Positions 1 through 64,000 of a DNA stretch of 64,000 bases are shown in pieces. Position 1 is the stretch's first letter. Each line of letters starts with the position of its first letter. Below the pieces are notes generated by a model. The model was not told the DNA's origin. It ran no database searches and saw nothing but the letters and a program-made list of their open reading frames with translations. The position numbers and the translations under genes are program-made. This stretch comes from Ideonella oryzae. Its GTDB lineage: Bacteria; Pseudomonadota; Gammaproteobacteria; Burkholderiales; Burkholderiaceae_C. The DNA lies in contig NZ_JAMXMC010000009.1 in assembly GCF_024055665.1 (NCBI RefSeq), positions 62,001 through 126,000 on the forward strand. The letters are read 5' to 3'.

Positions 1-1525
1 TGCCCGCAACGTCGGGCTCGTTGGCCGAGATCGTGTTGGCTTCGGTGCTGACGTCCAGACCAGCGAGATCCCCGGAGAAAGAGCCAAACCCGCTGTAGAC
101 GCCAGGCAGCTGGTCCGAGTCGAAGGAAACGTTCGTGTCCGACAGGGTCAGGATGTTCGGCTTGGAACACCAGGGCGACTTGGCGGCACTGTTGGTGGCG
201 TCATACGGATCGTCCCACGTCGCGCTGGACAGGCCGACCTCGGCATCCTTGGTGGTGGTGGTGGCGTATGCCGACGTCGCGCTCTTCTTGCCCGAGTAGT
301 AGCGCAGCGCCTCGTACATCATCTCACCGATCGGGTTGCCCCAATCCGGGAACTGCGCCTCGGTCATGGGCCCGCTCTCGTACCATCCGCCCTTGTAGGC
401 TTGATCTGTCCGTCCGTTGTTGAAGTCCCGGATGCGGATGTTGTCGAAGCTGGCCACGATGGGATGAGACGTCTTGAACTCCCCCGTGGTTTTATCAACC
501 TCGTTGCCAATCGCTTTGTCCTTGCCGAAGGAGGACACCACTTTGCGCAGGCGCCCGCCCGACATGTTCTTGTCGTAGCTGCCGGTGATCAGCCCGAACA
601 GGATGGCATCGTTCTCGCCGTACTCGTGCAGGATGCCGATCGGTTTGTAGTGCCCGTTGTCATACTGCTTGCAGCCCGAGCCATGGTAGGTGTCGGAGCA
701 CACCGCCACGCGCACGGTGTAGTCGGTCATCGACTTGCCGCCATGGGTGCTGGAGTCCAGCACCGGACGTTCCGTGGAGGCCCAGCCCCAGACCCGCTTG
801 GTCGAGTTCAGCACCACCGAGAGAAGCGGCGGGAGATCGTAGCTGCAGGCGCTCAGGGTGGCGCAGTCGGTGGACTTGTTGCGGGTGAGGTTGCCGAAGA
901 AATGTCGCCGGACCGTGGTCGCTGAATCCTTCTTATCCTTCACTGGCACCGTCAGAGGCGTGTAGTCCGCGATGTCGTAGCCATCGTTGAGCACGCTGGT
1001 GTATTCCTTGGCCCAGGAATGTGCATCCTGCGGCACATAGGCACGGCGCAGAATCGTCGAGTTGTCACTGCCGTTTCCGTCCCGGTAGCCGCCGTACAGC
1101 ACCTTGCGCACCGCGTCCATGCGGCTGGTGGTGGCCCAGTTCAACCAGTTGCCCGACCACTTCCCGGGACACTTGCCCGCGCTGTTCATCGTGCTGGCGG
1201 GCGTGAACAGATCGCTGTTGGCGAAGCCGCCGCTGTGGGTGTAGCAGAGCGTCGAATCGAACAGCCCGTAGTAGGTGAAGGTCGGCTTGAAGTGGATGTC
1301 CAGTGCGCCGTCACCATCGAGGTCGCTGGCGTCGTTATAGGCCTCGTAGAAGAATCGGTGATCCCGCCCGGCCACCAGCATCACCATGGGCGGCACGGAG
1401 GTCTGGACCCCCAGGGGCGTGTCGGGGATCACCACGGCGTGACCGGTCTGCATCAGCCCCAAAAGCGCGACGCTGCAGGTGAGAAGGCGGAAGGTCATCA
1501 GTCGACCGGATCGGAGGATGGACAT
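1..1525 (-). CDS. pilY1: PilY1-type pilus tip adhesin/assembly protein, N-terminal part (runs off the window)
   Basis: About 508 residues are visible; the C-terminal part lies beyond base 1. PilY1 proteins sit at the tip of type IV pili and support pilus assembly, adhesion and twitching. The start at 1525 follows a GGGAG ribosome site and gives a signal peptide (two Arg near the start, then a hydrophobic stretch ending near GHA). The mature N-terminus has the PilY1 hallmark VIPDTPLGV, then an EF-hand-like loop DASDLDGDGALD, and later a PWCSKPNILTLSD stretch typical of beta-proteobacterial PilY1. The C-terminal beta-propeller expected for the family is not in view. It is the last visible gene of the minor pilin operon, 22 bases after pilX. 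A second in-frame ATG nine codons in is possible but lacks a better ribosome site. Confidence 0.9.
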   Translation of the reverse strand, partial: MSILRSGRLMTFRLLTCSVALLGLMQTGHAVVIPDTPLGVQTSVPPMVMLVAGRDHRFFYEAYNDASDLDGDGALDIHFKPTFTYYGLFDSTLCYTHSGGFANSDLFTPASTMNSAGKCPGKWSGNWLNWATTSRMDAVRKVLYGGYRDGNGSDNSTILRRAYVPQDAHSWAKEYTSVLNDGYDIADYTPLTVPVKDKKDSATTVRRHFFGNLTRNKSTDCATLSACSYDLPPLLSVVLNSTKRVWGWASTERPVLDSSTHGGKSMTDYTVRVAVCSDTYHGSGCKQYDNGHYKPIGILHEYGENDAILFGLITGSYDKNMSGGRLRKVVSSFGKDKAIGNEVDKTTGEFKTSHPIVASFDNIRIRDFNNGRTDQAYKGGWYESGPMTEAQFPDWGNPIGEMMYEALRYYSGKKSATSAYATTTTKDAEVGLSSATWDDPYDATNSAAKSPWCSKPNILTLSDTNVSFDSDQLPGVYSGFGSFSGDLAGLDVSTEANTISANEPDVAG

Positions 1526-1547
1526 GTTCTGCTCCCGAAGAGGGGGC

Positions 1548-2078
1548 TCAGTCGGTGGCGTAGACCGACTGCAGCATGATGCTGGCGCGGGTGTCACCCC
1601 CCACCACGCGCGCAGTGACCCGGTAGCGCTTGCAGCTCATCGGGTCGGAGGCATTCCCGGGTCGGCACGGAAAGCTCGACCCCAGGTATTCCACGAAGTA
1701 GGAGGGAGTGATAGCCACGTCGCCGGTGCCCACGGTCGGTGCATCGGCCCAGGAGGCGAAGGTGCTGTCCTCCCAGCGCGGCGTGTTCGTCGCCACGGGG
1801 GGGCTGCACACCATCACCTGGCTGGACACACTCGGCACGGTGTAATTCGCGCACCCGGACGTGGGCATTGGCTTGGCCGCCTCCACCCAGCCCTCGGCTT
1901 GCCGCAGGGTGGCCTCAGCCGCCTGAAAGGCCAGACTGCGGTCATAGGTCTGGGTGGACATGCGTTCTTCCTGGGTCACCGTGCGGATGGCCGACAGGCC
2001 CAGGATGGTGATGAACACCAGAAGCACCAGGGTGACGATCAGGGACACCCCGCGCTGCGGACTGCGGAAGGATCTCAT
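1548..2078 (-). CDS. pilX: Minor pilin PilX
   Basis: 176 residues. PilX is a minor pilin that primes pilus assembly with PilV, PilW, FimU and PilY1 in the inner membrane. A short basic leader (MRSFRSPQRG) precedes a prepilin site G|VSLIV and one long hydrophobic helix. Residue +5 of the mature protein is Val, not the Glu of most pilins, as expected for PilX/GspK-type tip pilins. The ATG overlaps the pilW stop by one base (TGATG), which decides this start over upstream in-frame codons. The gene is translationally coupled to pilW and followed closely by pilY1. Confidence 0.88.
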   Translation of the reverse strand: MRSFRSPQRGVSLIVTLVLLVFITILGLSAIRTVTQEERMSTQTYDRSLAFQAAEATLRQAEGWVEAAKPMPTSGCANYTVPSVSSQVMVCSPPVATNTPRWEDSTFASWADAPTVGTGDVAITPSYFVEYLGSSFPCRPGNASDPMSCKRYRVTARVVGGDTRASIMLQSVYATD

Positions 2079-3136
2079 CAGCGCGTCTCCCGGTTGCGCA
2101 GGCCGACCACCGACAGGAGGTGCCGCTCCAGGGTCGTGGCATCGGTGCTTACCTTGTTGGGCGAATGCAGGGTGAGGTCGAGCCGGGCCGACACCACCAC
2201 CTGAGTGGCACTCGGGCTCCAGTCGGTGACGGAATCGGCGTCCACCCATTCCGATGCAAGCACCGGCGTGGCGCCCGACACATCGGCCGTCAGGTATTGA
2301 ACCTGGAGGTCTTCCACATCGGGCACGATCTCCTCGGCCACGACCGAGACGCCCCCCCCCGCGGTACTCAGTTGGGTGCGATAGAGCGAGCGCCCCCCAT
2401 TGGCATTGATGCCGATGTACCAGAGCGAAGAGGCCAGCTTGGCCATGAAGCCACCCGAGGTGAAGGTCTTGTTGGCAAAGCCTCCGCAGCTGGCCGGAAC
2501 TGGATAGCCGGGATAATCCAGACCCGTGCTGCAGTTCAGAGGTGCGTCGGTGGCGTTGTAGTTCAAGGTCTTGGCACCAGTATCAACGACCCCCACCTGG
2601 AACACGGCCGCCGAGCCGGCGTCACAGACGACCACGGGATCCAGTGCCGCGAAGCCGGCCGCCGAAGACAGGGTGAACACCGTTCCGCTCGGGTTGTGTG
2701 CGGTCACAATCACGTCGGAAGGGGCGGCTCGGATCACCAACACCGCATCCGTCCCGCTGACGCGCTGACCTGCCGATGTTCCGGTGTCCACCAGACCGGT
2801 CGCATCCTGGTCGCCCTCGTAGCCTCGCACGCTGCCTCCGGCCATGTCCGCCCAAACGGGGACGGCGCTGCCGCTGCGAATCACATTGGCCTGGGGCCGT
2901 GCGCCACAGCTGTTCTGTCCGGCCTCACGCACATCTCGAGCCATCAACTCGAACGAGGTCCGCGCTGACTCCTGAAGCCGCCCCATGTCTTCGTTGACCC
3001 GGTAGGTCTGCAGGTTGGACATCAGGATGTTGACCACGATGCCCACAACCACCAGGCCCAGGGCCATGCCCACCATCAGTTCGACCAGCGTGAAGCCTCG
3101 CGCGCGGGGGCTCCCCAGGGATTGCCGCGTGTTCAT
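2078..3136 (-). CDS. pilW: Minor pilin PilW
   Basis: 352 residues, within the usual PilW range. The leader ends with a canonical prepilin cleavage motif RARG|FTLVELMVG followed by a hydrophobic helix; the rest is a large globular periplasmic domain with conserved VYRVNEDMGRLQESARTS-like text just after the helix. PilW is one of the minor pilins that form the tip complex. The start at 3136 overlaps the pilV stop by four bases (ATGA), and the stop overlaps the pilX start. Function is assigned from the motif, the length and the gene order. Confidence 0.88.
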   Translation of the reverse strand: MNTRQSLGSPRARGFTLVELMVGMALGLVVVGIVVNILMSNLQTYRVNEDMGRLQESARTSFELMARDVREAGQNSCGARPQANVIRSGSAVPVWADMAGGSVRGYEGDQDATGLVDTGTSAGQRVSGTDAVLVIRAAPSDVIVTAHNPSGTVFTLSSAAGFAALDPVVVCDAGSAAVFQVGVVDTGAKTLNYNATDAPLNCSTGLDYPGYPVPASCGGFANKTFTSGGFMAKLASSLWYIGINANGGRSLYRTQLSTAGGGVSVVAEEIVPDVEDLQVQYLTADVSGATPVLASEWVDADSVTDWSPSATQVVVSARLDLTLHSPNKVSTDATTLERHLLSVVGLRNRETR

Positions 3137-3618
3137 AGCTTGGTCACCGTCTGAACGATCTGCTTGCCCAGCCCGCCGGCCTTGGTGTCGTCCCACCGGA
3201 CCTGAACCCGGCACTCACCTTCCGCGGAGCAGTACACGGCACCACAGCTGCTGGAGTCAGGCCCTAGGGCTGCCTTGATGCCCTCGACCCATGCGGTCTG
3301 GTTGGCCCCGACCAGGCCACTGGCACTCACGGCATCCGTGCTGCACAGCGCTGGAATCTCATCGTCGGCCTCCAGACTGCCTTCACCGGTGTTGTAGCTC
3401 AGCGCCTTGGCATTGGCGACATCCACCCTCATCGCATCAATGATGTAGTAGCTCATCATCACAGCCTGCGTACGCTGGAAGCTGCTGTTGTTGCCCTTCA
3501 GCGCACGCAGCTGCAGCCCCACCATGCCGAAAATGCCCAGGCTCAACACCAGCACAGACACAAGCACTTCCAGGATGACGGCACCACCCTGGGATCGCTG
3601 GGAGGAAGGGACTCTCAT
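3133..3618 (-). CDS. pilV: Minor pilin PilV
   Basis: 161 residues. After a basic leader comes a prepilin site GG|AVILEVLVSVLVL, with Glu at +5 but Ala in place of the usual Phe/Met at +1; prepilin peptidases tolerate this in PilV. The text QLRALKGNNSSFQRTQAVMMSYYIIDAMR after the helix is characteristic of PilV (type IV pilus modification protein). Several cysteines (CSTDA, SSCGAVYC, GECRV) suggest disulfides in the head. It lies between fimT and pilW with a four-base overlap to pilW. Confidence 0.87.
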   Translation of the reverse strand: MRVPSSQRSQGGAVILEVLVSVLVLSLGIFGMVGLQLRALKGNNSSFQRTQAVMMSYYIIDAMRVDVANAKALSYNTGEGSLEADDEIPALCSTDAVSASGLVGANQTAWVEGIKAALGPDSSSCGAVYCSAEGECRVQVRWDDTKAGGLGKQIVQTVTKL

Positions 3619-3643
3619 GGAACCTCAAGAAGACTGAATGGTG

Positions 3644-4279
3644 TCAATCCGGGGCATCGCAACTGCTGGCCACGCCGGTTGACTGCGTCACACTGATCCG
3701 ACCCGTGCCACTGAGTGCAAGGTCTCGGCTCCGATGGTCATCGTCCAGTGTGGAGGAGGTGCTGCAGACGCGCAGAGTCCCCGTCTGGATGTCACCGTTC
3801 ATCAGCTTGGCCTGCCCATCCGGCGCATAAGACACGAACTGGTCCACATTCGCACCGCCAACCACGATCAGCCCACCGCTGACAGCCTGCCCATGGGTCA
3901 GAACGGTTTCGCCGGTATCCACCACGGCGTCGGTGTCGTCTCGAGTGGTGTCCACAAAGGTGATCCACCCTTGCGACCAGTCCCCGGATGTGGCGCAGGC
4001 GCTGCCATCGCTGCTCTTGCAAACAGTGACGCGCTTGCCCTGCCGGATGGCCTGTGACCGGGCTTCGGCCAACGCGGTCTCAAACTCACTGGCCGTGCTG
4101 CGCACCTTGTTGGTGGCCATGAGCGACTCGAAACTGGGGGCCGCGAGCATCAGCAGGATGATCAGGACAGCCAGCGAAACCATCAGCTCGATCAGCGTCA
4201 CCCCTGCTTCACGAGCATGTCGCAGGAGACCGAAGGACAGGGCGGGTTGAGTGCAACGGAGTTTCACGTTGGGGAACAT
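3644..4279 (-). CDS. fimT: FimT/FimU (GspH-like) minor pseudopilin
   Basis: 211 residues. First gene of the minor pilin operon. The N-terminus has a rather long 27-residue leader ending REAG|VTLIELMVSLAVLIIL, a type IV prepilin site with Glu at +5. The globular part contains the GspH/FimT pattern (EFETALAEARSQAIRQGKRVTVC, then GWITFVD). FimT/FimU belongs to the initiating tip complex, and some FimT proteins also bind DNA during uptake; the sequence alone does not separate FimU from FimT. The ribosome site before 4279 is weak. No strong promoter is recognisable in the 130-base gap up to queD. Confidence 0.82.
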   Translation of the reverse strand: MFPNVKLRCTQPALSFGLLRHAREAGVTLIELMVSLAVLIILLMLAAPSFESLMATNKVRSTASEFETALAEARSQAIRQGKRVTVCKSSDGSACATSGDWSQGWITFVDTTRDDTDAVVDTGETVLTHGQAVSGGLIVVGGANVDQFVSYAPDGQAKLMNGDIQTGTLRVCSTSSTLDDDHRSRDLALSGTGRISVTQSTGVASSCDAPD

Positions 4280-4409
4280 ACCGCAAAGTCACTTCATGCC
4301 GCGATGCGATCGGACAAACGGCAGCGATCCCGCGACGAACGGCCGCACGGCTCATCCTGGCGGCCACAGGAGCGCCGTGGAGGCGCCCGCCGATGTGGTG
4401 CCGGAGGCT

Positions 4410-4772
4410 TCAGCGCCGCAGTCGGCAGCGGTCGCCGCTGGCCTCGCGGCGCACCTCCACGCAGCTGAGCTTGCCGGCGTAGACCAGCTCCATCGCGCGC
4501 CAGATGTAGGCGCACAGGTTCTCCAGCGTGGCCGGCCCCAGCCCTGCGACCTCGTCGAGGAAGCGGTGGTCCAGCTCGCGGCGCAGGGTCTCGATGTTGC
4601 GACGCAGGTAGGCCAGGTCCACCACCATGCCGTTGTCGTCGGGTGCGCCGGCCAGGGTGATCTCGGCGATGTAAGTGTGGCCGTGGATGCGCAGGCTGGG
4701 CTCCACATCCACCGTGCGGCGCAGGGTGTGGGCGGCTTCGAAATAAAAGGTCTGGCTCAGTTCGTACTGCAT
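4410..4772 (-). CDS. queD: 6-carboxy-5,6,7,8-tetrahydropterin synthase (QueD-type), lacking the usual catalytic Cys
   Basis: 120 residues. QueD converts 7,8-dihydroneopterin triphosphate to 6-carboxytetrahydropterin in queuosine/7-deazaguanine synthesis. Zinc ligands His15, His30 and His32 (AAHTLRR, IHGHTY) are present. The catalytic Asp-His pair (LDHRFLDE) and the C-terminal Glu (VRREASGD) are also there. The cysteine that in E. coli QueD lies four residues before the HGH motif is replaced here by Ser26 (PSLRIHGH). The start at 4772 is supported by family length. queE lies 34 bases upstream on the same strand, so the two are probably co-transcribed. A different pterin reaction cannot be excluded. 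Confidence 0.85.
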   Translation of the reverse strand: MQYELSQTFYFEAAHTLRRTVDVEPSLRIHGHTYIAEITLAGAPDDNGMVVDLAYLRRNIETLRRELDHRFLDEVAGLGPATLENLCAYIWRAMELVYAGKLSCVEVRREASGDRCRLRR

Positions 4773-4806
4773 GGGTGTTCTTCCGGAAAGGAGGGACGGC
4801 GGGCGA

Positions 4807-5448
4807 TCAACGGATGCCCAGCACCTTGTGGGTCTGCACCGACAGGCGCCAGCGCGGATCGGCCAGGCAATGCGCCGTGGCCCAGACGGTGTTCTCGCGC
4901 GCGCGCGGGCCATCCATGGCCTGCAGGAAATGGTGCTCGAACGGCAGTTCGGCCAGTTGATCCAGGTCCAGGCCCGGCTGGGGCACGACCACCTTCAGCT
5001 CCTGGCCCTGGCGCAGCAGCAGGGTGCTGCCGGCCTTGGGGCTGACGCAGACCCAGTCCAGCCCGGGCGGCGGCAGCACGGTGCCGTTGGTCTCCACCGC
5101 GATCTCGAAACCCTGCGCGTGCAGGGCGTCGACCAGCGCGCCATCCACCTGCAGCAGCGGCTCGCCCCCGGTGAGCACCACCAGCCGGCGGTTCGGCCCC
5201 GGGGCCGCGGCCGGCCACTGGGCCGCGATCTGCCGGGCCAGCGCCTCGGCCGTGGCGTACTTGCCGCCCAGCGTGCCGTCGGTGCCGACAAAGTCGGTGT
5301 CGCAGAACTGGCAAACCGCGCTGGCGCGGTCCTCCTCGCGGCCGCTCCAGAGGTTGCAGCCGGCAAAGCGGCAGAACACCGCCGGGCGCCCGGCATTGGC
5401 GCCCTCACCCTGCAGGGTGTAGAAGATTTCCTTGACGCTGTAGGTCAT
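4807..5448 (-). CDS. queE: 7-carboxy-7-deazaguanine synthase (radical SAM)
   Basis: 213 residues. QueE rearranges 6-carboxytetrahydropterin to 7-carboxy-7-deazaguanine using S-adenosylmethionine and a [4Fe-4S] cluster. The cluster motif is the variant CX14CX2C (Cys31, Cys46, Cys49), seen also in Burkholderia QueE, rather than the CX3CX2C of most radical SAM enzymes. Start MTYSVKEIFYTLQGEG is the family N-terminus, and the TGGEPLLQ motif of the SAM site follows near residue 93. queD follows at once. The next enzyme, QueC, is encoded at 55.1-55.8 kb and FolE at 53.2 kb. Confidence 0.93.
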   Translation of the reverse strand: MTYSVKEIFYTLQGEGANAGRPAVFCRFAGCNLWSGREEDRASAVCQFCDTDFVGTDGTLGGKYATAEALARQIAAQWPAAAPGPNRRLVVLTGGEPLLQVDGALVDALHAQGFEIAVETNGTVLPPPGLDWVCVSPKAGSTLLLRQGQELKVVVPQPGLDLDQLAELPFEHHFLQAMDGPRARENTVWATAHCLADPRWRLSVQTHKVLGIR

Positions 5449-5669
5449 GGCAGAACCGGGTGGCTCGCAAGACAGGCGAGGCCCGGGGCAGAGAGTCGAA
5501 CGACCTGGGATTGTCCGCCATGTCGGTCCGCCGACGACGGCAGGCGAAGCCGGCCCCCGATGAGGATCACCCGACCCTGACCAGGGCGTCCCTTGTCGGG
5601 GTGACGCCAGCGGCCCTGGCCCGGCGCATCATGGCGTCGCACACGGCCTCTTGCCTGCAGGATCGCCCC

Positions 5670-6572
5670 ATGGACACCCTGACCATCATCCCCGCCGCCG
5701 CGCTGACCGGTGCCAACCCGCCCACCCTGGGCGAGTACGGTCGCCGCCTGCTGGCCGAAGGCGACTCCTGGTTCACGATCGGCACCCTCAACCCGGTGCG
5801 GAGCAGCAACCTGCTGCTGAGCCTGCGGGTCACCCGCTCCACGGCCATCATCAGCTGCGCCTACCCGGGCGACACCCTGGCCCACATGGTGGACCATGTG
5901 AACGACCCCTGGTTCGACCGCCTGCTGCGCCACCCCCGCTTTGCGAGCCGCTGGGAGGGCATCCTCCTGTCGGCCGGCGGCAACGACCTGATCGACGCGG
6001 CCCAGCAGCGCCCCCGCCACCGCGACGGCCAGCCTGCCGCCTGGGATGAACGCCTGTTGCTCACACCCGACGAAGCCTCGCTGCAGCACCCGGGCGAGAC
6101 CAGCGCCACACGCTGGATCAGTGAACCCGGCTGGCAGCGGCTGTCGAACTATCTGGTGGCCAACCTGATCGAGCTGGTGGAGCGGCGCGACGAGGGCATG
6201 AACCGCGGCGTGCCGCTGATGCTGCACACCTACAGCGCGCCGGTGGTGCGCCCGGCCGGCGTGGCCACGGCCCCGCAGGGCTGGCTGTGGCCGGCCTTCG
6301 AGGCTTTCGGTATCCCGGTGGGGGAACGGCAGGCCGTGTCCGATGCGCTGTTTGGCCGGCTGCGCCGTCTCTGGCTCGACACCGGCGCCACCCTGCCCCA
6401 GGTGCGGGTGTTCGACAGTGCGGCGGTGCCGCTGAACCCGGCCCAGCCGGGCAGCACCGGCCCCTCGGGCGACTGGGTCAACGAGATCCACCTCACACCC
6501 GCCGGCTACGCCAAGCTGGGTGCCGCGATGGGCCCCTGGATGGAGGTCCAGCTGCAGGAAGTCCGGCTGTGA
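5670..6572 (+). CDS. SGNH/GDSL-type hydrolase-like protein
   Basis: 300 residues. The protein has the blocks of an SGNH esterase: GDSWF near residue 31 (nucleophile Ser), SAGGNDLID near residue 103 (block III Asn) and a C-terminal DWVNEIHLTPAGY carrying the Asp-His pair. No signal peptide is evident, so it is probably cytoplasmic. The substrate is unknown; members act as esterases, lipases or carbohydrate deacetylases. The start at 5670 is preferred because the 70 in-frame residues upstream are rich in Arg and Ala and look like non-coding sequence. It is alone on the plus strand, between the minus-strand queE and GST genes. Confidence 0.75.
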   Translation: MDTLTIIPAAALTGANPPTLGEYGRRLLAEGDSWFTIGTLNPVRSSNLLLSLRVTRSTAIISCAYPGDTLAHMVDHVNDPWFDRLLRHPRFASRWEGILLSAGGNDLIDAAQQRPRHRDGQPAAWDERLLLTPDEASLQHPGETSATRWISEPGWQRLSNYLVANLIELVERRDEGMNRGVPLMLHTYSAPVVRPAGVATAPQGWLWPAFEAFGIPVGERQAVSDALFGRLRRLWLDTGATLPQVRVFDSAAVPLNPAQPGSTGPSGDWVNEIHLTPAGYAKLGAAMGPWMEVQLQEVRL

Positions 6573-6599
6573 CCCGGGGGGGCCGCCGCCAGCGCTGCG

Positions 6600-7220
6600 T
6601 CAGGTTTGCGGGCAGGCGCGGAAGGCCGCCAGCCCCTCGGCCTCGGCCGTGTGGGCCGACAACGCCGGGTGGGCGAGCGCATCGAAGCGGCCCGGCAGCA
6701 CCAGGTTGGCAAAGCTCCAGGCCACCGCCGCGGTGATGCCGTCCTGCTGGATGTGGGCCGGGCCCACGGCCAGCGGGCGGGCCGTCATCTCGGCCTCCAG
6801 CAAGGCAAAGGCCCGCTGGGCCTGTTCGCTGACCCGGTCCAGCCAGGGGCCGTGGCGGTGCTCCGGCGGGCGCAGCTGCATCTCGTAGACGATCTGCACC
6901 GTCTTCTCGCAGGCCGCCAGGGCCAGGCCCAGCACCCGCAGGCACCGGCGCGCGGCCACGGGGTCGGCGGGCATCAGCGGCCGGGCCAGCGGTGCGCCGA
7001 TGATCTGAGACAGGTGGTCCAGGATGAGGCTGGAATCCATCAGCACGGTGCCGTCGTCGGTCACCAGGGTGGGCGCCTTGACCAGCGGGTTGATCGCCTC
7101 GAACTCCGCCTTCTGGCGGAACACGGAGATGGAGCGGTGCTCGAAAGGGATGCCCAAAAGCTGCAGTGACACCGCGACGCGGCGCACATAGGGCGAGTCC
7201 AGCATGCCGATGAGTTGCAT
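6600..7220 (-). CDS. Glutathione S-transferase family protein
   Basis: 206 residues, typical for cytosolic GST. N-terminal thioredoxin-like domain: MQLIGMLDSPYVRRVAVSL with Ser9 at the active-site position, then NPLVKAPTLV (cis-Pro) and the glutathione-binding D-S-S-LI segment near residue 60. The rest is an all-helical C-terminal domain. The role is glutathione conjugation or a related thiol reaction; the substrate cannot be read from sequence. It lies 78 bases downstream of glcF on the same strand and may be read through from the glc operon or have its own promoter. Confidence 0.82.
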   Translation of the reverse strand: MQLIGMLDSPYVRRVAVSLQLLGIPFEHRSISVFRQKAEFEAINPLVKAPTLVTDDGTVLMDSSLILDHLSQIIGAPLARPLMPADPVAARRCLRVLGLALAACEKTVQIVYEMQLRPPEHRHGPWLDRVSEQAQRAFALLEAEMTARPLAVGPAHIQQDGITAAVAWSFANLVLPGRFDALAHPALSAHTAEAEGLAAFRACPQT

Positions 7221-7298
7221 GGCCAGGATCCTGTGCAATAAAGGGCCACCGAGTGTAGGCGGCCCCATGGCCCTTGTCTTGCGCCGGCCTTGCCCCTG

Positions 7299-8588
7299 TC
7301 AGCCCCGGGGACGTTCGTCCAGCGCCTCGTCCAGCACCTCGATCCAGTGGCGCACCGGGCGCTCGCTGGCCGAGGCCAGGTGCTGGATGCAGCCAATGTT
7401 GGCCGACACGACCGTTTCGGCCTGCACCGGCGCCAGGGCCTTGAGCTTGCGGTCGCGCAGCGCGGTGGACAGCTCGGGCTGCAGCACCGAGTAGGTGCCG
7501 GCCGAGCCGCAGCACAGGTGGCTGTCGACCGGCGCGGTGCGCACGTCGAAGCCCAACGCGGCCAGGTGGGTCTCCACCCCGCCACGCAGCTTCTGCCCAT
7601 GCTGCAGCGTGCAGGGCGGGTGGTAGGCCAGCGGCACCGGCGGCGCGTCGGCCGGCTCGTTGCGGCGCGCGCGGGCGCGGGCCAGCGGCGGCTGCAGCAG
7701 GGGCACCAGGTCGGGCAGCAGCTCGCTGACATCCTTGGTCAGGGCGCTGATGCGGCGGGCCTTCTCGGCGTAGGCCGGGTCGGCCGCCAGGGCCAGGCCG
7801 TATTCCTTCACCGACAGGCCGCAGCCGCTGGCGTTCATCACGATGGCCTCGACCTGGCCGGCCTCGGTCAGGCCCTCGACCATGGGCCACCAGGCGTCGA
7901 TGTTGCGCCGCATGTCGGCCAGGGCGCCGGTGTGGTCGCCCAGGTGATCGCGGATGGCGCCGCAGCAGCCGGCGTCGTCGGCCACCACGGTCTGGATGCC
8001 CGCGGCGTCCAGCACCCGGGCGGTGGCGGAGTTGATGTTGGGCATCAGCGTGGGCTGCACGCAGCCCATCAGCATCAGCACCTTGCGCGGGTGGCTTCGG
8101 GTGGGCCAGCGGTGGGCGCCCTGGCCCGGCGCCGGGGTGACCTTGGCCTGCAGCTTGGCCGGCAGCAGCGGACGCAGCGCGCGGCCCACGGCAATGGCCG
8201 GCGCGAAGGCCGGGGAGGTCAGCCCTTCGCGCAGCAGCCAGCGCACGGCGCGCTGGCCGGCCGGGCGCTGCACCCGCTCGTCCACCACCTGGCGGCCAAT
8301 CTCGACCAGGCGGCCGTACTGCACACCGCTGGGGCAAGTGCTCTCGCAGTTGCGGCAGGTCAGGCAGCGGTCCAGGTGGGCCTGGGTGGCGGCCGTCACC
8401 GGCGCGCCCTCGAGCACCTGCTTCATCAGGTAGATGCGACCGCGCGGGCCGTCGAGCTCGTCGCCCAGCAGCTGGTAGGTGGGACAGGTGGCGGTGCAGA
8501 AGCCGCAGTGCACGCACTGACGCAGGATGGCCTCGGCAGCCTCACCGGCCGGCGTGCCGGCGAATTCAGGGGCGAGATGGGTTTGCAT
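7299..8588 (-). CDS. glcF: Glycolate oxidase iron-sulfur subunit
   Basis: 429 residues. GlcF carries electrons from the GlcD/GlcE flavoproteins toward the respiratory chain during oxidation of glycolate to glyoxylate at the inner membrane. Two [4Fe-4S] motifs are present, CVHCGFCTATCP near residue 25 and CLTCRNCESTCP near residue 75. Two cysteine-rich CCG-type domains follow (GCVQ...DAGCCG, and HPPCTLQHGQ...CCGSAGTYS). Length matches the family. The gene ends the glcD-glcE-methyltransferase-glcF string, with only six bases to the methyltransferase. Confidence 0.92.
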   Translation of the reverse strand: MQTHLAPEFAGTPAGEAAEAILRQCVHCGFCTATCPTYQLLGDELDGPRGRIYLMKQVLEGAPVTAATQAHLDRCLTCRNCESTCPSGVQYGRLVEIGRQVVDERVQRPAGQRAVRWLLREGLTSPAFAPAIAVGRALRPLLPAKLQAKVTPAPGQGAHRWPTRSHPRKVLMLMGCVQPTLMPNINSATARVLDAAGIQTVVADDAGCCGAIRDHLGDHTGALADMRRNIDAWWPMVEGLTEAGQVEAIVMNASGCGLSVKEYGLALAADPAYAEKARRISALTKDVSELLPDLVPLLQPPLARARARRNEPADAPPVPLAYHPPCTLQHGQKLRGGVETHLAALGFDVRTAPVDSHLCCGSAGTYSVLQPELSTALRDRKLKALAPVQAETVVSANIGCIQHLASASERPVRHWIEVLDEALDERPRG

Positions 8589-8594
8589 GGAGGA

Positions 8595-9269
8595 TCAGCC
8601 CCGGGCCTCGGGAGCCCAGGTGTAGCAAAGCAGCCAGTAATAGGTCGTCTCGGTCCACTGGACCGCGCAGGCCTGCGGCCCCAGGACGGCGAGCGCCTCG
8701 GCCTGGGTGGGAAAGTTCTTCAGCACCTCGTGCTGGCTGCCATCGGCCAGGCGGCGCAGCTGGTAGGTGTTGCCCTGGGCGTCGCGCCGGTGGATGGGGT
8801 GGTTGCTGCCTTCGACATAGCGGTTGTCCATCAGCACCACCCGGGCGCCCGGGCGCAGGCCGCTGTGCAGGGCCGCCAGCCAGTCGTTCAGACGGCCCAG
8901 CGGCACATGGGACCACCAGAAGCCGGCGAACGCGGCGTCAAAGGTGGGCGCCGCCCAGGACGCATAGGCATCGCGGCGCTCGAAGTGCACCCGCTCGCCG
9001 TCCACCGGCTTGCGGCGTGCCAGCACCAGGGTCTCTTCATTGAGGTCGGTGGCCAGCCAGCGGCTGGCGCGCCGCGCCGCGAACGGGGTCCAGAAGCCGG
9101 TGCCGCAGGCCACCTCGACGCCGTCGCGGCCCTCGAAGGCCCCGGGCAGCCAAGCCTGGATCTGCGCGATGTCGACCTGGCGCTCGGGTTTGGCATAGAC
9201 CGCCTCGTACTCATGCGCCCGCAGGGCGTAGTACTGCGCCAGGTCGGTCTCGGGCGCGGAAGTGGACAT
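8595..9269 (-). CDS. Class I SAM-dependent methyltransferase, embedded in the glc operon
   Basis: 224 residues. The SAM-binding motif I is VEVACGTGFWT near residue 52, followed by an acidic residue at the end of strand 2 (ATDLNEETL) and a PTFDAAFAGFWWSHVP motif IV region. It is a small-molecule or protein methyltransferase of unknown substrate. It sits between glcE (12-base gap) and glcF (6-base gap), so it must share their mRNA. This placement is unusual, because glcE and glcF normally adjoin. It could methylate a product of glycolate metabolism or simply be a passenger gene. Confidence 0.8.
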   Translation of the reverse strand: MSTSAPETDLAQYYALRAHEYEAVYAKPERQVDIAQIQAWLPGAFEGRDGVEVACGTGFWTPFAARRASRWLATDLNEETLVLARRKPVDGERVHFERRDAYASWAAPTFDAAFAGFWWSHVPLGRLNDWLAALHSGLRPGARVVLMDNRYVEGSNHPIHRRDAQGNTYQLRRLADGSQHEVLKNFPTQAEALAVLGPQACAVQWTETTYYWLLCYTWAPEARG

Positions 9270-9281
9270 CGGGCGCGGCCT

Positions 9282-10406
9282 TCAGAACGCCGGGTGCAGG
9301 CGTTGGCGGTTGAAGATGCCGGCCGGGTCGAAGGCCTGCTTGAGCCGGTGGTGGATGCGCAGCAGCGCGGGCGACAGCGGGCTGAAGACCTCGCCGGTGC
9401 GCTCGCCGCCCCACCAGACGGTGGCGTGGCCGCGGGCGTCCTGGGCGGCGGCGCGCACGGTCTCGGCGCTCTCGCGGCTGATCAGCCAGCGGCAACCGCC
9501 ACCCCACTCGATCAGGATGTCGCCCGGCAGGGCGATCTTGGGCGCGGTGGGGGCCACCGACAGGCGCCAGAGCACCGCACCGTCGGCCACCGCCACACGG
9601 GCCGTGCTGAAAAATTCGTCACGCTGGTCGCGCAGATCCGCCCAGAAGCGCGCTGCCAGGGCCGGCTCGATGGGCTCGCCGCCAAGCTTGCGGATGGCGG
9701 ATTCGACCGCCGCGGCCGCCCCACCCAGGCGCAGCACCAGGGCCCCGTCCCACCAGGCGCTGGCCTGCAGCGGCAGGGGCTGGCCGGCCCAGTCGTTCAC
9801 CCGCTTGAGGGCGTTGACCTGGTCCAGGTCGAAGCGCAGCGTGGCGGTGGCCGGCGGCACCGGCAGCACCTTGAGCGAGACCTCGCAGATCACGCCCAGC
9901 ACGCCCATGGAGCCGGCCAGCATGCGCGAGACATCGTAGCCGGCCACGTTCTTCATGACCTGGCCGCCGAAGCTCAGCAGCTCGGCCTGCCCGTTGAGCA
10001 GCGTGGCGCCCAGCACGTAGTCGCGCACGCCGCCCAGCGCGGCGCGGGCGGGGCCGGCCAGGCCGGCGGCCACCATGCCGCCCACGGTGCCGCCGCCCGG
10101 GCCGCCCCCGGGCGTGTACTCGAAGCGCGGCGGCTCGAAGGGCAGCCACTGGCCCTTCTCGGCCAGTGCGGCCTCCAGTTCGGCCAGCGGGGTGCCGGCG
10201 CGCGCGGTCACCACCAGCTCGGTGGGCTCGTAGGACGAGATGCCGCGCAGCTCGCCCAGCGACAGCGGCTCGCCGATCAGCGGACCGCCGTAGAAATCCT
10301 TGCTGCCGCTGCCGCGGATGCACAGGGGCTGGCGGCGCTCGGCCGCCTCGCGCACCTGTTCGACCAGGGCGGCCAGCGTGGGGTCTTGGGTCACGGGATC
10401 GGCCAC
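9282..10406 (-). CDS. glcE: Glycolate oxidase FAD-binding subunit
   Basis: 374 residues. GlcE is the second, shorter FAD-binding (PCMH-type) subunit of glycolate oxidase. Motifs include CIRGSGSKDFYG near residue 40, the glycine-rich GGGPGGGTVGGMVAAGLAG, and GQVMKNVAGYDVSRMLAGSMG, all typical of GlcE. The start is a GTG two bases after the glcD stop (TGA CC GTG), so translation is probably coupled. The C-terminal FDPAGIFNRQRLHPAF matches the family end. Confidence 0.9.
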   Translation of the reverse strand: MADPVTQDPTLAALVEQVREAAERRQPLCIRGSGSKDFYGGPLIGEPLSLGELRGISSYEPTELVVTARAGTPLAELEAALAEKGQWLPFEPPRFEYTPGGGPGGGTVGGMVAAGLAGPARAALGGVRDYVLGATLLNGQAELLSFGGQVMKNVAGYDVSRMLAGSMGVLGVICEVSLKVLPVPPATATLRFDLDQVNALKRVNDWAGQPLPLQASAWWDGALVLRLGGAAAAVESAIRKLGGEPIEPALAARFWADLRDQRDEFFSTARVAVADGAVLWRLSVAPTAPKIALPGDILIEWGGGCRWLISRESAETVRAAAQDARGHATVWWGGERTGEVFSPLSPALLRIHHRLKQAFDPAGIFNRQRLHPAF

Positions 10407-10408
10407 GG

Positions 10409-11917
10409 TCAGAAGCGCTCCAGTTCAGGGAAGGGCAGCAGGCCCTTCTTCACATGCATGCGGCCGTATTCGGCGCAGCGGTGCAGCGAGGGCAGCACCT
10501 TGCCGGGGTTGAGCCCGCCGGCCGGATCGAAGGCGGCCTTGAGGGCGAACATCTGGGCCCGCTCCTCGGGGCTGAACTGCACGCACATGGAGTTGAGCTT
10601 TTCCACGCCCACGCCGTGCTCGCCCGTCACCGTGCCGCCCATGGCGACGCTGGTCTCCAGAATCTCGGCGCCGAAGAGCTCGCAGCGGTGCAGCTGGTCC
10701 GGGTCGTTGGCATCGAAGAGGATCAGCGGGTGCAGGTTGCCGTCACCTGCGTGGAAGACGTTGCAGCAGCGCAGCTGGTACTTCTTCTCCATCTCCTGGA
10801 TGGCCAGCAGGATGTCGGCCAGCCGGTGGCGCGGGATGGTCGAATCCATGCACATGTAGTCGGGGCTGATGCGCCCCGAGGCCGGGAAGGCGTTCTTGCG
10901 CCCGCTCCAGAACTTCAGGCGCTGGGCCTCGTCCTGGCTGACCTCCATGCGGGTGGCGCCAGCGCTGGCCAGCACCGCCTTCATGCGGCCGATCTCCTCC
11001 TCCACCTCCTCGGGCGTGCCGTCGCTCTCGCACAGCAGGATGGCGGCGGCGTCCAGGTCGTAGCCGGCGTGGACGAAGGCCTCGACCGCGGCGGTCATGG
11101 GCTGGTCCATCATCTCCAGGCCGGCCGGGATGATGCCCGCGGCGATGATGGCCGCCACCGCGCCGCAGGCCCGGTGCACATCCGGGAAGCTGGCCATGAT
11201 GCAGCGCGCCACCTGGGGCTTGGGCGTGAGCTTGACCGTCACCTCGGTGGTGACGGCCAGCATGCCTTCGCTGCCCACCAGCACCGCCAGCAGGTCCAGG
11301 CCGGGCGCGTCGTAGGCGTCGCCGCCAAATTCGACCGGGTCGCCCTCGACGGTGTAGCCCCGCACCTTGAGCACGTTGTGCACGGTCAGGCCGTACTTCA
11401 GGCAGTGCACGCCGCCGGAGTTCTCGGCCACGTTGCCGCCGATGGTGCAGGCGATCTGGCTGGACGGGTCCGGCGCGTAGTACAGGCCCAGCGGGGCGAC
11501 GGCCTCGGAGATGGCCAGATTGCGCACCCCGCACTGGACCACCGCGGTGCGGCTGGCCTTGTCGATCTGCAGGATGCGGTTGAACTTGGCCAGCGCCAGC
11601 GTCACGCCCTCGGCACTCGGCATGGCGCCGCCGGACAGGCCGGTGCCGGCGCCGCGGGCCACCACCGGCACGCCCAGACCGTGGCAGACCCGCAGCACGG
11701 CGGCCACCTGCTCGCCGGTTTCCGGCAGGGCCACCGCCAGCGGGCGCTGGCGGTAGGCGGTCAGGCCATCGCACTCGTAGGGCACGGTGTCCTCGTTCTG
11801 CCACAGCAGCGCGTGGGCAGGCAGCACCGCCCCCAGCGCGGCCACCACTTCAGCCTGGCGCGGGGCGCGGCGGGTGGGGTCGGTCGGGGTGGAGGGAGCG
11901 TCGGTCAGGGTGGTCAT
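10409..11917 (-). CDS. glcD: Glycolate oxidase FAD-linked subunit (GlcD)
   Basis: 502 residues. This is the catalytic flavoprotein that oxidises glycolate (or D-lactate) to the 2-oxo acid. The PCMH FAD-binding motif VVARGAGTGLSGGAMPS lies near residue 85, and the C-terminal oxidase domain has HAGDGNLHP and GEHGVGVEKL. The start at 11917 (MTTLTDAPS) was chosen over an ATG ten codons earlier because of spacing and family length. First gene of the glcDE-MT-F unit. A D-lactate dehydrogenase role alone is less likely because GlcE and GlcF follow. Confidence 0.9.
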   Translation of the reverse strand: MTTLTDAPSTPTDPTRRAPRQAEVVAALGAVLPAHALLWQNEDTVPYECDGLTAYRQRPLAVALPETGEQVAAVLRVCHGLGVPVVARGAGTGLSGGAMPSAEGVTLALAKFNRILQIDKASRTAVVQCGVRNLAISEAVAPLGLYYAPDPSSQIACTIGGNVAENSGGVHCLKYGLTVHNVLKVRGYTVEGDPVEFGGDAYDAPGLDLLAVLVGSEGMLAVTTEVTVKLTPKPQVARCIMASFPDVHRACGAVAAIIAAGIIPAGLEMMDQPMTAAVEAFVHAGYDLDAAAILLCESDGTPEEVEEEIGRMKAVLASAGATRMEVSQDEAQRLKFWSGRKNAFPASGRISPDYMCMDSTIPRHRLADILLAIQEMEKKYQLRCCNVFHAGDGNLHPLILFDANDPDQLHRCELFGAEILETSVAMGGTVTGEHGVGVEKLNSMCVQFSPEERAQMFALKAAFDPAGGLNPGKVLPSLHRCAEYGRMHVKKGLLPFPELERF

Positions 11918-12078
11918 GGTGTGGGGCCTGCGGGCCACGGCAGCCACCGGACGGCGGCTTGGGCAGCCCTCGGGACTTTAACGCCAGGGGGCCGCGCTGC
12001 CCTGGGTGGGAACGCGGCCCCATGGTCAAAACAGATGTGACCGGCAGCGGGGCAATCCCGCCGCCGGCGCACCGGCCG

Positions 12079-13737
<1,659 letters not shown>

Positions 13738-13900
13738 GGGGGTTTGTCTCCTCGCGACTGCGTTGTGGTGCCTGAAAACACAGGCCGGCCCCGGGCATGG
13801 CTGGCACGCCCGGGGCCGGGAATCGGCACGGACTGTAGGGAGGCTGACGGAGCGCCGGTTGAAACTTTCAGGGCCTGCGCGTGAGAGTTCTTCAAAACAC

Positions 13901-13910
13901 GGGTTAACCC
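13901..13910. promoter_or_regulatory. Palindrome GGGTTAACCC upstream of the LctP permease
   Basis: A perfect 10-base palindrome lies in the 214-base gap between the permease start (13737) and the acyltransferase stop (13952), about 165 bases before the permease ATG. It may be an operator for the permease/glc genes. The gap otherwise shows no clear promoter or second gene. Confidence 0.3.
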
Positions 13911-13951
13911 TGGGCGACCGGCGCGATGCGCCTTCCGCGCTCAGGCGGTCC

Positions 13952-15013
13952 TCACGGCCTGGCCAGTGCGGACGCCGATGCGGTCGACCGTTGGCGGTCC
14001 AGGATGGGGGTCTCCCAGAATCTGAATGACAGTTCCGCGATCAACACGGACAAGGCCCCCCCCACCAGGAAGATGAACGCCGATCTCGCGCAGACGAGTT
14101 CGTCGAGGACCCGGAAGATGGGGTAGTGCCAGAGATACACGCCGTAGGACACCACCCCCAGACGTGCCACCGGCCGCCAGGCCAAGGCCTTGGCCAGCCG
14201 CGTTTCCGGCCGGAGATGCAGATCCAGAATCAGCAGACAGGCGACGGCCTCGATCAGGGGCAGGCCCCACGTGAAATAGCCCGTGTCGATCCGCACGCTC
14301 AGGAAGACAGCCATCGCGACACCCACCATCGGCCAGCGCAGCAGGGCCCCCGCCCGGCTCAGCCGCTGGATGGCCGCGGCGTCCAGCCCGCGCAGGGCCA
14401 TGCCCGCCAGACACCCCAGCAGAACGCCCTGAAGCCGGGTGTCCGGTGCGTTGTACAGACGGGGGAGCGGCGCCTGCGACAGGGCCAGATGCAGCCGCCA
14501 CGCCAACAGGGCGAGCAACAGCAGCAGCGAGAGCTTCAGGATGGCACGCACGCCCAAGGCGTTGCGAAAGCAGACCATCAGCCCGAGAGGCCACAGCAGA
14601 TAGAACTGCTGCTCCACGCCCAGGGACCAGGTGTGTCCATAGAACAGGTTGGGTTCATGGAGGGCGTACAGCCTCACCAGGTTGGTGATGTAGAGCAGCG
14701 CGGCACCGGCATCGAGCGCCGCATCCTCGATCGACCCGGACATCGCCGCCGCCACGGGCAGCACCAGCAGCGCCATGAGGAACAGCGCGGGAAACAGGCG
14801 CAGGAAGCGCCGGTACAGAAAGCGCCGAAAGTTGAAGCCCCCCGCCCGCAGCCATTCGTCCATGACCACGCCGGAGATCAGGAAGCCGCTCAACACGAAG
14901 AAGATGTCGACCCCGATGAAGCCACCGGCGAAATGGGGCAGGACCGCATGGTCTCCCATGACCATCAGCACCGCCACGGCGCGCAATCCGTCCAAAGCCT
15001 GGTTTCTCTTCAT
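13952..15013 (-). CDS. Acyltransferase-3 family membrane protein (OafA/YrhL-like)
   Basis: 353 residues with about ten membrane segments. The N-terminus MKRNQALDGLRAVAVLMVMGDHAVL carries the family His, and FFVLSGFLISGV and LYNAPDTRLQGVLLGCLAGM are further acyltransferase-3 signatures (R and D of the YxxxDxR-like loop). These enzymes transfer acetyl or other acyl groups to O-antigen, exopolysaccharide or peptidoglycan sugars. There is no SGNH domain at the C-terminus. It stands alone, with 164 bases to the LysR gene upstream, so its acceptor is unknown. Confidence 0.85.
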   Translation of the reverse strand: MKRNQALDGLRAVAVLMVMGDHAVLPHFAGGFIGVDIFFVLSGFLISGVVMDEWLRAGGFNFRRFLYRRFLRLFPALFLMALLVLPVAAAMSGSIEDAALDAGAALLYITNLVRLYALHEPNLFYGHTWSLGVEQQFYLLWPLGLMVCFRNALGVRAILKLSLLLLLALLAWRLHLALSQAPLPRLYNAPDTRLQGVLLGCLAGMALRGLDAAAIQRLSRAGALLRWPMVGVAMAVFLSVRIDTGYFTWGLPLIEAVACLLILDLHLRPETRLAKALAWRPVARLGVVSYGVYLWHYPIFRVLDELVCARSAFIFLVGGALSVLIAELSFRFWETPILDRQRSTASASALARP

Positions 15014-15068
15014 GGTGGTCTGGCAAAAAAGCAGCGTCAGCACAGTTTGCGGCAAAGTGAAACGTGCC

Positions 15069-15094
15069 GTCCCCTTGCGGGGACAAGCGCTTGT
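15069..15094. repeat. Two overlapping inverted repeats between LysR and acyltransferase genes
   Basis: GTCCCC-TTGC-GGGGAC (15069-15084) is followed by the 12-base palindrome ACAAGCGCTTGT (15083-15094). They lie downstream of the LysR gene on its strand and upstream of the acyltransferase. The first could be a weak terminator hairpin, but no T-run follows on either strand. Confidence 0.4.
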
Positions 15095-15177
15095 GCCATG
15101 CCGCCCCTCACCGCGGGTGCATCCTGTGCCGCAGCGGCCGGCCCTGTCGTCCGCAGAGCGGACGATGGCCGCGATGC

Positions 15178-16059
15178 TCAGGCCAGGGCGGCCTTGATCC
15201 AGTCGGCAAAGGCCGCACACTCCCAGCGCTCCATCGTGCCGGGCTTCCAGCACAGGTGGTGGTGGAAGGGCGAGGCCACGGTGCGCGGCGACAGCCGCAC
15301 CAGGCGCCCGGAGTCGATCCAGGACAGGCCCAGCTTCATGCGCATCAGCGCCACGCCAAAGCCCGCCGCCGCCGCGTCCAGCACCAGTCCGACGTCGTTG
15401 AACTGCGCTCCCACCCGGGGCTCCGGCAGGGCGATGCCATGGGCCTGGAACCAGGTGCTCCAAGGGTCCAGCGGGCTGCGGATCAGGCGGGCCCGCTCCA
15501 CCTTCTCGACGGTGTCGAAGCCGTCGAAGGGGCCGAACTCATTGAGGTACTCGGCGCTGCAGACCGGCGTGACCTCGTCGCTGAGGATGCGCACATGCTC
15601 CACGTCCGGGTAGGGGCCGGTGCCGTAGCGCACCTCCAGGTCGGACTCCTCGGCCTTCACGTCGGCCAGCGGGATGGCCACCTGCAGGATCAGCTCGATG
15701 TCCGGGTAGGCGTGGCGGAACAGGGCCAGGCGGGGCAGCAGGATCTGGCGCGAGAAGGTGGGCGTGACCGCCAGGCGCAGCCGCACGCGGCTGGGGCTGG
15801 CCGGCAGGTGGCCGGGCACCTGCTGCAGCGCGCGCAGGCCCTCGCGCACCGGCCCCAGGTAGGCCGCGCCCTCGGAGGTCAGGCTGAAGTCCCGCGCGAA
15901 GAGCTTGATGCCCAGCTGGCTTTCCAGCTGGCGGATGCGGTGGCTGACCGCGCTGGGGGTGACGGCCAGCGCCTCGCCCGCGGCAGTGACACTGCGCAAA
16001 CGCGCCAGGGCCTCGAAGGCCAGCAGGCACTGGATGGGCGGGATGCGTGGGGGTGTCAC
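15178..16059 (-). CDS. LysR-family transcriptional regulator (GcvA-like)
   Basis: 293 residues, usual for LysR. The N-terminal winged helix-turn-helix reads FEALARLRSVTAAGEALAVTPSAVSHRIRQLE. The effector domain begins near residue 90 and ends with a typical GcvA-like C-terminus. The start is a GTG at 16059 overlapping the stop of the FIST gene by four bases (GTGA), so it is translated with that operon. Target genes are unknown. Being last in the PhaM/FIST operon rather than divergent to a target is not the usual LysR arrangement. Confidence 0.88.
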   Translation of the reverse strand: MTPPRIPPIQCLLAFEALARLRSVTAAGEALAVTPSAVSHRIRQLESQLGIKLFARDFSLTSEGAAYLGPVREGLRALQQVPGHLPASPSRVRLRLAVTPTFSRQILLPRLALFRHAYPDIELILQVAIPLADVKAEESDLEVRYGTGPYPDVEHVRILSDEVTPVCSAEYLNEFGPFDGFDTVEKVERARLIRSPLDPWSTWFQAHGIALPEPRVGAQFNDVGLVLDAAAAGFGVALMRMKLGLSWIDSGRLVRLSPRTVASPFHHHLCWKPGTMERWECAAFADWIKAALA

Positions 16060-17249
16060 CCTGCGGGCCCCTCGACGGGCGCCGTGAACACGGTGAGGAC
16101 CCCGGTGTAGCTGACCAGGTGGCGCCCGGCGATCTCGCCCGCCGCGAAGAAGCCGACCAGCGGCACATCGCCCAGCGCGTGGCGCACGATCTGCAGCTCC
16201 GCCGACGGCCCGCCGAAATGCCCGCCGCCGCGGCCGGTGCAGCTGATGTAAAGCGCCCCCACCGGCCGCCGCGCAGGCACGCCGGCCTCCTCGTCGCCGG
16301 CCAGCTCGTCGCGGATCTCGGCGCAGACACGCACCAGGTCGCGCCGCGCCGCCTCCACATCGCGCTGGCAGAAGGCCAGCTGCTGGCCGGGCTCGACCCA
16401 GTCGGCAATGGCCACGGCCTGGCGTGTCGGGTCCAGGCCCACCAGGTGGCGCACCCGGGTGTCCACGCCGAACTGCCCGCCGCGGGCGCGGTCGGCGTCG
16501 CCGGCATCGGTCAGACCGGCCAGCACGCTGCGCAGGCGCTGCATCAGCGGATCGGGTTCGCTCAGGCGCATGCCCAGGTCCTTGAGCAGGAACAGCAGGG
16601 CCGGCTGCTCGTCCAGCGTGAGCACCAGGTTGCGCTCGGCCGCGGTGACGGTGCGGGTGGGCCCGATGGGCTGGCAGCCCTGGGTCATGCGCGAGACCAG
16701 GTCCACCGCCGGCCCGAAGGCCACGCCCGAGAGCCCGCCGGCGAAGACGCCGTTGGCCAGTTGCACCGCCCGGTTGCGGGCGCTGGCCACGCCGCCGAAC
16801 AGCTGGCCGCTGCCGGTGCGCGCCGCCATCTCATCCACCAGCTCGGAGAGGTCTGGCGTGGCCGGGTCGGCATGGACCAGGGCGGTCCAGGGGGCCTCGC
16901 CCTCCAGCGGATGGCGCCCGCTGAAGACGCGGAACTGCTCGGTGGGCAGGTCCAGCAGCAGCAGGGCCAGCGCCGGCTCGTCCCAATACTCCACGCCCGA
17001 GGCCGCAATGCCCACGCCCACCGTGCCGGCCACCTGCAAGCCGGGCCAGCGCTGCCGGATCTCGTCGAGCAGGGCCTCGGCCTGGCCGGCATAGGCCTCG
17101 GTCAGGTACAGCAGGCCCAGGCGCGCCTGGAAGCCGGGCCGCTGTGCCCGCTGGGCCTCCAGCTGCGCCGCAGCCAGGGCCAGCGCCATGTGGGCGTCGG
17201 GGTGGGTGGCGTGCCCCATCAGGGCAGCGCTCAGGCGGGCATCGGTCAT
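16056..17249 (-). CDS. FIST-domain sensory protein (FIST_N plus FIST_C)
   Basis: 397 residues. FIST domains are found in bacterial signalling proteins and are thought to bind small ligands such as amino acids. The N-terminal part shows VAGTVGVGIAASGVEYWDEPALALLLL and SGQLFGGVASARNRAVQLANG. The C-terminal part has ALYISCTGRGGGHFGGPSAELQIVRHALGDVPLVGFFAAGEI, the FIST_C signature with Cys and the F-x-GEI segment. No kinase, GGDEF or chemotaxis output domain is attached, so it is a stand-alone FIST protein. It is 31 bases downstream of phaM and overlaps the LysR gene. Confidence 0.85.
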   Translation of the reverse strand: MTDARLSAALMGHATHPDAHMALALAAAQLEAQRAQRPGFQARLGLLYLTEAYAGQAEALLDEIRQRWPGLQVAGTVGVGIAASGVEYWDEPALALLLLDLPTEQFRVFSGRHPLEGEAPWTALVHADPATPDLSELVDEMAARTGSGQLFGGVASARNRAVQLANGVFAGGLSGVAFGPAVDLVSRMTQGCQPIGPTRTVTAAERNLVLTLDEQPALLFLLKDLGMRLSEPDPLMQRLRSVLAGLTDAGDADRARGGQFGVDTRVRHLVGLDPTRQAVAIADWVEPGQQLAFCQRDVEAARRDLVRVCAEIRDELAGDEEAGVPARRPVGALYISCTGRGGGHFGGPSAELQIVRHALGDVPLVGFFAAGEIAGRHLVSYTGVLTVFTAPVEGPAG

Positions 17250-17280
17250 GGCGGCGGCGTTCCAGCGGGGGACTTCGGTC

Positions 17281-17976
17281 TCAGCGGGGTGCCGCCTTCT
17301 TGGCCGCGGCGCGCACGGGCGACTTGCCAGGGGCGGTGCGCTTGGCGGCGGTCCGGGCTGCAGACTTGGCCGGGGCTTTGCGGGACGCCGACGGCGTGGC
17401 CGCGGGCGGGCGTGGCGCGGCCGGTCGGGCCTGCGGCGCCGCGGCCGCAGCCTGGGAGGCCTGGGCCATGGCCTGCACGGTGGCCGGCGCGTCCTTCAGG
17501 GCCTGGGCGGCGATCTGGCCGAACTGCTGGGTCAGGGTACCCCACCATTGCATCGGGTCCACCATGCCGGGGGCGGCCTCGGCTTCGGTGCCGGCCGGGG
17601 CTGCATCGGCCGCGGCGTCCGGCCCTGGCGCTGCGGGGGCGGGTTCAGGCGCGGGCTCCGGCTCGGCCGCGGTGGCCGGGCGGATGGCCATGGCCTCGCG
17701 CAGGTCGCCCATCGAGACGTTCATGCTGCGCAGGGTGTTCAGCGTCATGCGCTGCACCTCCAGGCCCTGGATGGTGGTGCCCAGCAGGCGGGCGTTCTGC
17801 TCCAGCCAGAACTGGACGGTGCGCAACTCGCTGATGCGCTTGTCCAGCTCTTCGGGGTCCAGGGTCGGGGTGATCCAGGCGTTCATGCCCGGCAGGGCGG
17901 TGCCGGCCTGGCGCACCAGTCCCTGCAGAAAGTCGAAGCCCGGCATCAGGGCGGGAAAGGGAGAACTCTCGCTCAC
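17281..17976 (-). CDS. phaM: PhaM-type PHB granule-associated protein
   Basis: 231 residues. In Cupriavidus, PhaM binds both PHB synthase PhaC and DNA, activates the synthase and tethers granules to the nucleoid. The N-terminal half (FDFLQGLVRQAG, WITPTLDPEELDKRISELRTVQFWLEQN, QGLEVQRMTLNTL) is the PhaM domain with a coiled-coil-forming stretch. A Pro/Ala-rich linker follows. The last 45 residues are a histone-like Lys/Arg/Ala tail (RKAPAKSAARTAAKR, AAAKKAAPR) that should bind DNA. The start is a GTG at 17976, chosen for its AGGAG nine bases upstream and its four-base overlap (GTGA) with the TraB gene. Confidence 0.87.
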   Translation of the reverse strand: MSESSPFPALMPGFDFLQGLVRQAGTALPGMNAWITPTLDPEELDKRISELRTVQFWLEQNARLLGTTIQGLEVQRMTLNTLRSMNVSMGDLREAMAIRPATAAEPEPAPEPAPAAPGPDAAADAAPAGTEAEAAPGMVDPMQWWGTLTQQFGQIAAQALKDAPATVQAMAQASQAAAAAPQARPAAPRPPAATPSASRKAPAKSAARTAAKRTAPGKSPVRAAAKKAAPR

Positions 17977-19025
17977 GGAACAAGCTCCTGCGCAGCGCCG
18001 GACGAAGCGGCGGACGAGGCCGATTCTGCGCCCGAAGCGGCGGCCGGAACAGCCGCCAGCGCCGGGCTGGGCCAGCGCACCCGCGTGACGGTGAACCCCC
18101 GCGCGGCCAGCAGTACGGGCAGACCCTGGGGACCCACCATGTGCAGGCTGCCCACGGCCACGAAGAGGCCGCCCTCGCCCCCGTGCAGCCGGGCGATCTT
18201 GTCGGCCATCGGGCCATTGCGGTCGCTCAGCAGGCGCCGCATCATGGCCTTCTCCTGCGGCGAGTTCAGGCAATCGCACCACTGGGGATAGGTCTCCAGC
18301 TCGTCCAGATGCCCATCGGCCCAGGCCTGGGCCAGACGCCGCAGGGTGCGGCGGTCGTCGCCGCGGTCCATCTCGTCGAGCGTGTCCCGGACCAGCGCCT
18401 CGGCCGCCGAGCGCCTGGGCTGCAGGAGCGCCGCCATCTGTTGCGCGGGCGTTTCCAGCGGCGTGACGGGCAGCTTCAGCCCCTTGGCCATGCCGATCAG
18501 CAGCCCGTCCACCCCCCAGGCGGGGTCGATGCCCTCGTCGCGCAGCGACATCACGCTCAGCGTGGTCACCCGCATCTCCGGTCGCCAATCTTTCAGGGCG
18601 CGCCCCAGGCAGGCCGCGTCCTCCGCCTTCTGCAGCCGGGCTTCCAGCGCGGGCGACAGGGCCCGGTCGGGCGTCTGGCGGGCCAGCCGGGGCAGGGCCG
18701 CCAGCGTGGCCGGGTCGGACATGTCCAGCTCCACCACCAGGCGGCGGGTCTGGCCCAGGGCCTTGAGCACCGCCGGCCCCGGGTACATCCAGGCCTGCTG
18801 GGCGGCATGGAGGGTGCCGTAGAGCCAGGACCGGTGGCCCTGGCGGTCCAGGGTCCAGAGAAAACCGTGGTTCTGCGCCTGGGCCATGCCCTGCTGGATG
18901 GCCTGGGCATCGGGCGGCACCGCGGCCGGGGGACAGTCGGCGCGGGCGGAGCCCCCGCTCAGCGTGGCCAGCAGCGCCAGCCCCAGGCCGCACAGCCGGG
19001 CGCCCCACATTGACAAACGGCGCAT
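17973..19025 (-). CDS. TraB/GumN family protein, secreted
   Basis: 350 residues. A signal peptide (MRRLSMWGARLCGLGLALLATLSGGSARA) precedes a TraB/GumN domain. Family features are FLWTLDRQGHRSWLYGTLHAAQQAW near the start, the ELDMSDP segment, and the C-terminal GLFVAVGSLHMVGPQGLPVLLAARGF. These resemble a metal-dependent hydrolase of the Tiki/PrgY type with two GTLH/GSLH motifs. A periplasmic protease-like role is possible. The C-terminus adds an Ala/Ser-rich tail. The ATG overlaps the stop of the FAH-like gene (TGATG), and its stop overlaps the phaM start, so the three are coupled. Confidence 0.85.
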   Translation of the reverse strand: MRRLSMWGARLCGLGLALLATLSGGSARADCPPAAVPPDAQAIQQGMAQAQNHGFLWTLDRQGHRSWLYGTLHAAQQAWMYPGPAVLKALGQTRRLVVELDMSDPATLAALPRLARQTPDRALSPALEARLQKAEDAACLGRALKDWRPEMRVTTLSVMSLRDEGIDPAWGVDGLLIGMAKGLKLPVTPLETPAQQMAALLQPRRSAAEALVRDTLDEMDRGDDRRTLRRLAQAWADGHLDELETYPQWCDCLNSPQEKAMMRRLLSDRNGPMADKIARLHGGEGGLFVAVGSLHMVGPQGLPVLLAARGFTVTRVRWPSPALAAVPAAASGAESASSAASSGAAQELVP

Positions 19026-20002
19026 CAGGAGACCTCCACCACGGTCTGCTCGATGGCGCCGAACAGCGGCTGGCCATCCCGGCCCTTCATCTCGATGCGC
19101 ACGGTGTCGCCGTATTGCAGCCAGCCGGGCGGGTCGATGGTCGAACTGGCGGCCACCTGCAGCCGCAGGTCGGCCAGGCAGGCCGCGCCCCGGCCCAGGC
19201 CATCGGCCACCGGGCCGCTGCCCAGCACCGTGCCGGCCCGCACCGGACGGTGATGCGCCAGGTGGGCCAGCAGCTGGCCCATGTGCCAGAGCAGCCCCTC
19301 CTGGGTGTGGCAGGGCCCCAGGGCCTTGCCGTTGAGCTGGACCTGCAGCGCCCCGTGCAACACGCCGGCCTGCCAGTCCTCGCCCAGTTCGTCGGGCGTG
19401 AGGGCCACCGGGCTGAAGGCGGTGGCCGGGCAGGACAGCACCCGCCCGCCGCCCAGCAGCCGCTCCTCGGCCTCCGGGCCGCGCAGGGTCCAGTCGTTGG
19501 CCAGGGCCAGCAGGCGCACGCCCTCCAGCGCCTGCGCCGGGCTGGCGCCGCGCGGCACATCGCCGGCGATCACCGCCCACTGGGCGCCGAAGTCCACCTC
19601 GTCGTCGATGGCGGCCACCGGCAGCTCGGCCTGGGGGCCCGTGAAGCCGTCGCTGCTGCCGGGCTCCATCCAGGGCAAGCCCAGGGCCTGCTCGGGCGGG
19701 GTGTCGCGCTCGGGCCAGGCCTGGGCCAGCTGGGCCCGGTAGGCGCGGGTCCGCACCCACTGGCCGCTGCGCGGCAGGGGCGCCAGGCACTGGGCCGGAT
19801 CGAAGGCGAAGGCGTGCCGGGCGCGCCCCTGGTTGAGCTGGCGCGACAGGTCCTCCAGCTGGGGCGAGAGAAAGCCCCAGTCGTCGAGCACCTGCTGCAG
19901 GCGGGTGGCGATGCCGCTGGCGAAATGGGCGGTGCGCAGGTCCCGGGAGACGACGACCAACTGGCCGTCGCGGGAACCGTCCTGGTAGGTGGCGAGTTTC
20001 AT
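19025..20002 (-). CDS. Fumarylacetoacetate hydrolase-family protein with altered metal site
   Basis: 325 residues. The family cleaves C-C bonds in fumarylacetoacetate or related 2-oxo acids using Mg2+ or Ca2+. N-terminal MKLATYQDGSRDGQLVVVSRD and C-terminal LQYGDTVRIEMKGRDGQPLFGAIEQ are typical of the beta-proteobacterial FAH subgroup. The segment that normally supplies two acidic metal ligands (F-E-x-E) reads VDFGAQWAVIAGDVP near residue 135, so both Glu are replaced. The later Asp (LANDWTLRG) remains. It may therefore be inactive or have a changed activity. First gene of the operon leading to TraB, phaM, FIST and LysR. Confidence 0.8.
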   Translation of the reverse strand: MKLATYQDGSRDGQLVVVSRDLRTAHFASGIATRLQQVLDDWGFLSPQLEDLSRQLNQGRARHAFAFDPAQCLAPLPRSGQWVRTRAYRAQLAQAWPERDTPPEQALGLPWMEPGSSDGFTGPQAELPVAAIDDEVDFGAQWAVIAGDVPRGASPAQALEGVRLLALANDWTLRGPEAEERLLGGGRVLSCPATAFSPVALTPDELGEDWQAGVLHGALQVQLNGKALGPCHTQEGLLWHMGQLLAHLAHHRPVRAGTVLGSGPVADGLGRGAACLADLRLQVAASSTIDPPGWLQYGDTVRIEMKGRDGQPLFGAIEQTVVEVS

Positions 20003-20011
20003 GGTGTGGCG

Positions 20012-20031
20012 ACAATGCGGTCAGCCATTGT
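20012..20031. promoter_or_regulatory. Inverted repeat ACAATG-N8-CATTGT in a 44-base divergent gap
   Basis: The short space between the FAH-like gene (minus) and the DUF3108 gene (plus) carries this repeat with perfect 6-base arms. With start codons this close, both promoters must overlap each other or the coding ends, so the repeat could hold a -10 element in each direction or an operator. Confidence 0.35.
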
Positions 20032-20046
20032 GTCCAAAACCGCCCC

Positions 20047-21114
20047 ATGCCGCCCCGCCCCACCCCCGCACCGCGCCACCGCCGACTGGCGCTGGCCGCG
20101 CTGACTGCGCTGGTGCTGGCCCTGCACGGCTGGGTGCTGGGCCCGGCCTGGCGCATCTTCCAGGTGCGGCCTGTCCCCGCCCCGCCCCACGCCATGCCGG
20201 TGGTGACGCTGAGCCCGCTCGCGCCACAGGCGGCCCCAACCCCCACACCACCAGCCCCGGCCCCGGCGCCAGCGGAGCCGAAGCCCGCGCCGACCCCAGA
20301 CCTGCCCCGCCCCCCGGCGGAAACCGCCACGGAGACCATCGCCCCGCCGCCGGATCGCCCCCGCCAGGAGGCCGATCTGGACCGGCCGAGCGAGGACAGC
20401 CCGCCGCCCTCGGCCGACGACGAGGCCCATGCGCTGCAGCCGCTGGTGAGCCCGGCCACCTGGCTGGTGGACTACGCGGCGGTCAAGGGGCCCGCCAGCG
20501 GGCGGGCGCAACTGGACTGGCAACCCCTGAACGACCAGCAGTACCGCCTGACCTGGCGCATCGAGCTGGCCGGTCGAGAAACCCTGGCCTGGCAGAGCCA
20601 GGGCCATGTGGGCCCGGCCGGCCTGATGCCCGATCGCATGGTCGAGCAGCGCCAGGGGCGTGACCTGGCGGCCGTCAACCTCCAGCGCGACAAGGGCTTG
20701 GTGAGCTTTTCCGGCCCCTCCACCACCCTGCCCCTGCCACCCGGCGCCCAGGACCGGGCCAGCTGGCTGCTGCAGCTGCCCATGCTGGCCGCGGCGGTGC
20801 AGGCGCATTGGGCCGCCGGCCACAGCACGCTGAGCCTGCCGGTTTTCACCACCCGCGGAGAGGACCAGCTCTGGCGCTTCACCGTGGTGGCCGAAGAGAC
20901 CCTGCCGGGCCCGCAGGGCGCGCCGGTGCGCACCTGGCGGCTGGTGCGCGAACCGGTAGGGCCTTACGACAGCCGGGTGGAGGTCTGGCTGGCCCGTGAC
21001 CATGGGCTGGTGCCCTGGCGCTTACGCTTCACCACCCCGCCCGCCAACGAGCCGCTGGAACTGCAGCTGAGCGACGGGCTGCCGCCGGCGGAGGCCGGCG
21101 CACCGCCGCCCTGA
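20047..21114 (+). CDS. DUF3108 domain protein with TonB-like proline-rich linker
   Basis: 355 residues. One N-terminal membrane anchor (ALAALTALVLALHGWVLG) is followed by a long Pro/Ala/Glu-rich stretch (residues about 60-130) that could span the periplasm. The C-terminal DUF3108 domain has WLVDYAAVKGPASGRAQLDW and GRETLAWQSQGHVGPAGLMPDRMVEQRQG. DUF3108 proteins are of unknown function and usually periplasmic. The next gene, a DUF3567 protein 62 bases on, points the same way and may be co-transcribed. Confidence 0.8.
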   Translation: MPPRPTPAPRHRRLALAALTALVLALHGWVLGPAWRIFQVRPVPAPPHAMPVVTLSPLAPQAAPTPTPPAPAPAPAEPKPAPTPDLPRPPAETATETIAPPPDRPRQEADLDRPSEDSPPPSADDEAHALQPLVSPATWLVDYAAVKGPASGRAQLDWQPLNDQQYRLTWRIELAGRETLAWQSQGHVGPAGLMPDRMVEQRQGRDLAAVNLQRDKGLVSFSGPSTTLPLPPGAQDRASWLLQLPMLAAAVQAHWAAGHSTLSLPVFTTRGEDQLWRFTVVAEETLPGPQGAPVRTWRLVREPVGPYDSRVEVWLARDHGLVPWRLRFTTPPANEPLELQLSDGLPPAEAGAPPP

Positions 21115-21176
21115 TCGCCGCCCCTTGAATTCGGCCCCGACGGGCCCATCTCCGGGGGAACTCCCAGGAGACGGCC

Positions 21177-21452
21177 ATGTACATGCTTTACAACTCCGAC
21201 AGCTTCTCGGTGCTGGAGATCGAGTGGCCCGAGAGCCCCGTCCAGGCCGATCAGGCTGACGCCACCACCCAGGGCGGCTACGAGATCGTCGACAAGATGT
21301 CCGGCAAGGGCATTTTCCTGAACGGCGATCTGGCCCGCAGCTTCCGCCAGCAGGCCCTGGCCCTGAGCCAGGGCGAGGTTGACGAAGACGCCGTCGATGC
21401 CTTCATCGCAGGCTACGCCGGTCTGGCGCAGCAGCCCGTGGTGCTGCACTGA
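21177..21452 (+). CDS. DUF3567 (BTH_I0359) family small protein
   Basis: 91 residues. The sequence MYMLYNSDSFSVLEIEW, GYEIVDKMSGKGIFLNGDLA and DEDAVDAFIAGYAGLAQQPVVLH matches the DUF3567 family, which is largely confined to beta-proteobacteria. It is probably cytoplasmic and its function is unknown. An AGGAG site lies seven bases before the ATG. A second ATG two codons in is possible. Confidence 0.87.
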   Translation: MYMLYNSDSFSVLEIEWPESPVQADQADATTQGGYEIVDKMSGKGIFLNGDLARSFRQQALALSQGEVDEDAVDAFIAGYAGLAQQPVVLH

Positions 21453-21460
21453 CCCAGCGG

Positions 21461-21493
21461 CGCCCCCCCGTCCTGCCGGGCGGCGAGGGGGCG
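21461..21493 (+). terminator. Terminator-like GC hairpin after the DUF3567 gene
   Basis: Arms CGCCCCC (21461-21467) and GGGGGCG (21487-21493) flank a GC-rich loop eight bases after the stop codon. No T-run follows, so rho-independent termination is uncertain. Confidence 0.35.
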
Positions 21494-21535
21494 GTGTCTC
21501 AATGATGCGGGGAGTCTGCCGATATCCCGGAGACC

Positions 21536-23656
21536 ATGCCCCCTTCCGTCACGTCCCTGCCCTGGAGCGCCATCGGCCCGAGCGCGCTCCTCAGTGCGAC
21601 CGTGGGCGCGCTGTGTTTCGCCGTGCTCGGGCCGGCGCTGTTGAGGACCCGTTCACGGGACCGGCGCGTCGCGGCGGGCTGGATGCTGGGCAGCTCGCTG
21701 GCCGTGGGGCAGGGCGGCTTCGGTCTCTGGCTGCTTTGGACCGCCACCTCCGGTCTCGATACCGCGGGCGCGCTGCCGCCGGGCTGGGCAGGCGCCGCCT
21801 GGGGCGCGTCCACCGCCGGCACGGCCCTGGCGCTGGGCGCGGGCCGCGCCATCGCCCCCCCGTGGCCGCGCCACATCGCCCAGGCCCTGCTGCTGGCCCT
21901 CAGTTGGGTGCTGTGCCGCGCCAGCCTGGAATGGGGTCTGGGGGGACACCCCGCGCCCACACAGCTGGCCTGGCAAGGGTTGCTGACGGCACTGACGCTG
22001 GGGGGCGCCATGGTCTGGCTGACCCAGAACATCCACACGCCGGGCCGCTGGTACTGGCGCCAGGGCATCACCCCGCTGCTGCCCGGCGCGGGCCTGGGCC
22101 TGGCGGTGGCGCTCACGCCGCCGGCCGCCCCCCTGATCCCCCACACCGACGGCCTGCCCGTGGCGGCACTGCCCTGGATCGGTGCCGGTGCGACCCTCAC
22201 CCTGGCGGTGGGCGTGATCGTGGGTCTGGTGGACCGGCTGACACGCCAGCGTGACCAGAAACTCTCGCTGTCGCTGGGCGAAGCCCACCGGCGCCTGCGC
22301 GAGCAGGCCCTGAAGGACCCCCTGACCGGTCTGCCCAACCGCGCCTATTTCGACCACCGCCTCAAGGCGCTGAGCCGCACCCTGGAAGGCAAGGCCACGC
22401 CACTGGCTGTGATGATGGTGGACCTGGATGGCTTCAAGGCGATCAACGAGTCCTTCGGGCACCCCACCGGCGACCTGGTGCTCAAGGAAATGGCGCGGCG
22501 CCTGCGTGCCGAAGTCGGCCCCAGCAGCCTGGTGGCCCGGGTGGGGGGCGACGAATTCCTGGTGCTCTGCCGGCGGCCGGCGGTGGACACCGAGGGCACG
22601 CCCTCCGCACTGGCCCAGCGCATCCTGCACAGCGTGGGCCGCAGCTTCACCCTGCCGCATGCGGTGGAGGTGAAGCTCTCCTGCTCGATCGGCCTGGTCC
22701 ACTCGCCCGAGTTCGGCCCGCCGCAGCGGTTGCTGGCCTGTGCCGATGCCGCGATGTACGCGGCCAAACGCCAGGGCGGCTCCACCTTCGCCGTCTTCGA
22801 GCCCCGCATGGAGCACGACACCCGCGAAGAGCTGGCCCTGCAGACCGAGCTGCGCGAGGCCCTGGCCCGCAATGAGCTGGTGCTGTACTACCAACCGAAA
22901 ATGGATGCGCGCTCCGGCCTGATCACCGGCGTGGAGGCCCTGGTGCGCTGGCACCATCCCCAGCGGGGGCTGGTGATGCCCGGCGTCTTCATTCCGGTGG
23001 CCGAGCGCTTCGGCCTGATCGGGCAACTGGGCGACTGGGTGACCGAGGAAGCCTGCCGGCAACTGGCCGAGTGGCGCTCCCAGGGACTGCGCATGCGCGC
23101 GGCCATCAACATGTCCGCCCACCAACTGCGCCAGGACAGCCTGCTGCCGCGCCTGAAGCAGGCCATGGAGAACCATGCCATCGATCCCTCGCAGCTGACC
23201 ATCGAGATCATCGAATCGGTGCTGATGGACGATGCGGCGGTGCGCAGCTTCTCCGGCCTGGCCAGCCTGGGGGTGGGCCTGTCGATCGACGACTTCGGCA
23301 TCGGCTACTGCAATTTCGCGCTGCTGCGCAAGCTGCCGGTCAAGCAGCTGAAGGTGGACCGCAGCCTGTTCACCGACATCCAGAACAGTGCCGACGCACG
23401 CTCGGTGGTCACCGCCATCGTGCAGATGGCCCATGCCCTGAACCTGCGGGTGGTGGCCGAAGGCGTGGAAACCGAGCGCCAGCGCGACACGCTGCAGGCG
23501 CTGGACTGCGACGAGATGCAGGGCTTCCTGTTCGCCCGCCCCATGCCGGCGGAGAAGCTGACCCTCTGGGCCATGGAGGGCGAGACCCCGGCCGAGGCAG
23601 GAGGCTTTCGCCCCTCGCTGTTCATGGACGCCGACCCGGCACTGCAGGACGACTGA
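21536..23656 (+). CDS. Membrane-bound GGDEF-EAL cyclic-di-GMP enzyme
   Basis: 706 residues. The N-terminus (1-235) has about seven hydrophobic segments. The GGDEF domain (about 260-420) has an intact VGGDEF but no RxxD inhibitory site five residues before it. The EAL domain (about 440-690) has VEALVRW, INMSAHQL, IEIIESVL, IDDFGIGYCN, LKVDRS, AEGVE and QGFLF, so catalytic and metal residues look intact and phosphodiesterase activity is likely; synthase activity is possible. The N-terminal region resembles an MHYT sensor in layout (GWMLGSSLAVGQGGFGLWLLW) but the Met-His-Tyr-Thr motifs are absent. Convergent with aroG. Confidence 0.9.
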   Translation: MPPSVTSLPWSAIGPSALLSATVGALCFAVLGPALLRTRSRDRRVAAGWMLGSSLAVGQGGFGLWLLWTATSGLDTAGALPPGWAGAAWGASTAGTALALGAGRAIAPPWPRHIAQALLLALSWVLCRASLEWGLGGHPAPTQLAWQGLLTALTLGGAMVWLTQNIHTPGRWYWRQGITPLLPGAGLGLAVALTPPAAPLIPHTDGLPVAALPWIGAGATLTLAVGVIVGLVDRLTRQRDQKLSLSLGEAHRRLREQALKDPLTGLPNRAYFDHRLKALSRTLEGKATPLAVMMVDLDGFKAINESFGHPTGDLVLKEMARRLRAEVGPSSLVARVGGDEFLVLCRRPAVDTEGTPSALAQRILHSVGRSFTLPHAVEVKLSCSIGLVHSPEFGPPQRLLACADAAMYAAKRQGGSTFAVFEPRMEHDTREELALQTELREALARNELVLYYQPKMDARSGLITGVEALVRWHHPQRGLVMPGVFIPVAERFGLIGQLGDWVTEEACRQLAEWRSQGLRMRAAINMSAHQLRQDSLLPRLKQAMENHAIDPSQLTIEIIESVLMDDAAVRSFSGLASLGVGLSIDDFGIGYCNFALLRKLPVKQLKVDRSLFTDIQNSADARSVVTAIVQMAHALNLRVVAEGVETERQRDTLQALDCDEMQGFLFARPMPAEKLTLWAMEGETPAEAGGFRPSLFMDADPALQDD

Positions 23657-23674
23657 GCCCTGTCAGGGGTGGCC

Positions 23675-24802
23675 TCAGCCGCGGGCGCGGCGTGCCGCCA
23701 CCGCCCGGGCCAGCTGGCGCAGCAGCGGCTCGGTGTCGGTCCAGCCCAGGCAGGCATCGGTGATCGACACGCCGGGCTTGAGCGCCTGGCCCGGCGCCAG
23801 ATCCTGCCGACCTTCTTCCAGGTGGCTCTCGATCATCACGCCGGTGATGCGCTGCTCGCCGGCCTCGATCTGGCCGGCCACATTGGCGGCCACGTCGATC
23901 TGGCGGCGGTGCTGCTTCTCGGAATTGGCGTGCGAGAAGTCGATCATCGCCTGCTCGCGCAGGCCCGACTTGCGCAGTGCCGCGCAGGCCGCGTCGACGT
24001 CCTCGGCGCTGTAGTTGGGCTTCTTGCCGCCGCGCAGGATGACGTGGCAGTCGGTGTTGCCGCGGGTCTCGAAGATCGCGGCCTGGCCCATCTTGGTCAT
24101 GCCCATGAAGGCGTGCGGCGCGGCCGCGGCCACCACCGCATCGGCCGCCACCTTGAGGCCACCATCGGTGCCGTTCTTGAAGCCGACCGGGCAGGACAGG
24201 CCCGAGGCCAGCTGCCGGTGGGTCTGGCTCTCGGTGGTGCGGGCCCCGATGGCGCCCCAGCTCACCAGGTCGGAGATGTACTGCGGCGAGAGCAGGTCGA
24301 GGAACTCGGTGCCGGCTGGCAGGCCCAGGGCGGTCAGGTCCAGCAGCAGGCGCCGGGCCTTGCGCAGGCCCTCGTTCATGCGGAAGCTGCCGTCCAGCCG
24401 CGGGTCGTTGATGAAGCCCTTCCAGCCCACCGTGGTGCGCGGCTTCTCGAAGTAGACCCGCATCACGATGACCAACTCGCCCACCAGCTCCTCGCGCAGC
24501 ACGCGCAGCTTCTGCCCATAGGCCAGGGCCTGCTCGTGGTCATGGATGGAACAGGGGCCGACGACCACGATCAGGCGGTCGTCCTGGCCGGCCAGCACGC
24601 GGGCGATGTCGGCCCGGCTGCGCTCCACCACGGCCTCGGACTTGCGCGTCAGCGGCATCTCGTCCTGCAGCAGGGCCGGCGAGATCAGCGGCCGCACCGC
24701 GCCGATGCGCAGGTCATCCACGCGGGTGGTGTCGAGCGTGCCCTCCATCAGGCCCTCCTCCTCGGAGTTCAAGGGCGCGTTCACGACTTCGGCACGGTTC
24801 AA
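23675..24802 (-). CDS. aroG: 3-deoxy-7-phosphoheptulonate (DAHP) synthase, class I AroG type
   Basis: 375 residues. This is the first enzyme of the shikimate pathway, condensing PEP and erythrose 4-phosphate. Typical motifs are VVVGPCSIHDHEQALAYG, MRVYFEKPRTTVGWKGFINDP, GARTTESQTHRQLASG, GFKNGTDG, ILRGG and DFSHANS. Length is as in E. coli AroG/F/H; which amino acid inhibits it cannot be told. The best start is a TTG at 24802 (MNRAEVVNAPL), placed six bases after AGGAG; ATG alternatives would remove the conserved N-terminal arm. Transcribed divergently from the ABM gene across a 110-base gap. Confidence 0.92.
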   Translation of the reverse strand: MNRAEVVNAPLNSEEEGLMEGTLDTTRVDDLRIGAVRPLISPALLQDEMPLTRKSEAVVERSRADIARVLAGQDDRLIVVVGPCSIHDHEQALAYGQKLRVLREELVGELVIVMRVYFEKPRTTVGWKGFINDPRLDGSFRMNEGLRKARRLLLDLTALGLPAGTEFLDLLSPQYISDLVSWGAIGARTTESQTHRQLASGLSCPVGFKNGTDGGLKVAADAVVAAAAPHAFMGMTKMGQAAIFETRGNTDCHVILRGGKKPNYSAEDVDAACAALRKSGLREQAMIDFSHANSEKQHRRQIDVAANVAGQIEAGEQRITGVMIESHLEEGRQDLAPGQALKPGVSITDACLGWTDTEPLLRQLARAVAARRARG

Positions 24803-24912
24803 GGCACTCTCCTGGCGACAACCCGGCGGGGTAAAGATGGAATTATCCCCCGCACCGCGCGGGGCTGCAGCAATGGCACACTGCCCGGCATCGATCCCCG
24901 AGGAGACTGCTC

Positions 24913-25212
24913 ATGATTCTGGAAATTGCCGACTTCCGCATCACCCCCGGCCAGCAGGCCGCCTTCGAGGCCGCCGTGGCCCGGGGCGTGGACGAGGCCA
25001 TCCGCCACGCCAAGGGCTTCAACGGCTACAAGCTCAACCGCTGCATCGAGACGCCCGAGCGCTTCGTGCTGATGATCTACTGGGACACGCTGGAGGACCA
25101 CACGGTGGGCTTCCGCGAGTCGCCGGCCTTCACGACCTGGCGTGCCATCGTCGGCCCCTTCTTCGCCGCCCCGCCGGTGGTGGAGCATTTCGAGCTGGCC
25201 TCCAAGTCCTGA
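24913..25212 (+). CDS. Antibiotic biosynthesis monooxygenase (ABM)-fold protein
   Basis: 99 residues, the size of a dimeric alpha-beta-barrel ABM protein. MILEIADFRITPGQQAAFEAAV, GFNGYKLNRCIETPERFVLMIYWDTLEDH and FRESPAFTTWRAIVGPFF follow the family pattern. Such proteins are small cofactorless oxygenases, heme-degrading enzymes or quinol oxidases; this one cannot be assigned further. AGGAG lies eight bases before the ATG. A single-gene unit, convergent with the yceI operon. Confidence 0.8.
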   Translation: MILEIADFRITPGQQAAFEAAVARGVDEAIRHAKGFNGYKLNRCIETPERFVLMIYWDTLEDHTVGFRESPAFTTWRAIVGPFFAAPPVVEHFELASKS

Positions 25213-25229
25213 GCGGACGGGCCGGCCAC

Positions 25230-25263
25230 AAAAAAGGGCGGCGCCCCGCGAGGAGCGCCGCCC
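25230..25263 (-). terminator. Rho-independent terminator of the yceJ-yceI operon
   Basis: Perfect 9-base stem GGGCGGCGC (25236-25244) / GCGCCGCCC (25255-25263) with a 10-base loop. Read on the minus strand it is followed by six T (25235-25230), 46 bases after the yceI stop. It may also stop the ABM transcript from the other side. Confidence 0.85.
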
Positions 25264-25308
25264 AGATCGTCGTGGGAACGACGATAGGACAATCGGTGTG
25301 GAAGCCGC

Positions 25309-25881
25309 TTACTGCTTCACGCCTTCAACCTGGATCACGACGCGCACGTTGTCCGGGAAGCCCCAGTTCAGGCCGTAGTCGATGCCGTACTGGCTGCGCA
25401 CCAGGTTGGCCTCGAAGTCGCCACCGCAGACTTCGCGCTTGACCATCGGGTTCATGTAGCAGTTGAAGTTCAGGGCCTTGAGCGTGACCGGGTTGGTCTT
25501 GCCGTGCAGGGTCAGCTGACCGTCGATCTGGGTGACCTTGTCGCCATTGAAGCTGAACTTGTCGCCCACGAACTGGGCCGTCGGGTACTTGGCCGCGTCG
25601 AAGATTTCGGCGCTCTGCAGGTGCTTGTTGAAGGCGTCGGCGCCCGAGTCGATCGACGTCATGTCGATCGTCACGTCCACCTTGCCGGTCTTGGCGGCCT
25701 TGTCCAGCACCACGGTGCCTTCCTTCTTGTCGAAGCGGCCCCGGTTGGTCGAGGTCGCGAAGTGCATGATCTCGAAGGTGGCGTAGGTGTGGGTCGGCTC
25801 GATCTTGTAGGTGACCGGCTCGGCCTGGGCGGCGGTGGCCAGCAAAGCGGCAGCAGCAGCGGCGATCAGCGAAATCTTCAT
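25309..25881 (-). CDS. YceI family periplasmic protein (first paralogue)
   Basis: 190 residues. A clear signal peptide (MKISLIAAAAAALLATAAQA) precedes a YceI lipocalin-like domain: YKIEPTHTYATFEIMHFATSTNRGRFDKKEGTVVLD, VDVTIDMTSIDSG and AKYPTAQFVG. YceI proteins bind polyprenyl or ubiquinone-like lipids in the periplasm. AAGGA lies nine bases before the ATG. Two Cys (FNCYMNP, REVCGGDF) may form a disulfide. It is last of the b561-YceI-YceI operon and is followed by a strong terminator. Confidence 0.9.
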   Translation of the reverse strand: MKISLIAAAAAALLATAAQAEPVTYKIEPTHTYATFEIMHFATSTNRGRFDKKEGTVVLDKAAKTGKVDVTIDMTSIDSGADAFNKHLQSAEIFDAAKYPTAQFVGDKFSFNGDKVTQIDGQLTLHGKTNPVTLKALNFNCYMNPMVKREVCGGDFEANLVRSQYGIDYGLNWGFPDNVRVVIQVEGVKQ

Positions 25882-25950
25882 GGTGTGTGTTCCTTCAAAG
25901 GGTCTTGGGGACGGGGGCAAAAGAGACGGGGAGAGAGGAGCAGCGGACGC

Positions 25951-26520
25951 TCAGAGCGCGCCGACGCCGGTCACGGTCAGCTTGAAATGGACTTCGACGT
26001 TGTTGGCCACGGTCGAGGTGTCGGCCCACTCGCCTTCGCCGATCTTGAAGTCCAGGCGCTTGATGGCGAAGGTGCCGGTGGCGGTGGTGGTGGCACCGGC
26101 CTGCTTGAGGGTGACCGGCACCACCACGGGCTGGCTGGCGCCCTTGACGGTGAGCTGGCCACTGACCGCGTACTGGCCCTTGCCGGTGGCCTTGATGGCC
26201 GTGGACTGGAAGGTGGCCTTGGGGAACTTGGCGGCGTTGAACCAGGGCGCCTTGGGCACCTCGGCATCGGTCTCCGGCACGCCGAAGGTGGCGCTGCCGG
26301 TGTCGATGGTGAAGCTCACCTTGCCGGCTTCAGGCTTCTTCGGATCGAAGGCGATCTGGGCGTCCCAGGTGCGGAACTTGCCGTCCACCGGCACGCCCAT
26401 CTGGTGGGACGTGAAGCTGATCTCGCTCTGGGCGGGCACCACCTTCTGTTGCGCGAAGGCCGGCGCGGCGGCCAGCAAAGCGGAGGCCAGCAGGGCCGGC
26501 GCGAAGAGGGAACGGGTCAT
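25951..26520 (-). CDS. YceI family periplasmic protein (second paralogue)
   Basis: 189 residues with a signal peptide ending PAFA|QQ. Domain text is ISFTSHQMGVPVDGKFRTWDAQIAFDPKKPEAGKVSFTIDTGSA and WFNAAKFPKATFQSTAIKA, then a C-terminal barrel half. It differs strongly from the neighbouring YceI at 25309-25881, so the pair is an old duplication rather than a recent one. The probable role is binding an isoprenoid quinone in the periplasm next to the b561 encoded 50 bases upstream. Confidence 0.9.
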   Translation of the reverse strand: MTRSLFAPALLASALLAAAPAFAQQKVVPAQSEISFTSHQMGVPVDGKFRTWDAQIAFDPKKPEAGKVSFTIDTGSATFGVPETDAEVPKAPWFNAAKFPKATFQSTAIKATGKGQYAVSGQLTVKGASQPVVVPVTLKQAGATTTATGTFAIKRLDFKIGEGEWADTSTVANNVEVHFKLTVTGVGAL

Positions 26521-26570
26521 GGAAGAACTCCTGTGGGAGATGTCTGGGGGGCGCGGACCGAGGCGTTCGC

Positions 26571-27116
26571 TCAGCCGCGACCGGGACGCATGCGGTTCAG
26601 CAGGCCGTCCTTGTCGATGACATGATGCTTGAGCGCCGCCCCGATGTGGGCCAGCACGAGCAGCGCCATCGTCCAGGCCAGGGTCTCGTGCCAGGGCTTG
26701 ATGAGCTGGGCCAGTTCGGGGTTCTTGTCGACGAAGCTGGGCAGCGGCAGCACACCGAACAGCACGATGGGGAAGCCCGCGGCCGAGCTGTAGGCCCAGC
26801 CCACCAGGGGCACGGCGAAGAACAGCACATAGAGCAGGTGGTGCATGCCGTGGGCGGCCAGGCGCTGCCAGGCGGGCATGGGCAGATCGGCCGGCGGCCG
26901 GTGGGTCAGGCGCCAGACCAGGCGCAGCACGGCCAGGCCCAGCACGATCACGCCGGCCCACTTGTGGTAGTTGAACAGCTTCAGCCGGGTCATGGACATC
27001 GGCAGATCGGCCATGTAGAGGCCCAGGAAGAACACACCGGCAATCATCAGAGCCATGAGCCAGTGCAGCCAGATGGCCGGGGCGCTGTAGCGGGTGGAGG
27101 CGGATGTCTTCGGCAT
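26571..27116 (-). CDS. Cytochrome b561 family protein (YceJ-like)
   Basis: 181 residues with four membrane helices. Histidines suited to two b hemes are in IWLHWLMA, FNYHKWAG, MHHLLY and PWHETLAW, with HHVIDKDGLLNRMRPGRG at the end. In E. coli yceJ (b561) also lies next to yceI. The family moves electrons between quinol and acceptors such as oxygen or superoxide. The start at 27116 (MPKTSASTRYSAPAIW) fits family length. First gene of the b561-YceI-YceI unit. Confidence 0.88.
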   Translation of the reverse strand: MPKTSASTRYSAPAIWLHWLMALMIAGVFFLGLYMADLPMSMTRLKLFNYHKWAGVIVLGLAVLRLVWRLTHRPPADLPMPAWQRLAAHGMHHLLYVLFFAVPLVGWAYSSAAGFPIVLFGVLPLPSFVDKNPELAQLIKPWHETLAWTMALLVLAHIGAALKHHVIDKDGLLNRMRPGRG

Positions 27117-27216
27117 GTGGGGAGCTGTGGGTGTCGCCTGGAGGCGTTGGTTCACAGTGTCCGCAGCGCCGTGGCCGCCGCGGTTCAGCGCGCTTGAAGT
27201 CAGCAATGCAGTTTTT

Positions 27217-27235
27217 CTGAACGTTGCGCGTTCAG
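27217..27235. promoter_or_regulatory. Inverted repeat CTGAACG-TTGCG-CGTTCAG upstream of b561
   Basis: Perfect 7-base arms around a 5-base spacer. The repeat overlaps the stop codon of the Nudix gene and lies about 100 bases before the b561 start on the minus strand. On neither strand does a T-run follow it in the right place for a terminator, so an operator is more likely. Confidence 0.4.
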
Positions 27236-28152
27236 CGCCCGCCCGGGACCGCCGGATCGATGCGCTCAAACTGCGCTGGCGCCACCCACAGGGCCTCGGT
27301 GGCCGGCGCCAGGGCCGCGGCCTCATCATCGCCGAGCAGCCCATGGCGCAGCGCGAAGTCCAGGGTGGCCAGCGCGGCATCGACCGTCATGTCGCCCTGG
27401 CGGGCATGGTCCAGGGCCTGGGCCACCGGCATCAGCCGGTGCCAGGCCACCTCGCCGTCCTGGTTGAGGGGCTGGACGTCCGGCGGCAGCGCCAGGTCAT
27501 AGACGTGCAGCCATTCGTGCTGCAGCCCCTCGGGGATGTCGCAGCACAGCTCGAGGACCCGCCCCCGCTCCAGCGGAGCCATCTGGTCGGGCATCAGCCC
27601 CGCCTCTTCCCAGGCCTCGCGCAGCAGGGCTTCGCGCGGGGTCTGCCCATGGGGCACACCGCCGCCGATCATGTTGTCCAGCCGGCCGGGATCGGTGGGC
27701 TTGTCGTCGGCCCGGCGGGCCACCCACAGATGGGTGGGCCGACCATCTGCATCAGCCACATAGCCATTGCAATGGGCCCCGAAGGTGATGCTGCCCCAGA
27801 AGCGGGACGCCGCCCGCTCGATCACCGCCTGCAGTTCACCCCGCTCGTCCAGCAGCGGATAAGGCTCGTCGCGCCAGGCGCGGATCAGCCCCTGGTCGCG
27901 CAGACGCAGGTGCAGGGCGGCCAGCGCAGCGTCGCGGGTGTCGCGCGGCAACACCCACCAGCGCGCCACGCCGTCAGGGGCCTCGGTCAGCGGCACCCCG
28001 TTCGCCAGCAGGGCCGGCACATGGGCCCGATCGATCGAACCGATGCGGGCGGGCGACTCGCCAGGCGACACCAGGCAGACCGGCACCCGCCGCTCCCAGT
28101 GGGCCTGACGCGCCTGGCCAAGACAGGGCCAGGGGCCCGGGGCCATGCTCAT
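27232..28152 (-). CDS. Nudix hydrolase with DUF4743 N-terminal domain
   Basis: 306 residues. The N-terminal DUF4743 half (ARIGSIDRAHVPALLANG) is followed by a Nudix domain. The Nudix box reads GGVPHGQTPREALLREAWEEAGLM, complete in REAWEEAG but with Gln in place of the first Glu. Related plant and yeast enzymes hydrolyse damaged (oxidised) thiamine diphosphate; this is a reasonable but unproven guess here. It lies three bases after the histidine-rich protein gene on the same strand. Confidence 0.82.
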   Translation of the reverse strand: MSMAPGPWPCLGQARQAHWERRVPVCLVSPGESPARIGSIDRAHVPALLANGVPLTEAPDGVARWWVLPRDTRDAALAALHLRLRDQGLIRAWRDEPYPLLDERGELQAVIERAASRFWGSITFGAHCNGYVADADGRPTHLWVARRADDKPTDPGRLDNMIGGGVPHGQTPREALLREAWEEAGLMPDQMAPLERGRVLELCCDIPEGLQHEWLHVYDLALPPDVQPLNQDGEVAWHRLMPVAQALDHARQGDMTVDAALATLDFALRHGLLGDDEAAALAPATEALWVAPAQFERIDPAVPGGR

Positions 28153-28155
28153 GGC

Positions 28156-28593
28156 TCAGTGGTCGTGCTTGTCGTGACCATGCCCATGGCCATGTCCATG
28201 ACCGGGGCCGTCATCGTCATAGCCTCGTCCCGGCGGGCCGGGCGGGCGGTGGCCGCGTTCGTCATAGCGCTCGCGCACCCAGCCCTCCTGGACGAAGTAC
28301 ACGGGCTGCCCACAGGCGTTGTAGCGGCCGCAGTACTTGCGCCAGTTCTTCTGGTGGCCGGGGGGCACGTACAGATAGATCGGGCGACGCTGCACCACCA
28401 TCGGCCCGGGCGTGATGACCATCGGCTGGGCGTAGACCACCGGCGGCGGTGCCGTGTTGCCAATGTCGATGCGCCCATACACGCCGGGCTGCACCACGCT
28501 GATGGACACACCCACGTCGGTAGCATGGGCGGTCAGGGCGGCACCGGCCAAGGCGGCGGCACCCAGGAGGCGGAGGGGATGACTTCTGTTCAT
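28156..28593 (-). CDS. Secreted protein with histidine/glycine-rich tail
   Basis: 145 residues. The signal peptide MNRSHPLRLLGAAALAGAALTAHA is followed by DVGVSISVVQPGVYGRIDIG and VVQRRPIYLYVPPGHQKNWRKYC, a pattern common in uncharacterised Burkholderiales proteins. Two Cys (KYCGRYNACG) may pair. The last 17 residues alternate His and Gly (GHGHGHGHG, then DKHDH) and could bind Zn, Ni or Cu. No enzyme motif is visible. It probably shares an mRNA with the Nudix gene three bases on. Function unknown. Confidence 0.75.
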   Translation of the reverse strand: MNRSHPLRLLGAAALAGAALTAHATDVGVSISVVQPGVYGRIDIGNTAPPPVVYAQPMVITPGPMVVQRRPIYLYVPPGHQKNWRKYCGRYNACGQPVYFVQEGWVRERYDERGHRPPGPPGRGYDDDGPGHGHGHGHGHDKHDH

Positions 28594-28684
28594 GGTGGCA
28601 GTCTAGGCGCTCCGGCATCGGCTGTGATGTAGGACGCCATCCCGCCGCGGCGTCGGCTGCCGCGCCTGGACGGCCGGCCGGTCT

Positions 28685-29086
28685 TCAGCCCGTGCGGCGC
28701 GGACCATAGGGGCAGTGGCCCGGACGGGGCCCCACCTGAGGATGCTTGCGACAGGTGTCCGGCCGCTGCTCGTACACCGTGCAGCGCCGGGTCGTGGCAT
28801 CCAGAAACAGGCAGTCCCCGCTGGCGCGGCGCGCCAGCGTGAAGATGCCGTGCTTGAAGTTGAAGTGGTCGACCTGTCCCGCCTTCTCCAAGCGGCGGGC
28901 GATCTGCTTGGGCAACTCGTGCTCGGCCTCGAAAGGGTCCACCAAGCCCAGCCGCACCAGGTCCGGCAGACGCACCTCCACCGGCATGGTGCAGCAATGG
29001 GCATGGCAGCCGTCGCACAGGCCGGCACGGTAGCGCGTCCAGGTGTCGCAGCGGTCGACATCGACCCGGCGAAGCAGCATCGTCAT
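28685..29086 (-). CDS. YkgJ-type cysteine cluster protein
   Basis: 133 residues. Cysteines lie in LCDGCHAHCC near residue 23, GDCLFLDATTRRCTVYEQRPDTCRKHP near residue 90 and GHCPYGP near the end. This is the CxxCxxxCC...C...C pattern of the YkgJ (zinc/iron-chelating) family, thought to bind a metal or Fe-S centre. Start MTMLLRRVDV at 29086 is preferred; another ATG lies two codons in. Transcribed away from xdhC across a 138-base gap. Confidence 0.82.
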   Translation of the reverse strand: MTMLLRRVDVDRCDTWTRYRAGLCDGCHAHCCTMPVEVRLPDLVRLGLVDPFEAEHELPKQIARRLEKAGQVDHFNFKHGIFTLARRASGDCLFLDATTRRCTVYEQRPDTCRKHPQVGPRPGHCPYGPRRTG

Positions 29087-29224
29087 TCCATTCCAGGGCA
29101 AACCGGCAATGCACGCAATTTGCTTACAGAGCCGCTCAATCCGACAAGGTCCCCCCGCACACGCCGCCGGAAGAGCCCGGCAGCCCGGCCGCGGAACGAC
29201 CACCGGATCCGGATTGTAGAAATC

Positions 29225-30217
29225 ATGCACTTTCCCGACATTGCCGCCCTGCGCGCCGCCGTGGCCTGGCAGCAGGCCGGCCACCGCGTCGCGCTGGCCA
29301 CCGTCCTGAGCACCTGGGGCTCCGCACCCCGGCCGGTCGGCTCACTGCTGGTCATCCGCGACGATGGCCGCACCGAAGGGTCGGTTTCGGGCGGCTGCGT
29401 CGAGGACGACCTGGTCGACCACGCCCGGACCCGCATGGCCACGGCCGGCGCCCTGCCCGAGGTCCGTCAGTACGGCGTGGACACGGGGCAGGCCCGCCGC
29501 GCCGGCCTGCCCTGCGGAGGGCAGCTTGGCGTGCTGCTGGAACCCGACCCGCCCGCCGAGGCCATGCAAGACCTGTTGACCGCGCTGACCGGGGGCGAGC
29601 GGCGCATGCGGCGGGTGGACAGCCTCTCGGGCCAGTGGCTTTTGCTGCCGGCGATGGGTGTGGGCCAGCCCCTGCGCTGGGACGGCCGGCGCCTGACGCA
29701 GACCCTGGGCACGCAGTACCGCCTGCTGCTGATCGGTGCCAACCAGATCGCCGGCTACCTGGCCCCGATGGCGATGAGCTGCGGCTTCGCGGTGACCGTC
29801 TGCGACCCTCGCCCCGAGATGGAAGGTGACACCCTGCCGCCCCAGGTGGCGCTGCGGCGCGACATGCCCGACGACGCCACGCTGGCCTTCGCCCCCGATG
29901 CCCACAGCGCGGTGGTCACCCTCACCCACGACCCCAAGCTGGACGACCTGGCCCTGATGGAGGCACTGACCACCCCGGCCTTCCTGGTCGGTGCACTGGG
30001 TTCGCAGCGCAGCAACGACGCCCGCCGGGCCCGGCTGCGCGAGCACTTCGGCCTGAGCGTGGCCCAGCTGGCCCGGCTGCGCGGCCCGGTGGGGCTGCCG
30101 CTGGGCAGCAAACGCCCACCAGAAATCGCGGTCAGCATCCTGGCCCAACTGCTGGCGGAGAAGAACCGGCTGCTGGACCCCGCACCGGCCAGCGCCTGTG
30201 CCTCGGCGCTGACCTGA
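29225..30217 (+). CDS. xdhC: XdhC family molybdenum-cofactor insertion/maturation protein
   Basis: 330 residues. XdhC binds molybdenum cofactor, supports its sulfuration and delivers it to xanthine dehydrogenase-type hydroxylases. The N-terminal XdhC domain has STWGSAPRPVGSLLVIRDDGRTEGSVSGGCVEDDL, and the C-terminal NAD-binding-like domain has LLLIGANQIAGYLAPMA and FLVGALGSQRSNDARRARL. It is the first gene of the plus-strand island that ends with a molybdenum hydroxylase, its likely client. The stop overlaps the LysR start (TGATG). Confidence 0.9.
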   Translation: MHFPDIAALRAAVAWQQAGHRVALATVLSTWGSAPRPVGSLLVIRDDGRTEGSVSGGCVEDDLVDHARTRMATAGALPEVRQYGVDTGQARRAGLPCGGQLGVLLEPDPPAEAMQDLLTALTGGERRMRRVDSLSGQWLLLPAMGVGQPLRWDGRRLTQTLGTQYRLLLIGANQIAGYLAPMAMSCGFAVTVCDPRPEMEGDTLPPQVALRRDMPDDATLAFAPDAHSAVVTLTHDPKLDDLALMEALTTPAFLVGALGSQRSNDARRARLREHFGLSVAQLARLRGPVGLPLGSKRPPEIAVSILAQLLAEKNRLLDPAPASACASALT

Positions 30218-31293
30218 TGCCGATTCGGCAGCACGGCGCCGACGGTGATGCCGGGCCTGGCACGGCCTCTGCACGCGGCGCGGGCATGCACGTCCATGCC
30301 CGCGCCATCACCTACTTCGACATGATCCGCCGCAGCGGCTCGATCCGTGAGGCGGCCCGGCGCCTGCACGTGGCCTCCTCGGCGGTCAACCGGCAGCTGC
30401 TGCAGCTGGAAGGCGAGATCGGCACGCCGCTGTTCGAGCGCATGTCCACCGGGCTGCGGCTGACGCCGGCCGGCGAGGTCTTCTCGCGCCATGTCATCAC
30501 GGTGCTGCAGGACGAGCAGCGCCTGAAGACCGAGCTGGAGATGCTGCGCGGCGTGCGCCGTGGCGCGGTCAGCGTGGCCGCGGTGGAGGGCCTGAACGCC
30601 GACCTGATGCCGGCCGTGCTGACCCAGATGCACCGCCGCTACCCGACCATCCAGATCCAGGTGCGCACCTGCGGCTCGGAGCAGGCCGCGCAGGCGGTGA
30701 TCCAGGGCGAGGCCGACGTGGGCATCGGCTTCTCGATCCGCCGCCATGACAGCCTGCGCCAGTGCACGGTGGGCCGCTTCGCGCTGGGCGCCATCGTGCC
30801 GCCGGAACACCCCATTGCCCGCCTGAGCCGGGTGGACTTCGCCACCTGCGCCAGCTACCCGCTGATCCTGCCGGCGTCCGAGCTGTCCATGCACGGCCTG
30901 CTGCAGCCCATCATCGCCCACCACCGGCGCACCCTCCAGGTGCTACTGGAAACCTCCTCGATCGAGCTGGCCAAGAGCCTGGTGGAACGTGGCGTGGGCC
31001 TGTTCTTCCAGAGCCGGCTGGGCCTGGAGCGCGAACTGCGCGAGGGCCGCCTGGTGCACGTGCCGCTGGACACCCCCACGCCGCTGTGCTCGGAGCTGGG
31101 TGTCTATGTCCGCGCGGGCCGCACCCCACCCGCCGCCCTGGATGCCTTCAACCGCATCGTGGCCGAGGCCATCGAATGGCGCGAGGACGAGGAGCGTGTG
31201 GCGCTGCGCCTGCCACGCTCTGGTGCACAAGGCACCACCGACGGGCAGGCTGAGGCCGGCCACGCACCAGCGCAAGGCCATGGCTTGACCTGA
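30217..31293 (+). CDS. LysR-family regulator of the N-heterocycle island
   Basis: 358 residues. The winged helix-turn-helix is at about 30-85 (FDMIRRSGSIREAARRLHVASSAVNRQLLQLEGEIG) and an effector-binding domain follows. The ATG at 30217 overlaps the xdhC stop by one base. An ATG 23 codons later (MHVHARAITYFDM) would give the usual LysR length, so the true start may be 30286. The C-terminus extends about 30 residues past the normal end with a Gln/Gly/His-rich tail. The next gene is 126 bases on, which leaves room for a promoter that this protein could control. Confidence 0.87.
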   Translation: MPIRQHGADGDAGPGTASARGAGMHVHARAITYFDMIRRSGSIREAARRLHVASSAVNRQLLQLEGEIGTPLFERMSTGLRLTPAGEVFSRHVITVLQDEQRLKTELEMLRGVRRGAVSVAAVEGLNADLMPAVLTQMHRRYPTIQIQVRTCGSEQAAQAVIQGEADVGIGFSIRRHDSLRQCTVGRFALGAIVPPEHPIARLSRVDFATCASYPLILPASELSMHGLLQPIIAHHRRTLQVLLETSSIELAKSLVERGVGLFFQSRLGLERELREGRLVHVPLDTPTPLCSELGVYVRAGRTPPAALDAFNRIVAEAIEWREDEERVALRLPRSGAQGTTDGQAEAGHAPAQGHGLT

Positions 31294-31419
31294 GGCATGC
31301 AGCGGTCTCATTTCGGCATCACCCTGCGCCAAATTCAGTGCTATCCGACGCACAGACCGCTTCCTACACTGGTCCGCATTCCCCCGCTTCAGCGCCCCCC
31401 GCTCCCGCCTGTGACCCCC

Positions 31420-32391
31420 ATGCCTTCCGAGACCGCCCCCGCCTCCCCGGGCCTGCCGCTGATCGACATCCGCGGCCTGCGTGGCGCCGATCCGGTGGCC
31501 CAGCGTGCCGTGGCCGACCAGTTGCGCCAGGCCTGCCTGAACCACGGCTTCTTCTATGTCACCCACCACGGCATCGACGCGGCGCTGATCGCCCAGGTCT
31601 TTGCCGCCAGCCAGCGCTTCTTCGACCTGGGCATGGACGACAAGCTGGCGGTGGACAAGCGGCTCTCGCCCTGCAACCGCGGCTACGAGCCGCTGAAGGC
31701 GCAGACGCTCGAGAGCGGCGCCCCGCCGGATCTGAAGGAGAGCTTCTACATCGGTGCCGAGGTACCGCCCGACGACCCGCGCGTGCAGGCCGGTCGTTTC
31801 AACACCGGCCCCAACCAGTGGCCAGCGGCGCTGCCGGACTTCGCGCCGGTGATGACCCGCTACCATGCCGCCGCCCTGGCCCTGGGCGAGACCCTGATGC
31901 GCGGCCTGGCGCTGTCGCTGGACCTGCCGCCCGACCACTTTGACGCCTACCTGGAGGACCCGTCGGCCACGCTGCGTCTGCTGCACTACCCCCCGCAGCC
32001 GGCCAACCCCCAGCCCGGCGAGAAAGGCTGTGGCGCCCACACCGATTTCGGCGGCATCACCCTGCTGCTGCAGGACGACGCGGGCGGTCTGCAGGTCTGG
32101 GACAGCCAGCAACGCCACTGGATCGACGCCCCGCCGGTGCCCGGCGCCTTCGTGGTCAACATCGGTGACCTGCTGGCCCGCTGGACCAACGACCGCTACG
32201 TTTCCACCCTGCACCGGGTGATCAACCTCTCCGGCCGGGAGCGCTATTCGGTGCCCTTCTTCTTCACCGGCAACCTGCAGCACCGGGTGGAATGCCTGCC
32301 CACCTGCCTGGCCCCCGGAGAGGCGCCCAAGTACCCCGCCGTGACGGTGGAGGAACACCAGATCGCGTGCTACCGCCGCACCTACGGCTGA
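31420..32391 (+). CDS. 2-oxoglutarate/Fe(II) oxygenase, isopenicillin N synthase-like
   Basis: 323 residues. The N-terminal DIOX_N domain (LPLIDIRGLRG, ACLNHGFFYVTHHGID) and the C-terminal jelly-roll domain are complete. The iron triad is His-x-Asp in CGAHTDFGGITLLLQDD and the distal His in VSTLHRVINLSGRERYSVPFFF, where the Arg-x-Ser pair binds 2-oxoglutarate. Related enzymes hydroxylate, desaturate or demethylate small molecules. First gene after the LysR regulator and four bases before the hydrolase, so their reactions are probably consecutive. The start at 31420 was chosen over a GTG three codons earlier. Confidence 0.9.
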   Translation: MPSETAPASPGLPLIDIRGLRGADPVAQRAVADQLRQACLNHGFFYVTHHGIDAALIAQVFAASQRFFDLGMDDKLAVDKRLSPCNRGYEPLKAQTLESGAPPDLKESFYIGAEVPPDDPRVQAGRFNTGPNQWPAALPDFAPVMTRYHAAALALGETLMRGLALSLDLPPDHFDAYLEDPSATLRLLHYPPQPANPQPGEKGCGAHTDFGGITLLLQDDAGGLQVWDSQQRHWIDAPPVPGAFVVNIGDLLARWTNDRYVSTLHRVINLSGRERYSVPFFFTGNLQHRVECLPTCLAPGEAPKYPAVTVEEHQIACYRRTYG

Positions 32392-32395
32392 GCCC

Positions 32396-33175
32396 ATGCC
32401 CCACATCGTCCTGATCCACGGGGCCTGGCAGGGCCGCTGGGCCTTTGCCGCCTGGACCCCGATGCTCGAAGCCGCCGGCTGGACCGTGCACGCGGTGGAC
32501 CTGCCCGGCAACGATGCCCACCCCGAACGCGCCAGCGATGCCACGCTGGCGGGCTACACCCGGCATGTGGCCGACCTGCTGGAGCAGCTCGGCGAGCCGG
32601 CCGTGGTGCTGGGCCACAGCGGCGGCGGCATCACCGCCTCGCAGGTGGCGGAAGCCGCACCCGAGCGGGTGCGCGCACTGGTCTACCTGGCCGGCATGAT
32701 GCTGCCCAGCGGCGTGGGCTATGGCGATGTGATCGCCCAGTGCCAGGCCGCCGACCCCGGTTTCCACTACACCGGCATCGACCCCTTTCTGCAGTGGTCC
32801 GCCGACCGGCAGACCAGCTGGGTGCCGCCAGACGCCGGGGTGGCACTGTTTATGCACGACTGTCCGCCAGCAGCGGCACGGCAGGCCAGCCAGCGCCTGT
32901 GTGCCCAACCCGAAACCGGCCGCGTCATGCTCAACCAGCTCACCCCCGAACGCTTCGGCCGCATCCCGCGGATCTATGTGGAATGCCGGCAGGACCGCTC
33001 GGTCACGCTGCCGCTGCAACGCCGCATGCAAGCCCTCGTGCCGGGAGCCCACGGCATCAGCCTGGACTGCGGCCACGTGCCGCAGCTGGCCTGCCCCGAG
33101 GCCCTGACCCGCGCCCTGCTGCCGGCGCTGGACGGCCTGCCGATGCCCCCGCAGGCCCGCCCGGCCCGCGCCTGA
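32396..33175 (+). CDS. Alpha/beta-fold hydrolase (methylesterase/hydroxynitrile lyase-like)
   Basis: 259 residues. Oxyanion motif IHGAWQGRW near residue 8, nucleophile elbow GHSGGG near residue 82 (Ser), an acid in ECRQDRSVT near residue 200 and the catalytic His in DCGHVPQLACP. The fold and text resemble plant-type methylesterases and bacterial analogues. It is expected to cleave an ester, amide or lactone formed in the pathway of this island. Only four bases separate it from the oxygenase gene. Its C-terminus adds a short Pro/Arg-rich tail. Confidence 0.87.
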   Translation: MPHIVLIHGAWQGRWAFAAWTPMLEAAGWTVHAVDLPGNDAHPERASDATLAGYTRHVADLLEQLGEPAVVLGHSGGGITASQVAEAAPERVRALVYLAGMMLPSGVGYGDVIAQCQAADPGFHYTGIDPFLQWSADRQTSWVPPDAGVALFMHDCPPAAARQASQRLCAQPETGRVMLNQLTPERFGRIPRIYVECRQDRSVTLPLQRRMQALVPGAHGISLDCGHVPQLACPEALTRALLPALDGLPMPPQARPARA

Positions 33176-33224
33176 CGAATCCTCCCCACGCGTCCTTCCC
33201 TCCCCCGTTGTTCCAGGAGTTCCC

Positions 33225-34205
33225 ATGACCTTGCGTCCTCTTTTCGCCTCGCTGCTGTTGGCCGGATCGGCCGGTGCCATGGCCGCCGACACACTGACCG
33301 TGCAACTGGACTGGCTGCCTGGCGGCGACAAGTCCTTCGTCTATGCCGGCGTGCAGGAAGGCTTCTTCAAGGCCGAAGGGCTGGACGTGAAGATCGTGCC
33401 GGGCCGCGGCTCGTCCGATGCGGTGACCAAGATCGGTGCCGGCGCGGCCGATGTCGGCTTCGGTGGCATCTCGGCACTGATGATGGCCGCCGCCGAAAGC
33501 GGCGTGCCGGTCAAGGCGGTGATGTCGCTGTACTCCAAGGGACCGGATGCGCTGTTCACCCGCGCCGACACCAAGATCAAGAGCCTCAAGGACGTCGAGG
33601 GCAAGACGGTGGCCATGCCCACCTTCTCCTCGTCCAACCAGCTCTGGCCGGTGGTGCTGCAGAAGAACGGCGTGGACCCGGAGAAGGTCAAGATCATCAA
33701 GGCCGACCCCGCCACGCTGGCCCCGATGCTGGCCCAGGGCCGGGTCGACGCCACGATCAACTGGGTCACCGTGGCCCCGGGCTTCTCCAGTGTGCTCAAG
33801 CAGGCCGGCAAGGAGCTGCATGTGCTGCCCTGGTCGCAGTTCGGTCTGGACGGCTATGGCTGGTCGGTGATGGCCAGCGACAAGACCATCAAGGAACGCC
33901 CGGAGGTGCTCAAGCGCTACCTGAAGGCCCTCAACAAGTCACTGGCCTTCGCGATCCAGAACCCTCAGAAGGCCGCCGAGGACCTGAAGGCCCAGGTGCC
34001 CGAGACCGACGTGGCCGTGGCCAAGGCCGAGTTCGAGGCCTCGATCCCGCTGCTGCAAAACGAGATCAGCAAGCGTGACGGCATAGGCCGCTTCGAACCC
34101 AAGCTGCTGGGCGAGACCTGGCAGTGGGTGGCCAAGTCCATGAACTATGCGCCGACCAAGGTCGATCCGGAAAAGCTGGTCGACCGCAGCTTCCTGGCCA
34201 AGTAA
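33225..34205 (+). CDS. ABC transporter substrate-binding protein, THI5/NMT1-like
   Basis: 326 residues with a signal peptide ending GAMA|AD. The mature start LTVQLDWLPGGDKSFVYAGVQEGFFKAEGLDVKIVPGRGSSD is the THI5/NMT1/ThiY pattern found in binding proteins for pyrimidine precursors, riboflavin, sulfonates and nitrate. It should hold the imported compound in the periplasm and pass it to the ATPase/permease pair that follows. The ring-binding style of this family fits an aromatic N-heterocycle, which is inference. Confidence 0.88.
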   Translation: MTLRPLFASLLLAGSAGAMAADTLTVQLDWLPGGDKSFVYAGVQEGFFKAEGLDVKIVPGRGSSDAVTKIGAGAADVGFGGISALMMAAAESGVPVKAVMSLYSKGPDALFTRADTKIKSLKDVEGKTVAMPTFSSSNQLWPVVLQKNGVDPEKVKIIKADPATLAPMLAQGRVDATINWVTVAPGFSSVLKQAGKELHVLPWSQFGLDGYGWSVMASDKTIKERPEVLKRYLKALNKSLAFAIQNPQKAAEDLKAQVPETDVAVAKAEFEASIPLLQNEISKRDGIGRFEPKLLGETWQWVAKSMNYAPTKVDPEKLVDRSFLAK

Positions 34206-34218
34206 GGCGGGTGGACGG

Positions 34219-35004
34219 ATGCCTGCAGCCCCTTCCCCGGTCATCGACCTGAACGCGGTCACGCAGACCTTCGTCTCCAGCGACGGCAGCCCGGTCACCG
34301 CGCTGCAGGACGTGGACCTGCGCCTGCGCCGGCACGAGTTCGTCTCGCTGATCGGGCCATCGGGCTGCGGCAAGTCCACCATCCTGCGGCTCATCGCCGG
34401 GCTGCTGCGCCCCACCTCCGGCGAGGTCCGCATCTTCGACCTGCCGGTGACCGAGCCGCGCGACGAGATCGGCATGGTGTTCCAGAAGCCCACGCTGCTG
34501 CCCTGGCTGAGCGTGCTGGACAACATCACTTTCCCGATGAAGCACAAGTACGGCCGGGTCGACGAGAAGGATCTGGTGCGGGCGCGCGAGCTGCTGGCGA
34601 TGATCGGCCTGCAGGACTTCGGCCACAAGCGGCCCGACGAGCTCTCGGGCGGCATGCAGCAGCGGGTGTCCATCGCCCGTTCGCTGCTGCACGACCCCGA
34701 GATCCTGCTGATGGACGAGCCCTTCTCGGCGCTGGATGCGCTCACCCGGGACGAGATGAGCTTCGAGCTGCTGCGCATCTGGAACGAGCGGCCCAAGACC
34801 GTGGTCTTCGTCACCCATTCGATCCAGGAGGCCCTGCTGCTGTCCGACCGCATCGTCGTGATGAGCGCCCGCCCGGGCCGGGTGGCCGACATCATCGACG
34901 TGCCATTGGCGCGCCCGCGCACGCTGGCCACGCTGGCCGATCCGCGGTTCACGCAGATGGCCAACGACATCCGCGTGCAGGTCTTCAGCCGAAAACCCGA
35001 ATGA
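34219..35004 (+). CDS. ABC transporter ATP-binding protein (TauB/SsuB/ThiZ-like)
   Basis: 261 residues. Walker A GPSGCGKST, Q-loop VFQKPTLLPW, signature LSGGMQQRV, Walker B ILLMDEPFSALD and H-loop VTHS are all intact. It powers import together with the binding protein (13 bases upstream) and the permease (7 bases downstream). The start at 34219 gives MPAAPSPVIDLNAVTQTF, which fits the family. Confidence 0.93.
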   Translation: MPAAPSPVIDLNAVTQTFVSSDGSPVTALQDVDLRLRRHEFVSLIGPSGCGKSTILRLIAGLLRPTSGEVRIFDLPVTEPRDEIGMVFQKPTLLPWLSVLDNITFPMKHKYGRVDEKDLVRARELLAMIGLQDFGHKRPDELSGGMQQRVSIARSLLHDPEILLMDEPFSALDALTRDEMSFELLRIWNERPKTVVFVTHSIQEALLLSDRIVVMSARPGRVADIIDVPLARPRTLATLADPRFTQMANDIRVQVFSRKPE

Positions 35005-35011
35005 GGCCGCC

Positions 35012-35773
35012 ATGCCCGCCCTGCTGCAACGCCACGTCTCGCTGATCGTCTTCCTGGGGGTGCTGGCCGGCTGGGAAGCGGCCTGCCGCCTCTTCGCCCT
35101 GCCTGAGTACATCCTGCCCGCGCCCAGCGCCATCGGGCATGCCGCGCTGGAGTTGGGCCCCGGCCGCTGGCTGGACCACCTGGGCGCCACGCTCTCGGTG
35201 GCCCTGGCCGGCTACGCGCTGGCCATCGCGCTGGCCCTGCCACTGGCGGTGGCCATCACCCGCTCGGCCCTGCTGTCGCGCATCGTCATGCCCTGGCTGG
35301 TGGTGATCCAGTCCACCCCCATCGTCGCCATCGCGCCGATCATCGTCGTCACGCTGGGCGCCGGCGTGCTGCCGCGCGTGGTCATCACCACACTGATCTC
35401 CTTCTTCCCGCTGGTGGTCTCCACCGCACTGGGCCTGTCCTCGGTGCCCGCCGAGCTGATCGAGCTCTCCCGCTCGCTGCGCGCCACCGACGCCCGGCAG
35501 TACTGGCAGATCCGCATGCCCTTTGCCGTGCCCTATGTGTTCTCGGCGCTGAAGGTGTCGATCACGCTGTCGGTGGTCGGCGCGGTGGTGGCCGAGTTCG
35601 TGGCCGCCGAGAAGGGCCTGGGCTACCTGATCCTGTTTGCCACCTCGTCCTTCAAGGTGCCGGTGGCCTTCGCCGCGCTGATCCTGCTGGTGCTGTGCAG
35701 CCTGACGCTCTACGGCATCGTCCAGCTGCTGCACCGGCGACTGTTCCCCTGGAGCCAGCAGGCGCAGTCCTGA
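35012..35773 (+). CDS. ABC transporter permease (BPD type)
   Basis: 253 residues with about six membrane helices. The coupling EAA loop reads ELIELSRSLRATDARQYWQIRMP, and GAVVAEFVAAEKGLGYLI is typical of the TauC/SsuC/ThiX group. It probably works as a homodimer because no second permease gene is present. It lies in the operon between the ATPase and the deaminase. Confidence 0.92.
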   Translation: MPALLQRHVSLIVFLGVLAGWEAACRLFALPEYILPAPSAIGHAALELGPGRWLDHLGATLSVALAGYALAIALALPLAVAITRSALLSRIVMPWLVVIQSTPIVAIAPIIVVTLGAGVLPRVVITTLISFFPLVVSTALGLSSVPAELIELSRSLRATDARQYWQIRMPFAVPYVFSALKVSITLSVVGAVVAEFVAAEKGLGYLILFATSSFKVPVAFAALILLVLCSLTLYGIVQLLHRRLFPWSQQAQS

Positions 35774-35808
35774 GCCTGGCGCCGCCCCTACCTTCTCCGA
35801 GCCCAGCC

Positions 35809-36324
35809 ATGACCGCCCCGACCCCGCTGCCCGCCCAGGGCCTGTCCCCCAGCACCGAGCAGATCCACCGCCACCTGCGCCATGCCCAGCGCGTGGCCGA
35901 GCGGGCGGTGGCCCTGGGCCACCACCCGTTCGGCGCGATCCTGGTCGGGCCGGACCAGGAGACGGTGCTGCAGGAGCAGTGCAACATCGACAGCGTCAAC
36001 CACGCCGAGTCGACCCTGGCGCGGGTGGCCGCCACCAACTTCACGCCCGAGTTCCTGTGGGGCTGCACGCTCTACACCACGGTGGAGCCCTGCTGCATGT
36101 GCGCCGGCACCGCCTACTGGGCCAACATCGGCCGCGTGGTCTTCGGCATGACCGAGGCCGCGCTGCTGGCGCACACCGGCAGCCATGCCGAGAACCCGAC
36201 GATGAGCGTGTCCTCGCGCTATGTGTACGACCACGGCCAGAAGCCGGTCGAGCTGATCGGCCCGGTGCCCGAACTGGAAGCCGAGTTCGCCGCGCAGCAG
36301 CAGCGGTTCTGGGCCAGCCGCTGA
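35809..36324 (+). CDS. Zinc-dependent nucleobase/nucleoside deaminase (CDA fold)
   Basis: 171 residues. Zinc and proton-shuttle motif VNHAEST (His-Ala-Glu) and the second zinc motif PCCMCAGT (PCxxC) are intact, as in guanine deaminase GuaD, TadA and related enzymes. An upstream HHPFGAILVG segment binds the base. Hydrolytic removal of an exocyclic amino group from a purine, pterin or pyrimidine-like ring is expected; the exact ring cannot be read. The start at 35809 is 36 bases after the permease stop. The FAD subunit gene follows after 15 bases. Confidence 0.88.
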   Translation: MTAPTPLPAQGLSPSTEQIHRHLRHAQRVAERAVALGHHPFGAILVGPDQETVLQEQCNIDSVNHAESTLARVAATNFTPEFLWGCTLYTTVEPCCMCAGTAYWANIGRVVFGMTEAALLAHTGSHAENPTMSVSSRYVYDHGQKPVELIGPVPELEAEFAAQQQRFWASR

Positions 36325-36339
36325 CGGCCTGAGGCCACG

Positions 36340-37125
36340 ATGGACCTCGTCACCCCGCCCAGCCCGCAAGCCGCCCAGGCCCTGGCCGACCGGCTGGGGC
36401 CGCGCGCCTGTTTCATCGCCGGTGGCACGGTGCTGCAACAGGGCTGGGACGAACCACGCCTGGCGCCGGACGGCGTCTGCTTCATCAACCTGCAGACCTG
36501 GCCCGAGACCCAGCAGATCACACTGGACGACCACCACCTGCACATCGGTGCCGGCGCGCGGCTGGAGACGGTGCGCACCGACCCGCGGGTGCGCGCCCAG
36601 GCCCCGCTGCTCAGCGAAGCGCTGGGCCAGCTGGGCGCCCTGGGCGTGCGCCGCCTGGGCACGCTGGGCGGCAACGTGGGCTGGGGCGTGGGTGACACCG
36701 GCCCGGTGCTGCTGGTGCTGGACGCCGAAGCCCGGCTGGCCGACGGCTCGCATGCGCCCCTGGTGGAGGTGCTGCAGCGCACGGTGCTGCCGCTTCTGCT
36801 GGGCTTTCGCCTGCCGCGGGCCGACCATCACCCCGTGCACACGGCCTTCGAGAAGGTGGGCTACCGGGCCGCCTTCTCCCCCGCCCGGGTGCGGGTGGCC
36901 TTGCGCTGGGCCCGGCCCGAGCGCGGCCTGAGCCTGCTGCGCGCCGCCGCCGGGGCGCCGGGCACCCCCATCCGCCGCCTGACGGACGTCGAGGCCCTGC
37001 TGGGCCAGCCGGGCGCCGCGACGCCCGACCTGGCCGCGGTGCGCCGCGCCTGCCAGGCCCATCTGCCCGCCGAGCTGGCCCTGATGGTCAGCCGCCTGAT
37101 CGCCGGCCACTGCGGCCTGCTCTGA
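36340..37125 (+). CDS. Molybdenum hydroxylase FAD-binding (medium) subunit
   Basis: 261 residues. FAD-binding motifs are FIAGGTVLQQGW near residue 27 and RRLGTLGGNVGWGVGDTGP near residue 105. A short C-terminal CO-dehydrogenase flavoprotein-like domain follows. No extra Fe-S insertion of the 4-hydroxybenzoyl-CoA reductase type is seen. It passes electrons from the Fe-S subunit to an acceptor (NAD+ or other). It is the first of the three hydroxylase subunits, in the order FAD, Mo, Fe-S. Confidence 0.88.
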   Translation: MDLVTPPSPQAAQALADRLGPRACFIAGGTVLQQGWDEPRLAPDGVCFINLQTWPETQQITLDDHHLHIGAGARLETVRTDPRVRAQAPLLSEALGQLGALGVRRLGTLGGNVGWGVGDTGPVLLVLDAEARLADGSHAPLVEVLQRTVLPLLLGFRLPRADHHPVHTAFEKVGYRAAFSPARVRVALRWARPERGLSLLRAAAGAPGTPIRRLTDVEALLGQPGAATPDLAAVRRACQAHLPAELALMVSRLIAGHCGLL

Positions 37126-37136
37126 CCCGCCCGGCC

Positions 37137-39422
37137 ATGCCTTCCTCCTTCGACACTCCGCACCAGCTGCTGCGACCGGCAGAGCATCTGCCCACCGACA
37201 TCCGGCCGGACGCCACCGCCAAGCTCGGCGGCCAGCCCGGCTTCCTGACCGACCGCATCGTGCCCGGCCAGCTGCGCGGGCTGATCCTGGGCAGCCCGCA
37301 TCCGCATGCGCGCATCCTGCGCATCGACTGCTCAGCCGCCCGCGCCCTGCCCGGCGCGGTGGCGGTGCTGACCCATGCCGACATCCCCGGCGTGGCCGAC
37401 TACGGCCTGCGCAAGGTGGACCGGCCGGTGCTGTGCCGCGACAAGGTGCGCTACGTGGGCGACCCGGTGGCCGCCATCGCCGCGGTGGACCTGGCCACCG
37501 CCTACGCGGCGCGGGAGTTGATCCGCGTGGACTACGAGAGCCTGCCGCTGGTCGACGACCCCGCCGCCGCGCTGGCCCCGGACCTGCCCCCCGAAGCCTG
37601 GGTGCATGCCGGCGGCAACCTGCTGCACGCGGTGCAGCACGCCCACGGCGACTGGGCCGCCGCCGAGGCTGCCACCGTGCACTGGGTGGAAGACCGCTAC
37701 ACCACGCCGCGCCAGATGCACGCCTTCCTGGAGACCGAGGGCGGCGTGGCCGAGCCGGATGGCCAGGGCGGGCTGCGCCTGTTCTTTGGCGGCCACAACC
37801 CCGTGCGCGAAGCCCAGGTCATCGCCGACCTGCTGGCCCTGCCGCGCGAGAAGGTGCATGCCACCGGCACGCCGGTGGGCGGCTCCTACGGCGGCAAGGA
37901 CGAGCTGACCGTGCAACCCATCGCCGCGCTGCTGGCCTGGGCCACGCAACAGCCGGTGCGGCTGCACCTGAGCCGGCCGCAATCGACCGACTTCGGCGTC
38001 AAGCGCCACCCGATGCGCATCCGCATGCGCACCGGCTGCGACGCGGCCGGCCGGCTGACGGTGCACGACGTGGACATCCTGGCCGACACCGGCGCCTACG
38101 CCACCCATGGCCCCGAGGTGCTGGACGCCGCGGTCGAACACGCGCCCGGCCCCTACCGCCACCAGGCGGTGCAGATCAACGCCCGCCTGGCCTACACCAA
38201 CAACGGCGTGGCCGGCGCCTTCCGCGGCTTTGGTGCGGTGCAGGTGCAGTACGCGCTGGAGCAGCAGATGGACCGGCTGGCCGCCCGGGTGGGCCTGGCG
38301 CCGGACGCCTTCCGTGCCCTGAACCTGGTGGCCCCCACCGACCCGGGCCCGCTGGGCCAGCAGGTCGTGCCCTTCGACGGCCCGCAGCGCGCGCTGGACG
38401 TGGCCCGCCAGCAGCCGCTGTGGCGTGACAACCCGCACCACTGGCGCAGTGCCGACGGCCGCTACCGCCACGGCATCGGCCTGGCCCTGGTGCACCGCAG
38501 CGACGGCTTCGGCAAGAACGGCCCCAGCGCCAGCCGCATGACCCTGGCCCTGGCCGAGGACGGCGCGATCGAGCTGCGCACCAGCTTCACCGAGCTGGGC
38601 CAGAACCTGGTGGGCGCCATCCGCGCCACCTGCGTCGATCAACTGGGCTGCGGCCCCGACGAGGTGCGCCCGGTGCTGGGCGACACCCGGCGTGCGCCCG
38701 ATTCCGGCCCGGTGGCCGCATCGCGTGCCACCACGCTGGTCTGGCGGGCGGTGACCCAGGCCCGCCCGGCCTGGCAAGCGGCGCTGCTTGGGGCCGCGGC
38801 CGCGCAGTTGCAGGTGGACGCGCACACCCTGCGCCTGGGCCCCGGCGGTGTGCACGACGGCCAGGGCCTGCGCCTGAGCCATGCGGCCCTGGCCCAAACC
38901 CTGGGCCGCGATCGCCCGACGCTGTGCATCGAACTGCCGCCCGAGGACCCTGCCGGCAACGCGCCCGACGTGCATTTCGTGTTCGGCGCCTGTGCCGCGG
39001 TGGCCCAGGTGGTGGTGGACAGCTGGAGCGGCATGGTGCGGGTGGAGAAGCTGGTGATGTGCACCGCCCTGGGCCCGGTGGTGACGCCGCAGGGCTACCT
39101 GGGCCAGATGGAAGGCGGCGCCGTGATGGGCCTGGCCATGGCCACGCAGGAGGACCTGCGCTGCGAAGGCGGCCACTACACCGCCCGCAACCTGGACGCC
39201 TACCTGGTGCCCACGCTGGCCGACGCCCCCGAGATGGACCTGATCGCGATCCAGAACCTGCCCGAGGGCGACCCGATCGGCCCGCGCGGCGCGGGCGAGA
39301 TCAGCGTCAACTTCGCCACACCGGCGGTGGCCAATGCGCTGGCGGCCGCGCTGCAGCAGCCGATCACCCGGTTGCCGGTGCTGCCGGCACAGGTCATTGC
39401 CCTCCTGGAGCAGACCGCATGA
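37137..39422 (+). CDS. Molybdenum hydroxylase large subunit (xanthine dehydrogenase family)
   Basis: 761 residues, usual for a separate molybdopterin subunit. The active-site loop GGSYGGKDELT puts Asp255 where bovine xanthine oxidase has Glu802, Arg363 (AFRGFGAVQ) matches Arg880 and the catalytic Glu is Glu721 in GAGEISVN. The enzyme should hydroxylate a carbon next to a ring nitrogen using water. The Glu-to-Asp change suggests a substrate other than xanthine or a shifted binding mode. Its stop overlaps the Fe-S subunit start (ATGA). XdhC at 29.2 kb is its likely maturation factor. Confidence 0.9.
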   Translation: MPSSFDTPHQLLRPAEHLPTDIRPDATAKLGGQPGFLTDRIVPGQLRGLILGSPHPHARILRIDCSAARALPGAVAVLTHADIPGVADYGLRKVDRPVLCRDKVRYVGDPVAAIAAVDLATAYAARELIRVDYESLPLVDDPAAALAPDLPPEAWVHAGGNLLHAVQHAHGDWAAAEAATVHWVEDRYTTPRQMHAFLETEGGVAEPDGQGGLRLFFGGHNPVREAQVIADLLALPREKVHATGTPVGGSYGGKDELTVQPIAALLAWATQQPVRLHLSRPQSTDFGVKRHPMRIRMRTGCDAAGRLTVHDVDILADTGAYATHGPEVLDAAVEHAPGPYRHQAVQINARLAYTNNGVAGAFRGFGAVQVQYALEQQMDRLAARVGLAPDAFRALNLVAPTDPGPLGQQVVPFDGPQRALDVARQQPLWRDNPHHWRSADGRYRHGIGLALVHRSDGFGKNGPSASRMTLALAEDGAIELRTSFTELGQNLVGAIRATCVDQLGCGPDEVRPVLGDTRRAPDSGPVAASRATTLVWRAVTQARPAWQAALLGAAAAQLQVDAHTLRLGPGGVHDGQGLRLSHAALAQTLGRDRPTLCIELPPEDPAGNAPDVHFVFGACAAVAQVVVDSWSGMVRVEKLVMCTALGPVVTPQGYLGQMEGGAVMGLAMATQEDLRCEGGHYTARNLDAYLVPTLADAPEMDLIAIQNLPEGDPIGPRGAGEISVNFATPAVANALAAALQQPITRLPVLPAQVIALLEQTA

Positions 39423-39907
39423 ACGACACCGCCTCGCCCAAGGGACAGATCACCGTCACGCTCCAGCTCAATGGCCACCCGGTGCAGGTGGACTGCCGTC
39501 CCGACACCCGGCTGCTGACGCTGTTGCGCGAGCACTGGGGCCTGACCGGCGCCAAACCCGGCTGTGAGGTGGGCCGCTGCGGCGCCTGCATGGTGTGGCT
39601 GGACGATGCGCCAGCCAATGCCTGCCTGCTGATGGCCTACCAGCTCGAAGGGCGCGCGGTACGCACCATTGAATCGGTGGCGGCCGACCCGGCCAGCCTG
39701 CCGGTGCGGCAGGCGCTGGCCGAATGCGGCGGTGTGCAGTGCGGCTACTGCAGCGCCGGCATGGTGATGACCATGAGCCATCTGGCGGGCCTGCAGCCCC
39801 GGCCCTCGCTGGCCGAGGCCGAGGCCCTGATGTGCGGCAACATTTGCCGCTGCACCGGCTACGGCGGCATCCGCCGCGCGCTGGTGCGGGTGTTCGACGC
39901 TCAGTGA
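39419..39907 (+). CDS. Molybdenum hydroxylase [2Fe-2S] small subunit
   Basis: 162 residues. The plant-type cluster motif is CEVGRCGACMVWLDDAPANAC near residue 43. The second, hydroxylase-specific cluster is CGGVQCGYCSAGM and CGNICRCTGYGGI. Length and order match XdhC-like/CoxS small subunits. It starts in a four-base overlap with the large subunit. It ends seven bases into the convergent cytochrome gene, so the two transcripts overlap at their 3' ends. Confidence 0.93.
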   Translation: MNDTASPKGQITVTLQLNGHPVQVDCRPDTRLLTLLREHWGLTGAKPGCEVGRCGACMVWLDDAPANACLLMAYQLEGRAVRTIESVAADPASLPVRQALAECGGVQCGYCSAGMVMTMSHLAGLQPRPSLAEAEALMCGNICRCTGYGGIRRALVRVFDAQ

Positions 39908-40476
39908 GCGTCGCGCCCGGGCAGCAGCATCGACTTCAGCACGCCGTCCTTCAGCACCACGTGGTGGTAGATGGCGGCCGCAGCGTGGGCACCGGCCAGC
40001 CACAGGATCGCGTCACCCAGAAAGCCATGCACTTCGCCCCAGTCGGCCGCCTCGGCCAGCGGGCTGTTGGCGATGAAGGGCATCTGATCGACGCGCAAGC
40101 CACCCAGCAGGGTCAGCGGGTGGCCTTCGCTGCCCAGGGCCAGCAGTGCGGTGATGGGCAGCAGCAGCATCAGCAGCCACAGGACGTCCTGCAACATGCG
40201 AGCGGCGCGCTGCATCCAGGGGTTCATGTCGAAGCGGGGGGCGGCAGGCCGCAGGGCGACCCAGACCAGGCGCAGCAGCGTCAGCACGAAGACCGAGACG
40301 CCTAGGCTCTCGTGCCAGACGATGTCCCAGCGGGTGGCCGGGTCCAGGCCATCGCGCATCAGGCGGCCGAAGTGTTCCGGCCCCAGGATGAAGGCCGCCA
40401 CGATGACGATGGCGGTCAGCCAGTGGAAGGCCCGACTGACGGGGTCGAAATGCTGGGTCGAAGAGGCAGAGGTCAT
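39901..40476 (-). CDS. Cytochrome b561-like membrane protein
   Basis: 191 residues with four membrane helices. Heme-ligand candidates are in RAFHWLTA, VWHESLGV, VHGFLGD and IYHHVVLKDGVLKSMLLPGR, close to the b561 at 26.6 kb in layout. It carries electrons between quinol and an unknown acceptor. The start at 40476 (MTSASSTQHF) is preferred; an ATG 13 codons earlier is possible. Convergent with the hydroxylase Fe-S gene. The end-overlap does not imply a shared function. Confidence 0.85.
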   Translation of the reverse strand: MTSASSTQHFDPVSRAFHWLTAIVIVAAFILGPEHFGRLMRDGLDPATRWDIVWHESLGVSVFVLTLLRLVWVALRPAAPRFDMNPWMQRAARMLQDVLWLLMLLLPITALLALGSEGHPLTLLGGLRVDQMPFIANSPLAEAADWGEVHGFLGDAILWLAGAHAAAAIYHHVVLKDGVLKSMLLPGRDAH

Positions 40477-40560
40477 GGCCGGCAGGGCCGCCACAGCGGC
40501 AGCAGAGGAGAACACGGCGCGATTGTCTCCCCGTCCGCCCGCGCCGAGGTATCTGCCAGC

Positions 40561-41391
40561 TTAACCAAAGCTGAAGGCCGACAAGGTGGTCTCCATGACC
40601 CGGTCGGAGAAGGCCTTGCGGCCCCGGTCCTCGCCCGCGGCACCGGCCACCACCATCAGTGGCAGCAGGTGCTCCTCGGCGCGCGGCGGATGGCACCAGC
40701 GGGCCATCGGGGCTTCGGCCCAGGCGGTCAGCGCGGCATCGCGCTCGGCGGCCGGGGCCTCCGCCGCTTCGGTCAACCAGTCGTCGAAGGTGTCGGACAC
40801 CGGACCGAAGCGCGGGTCGCCATAGCCCCGCATGTTGTGGAAGCTCATGCCACTGCCCACGATCAGCACGCCCTCGTCACGCAGGGGTTGCAGCGCCCGG
40901 CCCAGCGCCAGGTGGGCGGCCGGATCCAGCGAGACGTTCAGCGAGAGCTGCACGACCGGGATGTCGGCCTGCGGCACCATCAGCATCAGCGGGATGAACA
41001 TGCCGTGGTCGAAGCCACGCCGCGCGTCGATGTGCGAGGACAGGCCCGCCTGCCCCAGCAGGGTGGTGATGCGCTCGGCCAGGGCCGGCTCGCCCGGTGC
41101 CGGGTACTTCAGCTCGTAGGTGTGCGGCGGGAAGCCGTAGTAGTCGTAGATCTGCTCGGGCTGCGCGCCCCCGGTGACGGCGAAGTCGCCCTCCAGCCAG
41201 TGGGCTGACACCATCACGATGGCGCGGGGCCGCTGCGGCAGGCTCTCGACGATGCCGCGCAGGTAGGCCGCCGTCTTGTCCCAGGCGTGTGGCGGGTTCC
41301 AGTCCATGAAGAAGCAGGGGCCACCGCCGTGCGGGATGTACACGGTGGGCAGGCGGCCCGGGGTGGTGGAAGCAATGTGTTCGGTGCTCAT
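40561..41391 (-). CDS. Class III extradiol dioxygenase, DODA/YgiD type
   Basis: 276 residues. Typical 4,5-DOPA dioxygenase motifs include TVYIPHGGGPCFFMD (first His), VSAHWLEGDFAVT (second His), RGFDHGMFIPL and GSGMSFHNMRGYG (third His). It should cleave catechol-like rings next to the hydroxyls using Fe(II) or Zn(II). Last gene of the six-gene operon reading from 44887 down; its ATG overlaps the LLM stop by four bases. Similar dioxygenases detoxify quinol compounds. Confidence 0.9.
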   Translation of the reverse strand: MSTEHIASTTPGRLPTVYIPHGGGPCFFMDWNPPHAWDKTAAYLRGIVESLPQRPRAIVMVSAHWLEGDFAVTGGAQPEQIYDYYGFPPHTYELKYPAPGEPALAERITTLLGQAGLSSHIDARRGFDHGMFIPLMLMVPQADIPVVQLSLNVSLDPAAHLALGRALQPLRDEGVLIVGSGMSFHNMRGYGDPRFGPVSDTFDDWLTEAAEAPAAERDAALTAWAEAPMARWCHPPRAEEHLLPLMVVAGAAGEDRGRKAFSDRVMETTLSAFSFG

Positions 41392-42467
41392 GGTTCAACT
41401 CCGGAAACAGGCGAGGACGGGGAAGAGGAAAGGGAGGCGCCCAGCGCCTGCTGGACACGGGGTTTGACCTCGGTGGCCAGCAGTTCGATGGCGCGGGCCA
41501 CCATGGCATAGGGCTGGCCGCCAATGTCCAGTTGCATCAGGAAGCGCTGGTGGCCAAACAGCTCATGCTCGCAGAGGATCTTGTCGACCACCTCCTGCGG
41601 GCTGCCGACGAACAGGCAGCCCTGCGGGCCGGCCAGTTGTTCATAAGCGGCCGCCGACACCTCCCAGCCGCGGTCGCGTTGCGGCAGGTTGTTGCGCAGG
41701 TAGTGGCGGTAGTAAGGATAGAACTCCGCACGGGCCCGCTGGCTGTCACGCTGCAGATGCCCATGCGAGGACACGGCCACCTGCAAGCGGCTCAGGGCGT
41801 GCCCGGCCTCCAGCCCACTCTGGCGATAGAGCTCGATGAAGGGCTTGAACTGCGCCGGGCTGCCGCCGATGTTGGCCAGGTTCAGCGGCAGGCCCAGTCG
41901 GCCCGCGCGCACCGCGCTCTGCGGCGTGCCGCCCGCGGCGATCCAGATCGGCAGGCCGCCGGCCTGCAGCGGGCGCGGCGCCACCTCCGCGTCGTGGAGC
42001 GCGGGCCGGTGCTGGCCGTGCCAGCGAATGCGTGGCTCGGCGTTCAGGCGCAGCAGCAGGTCGAGTTTTTCGGTGAACAGCGACTCATAGTCTTCCAGCG
42101 CAAAGCCGAACAGCGGGAAGGACTCGACGAACGCGCCTCGCCCGGCCATCAGCTCGGCGCGTCCATCGCTGAGCAGGTCCAGCGTGGCGAAGTCCTCGAA
42201 CAGGCGCACCGGGTCGGCGGAGCTGAGGATGCTCACCGCACTGCTGAGCCGGATGCGGCGCGTGGCCGTGGTCAGCGCGCCCAACACCACGCTGGGGGCC
42301 GAGACGGCGTAGTCCGAGCGGTGGTGTTCGCCCACCCCGAACACGTCCAGGCCCGCCTCATCGGCCAGCCGGGCCGCGGCCACCAGTTCGTGCAGGCGCT
42401 GCCGCGCGGCGGCCGCGTCGCGGGCGCCGGTGGGCAGGTCGCCGAAGGTGTAGACACCGATTTCCAT
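41388..42467 (-). CDS. LLM class flavin-dependent oxidoreductase
   Basis: 359 residues. Luciferase-like fold: MEIGVYTFGDLP, EAGLDVFGVGEHHRSDYAVSAP, IRLSSAVSILSSADPVRLFEDFATLDLLSDGRAELMAGRG and IWIAAGGTPQSAVRAGRLGLP. It uses reduced FMN (or F420 in actinobacteria) to oxidise small organic molecules. The C-terminus has a Ser-rich tail. It sits between the unknown protein (one-base gap) and the dioxygenase (overlap), so the three are tightly coupled. Confidence 0.88.
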   Translation of the reverse strand: MEIGVYTFGDLPTGARDAAAARQRLHELVAAARLADEAGLDVFGVGEHHRSDYAVSAPSVVLGALTTATRRIRLSSAVSILSSADPVRLFEDFATLDLLSDGRAELMAGRGAFVESFPLFGFALEDYESLFTEKLDLLLRLNAEPRIRWHGQHRPALHDAEVAPRPLQAGGLPIWIAAGGTPQSAVRAGRLGLPLNLANIGGSPAQFKPFIELYRQSGLEAGHALSRLQVAVSSHGHLQRDSQRARAEFYPYYRHYLRNNLPQRDRGWEVSAAAYEQLAGPQGCLFVGSPQEVVDKILCEHELFGHQRFLMQLDIGGQPYAMVARAIELLATEVKPRVQQALGASLSSSPSSPVSGVEP

Positions 42468-42468
42468 G

Positions 42469-43056
42469 TCAATCCTGGGTCAAGGTCTGCGGCCGGGCCA
42501 CGGTGAGGACGGCCTGCGGCAGGTGGTGCAACCATTCGCGCAGCACCAGCAGCGTGGCGGCAAAGCGGCCGGCCACCGGCCCCCCGATGGGCAGCGCATC
42601 CTGGCTGGCAGGCCGCCCCAGTGCCAGCGCCGCCCAGCGGTTGAACAAGGCCTCCACGGTCTCACGGTCCAGCATGACGGGCCCGGCGTCCAAGGAGAGG
42701 CCCGCCTGCACGGCCACGTCGGCCACGGCGGCATCGGTGCTGACCAGCCAGGCCTCGGCCGGCAGGGCGGGACGCAGCGGCATGATCGCCTCCTCGACCT
42801 CGGCGATGGCGGTCTCGATGGCGGCCTCGCCCGGTCGGTCCGAGGCAAAGAAGCGGCGGGCCAAGGTCGCCAGGCCCAGGTCCACGTCGATCACCCGCGC
42901 CGGTTGGGCCGCGGTACCCAGCGCCAGGGCCGAGACCTCGTCACCCAGGTGCAGCGCCGCCCAGGCGGGTGCGGCGGGCCGGGCCGCCTGTGCCCAGGCG
43001 TAGCTGGCCAGCGCCGTGCGGCGGGCCAGGCTCAGCGCGTCATCGCGGGTTGCCAT
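42469..43056 (-). CDS. Unrecognised protein in the quinone-response-like operon
   Basis: 195 residues, Ala-rich, no signal peptide or membrane helix. Segments such as ALASYAWAQAARPAAPAWAALHLGDEVSALALG, RRFFASDRPGEAAIETAIAEVEEAIMPLRP and VETDA-like text do not match a family I know. The start at 43056 (MATRDD) has GAGGAA eight bases upstream; an ATG five codons earlier has none. It lies 35 bases after the carboxylesterase gene and one base before the LLM gene, so it should work with them. Function unknown. Confidence 0.7.
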   Translation of the reverse strand: MATRDDALSLARRTALASYAWAQAARPAAPAWAALHLGDEVSALALGTAAQPARVIDVDLGLATLARRFFASDRPGEAAIETAIAEVEEAIMPLRPALPAEAWLVSTDAAVADVAVQAGLSLDAGPVMLDRETVEALFNRWAALALGRPASQDALPIGGPVAGRFAATLLVLREWLHHLPQAVLTVARPQTLTQD

Positions 43057-43091
43057 GATCGGATTCCTCATCGAAAGTGAAGGCCGGCGCC

Positions 43092-43778
43092 TCAGGCCAA
43101 GGCCTGCCACCAGGCCAGAAAGTCGGCCTGCATCTCGGCGCTGATGCCATGGTCGATCGGGTAGAGCCTCAGCACATGGGGCACGCCGAGCGCATCCAGC
43201 CCCTGGTGGGCGCGGTGCGCCCAGTCCACCGGCAGCTTGCTGTCGCATGTGCCGTGCCCCACAAAGCCCTGCAGCCCCGCCAACGCCGCGAGCGGAGCCA
43301 GATGGGGCTCCAACTCCGGCAGGATGCGCCCCGACAGCAGGCCGAAGCCCGCGACCGCGGCGGGCGCCGACAGCGCCACACTGGCACTCATGATGCCGCC
43401 CTGGCTGAAACCGGCCACCACGGTGTGCGCCGGCGTCACACCGTGCGCACGCTGCAGTTCGGCGATCAAGGCGATCAGCGCCAGGCGGCTCTGCTCGGCC
43501 TGTTCAGGCACGATGCGCGGACCGTGTGCCGTGAAGGCCACCTGGAACCAGGCAAACTGCTGAGGCCCCAGGGCCAGCGGCCCCCGCACCAGCACCACCA
43601 GGGTGTCCTCGGGGACACCTGCGGCCAGACCAGCCACCGATTGCTCGTTGCCGCCCACGCCGTGCAGCAGCACCAGCAAGCGGCGCGGCGCCACTGGGGC
43701 GGGCTGCAGCAGGCGAAGGCTCAGTCCGGACACGGGGTCGGTCTCCACCGGCCCGGGGGTTTGCATCAAGGCATGCAT
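43092..43778 (-). CDS. Phospholipase/carboxylesterase family hydrolase (MhqD-like)
   Basis: 228 residues. Alpha/beta hydrolase with LLVLLHGVGGNEQSVAGLA, nucleophile elbow AGFSQGGIMS and a C-terminal IDHGISAEMQADFLAWW with the catalytic His. An Asp in FVGHGTCDSKLP fits the acid. The family includes MhqD, a carboxylesterase induced by quinones in Bacillus. The ATG at 43778 is used; a GTG lies one codon earlier. It follows the DoxX gene by 31 bases. Confidence 0.87.
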   Translation of the reverse strand: MHALMQTPGPVETDPVSGLSLRLLQPAPVAPRRLLVLLHGVGGNEQSVAGLAAGVPEDTLVVLVRGPLALGPQQFAWFQVAFTAHGPRIVPEQAEQSRLALIALIAELQRAHGVTPAHTVVAGFSQGGIMSASVALSAPAAVAGFGLLSGRILPELEPHLAPLAALAGLQGFVGHGTCDSKLPVDWAHRAHQGLDALGVPHVLRLYPIDHGISAEMQADFLAWWQALA

Positions 43779-43809
43779 CACTCGGCTTTCAACAGATCAG
43801 AGCAGGCGC

Positions 43810-44220
43810 TCAATCTTCGCGACGCGCATCCAGGCTCCAGCCACCGGCGCCATGGGCCACCAGGGTCAGCAAGCCACCGGCCACCGCGATGTTCTTGAAG
43901 AACAGCAACTGGGTCACGAAGGCCTGATCCGCCGGCACGCTCCAGAACGGGTGAAAGAAGACGCTGGCCGCGAGCGTGAACAAGGTCATCACCGCAGCGG
44001 CATAGCGGGTGCCCAAGCCCAGCAACAGGGCCACGCTGCCGATGATTTCGACCAGCAGGGCAGCCAATGCGCCCAGGGCCGGCAAGGGCAGCCCTGCCGA
44101 GGCCACGTAGCCCACGGTGCCGCTGAAGTCGATCACCTTGCCGACGCCTGCCGGCAAGAACAGCGCCGCGAACAACAGACGCCCCAGAAAGGCGATCGCG
44201 TTCTGCAGGTTCTTGTTCAT
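43810..44220 (-). CDS. DoxX family membrane protein (MhqP-like)
   Basis: 136 residues with four membrane helices. AIAFLGRLLFAALFLPAGVGKVIDFSGTVGYVASAGLPLP is the DoxX N-terminal pattern. The Bacillus homologue MhqP belongs to the methylhydroquinone regulon; other DoxX proteins are subunits of thiosulfate:quinone oxidoreductase. Here it stands between the NADP-binding reductase (28 bases upstream) and the carboxylesterase. Confidence 0.88.
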   Translation of the reverse strand: MNKNLQNAIAFLGRLLFAALFLPAGVGKVIDFSGTVGYVASAGLPLPALGALAALLVEIIGSVALLLGLGTRYAAAVMTLFTLAASVFFHPFWSVPADQAFVTQLLFFKNIAVAGGLLTLVAHGAGGWSLDARRED

Positions 44221-44248
44221 CACAGTTCTCCTTCGACGTGCCCGCGCC

Positions 44249-44887
44249 TCAGGCGCGGTGGATCCAGGTGGGGGCCACGGTGGTGCCCAGCCCGGCGCCA
44301 TAGCCCAGGTAGATGTTGAGGCCGGCCAGCGGCTCCAGATAGCGAGCGTTCTTCAGACCACCGGCGTCCACCACCTCGAAACCCATGCTCTGGGCCAGGG
44401 TGCTGGCGACCTGCTTGGCCGCCGCGCTGTCGCTGGCCAGGAACACCGTGGCATGGCGCCCCTGGCCGAAATCGGCCCCGGCCGCCAGCACCTGGGCGAA
44501 CAGGGTGTTGAAGCCCTTGACCAGTTGGGCGCCCGGCACAGCCTTGGCGATCTCTTCGGCCGCCGACGTGCTGTGGCCCAGCGTCAGGCCCATGTAGTCG
44601 GCCGTCAGCGGGTTGGTGATGTCGATCACCACCGCGCCGTTCAGATCCCCCGCCGACTGCAGCGCGGCGGCGGCATCGCCATAGGCTGTGGCCAGCACCA
44701 CGGCGTCCACACCTTGCGCCGCCCCCGCGGCCGGCACGGCCATGGCACCCGGGTGGGCGGCAGCCAGGGCCTGGGCCTTGTCCAGATGACGGGCGGTGAC
44801 GCGGACCTCGTGGCCGGCCCCGGTGAGTTGCTTGACGAAGGCTGCGCCCATGTTGCCGGCGCCGATCACAGTGACTTTCATGTCCAT
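44249..44887 (-). CDS. NADP-binding oxidoreductase of the F420-dependent reductase (Fno-like) family
   Basis: 212 residues. N-terminal Rossmann motif VTVIGAGNMGAAFVKQL and an Arg in RVTARHLDKA suggest NADP(H). AVVIDITNPLTADYMG, GAQLVKGFNTLFAQVL and EVVDAGGLKNARYLEPLAGLNIYLGY are typical of the family. In proteobacteria without F420 such proteins probably reduce another acceptor. First gene of the six-gene operon, transcribed away from the LysR gene at 45032. Confidence 0.87.
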   Translation of the reverse strand: MDMKVTVIGAGNMGAAFVKQLTGAGHEVRVTARHLDKAQALAAAHPGAMAVPAAGAAQGVDAVVLATAYGDAAAALQSAGDLNGAVVIDITNPLTADYMGLTLGHSTSAAEEIAKAVPGAQLVKGFNTLFAQVLAAGADFGQGRHATVFLASDSAAAKQVASTLAQSMGFEVVDAGGLKNARYLEPLAGLNIYLGYGAGLGTTVAPTWIHRA

Positions 44888-44969
44888 TCCTTTCGGGTTC
44901 AGAGGCTGCCGTCGACCGTCTTCGGCCAGAAGGGCAGCCCCCGGGGTTCAGTGCATGGTGTTCACTGTA

Positions 44970-45003
44970 TTGATTCGGAATTAAAAGATAAACTTCGATT
45001 CAA
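44970..45003. promoter_or_regulatory. AT-rich divergent control region with inverted repeat
   Basis: TTGATTCG (44970-44977) and CGATTCAA (44996-45003) form an inverted repeat with one mismatch, inside an AT-rich stretch (44963-45017) that stands out from the GC-rich surroundings. It lies between the start codons of the reductase gene and the LysR gene and is a plausible LysR operator covering both promoters. Confidence 0.5.
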
Positions 45004-45031
45004 TTGATTTATTGTCACGGGATAAGAGACA

Positions 45032-45928
45032 GTGGACCGCTTCCTGGAAATGCAAAGCTTCAACACCGTGGTGGAGGCCGGCAGCTTCGTCGCCGCCGCC
45101 GAGGCGCTGAATCTGTCCAAGGCCGCGGTCTCCCGGCATGTGGTGGAGCTGGAGAACCGGCTGGGCATCCGGCTGCTGCACCGCACGACGCGGCGGGTCT
45201 CGCTGACGCCGGAGGGGCAGGTGTTCTATGGCCGCAGCAAAGAGCTGCTGGCCGAACTGGCCGATGCCGAGACCGAGGTCACCTCCAGCCGCGAGGCCGC
45301 CAGCGGCCTCTTGCGCATCAACGCGCCCTTCACCTTCGGCATCCTGCACCTGGCGCCGCTGTGGGGGCGCTTTCGGGCGCTGCACCCGCAGCTCACGCTG
45401 GAGGTGACGCTGGCCGACCGGCTGGTGGACCTGGTGGAGGAAGGCTACGACCTGGCCATCCGCATCGCCGCGATGGAGAACTCCTCGCTGGTCAGCCGGC
45501 GCCTGACCACCACCCGCCTGGCCCTGTGCGCCTCACCGGCCTATCTGGCCGCCCATGGCACGCCGCGGCACCCGGCCGAGCTGGCACAGCACCAGGTGAT
45601 CGCCTACAGCTACTTCGCCACCAAGGACGAGTGGCATTTCACCGGACCGCAGGGGCCGGTGAGCGTGCGCACCCGCCCCTGGATGCACACCAACAACGGC
45701 GAGACCTGCCTGGCCGCCGCGCTGGCCGACCAGGGCGTGATCCTGCAGCCCACCTTCCTGGTGGCGCCGGCCCTGGCCGCTGGCACGCTGGTGGAGCTGA
45801 TGCCCGCCTACTGCGCCCACGAGATCGGCATCCACGCCGTCTACCCCAGCCGCAAGCATGTGCCGGCCAAGGTGCGGGTGCTGATCGACTTCCTGGTCGA
45901 GCACTTCGCCCAGGATGCAAAGTGGTGA
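45032..45928 (+). CDS. LysR-family regulator of the adjacent operon
   Basis: 298 residues. HTH segment FNTVVEAGSFVAAAEALNLSKAAVSRHVVELENRLGIRLLHRTTRRVSLT, then a substrate-binding domain of the CrgA/DmlR group (LLRINAPFTFGILHLAPLW, RLTTTRLALCASPAYLAAHGTP). The start is a GTG at 45032 in the standard position for the family; the ribosome site is weak (AAGAGA). It is divergent from the six-gene operon across a 144-base AT-rich gap, so autoregulation and control of that operon are likely. Confidence 0.9.
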   Translation: MDRFLEMQSFNTVVEAGSFVAAAEALNLSKAAVSRHVVELENRLGIRLLHRTTRRVSLTPEGQVFYGRSKELLAELADAETEVTSSREAASGLLRINAPFTFGILHLAPLWGRFRALHPQLTLEVTLADRLVDLVEEGYDLAIRIAAMENSSLVSRRLTTTRLALCASPAYLAAHGTPRHPAELAQHQVIAYSYFATKDEWHFTGPQGPVSVRTRPWMHTNNGETCLAAALADQGVILQPTFLVAPALAAGTLVELMPAYCAHEIGIHAVYPSRKHVPAKVRVLIDFLVEHFAQDAKW

Positions 45929-45950
45929 GGGCCGAGGGGGTGGCCGAGGC

Positions 45951-46721
45951 TCAGCGCATGAGCCGGTAGGCCGCCAGACCGATCCACTCGTGCAGGGCCA
46001 GCTGCCAGCGGTGCAGGCTTTCGGTCAACGCGTATTCGGTCCAGGGCGTGTCGGCCCCGGTGCGGAAGTCCACCGGATAGGGCGTGACCTGGCAGCCCAC
46101 GGCCTGGAATTCGGCCACGGAGCGCGGCATGTGCCAGGCCGAGGTCACCAGCAGCCAGCGCTGCTCGCGGCAGCGTGGCCCCAGCAACTCGGCCACCCGT
46201 TGCGCGTTCTCGTGGGTGGAGCGTGAGCGGCTCTCCAGCATCACGCGGGCCATGTCCAGCCCCTGCTCGGCATAGAACTGGCGGGCCAGTTCAGCCTCGG
46301 GCACGCCGGTGACGCCCACCAGGCGCCCTTCCCCACCGCTGAACACCAAGTCCATGGCTGGATGCTGACGCAGCCAGGTCAGCGGCAACGTCATGCGCTC
46401 GGCCGAATCATTGAGCGGCACCTGGCCATGGGTGACGAAGCTGGCCGGGTGATCGAAGGCCCCGCCCAGCACGATGACCCCGGTGTGCTGGCCGATGGCG
46501 GCCTCGGGGGGAATGGGGTAGCGGTCTTCCAGTGCGCGCAACAGCGCGTCCGGCACGGCCTGCACGCCCAGCAGGCCCAGAAGCCCCAGCCCGCCCCACA
46601 GCATGGACAGCGCGGTGCGGCGGCGCTTCTTCAACAGCAGGAGCGCCACCGCCCACAAAAGTCCCAGCCAGAACAACGGCTGGGTGACGGCGGACAGGAG
46701 TTTGGAGAGGGCGAAGAACAT
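45951..46721 (-). CDS. YdcF/DUF218 family protein (ElyC/SanA-like)
   Basis: 256 residues. Two N-terminal membrane helices (FALSKLLSAVTQPLFWLGLLWAVALLLL and ALSMLWGGLGLLGLLG) precede a DUF218 domain with GVIVLGGAFDHP, DLVFSGGEGRL, ESRSRSTHENAQRVAELL and WLLVTSAWHMPRSV. Relatives ElyC and SanA affect envelope and peptidoglycan precursor metabolism. The start at 46721 begins at the first membrane helix. Convergent with the LysR gene, 22 bases apart. Confidence 0.88.
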   Translation of the reverse strand: MFFALSKLLSAVTQPLFWLGLLWAVALLLLKKRRRTALSMLWGGLGLLGLLGVQAVPDALLRALEDRYPIPPEAAIGQHTGVIVLGGAFDHPASFVTHGQVPLNDSAERMTLPLTWLRQHPAMDLVFSGGEGRLVGVTGVPEAELARQFYAEQGLDMARVMLESRSRSTHENAQRVAELLGPRCREQRWLLVTSAWHMPRSVAEFQAVGCQVTPYPVDFRTGADTPWTEYALTESLHRWQLALHEWIGLAAYRLMR

Positions 46722-46831
46722 GCCCCCATTCTGCCCACCCGGGTGCCGCGACACCCAGCCCCGCTGCGGCGGATCAAGGACCGCCCCTGGCCACCGGAGC
46801 AAGCTGACAGCCCCCCGCCCAGGAAGTGCCC

Positions 46832-47932
46832 ATGAACCGCCGTCAACTGACCCACGCCGCCCCCCTGGCCTGGCTGGCCGCAGGGCCCGGCACGGCTGCA
46901 GCCTGGAACCCGGGGCAGCACGACTACGACGCTGCCGTGCAGCAAATCTGGCGCACCGGCCCCTTGCACGGGCTGGAAGGGCGGGCCCTGGGCCTGGAGC
47001 TGGTCCGTTGCGCCACCCTGGCGCCCAGCAGCCACAACACCCAGTGCTGGCGCTTTGCCATCGCGCCGGACGCCATCACCGTGCTGCCGGATTTCAGCCG
47101 CCGCTGCCCGGCCGTGGACCCGGACGACCACCACCTCTTCGTCTCGCTGGGTTGCGCCACCGAGAACCTGGTGCAGGCGGCTGGCGCGCAAGGCCTGCGG
47201 GCCGAGGCCCGCTTCGAGCCCGCGCAGGCGGCCGTGCGGGTGACGCTGGCACCCGGCACGCCGCAGTCCACTGCGCTCTATGTCGCCATCCCGGCCCGTC
47301 AGTGCACGCGCGGCGACTTCGATGGACATCCGCTGACGGCCGGCGAACTCAAGCAGCTGACCGCCGCCGCAGCCGGCCCCGGCGTGCAATGCCATCTGTT
47401 CACCGACCGCGCGGCGCTGGAACGCATCCTGTCCTTCGTCGTCGAGGGCAACACCGCGCAGATCCGCGACCCGGCCTTCGTGCGGGAGCTCAAGCAGTGG
47501 CTGCGCTTCAACGCGGCCGACGCCGTGCGCCTGGGCGACGGGCTGTACACCGCCGCCTCGGGCAACCCCACGGCACCGACCTGGCTGGGGCGGCTGCTGT
47601 TCGACCTGTTCTTCACCCCGGGCGTCGAGGCCGACCGCTATGCCCAACAGGTGCGCAGTGCCTCAGGCGTGGCCGTGTTCGTGGCCGAACAGGCCGATGC
47701 CGCCCATTGGGTGGCCGTGGGCCGCGCCTACCAGCGCTTCGCCCTGCAGGCCACCGCCCTGGGCGTGCGCAACGCCATGCTCAACCAGCCCGTGGAAGTG
47801 GCCGCGCTGCGCCCCCGGTTTGCCGCGGCCCTGGGCCTGGGCCCGCTCAGGCCCGATCTGGTGGTGCGCTTCGGCCGCGGCCCGGCCCTGCCCCGCTCGC
47901 TGCGCCGGCCGGTATCGGCGGTGCTGGTCTGA
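46832..47932 (+). CDS. Acg-type nitroreductase-like protein, probably exported by Tat
   Basis: 366 residues. MNRRQLTHAAPLAWLAAGPGTAAAW looks like a Tat-type signal with an Arg pair. The rest has CATLAPSSHNTQCWRFAI near residue 60, typical of the FMN-binding nitroreductase/Acg fold, and a second half-domain ending RPVSAVLV. The family includes mycobacterial Acg, which sequesters flavin rather than reducing nitro compounds. ATG 46832 is chosen because AGGA lies seven bases before it; a GTG two codons earlier overlaps that site. Followed by a terminator. Confidence 0.78.
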   Translation: MNRRQLTHAAPLAWLAAGPGTAAAWNPGQHDYDAAVQQIWRTGPLHGLEGRALGLELVRCATLAPSSHNTQCWRFAIAPDAITVLPDFSRRCPAVDPDDHHLFVSLGCATENLVQAAGAQGLRAEARFEPAQAAVRVTLAPGTPQSTALYVAIPARQCTRGDFDGHPLTAGELKQLTAAAAGPGVQCHLFTDRAALERILSFVVEGNTAQIRDPAFVRELKQWLRFNAADAVRLGDGLYTAASGNPTAPTWLGRLLFDLFFTPGVEADRYAQQVRSASGVAVFVAEQADAAHWVAVGRAYQRFALQATALGVRNAMLNQPVEVAALRPRFAAALGLGPLRPDLVVRFGRGPALPRSLRRPVSAVLV

Positions 47933-47966
47933 CAAGAAGGAGGGCCGCTGAGCCCCTTCCAGACGC

Positions 47967-47993
47967 AAAAAAGCCCGGACGGGCCGGGCTTTT
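47967..47993. terminator. Bidirectional rho-independent terminator
   Basis: A-run (47967-47972), stem GCCCGG (47973-47978) / CCGGGC (47984-47989), then TTTT (47990-47993). It lies 35 bases after the Acg-like gene stop on the plus strand and 36 bases after the tRNA 3' end on the minus strand, and can serve both. Confidence 0.8.
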
Positions 47994-48028
47994 GAGGGGC
48001 CTCGCGCAGAAGGCGCAAGACAGGTGTT

Positions 48029-48104
48029 TGGTGGCCTGGGGCGGAATCGAACCACCGACACGCGGATTTTCAATCCGCTGCTCTACCAACTGAGCTACCA
48101 GGCC
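48029..48104 (-). tRNA. tRNA-Phe (anticodon GAA)
   Basis: 76 bases on the minus strand. Acceptor stem GGCCTGG pairs with CCAGGCC, the D-loop is AGCTCAGTTGGTAGAGC, and the anticodon stem-loop GCGGATTGAAAATCCGC gives anticodon GAA. The T-loop is GGTTCGATTCC, and the 3' CCA is encoded. It lies downstream of the ntrX-like gene and has its own likely promoter inside the end of that gene. Confidence 0.97.
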
Positions 48105-48117
48105 AGGAAAGCTAATC

Positions 48118-48145
48118 AGTATAGCAGTTCTGCAGGATCACGCAA
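48118..48145 (-). promoter_or_regulatory. Probable sigma-70 promoter for tRNA-Phe
   Basis: On the minus strand TTGCGT (48145-48140), a 16-base spacer, then TATACT (48123-48118). The -10 box ends 13 bases before the first base of the mature tRNA. The -35 box overlaps the 3' end of the ntrX-like gene. Confidence 0.6.
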
Positions 48146-48851
48146 GCGTCCCGCGCTTGTTGCGCGAAAGATCGACGCCCAGTTGCTTGAGCTTGCGGTA
48201 GAGGTGGGTGCGCTCCAGCCCGGTCTTCTCGGCCACGCGGGTCATGCTGCCGTTTTCGCGGGCGAGGTGGAACTCGAAGTAGCTCTTCTCGAACGCATCG
48301 CGGGCCTCGCGCAGCGGACGGTCCAGGTCGAAGCTCTGCTCCGACTGCGGGCCCAGTTCCACCGGCATCGGCATGGGCAGGCCCATGCCGCCAGTCATGG
48401 CAGCCTCCACGGTCAGCCCGGGCTCGGCGCGGAAGATGCCATTGCCGGCCACGGGCGACATGCCGGGCGCCGGTGGGGCCTTGGGCACGGCGCGGGCCAG
48501 GGCCTGCTCCACCGCGCGCAGCAGCTTCTGCAGCGTGATCGGCTTTTCCAGGAAGGCCATGGCGCCAAATTTGGTGGCCTCGACCGCGGTGTCGATCGTG
48601 CCGTGGCCACTCATCATCACCACCGGCATGTTGAGCAGGCCGGTGGCCCCCCACTCCTTGAGCAGGGTGATGCCGTCGACATCGGGCATCCAGATGTCGA
48701 GCAGCACCAGATCGGGCCGCATGCGCTCTCGGGCCGCACGGGCCTGGGCAGCGTTTTCCGCCAACTCGACGCTGTGGCCTTCGTCGGTCAGGATTTCCGA
48801 GAGCAGGGCACGGATGCCCATCTCGTCGTCAACTACAAGTATCGTTGCCAT
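48138..48851 (-). CDS. NtrX-like response regulator without AAA+ domain
   Basis: 237 residues. Receiver domain at 1-120 with DDE (8-10), phosphoacceptor Asp52 (LLDIWMP) and Lys in FLEKPI. A Pro/Met-rich linker follows, then a C-terminal Fis-type helix-turn-helix (YFEFHLARENGSMTRVAEKTGLERTHLYRKLKQLG). The sigma-54-interacting AAA+ ATPase found in full NtrX (about 460 residues) is missing, so it cannot activate sigma-54 in the usual way. Its partner kinase gene ends ten bases upstream. Confidence 0.88.
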   Translation of the reverse strand: MATILVVDDEMGIRALLSEILTDEGHSVELAENAAQARAARERMRPDLVLLDIWMPDVDGITLLKEWGATGLLNMPVVMMSGHGTIDTAVEATKFGAMAFLEKPITLQKLLRAVEQALARAVPKAPPAPGMSPVAGNGIFRAEPGLTVEAAMTGGMGLPMPMPVELGPQSEQSFDLDRPLREARDAFEKSYFEFHLARENGSMTRVAEKTGLERTHLYRKLKQLGVDLSRNKRGTLA

Positions 48852-48861
48852 GGAGGTCGCG

Positions 48862-51132
48862 TCAGGCGCCGGTCACGGGTGGGTTGGCCGCGGGAGGTCC
48901 TGCAGGATCCTTCTGTTCAGTGATGCCCGAAAATGATAGCGAAACCTGGGCCCCACCTGCCGCACCACTGCCGCCTTCATCCGGCGGAAGGTTGACGATG
49001 CGCACACGGGCCCCATGTTCGTCAGCGATCTTCTTCACCACCGCCAGCCCCAGGCCGGTGCCCTTGCTCTTGGTGGTGACGTAGGGTTCGAAGGCGCGAT
49101 GAAGCACCTTCTCGCTGAAACCCGGCCCATTGTCCGACACTTTCAGGCGCACCAGCGGCCGCCCCCCCTCTTCGGCATTCAGGACCTCGGTCTCCAGGCA
49201 GACCCGGGCATGCTCCTGGGCCTCTACGGCATCGAGCGCGTTCTGCACCAGGTTGTGGATGACCTGGCGCAGCTGGGTGGCATCGCCCGCCACCAGGGGC
49301 AGCCTGGGCGCACAGCGCGCGATGAGCCGGCCCTTCTCCTGCTGCTCGCCGTACAGGGCCAGCACCTCGGCCACCAGGGCATTGAGGTCGGTGGGCTGCA
49401 GCTTGGCGGCGGGCAGCCGCGCGTAGTCGCGGAACTCGTTGACCAGCTGCTTCATGGCCTGCACCTGGGCCACGATGGTGGCCACCGATCGTTCGAGCAT
49501 CGCCTGGTCCGCCCCTTCCAGCTTGGCGGAGAGCTTGAACTGCAGGCGTTCGGCCGACAGCTGGATGGGGGTGAGCGGGTTCTTGATCTCGTGGGCCAGG
49601 CGGCGCGCCACCTCGCCCCAGGCCTCGCTGCGCTGGGCCGACACCAGCTCGGTGATGTCGTCGAACACCACCAGGCGCGCGCGCCCGGGCAGTTGCGCGC
49701 CACGCACCAGCAGGGTGATGGCCGCCCCGTCCAGCGGCAGTTCGAACGATTCCTGCCAGTGGTCGCGCTCGCCAGCCCCCGGGCTGCTTTCCAGCAGGTC
49801 GAAGCGGCGCCAAATGGCCGATGCAAAGTCGGCCAGGCCTGGGACATCGCCCAGCGACCGGCCGACATAGGCCGACAAGGGCGCGCGCAGGATGCGGGTG
49901 GCCCCGGGGTTGACGGTGTCGATGGCCTGCGCACGGTCGAACATGATCACGCCGGCGGTCAGGCTGTCCAGGATGGTCTGCAGCCGGGCTCGGGCGCCGT
50001 CGAGCTGCTTCATGCTGCGCTCGGCCTGGGAGCGGGCGCTGCCGAGCTGCTCGGTCATGTCGGCGAAGGTGCGGGTGAGCTCGCCGATCTCATCGCGCGA
50101 GGTGAAGACCGGCTTGGCCCCCAGGTCGCCCGCGGCCACCTGGCGCATGCCCTCGGCCAGCAGCAGCAGCGGGCGGGCCAGCTGGTTGCCCAGCAGCACG
50201 GCCAGCACCACCGCGCCCAGCACCGAGAGCACCATCGACAGCGTCAGCGTGCCGATGTACATGCGGCGCAGACCATCGCGGGCGATGTGGCGCTGCTGGT
50301 ATTCGCGGTAGGCGGCCTGCACGATCAAGGCATTGCTGGTCAGGGCCCGCGGCAGGGGCTGCACCACCATCAGGTAGCGGTCCTCGCGCTGGTACAGGCT
50401 GAAATGCGTGTCCGGCAGCCGGGCCAGGGCGCGCACCTGGGCCTGCGGCGCCGCGTCGGCCGTGCTGACGTCGTCCTCCAGGCCCTCGATCTGGCTGGCC
50501 GACTGGTTGAGCCGGGCTTCGCGCAGCAAGCCGGCCGCCGGACGGTCCAGGCCCAGCGCCGTGCTGGTGCTGGCGTTGGACAGCACCTGGCCGTTGGCCG
50601 ACACCAGGGCCACCTGGCGGGCGCCCAGCTGTTCGCGCAGCCGCTCCAGGCCCAGCAGCTCGGGTTCGGTCGACTCGGCCAACCGGTCGGCCGCGTTGCG
50701 GGTTTTGCTGACCAGGTCGGTCGACAGGGCCTGCAGTGTGCCCTTGCCCAGGGCCAAGCCGGCGTCCAGCGCGCGTTCCACCCCGGCGTCGAACCAGGCC
50801 TCCACGCTGCGCGAGACGAACTGGTAGCTCACCGTGTAGATCAGCGCCCCGGGCAGCACGCCCACCAGGGCGAAGATGCCAGCCAGCTTGAACAGCAGGC
50901 GGCTGCCGAACTTGCGCTGGCGCAGGCGCACGGCCAGGCGCACGGCGGCAGCCAACAGCACCATCACCAGCAAGGCCGCCACGCCGACGTTGACCCAGAA
51001 CAGCCAGACGAACTGCTGCTCGTAGCCCAGCGGCCGCTGGGCTACGAGCGAGAGCACGAAGGACAGCACCAGCCCGGTGCCGGCAATGACCAGCAGGCCG
51101 ATGGCCCACACCCACATGGCGGAACGTTTCAT
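48862..51132 (-). CDS. NtrY-like membrane sensor histidine kinase
   Basis: 756 residues. Four membrane segments: three near residues 9-30, 42-68 and 80-105, then a sensor region of about 190 residues and a last segment near 295-320. A HAMP domain follows (LARPLLLLAEGMRQVAAGDLGAKP), then a PAS domain (LQTILDSLTAGVIMFDRAQAIDTVN), the H-box LAHEIKNPLTPIQLSAERL and the ATPase motifs NLVQNALDA, VSDNGPGF and GTGLGLAVVKKI. It phosphorylates the NtrX-like regulator. The order rsmB-DUF4390-ntrY-ntrX is standard in Burkholderiales; its signal is unclear. Confidence 0.92.
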   Translation of the reverse strand: MKRSAMWVWAIGLLVIAGTGLVLSFVLSLVAQRPLGYEQQFVWLFWVNVGVAALLVMVLLAAAVRLAVRLRQRKFGSRLLFKLAGIFALVGVLPGALIYTVSYQFVSRSVEAWFDAGVERALDAGLALGKGTLQALSTDLVSKTRNAADRLAESTEPELLGLERLREQLGARQVALVSANGQVLSNASTSTALGLDRPAAGLLREARLNQSASQIEGLEDDVSTADAAPQAQVRALARLPDTHFSLYQREDRYLMVVQPLPRALTSNALIVQAAYREYQQRHIARDGLRRMYIGTLTLSMVLSVLGAVVLAVLLGNQLARPLLLLAEGMRQVAAGDLGAKPVFTSRDEIGELTRTFADMTEQLGSARSQAERSMKQLDGARARLQTILDSLTAGVIMFDRAQAIDTVNPGATRILRAPLSAYVGRSLGDVPGLADFASAIWRRFDLLESSPGAGERDHWQESFELPLDGAAITLLVRGAQLPGRARLVVFDDITELVSAQRSEAWGEVARRLAHEIKNPLTPIQLSAERLQFKLSAKLEGADQAMLERSVATIVAQVQAMKQLVNEFRDYARLPAAKLQPTDLNALVAEVLALYGEQQEKGRLIARCAPRLPLVAGDATQLRQVIHNLVQNALDAVEAQEHARVCLETEVLNAEEGGRPLVRLKVSDNGPGFSEKVLHRAFEPYVTTKSKGTGLGLAVVKKIADEHGARVRIVNLPPDEGGSGAAGGAQVSLSFSGITEQKDPAGPPAANPPVTGA

Positions 51133-51154
51133 GGGCAGGGACCGCGGGGCCGGC

Positions 51155-51757
51155 TCACTCCAGCCGCAGCGTGCGATCGACCGACAGGCGCCAGTCGGAC
51201 TGGACGGTCAGATCCAGCTGCAGCGGCCGGGGCAGCTGGCTGTTGTCCAGCCGGTAGCTGAACTCGACGTAGTACTTGTCCGTGGCGTCGACCTGTTCCG
51301 CATCGGCAATGCGCCAGTTGCTGGCCCGGGACACGGCGCCCAGCGCGCCATCGAGCGACTGGAAGGACTGGCTGAAGGCCCCCAGGCTGACCCGCCAGGA
51401 CGAGGTGAGCGGCTGGTAGGAGACCCGCCAGGTGCGGGTCGCGCTGGCCACGCGCTCGTCGCGCCAGTACCAGCGCGGCCGGAAGACCTTGGCCTCGGCG
51501 GTGAAGTAGACCGGCACCCCGCGCCGCAGCGCATCTTCGACGGTGCGCCCCGGCGCCAGGCGCACCTCGAAGTCCAGGTTGAGCCCCCCCTCGCCACGGC
51601 TGACGGCCAGCGCGGGCAGTTCGATGCCCTGGGCCTGGACCGCCTGGGTGGACAGCAGGCCCCACAGCAGCAGCCCGGCAACGACACTGCACCATGCGCG
51701 CAGCAGGCCAGTGGCCGCACAGCGACAGGTGGACAGCGAAAGCCGGAACAGGGCCAT
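51155..51757 (-). CDS. DUF4390 secreted protein
   Basis: 200 residues. A hydrophobic N-terminal segment ending AVQA|QG is followed by ELPALAVSRGEGGLNLDFEVRLAPGRTVEDALRRGVPVYFTAEAKVFRPRWYWRDERVA, the DUF4390 signature. It is probably periplasmic; its function is unknown, but it travels with ntrY. The ATG at 51757 lies ten bases after the rsmB stop; a GTG one codon earlier is an alternative. It ends 22 bases before ntrY. Confidence 0.85.
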   Translation of the reverse strand: MALFRLSLSTCRCAATGLLRAWCSVVAGLLLWGLLSTQAVQAQGIELPALAVSRGEGGLNLDFEVRLAPGRTVEDALRRGVPVYFTAEAKVFRPRWYWRDERVASATRTWRVSYQPLTSSWRVSLGAFSQSFQSLDGALGAVSRASNWRIADAEQVDATDKYYVEFSYRLDNSQLPRPLQLDLTVQSDWRLSVDRTLRLE

Positions 51758-51767
51758 CACGAGGGGG

Positions 51768-53132
51768 TCAGGATGCGGAGCCGGAGGTGGCGGGTTTGCC
51801 CAGCAGGGCGTAGAAGAAACCATCCGCGCGGGCCACAGGGGCGGAAGCAGACGGTGCGTGCTGATTGTCCGGCAGCGGCAGCAAATGGCCGGGAGAGACT
51901 GAGGCGACGCAGTCCGATGGAAGGCCGCGACGTTGCAAAAATGCGTCGATCTGCGCCTGCCCCTCGGCCTTGAAAACCGAACAGGTGGCGTAGAGCAGGC
52001 GGCCGCCCGGTTTCAGCAGCGGCCACAGCGCGTCCAGCAACTCGGCCTGGATGCCGGCCAGGGCCGGGATGTCTTCCGGACGGCGCAGCCAGGCGATGTC
52101 GGGGTGGCGCCGCACGATGCCTGAGGCCGAGCACGGGGCGTCCAGCAGGATGGCGTCGAAGGGCTGGCCGTCCCACCAGGTGTCCACCGCCCGGGCGTCG
52201 GCCGCCAGGATGCGGGCGCGCAGGCCCAGGCGCTGCAAGCCCTCGCCCACCCGGGCCAGCCGTTTGGGGTCGGCGTCCAGCGCCAGCAGGTCCAGATCGG
52301 CCAGTTCCAGCAGGTGGGCCGTCTTGCCGCCGGGCGCGGCGCAGGCATCCAGCACCCGGGCACCGGCCGGCAGGCCCTCGCCGATCAGCAGCGGCGCGGC
52401 GCGCTGGGCCGCCAGGTCCTGCACCGACACCCAGCCCTCGGCAAAACCGGGCAGGCGCTCCACCGGCACCGGGGCGTCCAGCACGATGGCCTGCGCCCAG
52501 CCCGGGCCGCCCACCGCCTGGCCGGACAGGCCGGCCGCATGCAGCCGCGCCAGGTAGTCCGCCACCGAGCCACGCCGGGCATTGACCCGCAGCGCCATCG
52601 GCGGACGCAGCCGGGCCTGGCCGAGGATCGTCTGCCAGTGGTCCGGCCAGTCGGCCTGGACCCGTTCCACCCACCAAGCCGGGTGGTTCCAGACCGCCTC
52701 GGGCCGGCGCTCGGCCTGGGCCACCTGGGCGGCCCGCTCGCGCAGAAAGCGACGCAACACCGCGTTGACGAAGCCGGCCGAGGCCGGCGCGGCCTTGCGC
52801 ACCGCCGTCACGGCCTGGTCCACCAGCGTGTGGTCCGGATAGGCCGGGGCTTCCTCGGGCCAGAGCAGGGCCAGCGCGCACAGCAGCAGGCCCTCCACCG
52901 CGGGCGGCGGGCGGCGCGGGGCCAGCTGGGCCCGCAGTGCCTCGGCGGCGCCCAGGCGCCGCAGCACGGCAAAGGACAGGGCCTGCACCCCCGGACGCAC
53001 CGGCCCGGGCACGCCAGCCAGCACGTCGGTCAGGGAGCGTCCACTTCGCACGGCCTGGACGGCGCGGGCGGTGAGGGTCAGGAGTCGGGCCAGGGTGGGC
53101 CCGGCCGGGGCAGGTACAGCGGCGTCGGTCAC
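51768..53132 (-). CDS. rsmB: 16S rRNA (cytosine-967-C5)-methyltransferase RsmB/Fmu
   Basis: 454 residues. N-terminal NusB-like RNA-binding domain (residues about 15-150), then a Rossmann methyltransferase. SAM motif LDACAAPGGKTAHLLEL, motif IV ILLDAPCSASGIVRRHPDIAW and the catalytic Cys in LLYATCSVF are intact. It methylates C967 of 16S rRNA. The start is a GTG at 53132 giving MTDAAVPAPAGPTLARLL; no strong ribosome site is visible. Divergent from folE across about 105 bases and first of the rsmB-DUF4390-ntrYX unit. Confidence 0.92.
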   Translation of the reverse strand: MTDAAVPAPAGPTLARLLTLTARAVQAVRSGRSLTDVLAGVPGPVRPGVQALSFAVLRRLGAAEALRAQLAPRRPPPAVEGLLLCALALLWPEEAPAYPDHTLVDQAVTAVRKAAPASAGFVNAVLRRFLRERAAQVAQAERRPEAVWNHPAWWVERVQADWPDHWQTILGQARLRPPMALRVNARRGSVADYLARLHAAGLSGQAVGGPGWAQAIVLDAPVPVERLPGFAEGWVSVQDLAAQRAAPLLIGEGLPAGARVLDACAAPGGKTAHLLELADLDLLALDADPKRLARVGEGLQRLGLRARILAADARAVDTWWDGQPFDAILLDAPCSASGIVRRHPDIAWLRRPEDIPALAGIQAELLDALWPLLKPGGRLLYATCSVFKAEGQAQIDAFLQRRGLPSDCVASVSPGHLLPLPDNQHAPSASAPVARADGFFYALLGKPATSGSAS

Positions 53133-53237
53133 GTCCGGCAGTCTAACCACCCCAGGCGGGCCAGGTGCTTTGCCCCTGCACGACAATGGTGCCTCCACCG
53201 TTCCCCAACAGCCTTCTTCCAAGGCCTGGAATCCGGC

Positions 53238-53966
53238 ATGTCCCATCCCTCTTCGGCTCCGGCCCCCCTGTCGCCCGACGAACTGGCCGCCCTGCCTGCG
53301 TCCGAACGCATCCGCTACCGCCTGGTGAGCGCCCGGCGGCGCCACCATGCCAACGACAACATCGCCGACTTCGTGCAGCCCGGCGAGCTGGAGGAGCTCA
53401 AGGCCGAGGTGGCCGGCAAGATGGCCGAGGTGCTGCGGGCCCTGGTGATCGACACCGAGAGCGATCACAACACGAACGAGACCGCCAAGCGGGTGGCCAA
53501 GATGTACGTGGACGAGGTCTTCCGGGGCCGGTTCCGCCCGATGCCGGACGTGACCGAATTCCCCAACGTCTCGCGCCTGAACGAGCTGATGATCGTCGGC
53601 CCGATCACGGTGCGCAGCGCCTGCTCGCACCACCTCTGCCCCATCGTGGGCAAGCTGTGGATCGGGGTGCTGCCCAACGAGCACTCCAATCTGATCGGCC
53701 TGTCCAAGTACGCCCGCATCGCCGACTGGATCATGAGCCGGCCCCAGATCCAGGAAGAGGCCGTCATCATGCTGGCCGACACGCTGCAGGACCGGGTCAA
53801 ACCCGACGGCCTGGCCATCGTGATGGAGGCCGACCACTTCTGCATGCACTGGCGCGGCGTGAAGGACAACGACTCGGCCATGACCAACAGCGTGATGCGC
53901 GGGGCCTTCCTGAAGGACCCGAACCTGCGCCGCGAATTCCTGTCCCTGCTGCCCAAGAAGGGGTGA
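53238..53966 (+). CDS. folE: GTP cyclohydrolase I
   Basis: 242 residues. It makes 7,8-dihydroneopterin triphosphate from GTP, the common precursor of folate and queuosine. Zinc ligands are in RSACSHHLCPIVGK (Cys, His) and ADHFCMHWRGV (Cys). The GLSKYARIADWIMSRPQIQEE and NSVMRGAFLKDPNLRREFLSLL segments are typical. The N-terminus is about 20 residues longer than E. coli FolE. A BLUF photoreceptor gene starts three bases after its stop. QueD at 4.4 kb uses its product. Confidence 0.93.
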   Translation: MSHPSSAPAPLSPDELAALPASERIRYRLVSARRRHHANDNIADFVQPGELEELKAEVAGKMAEVLRALVIDTESDHNTNETAKRVAKMYVDEVFRGRFRPMPDVTEFPNVSRLNELMIVGPITVRSACSHHLCPIVGKLWIGVLPNEHSNLIGLSKYARIADWIMSRPQIQEEAVIMLADTLQDRVKPDGLAIVMEADHFCMHWRGVKDNDSAMTNSVMRGAFLKDPNLRREFLSLLPKKG

Positions 53967-53969
53967 CCC

Positions 53970-54395
53970 ATGCTTGTCCGTCTGATGTACGCCAGCCGCG
54001 CGGTCGATCCGCAGTCTGCCGAGGCCCTCAACGCCATCCTGCAGAAGTCGCGCGCGGCCAACCCCGCGCAGGGCATTACCGGGGCGCTGTGCCATGCCAA
54101 CGACATCTTCGTGCAGGTGCTCGAGGGCGGCCGCATGGCCGTCAACCGCCTGTACCAGCGCATTGCCGCCGACCCGCGCCACACCGATGTGGTGCTGCTG
54201 AGCTATGCCGAGGTGGACGAGCGGCGCTTCGCCGGCTGGTCCATGGGCCAGGTCAACCTGTCCCGCCTGAACCCGGCCCTGGTGCTGAAGTATTCGGAAA
54301 CCGCAACACTGGACCCCTACAGCCTGCCCGGCGCCGCCATGGCCGCCCTGTTCGACGAGATGGTGGCCACCGCGGCCATCATGGGTCAGAGCTGA
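53970..54395 (+). CDS. BLUF-domain blue-light sensor
   Basis: 141 residues, a short stand-alone BLUF protein that binds FAD. The photoactive residues are present: Tyr7 (LMYAS), Asn31, Gln49 (IFVQVLEGG), and Trp90 and Met92 (GWSMG). The GITGALCHANDIFVQVLEG and RIAADPRHTDVVLLSYAEVDERRF segments are characteristic. A C-terminal helical cap of about 40 residues follows and no output domain. It starts three bases after folE, so the two are almost certainly co-transcribed. Output partner unknown. Confidence 0.92.
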   Translation: MLVRLMYASRAVDPQSAEALNAILQKSRAANPAQGITGALCHANDIFVQVLEGGRMAVNRLYQRIAADPRHTDVVLLSYAEVDERRFAGWSMGQVNLSRLNPALVLKYSETATLDPYSLPGAAMAALFDEMVATAAIMGQS

Positions 54396-54422
54396 GTCTG
54401 GGCGCCCGGCCCGGTCACCGCT

Positions 54423-55079
54423 TCAGACGGTGGCCCCTGGGCTCAGGCGGAACAGCGGCACCAGCAACCGGGTCGGGAACTCGGTGAGTGCGTCGTTGTA
54501 GGCCTGCACGGCCTGGTTGAAGGTCTGGCGGCCGAAGCCCACCTGGCCGTTGAAGTCTTCCAGCTGCAGGCGGGCGCGCATGGCGTCCTCGCGGTCCTCG
54601 GCCTCGGGGTGCTGCTCCAGCAGGGCCTGCAGCCGGGCCAGGGGCGAAGCCATCTCGCGCTCGGCCGCCGCCCAGGCCTGCACCGCCTCGGCCGCATGGG
54701 GCCGGATGCGCACCGCCAGCGCCGCCTCGCGCTGGCGGGACTGAGCCTGCTCCAGCGCCTGCAGGCTGCCGGCCTCGTGCAGCAGGATGTCGCGCACCGC
54801 GGCAATCAGCATGTCCAGCGCCGCCGCGCGGCGCATCAGCACATCGTCCAGCTGGCCCCAGGCCTGGGCCACGCCGGTGCGCAGCCGGGACAGCCGCCCC
54901 CAGGCGCCCACCATCCAGAACAGCAGCATCAGCAGCAGCGCCAATTCCAGCAGCGAGGTGCCCCAGTGGGTCCAGAAGCCCTCGGTGGCCACCGGCGCGT
55001 CCAGCGGCGGCCAGGCCAGCGAGGCGGCCAGATCCGGCGGCAGCCCCTGGGCCGGGGCGGAGGCGGCGTCGCCGTCCAT
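54423..55079 (-). CDS. LemA family membrane protein
   Basis: 218 residues. One membrane helix near residues 40-60 (LLELALLLMLLFWMVGAWG), then a coiled helical domain. RLRTGVAQAWGQLDDVLMRRAAALDMLIAAVRDILLHEAGSL and QVGFGRQTFNQAVQAYNDALTEFPTRLLVPLFRL match LemA start and end signatures. An N-terminal acidic/proline stretch of about 35 residues is unusual. Function of LemA proteins is poorly known. The start codon overlaps the queC stop (TGATG), so it is coupled to queC. Confidence 0.85.
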   Translation of the reverse strand: MDGDAASAPAQGLPPDLAASLAWPPLDAPVATEGFWTHWGTSLLELALLLMLLFWMVGAWGRLSRLRTGVAQAWGQLDDVLMRRAAALDMLIAAVRDILLHEAGSLQALEQAQSRQREAALAVRIRPHAAEAVQAWAAAEREMASPLARLQALLEQHPEAEDREDAMRARLQLEDFNGQVGFGRQTFNQAVQAYNDALTEFPTRLLVPLFRLSPGATV

Positions 55080-55831
55080 CAGGCGCCCTGCCCTTGGCCC
55101 TGGTCTTGCGCCGCCACCCAGGCGGCGTGGCCCTGGGCCCGCAGCTGGCAGGACGGGCATTCGCCGCAGCCATAGCCCCAGGCATGACGGTGGCCGCGGT
55201 CGCCCAGGTAGCAGGTGTGGGTGTGCTCGACGATCAGTGCATTCAGGCGCTCGCCACCCAGCTGGTCCGACAGCGCCCAGGTCTGGGCCTTGGTCAGGAA
55301 CATCAGCGGCGTGTCCACCGTCATCGGGCTGTCCAGCCCCAGGCTGAGCGCCACCTGCAGGGCCTTGAGGGTGTTGTCGCGGCAGTCGGGGTAGCCGGAA
55401 TAGTCGGTCTCGCACATGCCGCCCACCAGCACGCTGGCGCCGCGCCGGTAGGCCAGCGTGGCGGCAAAGGTCAGGAACAGCAGGTTGCGCCCCGGCACAA
55501 AGGTGTTGGGCAGGCCGTTGGCCTGCAGCTCGATGGCCCGCTCGCTGGTCAGCGCGGTGTCGGAGATCTGGCCCAGCAGCGACAGGTCCAGCAGATGGTC
55601 CTCGCCCAGGCGCTCGGTCCAGGCCGGGAACTGCGCGGCCAGCTCGCGCCGCACGGTCTGGCGGCAGTCCAGCTCGATCTTGTGGCGCTGGCCGTAATCG
55701 AAGCCCAGAGTCTCGACACGCGCAAAGCGGGCCAGGGCCCAGGCCAGGCAGACGGTGGAGTCCTGGCCGCCGGAGAACAGCACCAGGGCCGTGCGCGGAT
55801 CGACGACCGGCAAGGGATCATGCAAAGTCAT
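55079..55831 (-). CDS. queC: 7-cyano-7-deazaguanine (preQ0) synthase
   Basis: 250 residues. QueC converts 7-carboxy-7-deazaguanine to preQ0 using ATP and ammonia. The PP-loop [19 protein letters not shown] is near residue 18, and the zinc cysteines are in HTCYLG and [16 protein letters not shown] near the end. [19 protein letters not shown] and [14 protein letters not shown] are family signatures. It lies between the Rieske oxygenase (34 bases upstream) and lemA (overlap), away from queD and queE. Confidence 0.95.
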
Positions 55832-55865
55832 GCGGCGAATTGTGCCGCGCCGGGCTGGGCGCCGC

Positions 55866-56885
55866 TCAATCCCCCTCGGTCACCACGCCGTAGCGCAGGC
55901 CCAGCTGCTTGAGGTAGCGGCGGTAGGCCAGCGACATGCGGTCCACGGGGATCGACATCTCCATGCCCGGCACCAGCGGCAGGCGCAGCGGGATCTGGTT
56001 CTCCACGATGGGCTGGTCCTGCAGGAAGATGGTGTCCTGGAACTGGCGCAGCTCGGCGTCGCTGCTCTCGAAGTTGGTCATCGCGAGGATGATCCAGGCC
56101 CGGGTGCGGGTCTCGGTCATGGGCTGCAGGTGCAGGCTGATGGCCTCATGGAAGCCGGCCATCACCACCGGCACCTTGGTCAGGATGGCGGTGAGCGGCC
56201 GCACCACCCGGTAGGTGTACTCGACCATGCTGCCGCTGTCCGACAGCTTGTTCGACTGCGGCTGCCAGGCCTGGCACTGCACCGCCCGCACGCCGCTGCC
56301 GTAGACCGGGTCGTCGAAGCTCTGGACCTCGTAGTCCGGGATCTCGGGGCGGGTCTTCTCGCCCAGGATGTCGGTGTGCACCCAGGCGAAGTGCGACATG
56401 TCCAGGAAGTTCTCGACCAGACGGGGCCCGCTGGCGCCCACCTCGTAAGGGCCGCACCAGACCTTGCGCAGGCGTTCGTCATCGAACTCCGGGAAGGGCA
56501 GCACGTCCTGCGCCGGGGTGCCCAGGCAGACCCAGACCAGGCCGTAGCGCTCCTGCACCGCGTAGGTGGTGACGCGGCCGGTCATGCGCTCGGGCGTCAG
56601 TTCCGGCATGGCGGGGATGTGCTTGCACTGGCCGTCCTCGCCGAAGATCCAGCCGTGGTACGGGCAGGTCACGCCGTCGGACTGCAGCGTGCCCATCGAG
56701 AGCTTCATGCCGCGGTGGGGGCAGCGGTCTTCCCAGGCATGCAGGCGGCCGTCCTGGCTGCGCCAGACCAGCACATGGGTGTCCAGCAGCAGGGTGGCGG
56801 TCTGCTGGCCCGGCGCCAGCTCGGCCGCAATGGCCACCGGATGCCAGTCGTTGATCAGCACAGGGTCACGCAGCGGGGCAGTCAT
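55866..56885 (-). CDS. Rieske non-heme iron oxygenase, VanA-like
   Basis: 339 residues. Rieske [2Fe-2S] motif [25 protein letters not shown] near residue 55 and the mononuclear iron site [13 protein letters not shown] near residue 155 (Asp-x2-His-x4-His) are intact. The layout is that of one-component VanA/dicamba-type O-demethylases or carbazole-like oxygenases. No beta subunit or reductase gene adjoins it, so an electron donor must come from elsewhere. The substrate is unknown. A divergent LysR gene and an inverted repeat lie upstream. It may be read through into queC. Confidence 0.88.
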
Positions 56886-56970
56886 CGGATTTCCTTGGGG
56901 CAAAGGCAACAGCAAAGCCCGCTTTGTACCGGGCCGGCGTGGCCGATGTAAGGGGCCGGGCGCAATGGCC

Positions 56971-56988
56971 TGTTCCATCTGTGGAACA
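56971..56988. promoter_or_regulatory. LysR-type operator TGTTCCA-TCTG-TGGAACA
   Basis: A perfect inverted repeat with 7-base arms and a 4-base spacer, contained in a T-N11-A-type arrangement. It lies in the 112-base gap between the Rieske oxygenase gene (minus) and the LysR gene (plus), ten bases before the LysR ATG. It is the most convincing operator in the window. Confidence 0.65.
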
Positions 56989-56997
56989 CTGACGGCC

Positions 56998-57930
56998 ATG
57001 ATCGACATCCGGCTGGTCGAGCACTTCGTGCTGCTGATGACCCATGGCAGCCTGACCCGGGCCGAGGCCGAGAGCGGCGTGCCCAAGGCCACGCTGAGCC
57101 GGCAAATCGCCCGGCTGGAGGCAGAGCTGGGCATGCCGCTGTTCGTGCGCACTCCGCGGCGCATGGTGCCCACCGAGGCGGCGCAGACCTACCTGCTGCA
57201 CTGCCGCCAGGTGCTGGCCGACCTGGGCGCCGGACTCGACCAGGCCCGGGTGGCGGTGCAGAACCTGGCCGAAGGCCTGTCGGGCGACCTGCGGGTGCTG
57301 ACCAGCAACTACTTCAGCACCTCCTTTGTCTGCCAGGTGCTGAAGGCCTTTGCCGAACGCCACCCGCAGGTGAGCTGCCACCTGGACCTGGCCGGCGATG
57401 GCCTGCAGGACCTGCCCGAGGGCGTGGACTGCTATGTCTGCACCCACCTGCCGCGCCACCCGCACCTGGTGGCCAAGCGCCTGGGCCGGCTGGCCTACGG
57501 CCTGTTCGCCAGCCCGCGCTACCTGCGCCAGCATGGGCTGCCCACCCAGCCCGACGAGCTGCATCGCCACCGCAGCGTCTGGCTGGACAGCCCCGGCACC
57601 CCGGCGGTCTGGTCACTGATGTCGCGTGACGGCGCCTGCGAGGTGCCGCTGACGCAGCCCACCACCACCAACGACCCCTGGGTGCAGAAGACCTTCGCGC
57701 TGGACGGCTTCGGCATCGCCCTGTTGCCGGACTACTTCTGCCGGCCCGAGCTGGAGACGGGGGCACTGGCGCCAGTGCTGCCGGACTGGCGGCCGCGGCC
57801 GATGCCCGTCTATGGCGTCTATCCCAAGCAGCGGGCGGTGGGCAAGAAGCTGGCCGCGCTGCTGGAGGTGATGGCCGACTGTTTTGCCCGCATCGACACA
57901 CTGCAGGTCTACGCCGGCCGCGGCGCCTGA
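56998..57930 (+). CDS. LysR-family regulator divergent from the Rieske oxygenase
   Basis: 310 residues. HTH segment FVLLMTHGSLTRAEAESGVPKATLSRQIARLEAELGMPLFVRTPRRM, then an effector-binding domain with the usual hinge. The start MIDIRLVEHF at 56998 is ten bases from the inverted repeat. By its divergent position it probably controls the Rieske oxygenase in response to the aromatic substrate and represses itself. Convergent with the GNAT gene, 11 bases apart. Confidence 0.9.
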   Translation: MIDIRLVEHFVLLMTHGSLTRAEAESGVPKATLSRQIARLEAELGMPLFVRTPRRMVPTEAAQTYLLHCRQVLADLGAGLDQARVAVQNLAEGLSGDLRVLTSNYFSTSFVCQVLKAFAERHPQVSCHLDLAGDGLQDLPEGVDCYVCTHLPRHPHLVAKRLGRLAYGLFASPRYLRQHGLPTQPDELHRHRSVWLDSPGTPAVWSLMSRDGACEVPLTQPTTTNDPWVQKTFALDGFGIALLPDYFCRPELETGALAPVLPDWRPRPMPVYGVYPKQRAVGKKLAALLEVMADCFARIDTLQVYAGRGA

Positions 57931-57941
57931 GTCGGTCGGCT

Positions 57942-58559
57942 TCAGGCCTTCAGCAGGGACTGGCCGGCCGCCAGCACGGCTTGCCCCTCGGCGCTGGCCA
58001 GCACCTCGGCCAACGTGCGGGTCTCGGCCGGGACCGGCCAGGTCGGGTCCTCGCCGGACACGTTCTGCAGCGGCCGCTGGAAGTGACCGATGTCGTGCCA
58101 GCGCCCAAGCTTGAAGCCGGCGCGCCGGTACACGCCCACGGGCTCGAAGCCCATGGCCGCGTGCAAGCCTTCGCTGCCCGGGTTGGGCAGCGTGATGCCG
58201 GCCATGGCCTGCTCGAAGCCCTGCAGGCGCAGCAGGCCCAGCAAGGCGGTGTAGAGCGCCCGGCCGTCGCCGCGGCGGCGGCGCTCGGGCAGGCTGTAGA
58301 CGCTGGTCATGACCGACCAGCGGTAGCTGGGCCGCTCGGCGTAGGCGCCGGCATAGGCATAGCCCAGCACGCGGCCGTCGGCCCCTTCATGCACCAGCCA
58401 CGCCCAGCGGGACTGGGCCTTGGCGATGCGTGAGGCCATCTCGTCATCGTCAGGAGGCACCTGCTCGAAGGAGACGGGCGTCTCCAGCACATAGGGACGG
58501 TAGATCGCAGCCAGCGCCGCGGCGTCGGCTGCGGTGGCGGGGCGCAGGAAGCCAGGCAT
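57942..58559 (-). CDS. GNAT N-acetyltransferase (phosphinothricin acetyltransferase-like)
   Basis: 205 residues. LRPATAADAAALAAIYRPYVLETPVSFE is the Pat/Bar/YncA N-terminus, the acetyl-CoA loop is PERRRRGDGRALYTALL, and ALPNPGSEGLHAAMGFEPVGVYRRAGFKLGRWHDIGHFQR-type text closes the domain. A C-terminal extension of about 40 residues has no known role. Relatives acetylate phosphinothricin, methionine sulfoximine or similar amino acids. It follows proA by 17 bases. Confidence 0.85.
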   Translation of the reverse strand: MPGFLRPATAADAAALAAIYRPYVLETPVSFEQVPPDDDEMASRIAKAQSRWAWLVHEGADGRVLGYAYAGAYAERPSYRWSVMTSVYSLPERRRRGDGRALYTALLGLLRLQGFEQAMAGITLPNPGSEGLHAAMGFEPVGVYRRAGFKLGRWHDIGHFQRPLQNVSGEDPTWPVPAETRTLAEVLASAEGQAVLAAGQSLLKA

Positions 58560-58576
58560 GTCTGACGCCCGGGGGC

Positions 58577-59857
58577 TCAGGCCCGGGTCTCGCCCTGGCC
58601 CAGCACGATCCACTTCATCGAGGTCAGGCCCTCCAGCCCCACCGGCCCGCGGGCGTGGAACTTGTCGGTGCTGATGCCGATCTCGGCGCCCAGCCCGTAC
58701 TCGAAGCCGTCGGCGAAACGGGTGCTGGCGTTGACCATCACGCTGGCCGAATCCACCTCGCGCAGGAAGCGCATCGCGTTCGGGTGGTTGGTGGTCAGGA
58801 TCGCGTCGGTGTGGTGGCTGCCGTAGCGGTTGATGTGGTCGATGGCCTCGTCCAGGCTGGCCACCACCTTGACGCTGATGATGGGTGCCAGGTACTCGGT
58901 GGCCCAGTCTTCTTCGCTGGCCTCGGCCAGCTTCGCGCCCGGCACGTCCGACAGGATGGCGCGGGCCGCCGGGTCGCAGCGCATCTCCACGCCCTTGGCG
59001 GCGAAGATGGCGCCGATCTGCGGCAGGAAGGTCGCGGCGCTCTTCTCATGGACCAGCAGCGACTCGGTGGCGTTGCAGGGGCTGTACTTCTGGGTCTTGG
59101 CGTTGTCGGTCACCACCAGGGCCTGGGCGATGTCGACCTCGGCGTCGACATAGGTGTGGCAGTTGCCATCCAGGTGCTTGATGACCGGCACCTTGGCCTC
59201 GGCGCTGATGCGTTCGATCAGGCCCTTGCCGCCGCGCGGGATGATCACGTCCACGAACTCGGGCATGGCGATCAGGTGGCCGACGGCGGCACGGTCGGTG
59301 GTTTCCACCAGCTGCACCGCGGTGGCCGGCAGGCCGGCCTCGGTCAGGGCCTGCTGCACCAGCTTCCACAGCGCCAGGTTGGAGTGGATGGCCTCGGAGC
59401 CGCCGCGCAGGATGCAGGCATTGCCGCTCTTGATGGCCAGTGACGCGGCCTCGATCGTCACGTTGGGCCGGCTCTCGTAGATCATGCCGAACACGCCCAG
59501 CGGCACCCGCATCTGGCCCACGCTGATGCCGGTGGGGCGGCGCTTGACGCCGGTGATCTCGCCGATCGGGTCGGGCATGGCGGCCAGCTGCTCGCAGCCC
59601 TCGGCCACCGTGGCCAGCACCTTGGGCGTCAGGCGCAGGCGGTCCACCATCGGTGCGGCCAGGCCGGCGGCCTCGGCGGCGGCGATGTCGCGGGCGTTGT
59701 CCGCCTGCAGGGCCTGGGTCTGCTCGCGCAACAGGCGCGCCAGCGCCAGCAGGGTGTCATTCTTGGCGCGCGTGCCGGCGCGGGCCATGGCGGTGGCGGC
59801 CGCGCGGGCGGCCTGCCCCAGCTGGGCCATGTAGGCGGGGATGTCGTGCGTGCTCAT
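58577..59857 (-). CDS. proA: Glutamate-5-semialdehyde dehydrogenase (gamma-glutamyl phosphate reductase)
   Basis: 426 residues. It catalyses the NADPH-dependent second step of proline synthesis. [36 protein letters not shown] binds the cofactor, the catalytic Cys is in [15 protein letters not shown], and the C-terminal [14 protein letters not shown] is diagnostic. proB is not adjacent. It lies between an AEC transporter (eight bases upstream) and the GNAT gene, on one likely transcript. Confidence 0.95.
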
Positions 59858-59865
59858 GGCGCCGA

Positions 59866-60873
59866 TTATCCCGCCGCACCGGTGGCGACGGCCAGCGTGG
59901 GGTCGATCCAGGCGAGCACGATCAGCCACAGCGGGATGACCGCGATGCAGGCCAGGGTGGACAGCACGTTGACGGCAGTGGTCTCGGCCTCCAGCGTGCG
60001 GTAGCGCTGCGAGAACATCATCGAGTTGCTGCCCGCCGGCAGGCAGGCCAGCAGCACCAGCACGGCCAGTGGCACGCCGGCCAGGCCGAAGCCCCAGTGC
60101 GCCACGCCCAGCACCAGGGCGGGCTGCAGCAGCAGCTTGATCAGGCTGAGCGCGATGGCGCCGTCCAGGCGCTCGGGCAGGCCCAGGTAGGCCAGCGACA
60201 TGCCGATCAGCGTCAGGCACAGCGGCACCACGGCCGAACCCAGCATCTGCAGGGTGTCGTCCACCGGCGCGGGCAGGCCCCAGCCGGTCAGGTTCCAGGC
60301 CAGGCCGGCCAGCACCGGCAGCACGACCGGGTGGATGACCGTGTTGCGCAGGGTGCCCAGCAGCACGCGGCCCAGGTGGGCCTCCTCCCCCGCATGCTCG
60401 CGCGCCAGGTCCAGCTCCACCAGCGTGGTGCACACGGTCAGCAGGGTCAGGGCGTGCACGCTGACCAGGGTCAGGTGCAGGCCCAGGCCGGTCTCGCCCA
60501 GCACGCCGGCCACCACCGGGATGCCGATCTGCACCGAGTTGCCGAAGGTGGCGGTGATGGCCCGCACCGCCGGCGCGGCCGCCGGCAGGCCCAGCCGGCC
60601 ACGCCGCGCGCGCTGCACGCCATAGACCCCCAGCATCACCGCCAGCACCGGGGCGAAGAAGGCGGCCAGCATGGCCCAGGGCAGGTGCGCCAGATCCACC
60701 CGCGCGGTGGTGCGGAAGAACAGGGCCGGCGCGAACAGGTAGAAGGCGGTGTTGGCCAGCACCCGCGCCGGGTCCACCTGTGTGTCACCCAGCCAGCGGG
60801 TGCGGCCCACCACCCAGCCCAGGGCGGCGACCAGAACGATGGCGAGCAGCTTGTAGAAGATGGCCCAGGTCAT
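59866..60873 (-). CDS. AEC (auxin efflux carrier) family transporter
   Basis: 335 residues with about ten membrane helices in two inverted five-helix halves. [25 protein letters not shown] and the [22 protein letters not shown] and [11 protein letters not shown] segments are typical of AEC carriers that move dicarboxylates or similar acids. The start at 60873 fits the first helix. Substrate unknown. First gene of the AEC-proA-GNAT unit. Confidence 0.88.
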
Positions 60874-61001
60874 GGGGAAAACCGGAAGAAGGCGCCGGAC
60901 CATACCCGGCCGGCACCGGATTTGTCGCCAAAGGGTAATTTTGGGTTTCTCCGGGGGACACGGGGTGGGGCTGTCACACAACACACAGCTTCCCGGGATG
61001 C

Positions 61002-61070
61002 GAAGCCGTCACGCTGCCGACATGAGCGGCTTCTAGATTGCCGGGCTGTCCCACGGTGATCGCACCGTGG
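61002..61070. promoter_or_regulatory. Two hairpins and a Pho-box-like repeat in the phoX leader
   Basis: GAAGCCG (61002-61008) pairs with CGGCTTC (61027-61033), and CCACGGTG (61051-61058) pairs with CACCGTGG (61063-61070) with loop ATCG; the second ends 29 bases before the phoX ATG. Upstream, CTGTCACACA at 60971 resembles half a Pho box and sits in an inverted repeat GCTGT-N10-ACAGC. The rest of the 226-base gap shows nothing else. Confidence 0.4.
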
Positions 61071-61099
61071 TCCCGCCACAAGCACGGACAAGCATTGAC

Positions 61100-63058
61100 A
61101 TGAACACCCCCCAGATCTCCCGCCGCCGCCTGATTCAAGCCATGGCCGGCGCCCCGCTGCTGCCCCTGGCCTCCTCGCTGGCTTCGGCCGGACTGCTGAC
61201 CGCCTGCAATGACAGCAGCAACGGCCCGAACTTCGTGAGCGCCTCCTTCACCAGCATGGCCGCTCCGAACCTGGATGCGCCGGAGAACATGGCCACCACC
61301 TATGTGGCTTCCTCGCTGGTCGCCACCTTCGACGACAAGAGCACCCGCAGCTTCCAGCTGGCCTACCAACCCTTCTTCATCACCGGCACCGAGGTGTCCG
61401 ACGGCAAGGGCGGCACCGTGATCGCCGGCGGTTACTACGACATCCACAACCAGCCGATCGTCGACAGCTCGGTGAGCGGCTCGGAGCGCCAGTTCTTCTC
61501 GGACTGCCCGGACGGCAGCTCGCTGCTGACCGTGGACGGCGCCAGCGTCTCGGGCGTCAAGGGCAACCCGGTGTTCGCCGTGGTGCAGTTCGAGTACGCC
61601 ACCCGCAACCAGGCCCTGGTGTCCATGTACGGCCAGCTGCCCTCGCCCATCGCGGTGCTGTCGCTGGACCAGGACAAGGACACCGGCAAGCTGAGCCTGG
61701 TGAAGTACCACAACGTGGACACCTCGGGCGTGCAGGGCCTGTGGATCACCTGCGGCGCCAGCCTGTCGCCCTGGGGCACCCACCTGTCTTCGGAAGAGTA
61801 TGAGCCGGACGCCTTCGACCAGGGCGCCAACGGCAGCACCCTGGCCACCCTGCAGGCCTTCAGCCAGAACCTGTTCGGCGACACCACCACCGCCAGCCCC
61901 TACGACTACGGCCATCTGCCGGAAGTCACCGTCAACAAGGACGGCACGGCCAGCATCGCCAAGCACTACTGCATGGGCCGCATCTCCCACGAGCTGGTCC
62001 AGGTCATGGGCGACAACCGCACCGTGCTGATGGGCGACGACGCCACCAACGGCGGCCTGTTCATGTTCGTGGCCGACAAGGAGAAGGACCTCTCGGCCGG
62101 CACCCTGTATGTGGCCAAGTACACCACCGAACTGAACGCCACCTCCAGCGCCAGCATCAGCTGGATCAAGCTGGGTTCGGCCACCAGCGCCGAGATCGAG
62201 ACCCTGGTGCGCGGCGGTATCCAGGCCAGCGACATCATGGAGTCGCTGACCGCCGATCCGTCGGACGACAGCTACACGAAGATCGTCATCAGCAAGAAGA
62301 CCCTGTGGGTGAAGGTCAAGCCGGGCATGGAGAAGGCCGCCGCCTTCCTGGAAACCCACCGCTACGCCGCGATGATGGGGGGCAGCCTGTCCTTCACCAA
62401 GATGGAAGGCACCACCGTCAACCTGAAGGACAAGAAGGCCTACTCCGCCATCTCGGCCATCAAGGACTCGATGGTCACCGGCAAGTCCAGCAACGTGCCG
62501 GCGCTGAACGTGAACTTCCCGGCCGCCATCAATTCGGGCGGCGTGCTGGAACACACCATGACCTCCGGTGTGAAGGACAGCAGCGGCGCTGCCATCAACA
62601 GCGAATGGGTGCCCGCCAGCTCGCAGTTCATCCCGGTGCTGCTGGGTGAGGATCTGACCACTGCCGACGCCCTGGGCAACCTGGCCAACGCCGACAAGAT
62701 CGCCAACCCCGACAACCTGAAGTTCTCGGAAGAGATGCGCACCCTGTTCATCGGCGAGGACAGCGGCATGCACGTCAACAACTTCCTGTGGGCCTACAAC
62801 GTGGACACCCAGGAACTCAGCCGTGTGCTGTCCACCCCGTCGGGTGCCGAATCCACCGGCCTGCACGCCGTGGACAAGATCAACGGCTGGACCTACGTGA
62901 TGAGCAACTTCCAGCACCCGGGCGACTGGGAGTCGCCGCTGCACGACATCGTCAAGCCGGTGCTGGATCCGATCATCCGCACCAACTACGACGACCGCTT
63001 CGGCGCCGCCGTGGGCTACCTGACCGCGACCAGCTCGCAGATCCAACTGTCGAAGTAA
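61100..63058 (+). CDS. phoX: PhoX family alkaline phosphatase, Tat lipoprotein
   Basis: 652 residues. PhoX enzymes are Ca/Fe-dependent phosphatases exported by Tat that release phosphate from esters. The signal has SRRRLIQAMAG, and at its end LLTAC36 fits a lipobox with Asn at +2, suggesting an outer-membrane lipoprotein. The active-site motif CGASLSPWGTHLSSEE gives Cys218 and Glu232/Glu233. HYCMGRISHELVQVMGDNRTVLMGDDATNGGLFMF and the FIGEDSGMHVNNFLWAYN segment are other family landmarks. Two hairpins follow the stop. Start at 61100 gives the complete Tat signal. Confidence 0.9.
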   Translation: MNTPQISRRRLIQAMAGAPLLPLASSLASAGLLTACNDSSNGPNFVSASFTSMAAPNLDAPENMATTYVASSLVATFDDKSTRSFQLAYQPFFITGTEVSDGKGGTVIAGGYYDIHNQPIVDSSVSGSERQFFSDCPDGSSLLTVDGASVSGVKGNPVFAVVQFEYATRNQALVSMYGQLPSPIAVLSLDQDKDTGKLSLVKYHNVDTSGVQGLWITCGASLSPWGTHLSSEEYEPDAFDQGANGSTLATLQAFSQNLFGDTTTASPYDYGHLPEVTVNKDGTASIAKHYCMGRISHELVQVMGDNRTVLMGDDATNGGLFMFVADKEKDLSAGTLYVAKYTTELNATSSASISWIKLGSATSAEIETLVRGGIQASDIMESLTADPSDDSYTKIVISKKTLWVKVKPGMEKAAAFLETHRYAAMMGGSLSFTKMEGTTVNLKDKKAYSAISAIKDSMVTGKSSNVPALNVNFPAAINSGGVLEHTMTSGVKDSSGAAINSEWVPASSQFIPVLLGEDLTTADALGNLANADKIANPDNLKFSEEMRTLFIGEDSGMHVNNFLWAYNVDTQELSRVLSTPSGAESTGLHAVDKINGWTYVMSNFQHPGDWESPLHDIVKPVLDPIIRTNYDDRFGAAVGYLTATSSQIQLSK

Positions 63059-63069
63059 GCCGGAAGGAT

Positions 63070-63097
63070 CACGGGCCGGTCTTTCGACCGGCCCGTG
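63070..63097. terminator. Perfect 12-base hairpin after phoX
   Basis: CACGGGCCGGTC (63070-63081), loop TTTC, GACCGGCCCGTG (63086-63097). It is twelve bases after the phoX stop. No T-run follows, so alone it is a weak terminator but it may protect the 3' end of the phoX mRNA. Confidence 0.55.
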
Positions 63098-63117
63098 CAT
63101 GGGAGTTCTCCGTCTTG

Positions 63118-63149
63118 GGCCACCCGCCATCCGGCGCGTGGCCTTTTTT
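63118..63149 (+). terminator. Rho-independent terminator of phoX
   Basis: Stem GGCCAC (63118-63123) / GTGGCC (63138-63143) with an inner GCC/GGC pairing, followed by six T (63144-63149). It ends 13 bases before the convergent topB stop. Confidence 0.85.
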
Positions 63150-63162
63150 CATGGCCGCGGCC

Positions 63163-64000
63163 TCACTCGGCGGTGGTGGTCTTGCGCGCGGCCTTCTTCG
63201 CCGGCGCCTTGGGGGCCCGCGGCTCGAACTCGAAGCCCACCTTGCCTTCCTTCTTGTCATAGGCCAGGAAGGCCTTGAACTTGCGGCGCGTCTTGTTGGA
63301 GACGAAGTTCTCCAGCAGGTCGGTCTTGCCGGTGGCGAGCAGCTTGGTGAACTGGGCCCGGTCGACCGGCTGGGTCAGGATGACCTTGCCGCTCTTGAAG
63401 TCGCAGGTCACGTGCGCGCCCACCGCATGCTCGCAGAGGTAATTGGCGCCATGCTCGTAGACATGGCCCTGGCACTTGGGGCAGACGCCCAGGCTCTCCT
63501 GGCCGGAGAAGTCCACCGGCTCGCCCTCCTCGCCCTGCTGGGTGTCCTCGCCGAAGTCGAACTCCAGCTTCCAGTTCTTCTGCTCGTCGTCGTGCACCAG
63601 ACGCAGCTCTGCGGTGAAGGGCCAGCCCGCCTTGGAGCGGAAGCCCTCCAGCGGGCCGATGTGCTTGTCGCGCAGGAACTGCTCCACCTCGGGCAGTTCG
63701 AAGCTGCGCCCGGCCGGGATCTTGGTCATCGAGAAGCCGCAGCCCTCGGCATCCCCTGAAGCCCCCGTGCAGGTGAAGCGGCGGTAGTTCTCCTTGACCA
63801 CCCCGCCACAGTTCGGGCAAGGAGTCTGCAGCGTCGCGTAGTCGCCCGGGATGGTGTCGCGGTCGTACTCCTTGGCCTTCTTGACGATGCGCTCGGCCAT
63901 CGCCGCGATGTCCTGCATGAAGCGCTCGCGCGAGAGCTTGCCCTGCTCCATCTCGGCGAGCTGGTACTCCCAGTTGCCGGTCAGCTCGGGCTTGGTCAGG
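63163..64000 (-). CDS. topB: DNA topoisomerase III (TopB-like), C-terminal part (start outside window)
   Basis: About 279 residues are visible. LTKPELTGNWEYQLAEMEQGKLSRERFMQDI is the type IA topoisomerase III end of the catalytic core. After it comes a Cys-rich region with PCPNCGG, FTCTGASGDAEGC and VCPKCQGHVYEHGANYLCEH (zinc-ribbon-like), and two copies of the topoisomerase C-terminal repeat type (GPLEGFRSKAGWPF, FKAFLAYDKKEGKVGFEFEPR). The last residues are a basic KAPAKKAARKTTTAE tail. Type IA enzymes relax or decatenate DNA through single-strand passage. The catalytic Tyr lies outside the window. Confidence 0.87.
   Translation of the reverse strand, partial: LTKPELTGNWEYQLAEMEQGKLSRERFMQDIAAMAERIVKKAKEYDRDTIPGDYATLQTPCPNCGGVVKENYRRFTCTGASGDAEGCGFSMTKIPAGRSFELPEVEQFLRDKHIGPLEGFRSKAGWPFTAELRLVHDDEQKNWKLEFDFGEDTQQGEEGEPVDFSGQESLGVCPKCQGHVYEHGANYLCEHAVGAHVTCDFKSGKVILTQPVDRAQFTKLLATGKTDLLENFVSNKTRRKFKAFLAYDKKEGKVGFEFEPRAPKAPAKKAARKTTTAE

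Follow-up and report, generated by a model that had tools for sequence, protein, structure and literature searches.

Which compound is taken up and oxidised by the products of a compact run of 11 genes in Ideonella oryzae? The genes lie on the plus strand at positions 29225-39907 of the window, the whole 64,000-nucleotide stretch of DNA analysed here. They encode an importer, a deaminase and a molybdenum hydroxylase, together with an oxygenase, a hydrolase and a LysR-type regulator.

Gene content and conservation

A preliminary description had reported 11 same-strand genes separated by at most 126 bases, which the gene coordinates bear out (Table 1). All its family calls were correct as judged by Pfam, or by NCBIfam for the ATPase. 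The intergenic gaps range from -4 to 126 bases, given the LysR start at 30286 and the oxygenase start at 31420; choosing either alternative upstream ATG (30217 or 31297, respectively) narrows its gap. Several start/stop overlaps had also been described. The one between the molybdopterin and 2Fe-2S subunit genes is present (4 bases, 39419-39422), and that between xdhC and the LysR gene, at 30217, exists only with the upstream LysR start.

Table 1 Genes of the cluster, their positions in the window and the models behind each assignment.
Product	Position	Strand	Family evidence
XdhC, XdhC/CoxI-type maturation factor of Mo-hydroxylase	29225..30217	+	Pfam XdhC_CoxI, XdhC_C
LysR-type regulator	30286..31293 (alt. 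ATG 30217)	+	Pfam HTH_1, LysR_substrate
IPNS-like Fe(II)/2-oxoglutarate oxygenase	31420..32391 (alt. ATG 31297)	+	Pfam DIOX_N, 2OG-FeII_Oxy
Alpha/beta hydrolase	32396..33175	+	Pfam Abhydrolase_6
NMT1/THI5-type periplasmic binding protein, ABC importer	33225..34205	+	Pfam NMT1
ABC ATPase of importer	34219..35004	+	NCBIfam ntrCD and taurine-type ATPase models, both below cut-off
ABC permease of importer	35012..35773	+	Pfam BPD_transp_1
Zinc nucleobase deaminase, CDA fold	35809..36324	+	Pfam dCMP_cyt_deam_1
FAD subunit, Mo-hydroxylase	36340..37125	+	Pfam FAD_binding_5; best NCBIfam pucC
Molybdopterin subunit, Mo-hydroxylase	37137..39422	+	Pfam Ald_Xan_dh_C, MoCoBD_1, MoCoBD_2; best NCBIfam pucD
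2Fe-2S subunit, Mo-hydroxylase	39419..39907	+	Pfam Fer2, Fer2_2

The gene set is present in nine further genomes. The ten genes from the LysR regulator to the 2Fe-2S subunit have an identical order in seven of these relatives; of the remaining two, one has the deaminase gene relocated, and in the other the contig ends after the FAD gene. In comparison with Ideonella benzenivorans, dN/dS was 0.08-0.31 for all 11 genes. Because of these values and the nine further genomes, the gene set is more than a chance assembly. Across the nine relatives, identity was 79-97% for the ATPase and 71-92% for the permease. The oxygenase and hydrolase genes are kept in all nine, and the LysR gene immediately precedes the oxygenase gene in all of them and in locus L185. 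The least conserved member is xdhC, which adjoins the cluster upstream only in L009 (dN/dS 0.23) and downstream in L053. The cluster is thus a conserved, patchily distributed unit.

The preliminary description treated binding protein, deaminase and hydroxylase as belonging together. This held for two of them: among 399 genomes, the binding protein was linked to the Mo-hydroxylase in all five genomes that have it. It did not hold for the deaminase, as 72 of the 80 deaminase loci kept are without a visible cluster, some of these loci being short contigs. Elsewhere, importer and Mo-hydroxylase occur with a deaminase (L272), with an amidohydrolase (L270; 58% identity to the amidohydrolase of an Acinetobacter locus described below) or with neither (L271).

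Features of the encoded proteins

The molybdenum hydroxylase has separate FAD, molybdopterin and 2Fe-2S subunits. The best curated models for the first two are pucC (107 bits, cut-off 306) and pucD (607 bits, cut-off 784), neither of which is passed. These models represent PucCDE, the xanthine dehydrogenase of Bacillus subtilis. The comparison with puc is through the models alone; unlike puc, the cluster links the hydroxylase to an importer, an oxygenase and a hydrolase. From canonical XdhAB the enzyme differs in two ways. The molybdopterin subunit fails the curated XdhB model TIGR02965 (~238-239 bits versus a cut-off of 849.5). Further, at the positions of the purine-binding Glu and Arg (802 and 880 in bovine numbering), all nine cluster proteins have Asp and Ala, whereas all seven canonical XdhB have Glu and Arg. 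As proof of a non-xanthine substrate these residues were rejected, since E. coli XdhA is without Glu and Arg too.

The deaminase carries the zinc motif HAE plus PCxxC. Among 37 sequences, E67, P94, C95 and C98 are invariant, and H65 is replaced only in L012, by Asn. The best profile was TadA, covering about the first 107 positions. By sequence and by the fold of the model (pLDDT 93.3), the nearest solved protein is Msmeg3575, whose structure was solved with ammeline and 5-azacytosine; guanosine, tRNA and guanine deaminases come after it, so that solved guanine deaminases are not the nearest structures in the PDB. PDB relatives of the binding protein are 4nmy, 3ix1 and THI5, and include pyrimidine-precursor proteins.

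The oxygenase has the HxD...H iron triad and the RxS 2-oxoglutarate motif of Fe(II)/2OG oxygenases, with H207, D209, H265, R275 and S277 invariant in 14 sequences. Its model (pLDDT 88.0) resembles ancestral EFE, SpoC, 6jyv, TropC and thymine 7-hydroxylase. In the hydrolase, S75, D200 and H227 are invariant in 10 sequences and, with roles assigned from motif position, make up a putative Ser-Asp-His triad. Its relatives in the PDB are pyrethroid hydrolase, SABP2 and hydroxynitrile lyases.

Association with purine catabolism

The search for the same gene set and a neighbour naming its substrate, proposed in the preliminary description, was successful for the set; among the flanks read, only those of L017 and L020, two of the nine relatives, had recognisable purine genes. 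In Verticiella (G003), the cluster lies in an hpx-type urate locus. Its molybdopterin subunit gene (C5:275212) is located between hpxO (C5:262654, 65% identity) and uraD (C5:282383), with uraH (Pfam Transthyretin) beside uraD. The locus also has two xanthine riboswitches (L017:2893-3084), and a Rieske gene next to hpxO could encode a xanthine hydroxylase. After the cluster in Stutzerimonas azotifigens (L020) come BMP-type ABC genes and a gene whose product passes the NCBIfam cut-off for 8-oxoguanine deaminase (708 versus 532 bits).

Plasmid relatives of the deaminase show similar links. Four of the five fetched were annotated (65-72% identity). Three of these adjoin an NCS2 nucleobase symporter (Pandoraea, Erwinia, Pantoea), and the fourth lies in an Acinetobacter hpxO-uraD-uraH locus (L090). 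The Acinetobacter locus has Rieske genes, but no match to the cluster oxygenase, hydrolase or Mo-hydroxylase. An hpx-type urate locus of Klebsiella is cited in the available text of PMC7373994. At the deaminase genes of L010, L012, L013, L019, L029, L035 and L047, no purine gene was recognised in the gene lists read.

The available text of Yu & Breaker (2020; PMC7373994) places pcbC (IPNS-like), NMT1/tauA, amidohydrolase and, rarely, tadA genes under xanthine riboswitches. In Hydrogenophaga intermedia, an IPNS-like oxygenase, an NMT1-type protein and a tadA-like deaminase occur together once with such a riboswitch. The oxygenase, the binding protein and the deaminase are thus common to the riboswitch operons (RF03054, NMT1 motif) and the cluster. 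In contrast to these operons, the window cluster has no riboswitch but includes LysR, alpha/beta hydrolase and three-subunit Mo-hydroxylase genes, no Mo-hydroxylase being named in that text. According to its conclusions, what the oxygenases under riboswitch control do had not been established as of 2020, and our literature searches found no function for this family.

RF03054 had no match in the window at gathering score, and none up to E 5 in 28500-40600. Of 399 genomes, 13 had a riboswitch over cut-off and 12 were looked at, leaving out G134 and the second riboswitch of G173. Within 3 kb of the riboswitch, homologues of the oxygenase were found in eight of the 12 genomes, of the deaminase in six and of the binding protein in nine, as counts without a matched control. 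The oxygenases were of the nearer kind (43-47%) in four genomes and only of the distant kind (32-36%) in four. The window genome's own riboswitch (C28) lies ahead of a distant paralogue of the oxygenase.

In the oxygenase tree, the cluster clade, including L185, had a support of 1.0. It joins, with a support of 0.912, a neighbour clade rich in purine- and riboswitch-linked copies, whose own support is 0.616. The tree contains duplicates (L248 and L259, L250 and L252, L266 and the window, L267 and the L184 oxygenase), and three loci of riboswitch matches (L248, L249 and L250) nevertheless carry the label N. Around all oxygenase homologues, purine enrichment was not significant (12 of 40 loci versus 2 of 13 controls, p 0.26; two controls happened to hit a puuD locus and a BMP gene, respectively). 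With a post hoc threshold of 46% identity, purine genes were found in 8 of 12 loci above and 4 of 28 below (p 0.002). The label "no purine marker" on these loci and in the tree partly reflects short loci and a reach of 8-9 kb.

UraD plus PuuD or HpxO (65-66% identity) were found in all 16 genomes checked, including Caballeronia G014 and G015, which carry only a distant oxygenase. Canonical XdhB was present in seven of nine cluster genomes, with none over cut-off in G003 and G008; the check for uricase and XdhB covered all cluster genomes but the tenth (G073, L184). The window genome has a separate xdhB-puuD-uraD region with its own deaminase paralogue, which would make plain guanine use redundant.

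Proposed substrate and competing readings

Because of the urate genes and riboswitches in Verticiella and the homologues beside riboswitches, the aminated N-heterocycle of the preliminary description narrows to a purine. With a probability of about 0.7, we consider the cluster to be a LysR-controlled purine-oxidation set that acts on a guanine-type purine, which may be modified, and supplies the urate pathway. The NMT1-type ABC importer would take up guanine or a substituted relative, and the CDA-fold deaminase would strip the exocyclic amino group, giving a xanthine-level compound. The XdhC-matured, puc-like Mo-hydroxylase would then bring this compound to the urate level by ring hydroxylation, and its product would pass to the host urate pathway (PuuD or HpxO, UraH, UraD), encoded elsewhere. 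Oxygenase, hydrolase and LysR may be an accessory module that can be separated from the rest; its two enzymes would act on the purine no later than the xanthine level and most likely trim a substituent. What the sequences show directly is the gene content, how it is conserved and linked, and its tie to purine catabolism; all substrates, the reaction order and the LysR signal are what we infer from this context. None of the results bears out the order given in the preliminary description, with the Fe(II)-dependent oxidation and the hydrolysis as final steps. Urate-gene linkage, the L020 flank, the plasmid deaminase neighbours, riboswitch proximity, the oxygenase tree, the recurring pair of importer and Mo-hydroxylase and the urate genes of all 16 genomes were counted for a purine; redundancy, the missing Glu/Arg, the lack of a riboswitch in the window, the non-significant enrichment, the deaminase loci without the cluster or without purine genes and the purine genes in only two of nine flanks were counted against it.

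Ordinary redundancy is possible, at below even odds: the cluster would be a second guanine-to-urate route with other kinetics, and the oxygenase and hydrolase would have side functions. It fits the symporters and urate genes next to the annotated plasmid deaminase relatives, and G003 and G008 could rely on the cluster enzyme as their main xanthine dehydrogenase. However, XdhB accompanies the cluster in most genomes checked, and in G003 the Rieske protein could hydroxylate xanthine. The constant presence of oxygenase and hydrolase, a Mo active site unlike that of XdhB and a deaminase fold closest to Msmeg3575 also argue against it.

More tentatively, the cluster may encode a pathway that degrades a modified purine; N-methylated guanine or xanthine, of plant origin or released in RNA turnover, would be examples. 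The oxygenase would take off the substituent either ahead of deamination or following it, and ring hydroxylation would fall to the Mo enzyme. A canonical XdhB alongside the cluster, the altered Mo site and the likeness of the oxygenase to thymine 7-hydroxylase, a nucleobase oxygenase, are consistent with it. Riboswitch OFF control by xanthine and urate, as given in the available text of PMC7373994, fits enzymes upstream of xanthine, and a trimeric Mo enzyme, caffeine dehydrogenase, oxidises caffeine at C8 (PMC4408171, available text). The VanA_C domain of the L185 Rieske protein was rejected as a sign of demethylation, since the other six purine-linked Rieske proteins scanned have it too. Unlikely is the specific version in which, for instance, methylated guanines from RNA turnover are salvaged, with the oxygenase trimming the substituent, the hydrolase completing its release, and the deaminase and the altered trimeric Mo-hydroxylase converting the rest to the urate level.

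Catabolism of a pterin, a cytosine- or 5-azacytosine-like compound, an s-triazine or a thiamine pyrimidine is improbable. The NMT1/THI5 family, the pyrimidine-precursor relatives of the binding protein and the ligands of Msmeg3575 point that way, but the purine links of the cluster do not, and the gene lists read beside the nine relatives showed no recognisable gene for pterins, thiamine or pyrimidines. The NMT1/THI5 annotation itself is called misleading in the available text of PMC7373994. Of the earlier candidates, purines are thus favoured by the neighbourhoods, and pterins and pyrimidine vitamin precursors are not. Finally, a new urate-opening route, with oxygenase and hydrolase replacing urate oxidase and hydroxyisourate hydrolase, is suggested by their sharing a cluster with a purine-type hydroxylase but is very improbable, as the PuuD or HpxO in all 16 genomes checked speaks against the oxygenase as a urate oxidase substitute, UraD accompanies them, and in L067, L068, L072 and L073 an oxygenase relative lies by the deaminase while the locus contains nothing that matches the hydrolase.

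Among known systems, the caffeine cluster of Pseudomonas sp. CBB1 (cdhABC, tmuM) is similar by description in having a trimeric Mo-hydroxylase, purine C8 oxidation and a urate-like pathway; as described in the available text of PMC4408171, it is without deaminase, importer, IPNS-like oxygenase and alpha/beta hydrolase. Our literature searches, some aimed elsewhere, found no publication on the exact gene set, and none joining guanine deaminase, xanthine dehydrogenase, 2-oxoglutarate and isopenicillin N synthase. PA0147/PA0142/PA0148, which we assume to be a similar Pseudomonas aeruginosa locus, had no literature match and was kept out of the evidence. The gene set and its nine relatives support the earlier view that one conserved catabolic cluster serves to import an amino-bearing N-heterocycle, deaminate it and hydroxylate it with a molybdenum enzyme; within the reach of those searches, the absence of a described pathway with this exact set also stands. 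"Undescribed" applies to the combination and not to its parts: some are already tied to purine oxidation via the xanthine riboswitch (PMC7373994, available text), and trimeric puc/xdh/cdh Mo-hydroxylases are known.

In this compact, LysR-controlled cluster, a relative of the riboswitch-linked oxygenases stands alongside genes for import, deamination, hydrolysis and molybdenum-dependent hydroxylation, so that the substrate could be named from a few purines, one binding protein and one deletion strain. Its identity would also explain why several genomes have a second, different purine-type hydroxylase beside the canonical one. If modified-purine salvage is true, it would give a function to the oxygenase family found under xanthine riboswitches.

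The eleven-gene cluster

The preliminary description had listed eleven same-strand genes together with their families, and this observation was confirmed: all are present, with the domain families as named. They run in the order xdhC, LysR regulator, Fe(II)/2OG oxygenase, alpha/beta hydrolase, binding protein, ATPase, permease, deaminase, FAD subunit, Mo subunit and 2Fe-2S subunit. All cluster genes were under purifying selection (dN/dS 0.08–0.31) relative to Ideonella benzenivorans, the nearest relative examined. Active-site residues were intact in the oxygenase (H207, D209, H265, R275, S277; 14 sequences aligned), the hydrolase (S75, D200, H227; 10 sequences) and the deaminase (H65, E67, C95, C98). 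Across 37 aligned deaminases, E67 and both cysteines were invariant. The zinc-binding histidine of HAE was replaced by asparagine in Comamonas aquatica, and that enzyme may therefore be inactive or altered.

Coordinates of the cluster and of features in related loci
Feature	Location	Position	Strand
Eleven-gene cluster	window	29225-39907	+
tRNA gene (Rfam RF00005, 71 bits)	window	48032-48104	-
Xanthine riboswitch (RF03054, 50 bits)	G000:C28 (L252:10150), window genome	124150-124222	-
Purine region, ~36 kb	G000, contig C2 (L253, L094)	130-167 kb	
MobA-like nucleotidyltransferase gene (NTP_transf_3)	L009, I. benzenivorans	2761-3417	
Deaminase with Asn in HAE	L012, C. aquatica	10001-10516	
Two divergent xanthine riboswitches	L017, Verticiella	2893-3084	
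UraD–M20 fusion (OHCU_decarbox + Peptidase_M20)	L017, Verticiella	17308-19113	
Recombinase-/transposase-like genes	L026, Variovorax sp. dw_308	14000-20500	

Distribution and modular composition

A GTDB genome scan with the deaminase as query kept 80 loci, out of 97 relatives. Eight of these carried the cluster: Ideonella benzenivorans, Cupriavidus campinensis, Verticiella sediminum, Stutzerimonas azotifigens, Variovorax sp. dw_308, Corticibacter populi, Lampropedia cohaerens and L. puyangensis. A ninth carrier (L184, genome G073) turned up when 399 genomes from the order to which the window belongs were searched with the oxygenase. The ten-gene order from LysR to Fe-S was identical in seven of the nine relatives. 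In Stutzerimonas the deaminase lies 3' of the Fe-S gene, and in C. campinensis the contig stops past the FAD gene, leaving the cluster incomplete there. Several recombinase- or transposase-like genes, identified by eye in the gene list, lie 3' of the Variovorax cluster. Together with the scatter over families, including the gammaproteobacterium Stutzerimonas, they suggest horizontal transfer.

The MobA-like gene of I. benzenivorans is divergent from xdhC; the ORF list showed none at the matching place in the window (28.6-29.2 kb). Gene lists of the Lampropedia copies show a similar-looking gene 3' of the Fe-S gene.

Of the 399 genomes, four have the Mo subunit (at E <= 1e-150) and five have the binding protein (at E <= 1e-60). 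All four Mo-subunit genomes had the binding protein on the same contig, less than 4 kb away (Fisher p 5e-9); in the fifth binding-protein genome, G225, both genes sit at a contig edge. Three of the five carry partial clusters. L271 has the importer and Mo-hydroxylase, with deaminase, oxygenase, hydrolase and LysR absent beside them. L272, the G225 locus, has importer, deaminase and Mo-hydroxylase on a contig that begins within the binding-protein gene, and the best oxygenase match in that genome reached just 43% identity. L270 has an importer, its binding protein at 38% identity, together with a convergent Mo-hydroxylase and an amidohydrolase that shares 58% identity with one from the urate locus of Acinetobacter. 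In a further locus, L185 (genome G270), LysR, oxygenase and hydrolase are joined to genes for a BMP-type binding protein and VanA_C-type Rieske proteins, which replace the importer and Mo-hydroxylase. Because of these partial combinations we read the cluster as two modules, one for import, deamination and hydroxylation and one of LysR, oxygenase and hydrolase.

Purine neighbours and xanthine riboswitches

Xanthine riboswitches scored over the cut-off in 13 of the 399 genomes and in none of 14 control genomes. Within 3 kb of them, in the 12 genomes examined, lay homologues of the oxygenase (8 genomes), deaminase (6) and binding protein (9), counted without a matched control and with binding-protein matches at superfamily level (26–31% identity). 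Four of the eight genomes had a nearer kind of oxygenase (43–47%), the other four only a distant kind (32–36%), which forms a separate branch of the oxygenase tree. There the cluster clade, L185 included (support 1.0), pairs at 0.912 with a clade (own support 0.616) rich in purine- or riboswitch-linked copies. According to Yu and Breaker (PMC7373994), this riboswitch controls pcbC, NMT1/tauA and amidohydrolase genes and, in rare cases, tadA; the functions of the linked dioxygenases are given there as not established.

The riboswitch of the window genome lies away from the cluster, directly 5' of a distant paralogue (36%) of its oxygenase. At gathering score, the window's sole Rfam match was the tRNA gene.

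Reading of the gene lists picked out flanking purine genes in only two of the nine relatives, Verticiella (L017) and Stutzerimonas (L020). In Verticiella, the cluster shares ~21 kb with hpxO, uraD, uraH, a Rieske gene, a second NMT1-type ABC system and two xanthine riboswitches. These riboswitches adjoin the full cluster; one precedes an oxygenase paralogue, the other a binding protein and a deaminase of different type (39%). The Verticiella UraD–M20 fusion is 60% identical to, and similar in length to, the product of the window genome's uraD. In Stutzerimonas, the cluster is flanked on its 3' side by BMP-type ABC genes and by an 8-oxoguanine deaminase gene that scores over cut-off. An NCS2-like fragment lies 5' of it, where the locus ends; this match is weak (42%, short stretch). 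Among five plasmid relatives of the deaminase examined, three have an NCS2 symporter as neighbour, one lies within a urate/hpx locus and one lacks annotation. The BMP-type family occurred in 17 of the 80 deaminase loci; its L028 member is 54% identical to the Acinetobacter one. Gene lists of seven cluster-free loci (L010, L012, L013, L019, L029, L035, L047) showed no recognisable purine genes at the deaminase, which is neutral to a purine role or speaks against it. The share of oxygenase homologues with purine markers nearby (12 of 40) did not differ significantly from that of control stretches (2 of 13; p 0.26). A difference appeared only between homologues at >=46% identity (8 of 12) and those less similar (4 of 28; p 0.002), with the threshold picked post hoc.

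The proposal of aminated N-heterocycle catabolism is partly supported, its substrate class narrowed to purines by these neighbourhood links.

Proposed enzyme roles and place in purine catabolism

The modelled deaminase (pLDDT 93.3) has Msmeg3575, solved with ammeline and 5-azacytosine, as nearest fold, followed by guanosine, tRNA and guanine deaminases, so the predicted fold leaves the ring system of the substrate unfixed. The Mo subunit is puc-like, with Asp and Ala in 9/9 cluster proteins vs Glu and Arg in 7/7 canonical XdhB. Since E. coli XdhA, itself only putative, also lacks Glu and Arg, these residues would be neither proof of nor a bar to xanthine as substrate. The oxygenase model (pLDDT 88.0) resembles ancestral ethylene-forming enzyme, SpoC, 6jyv, TropC and thymine 7-hydroxylase. 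We infer that this enzyme would strip a substituent; its step would lie upstream of xanthine, because xanthine and urate shut off riboswitch-linked genes.

Purine oxidation with NMT1-type import, a deaminase and an IPNS-like oxygenase is already known from comparative work. The arrangement with LysR and Mo-hydroxylase is a variant of this kind, on which literature searches, some aimed at other points, showed no publication.

The purine region on contig C2 is separate from the cluster. For transport it has BMP-type ABC genes and a further NMT1-type ABC system. Of its two amidohydrolases, one scores over cut-off as an 8-oxoguanine deaminase. A canonical xdhB, also over cut-off, adjoins xdhA- and xdhC-like genes. 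The region further includes puuD, uraD, a gene resembling uraH, an M20 hydrolase, a deaminase paralogue 60% identical to that of the window and, presumably, ureD. Canonical XdhB was over cut-off in seven of nine genomes searched (window plus eight), with none in Verticiella and L. puyangensis. All 16 genomes examined held a urate-oxidising enzyme of known type and UraD; the cluster therefore adds to the urate pathway rather than replacing it.
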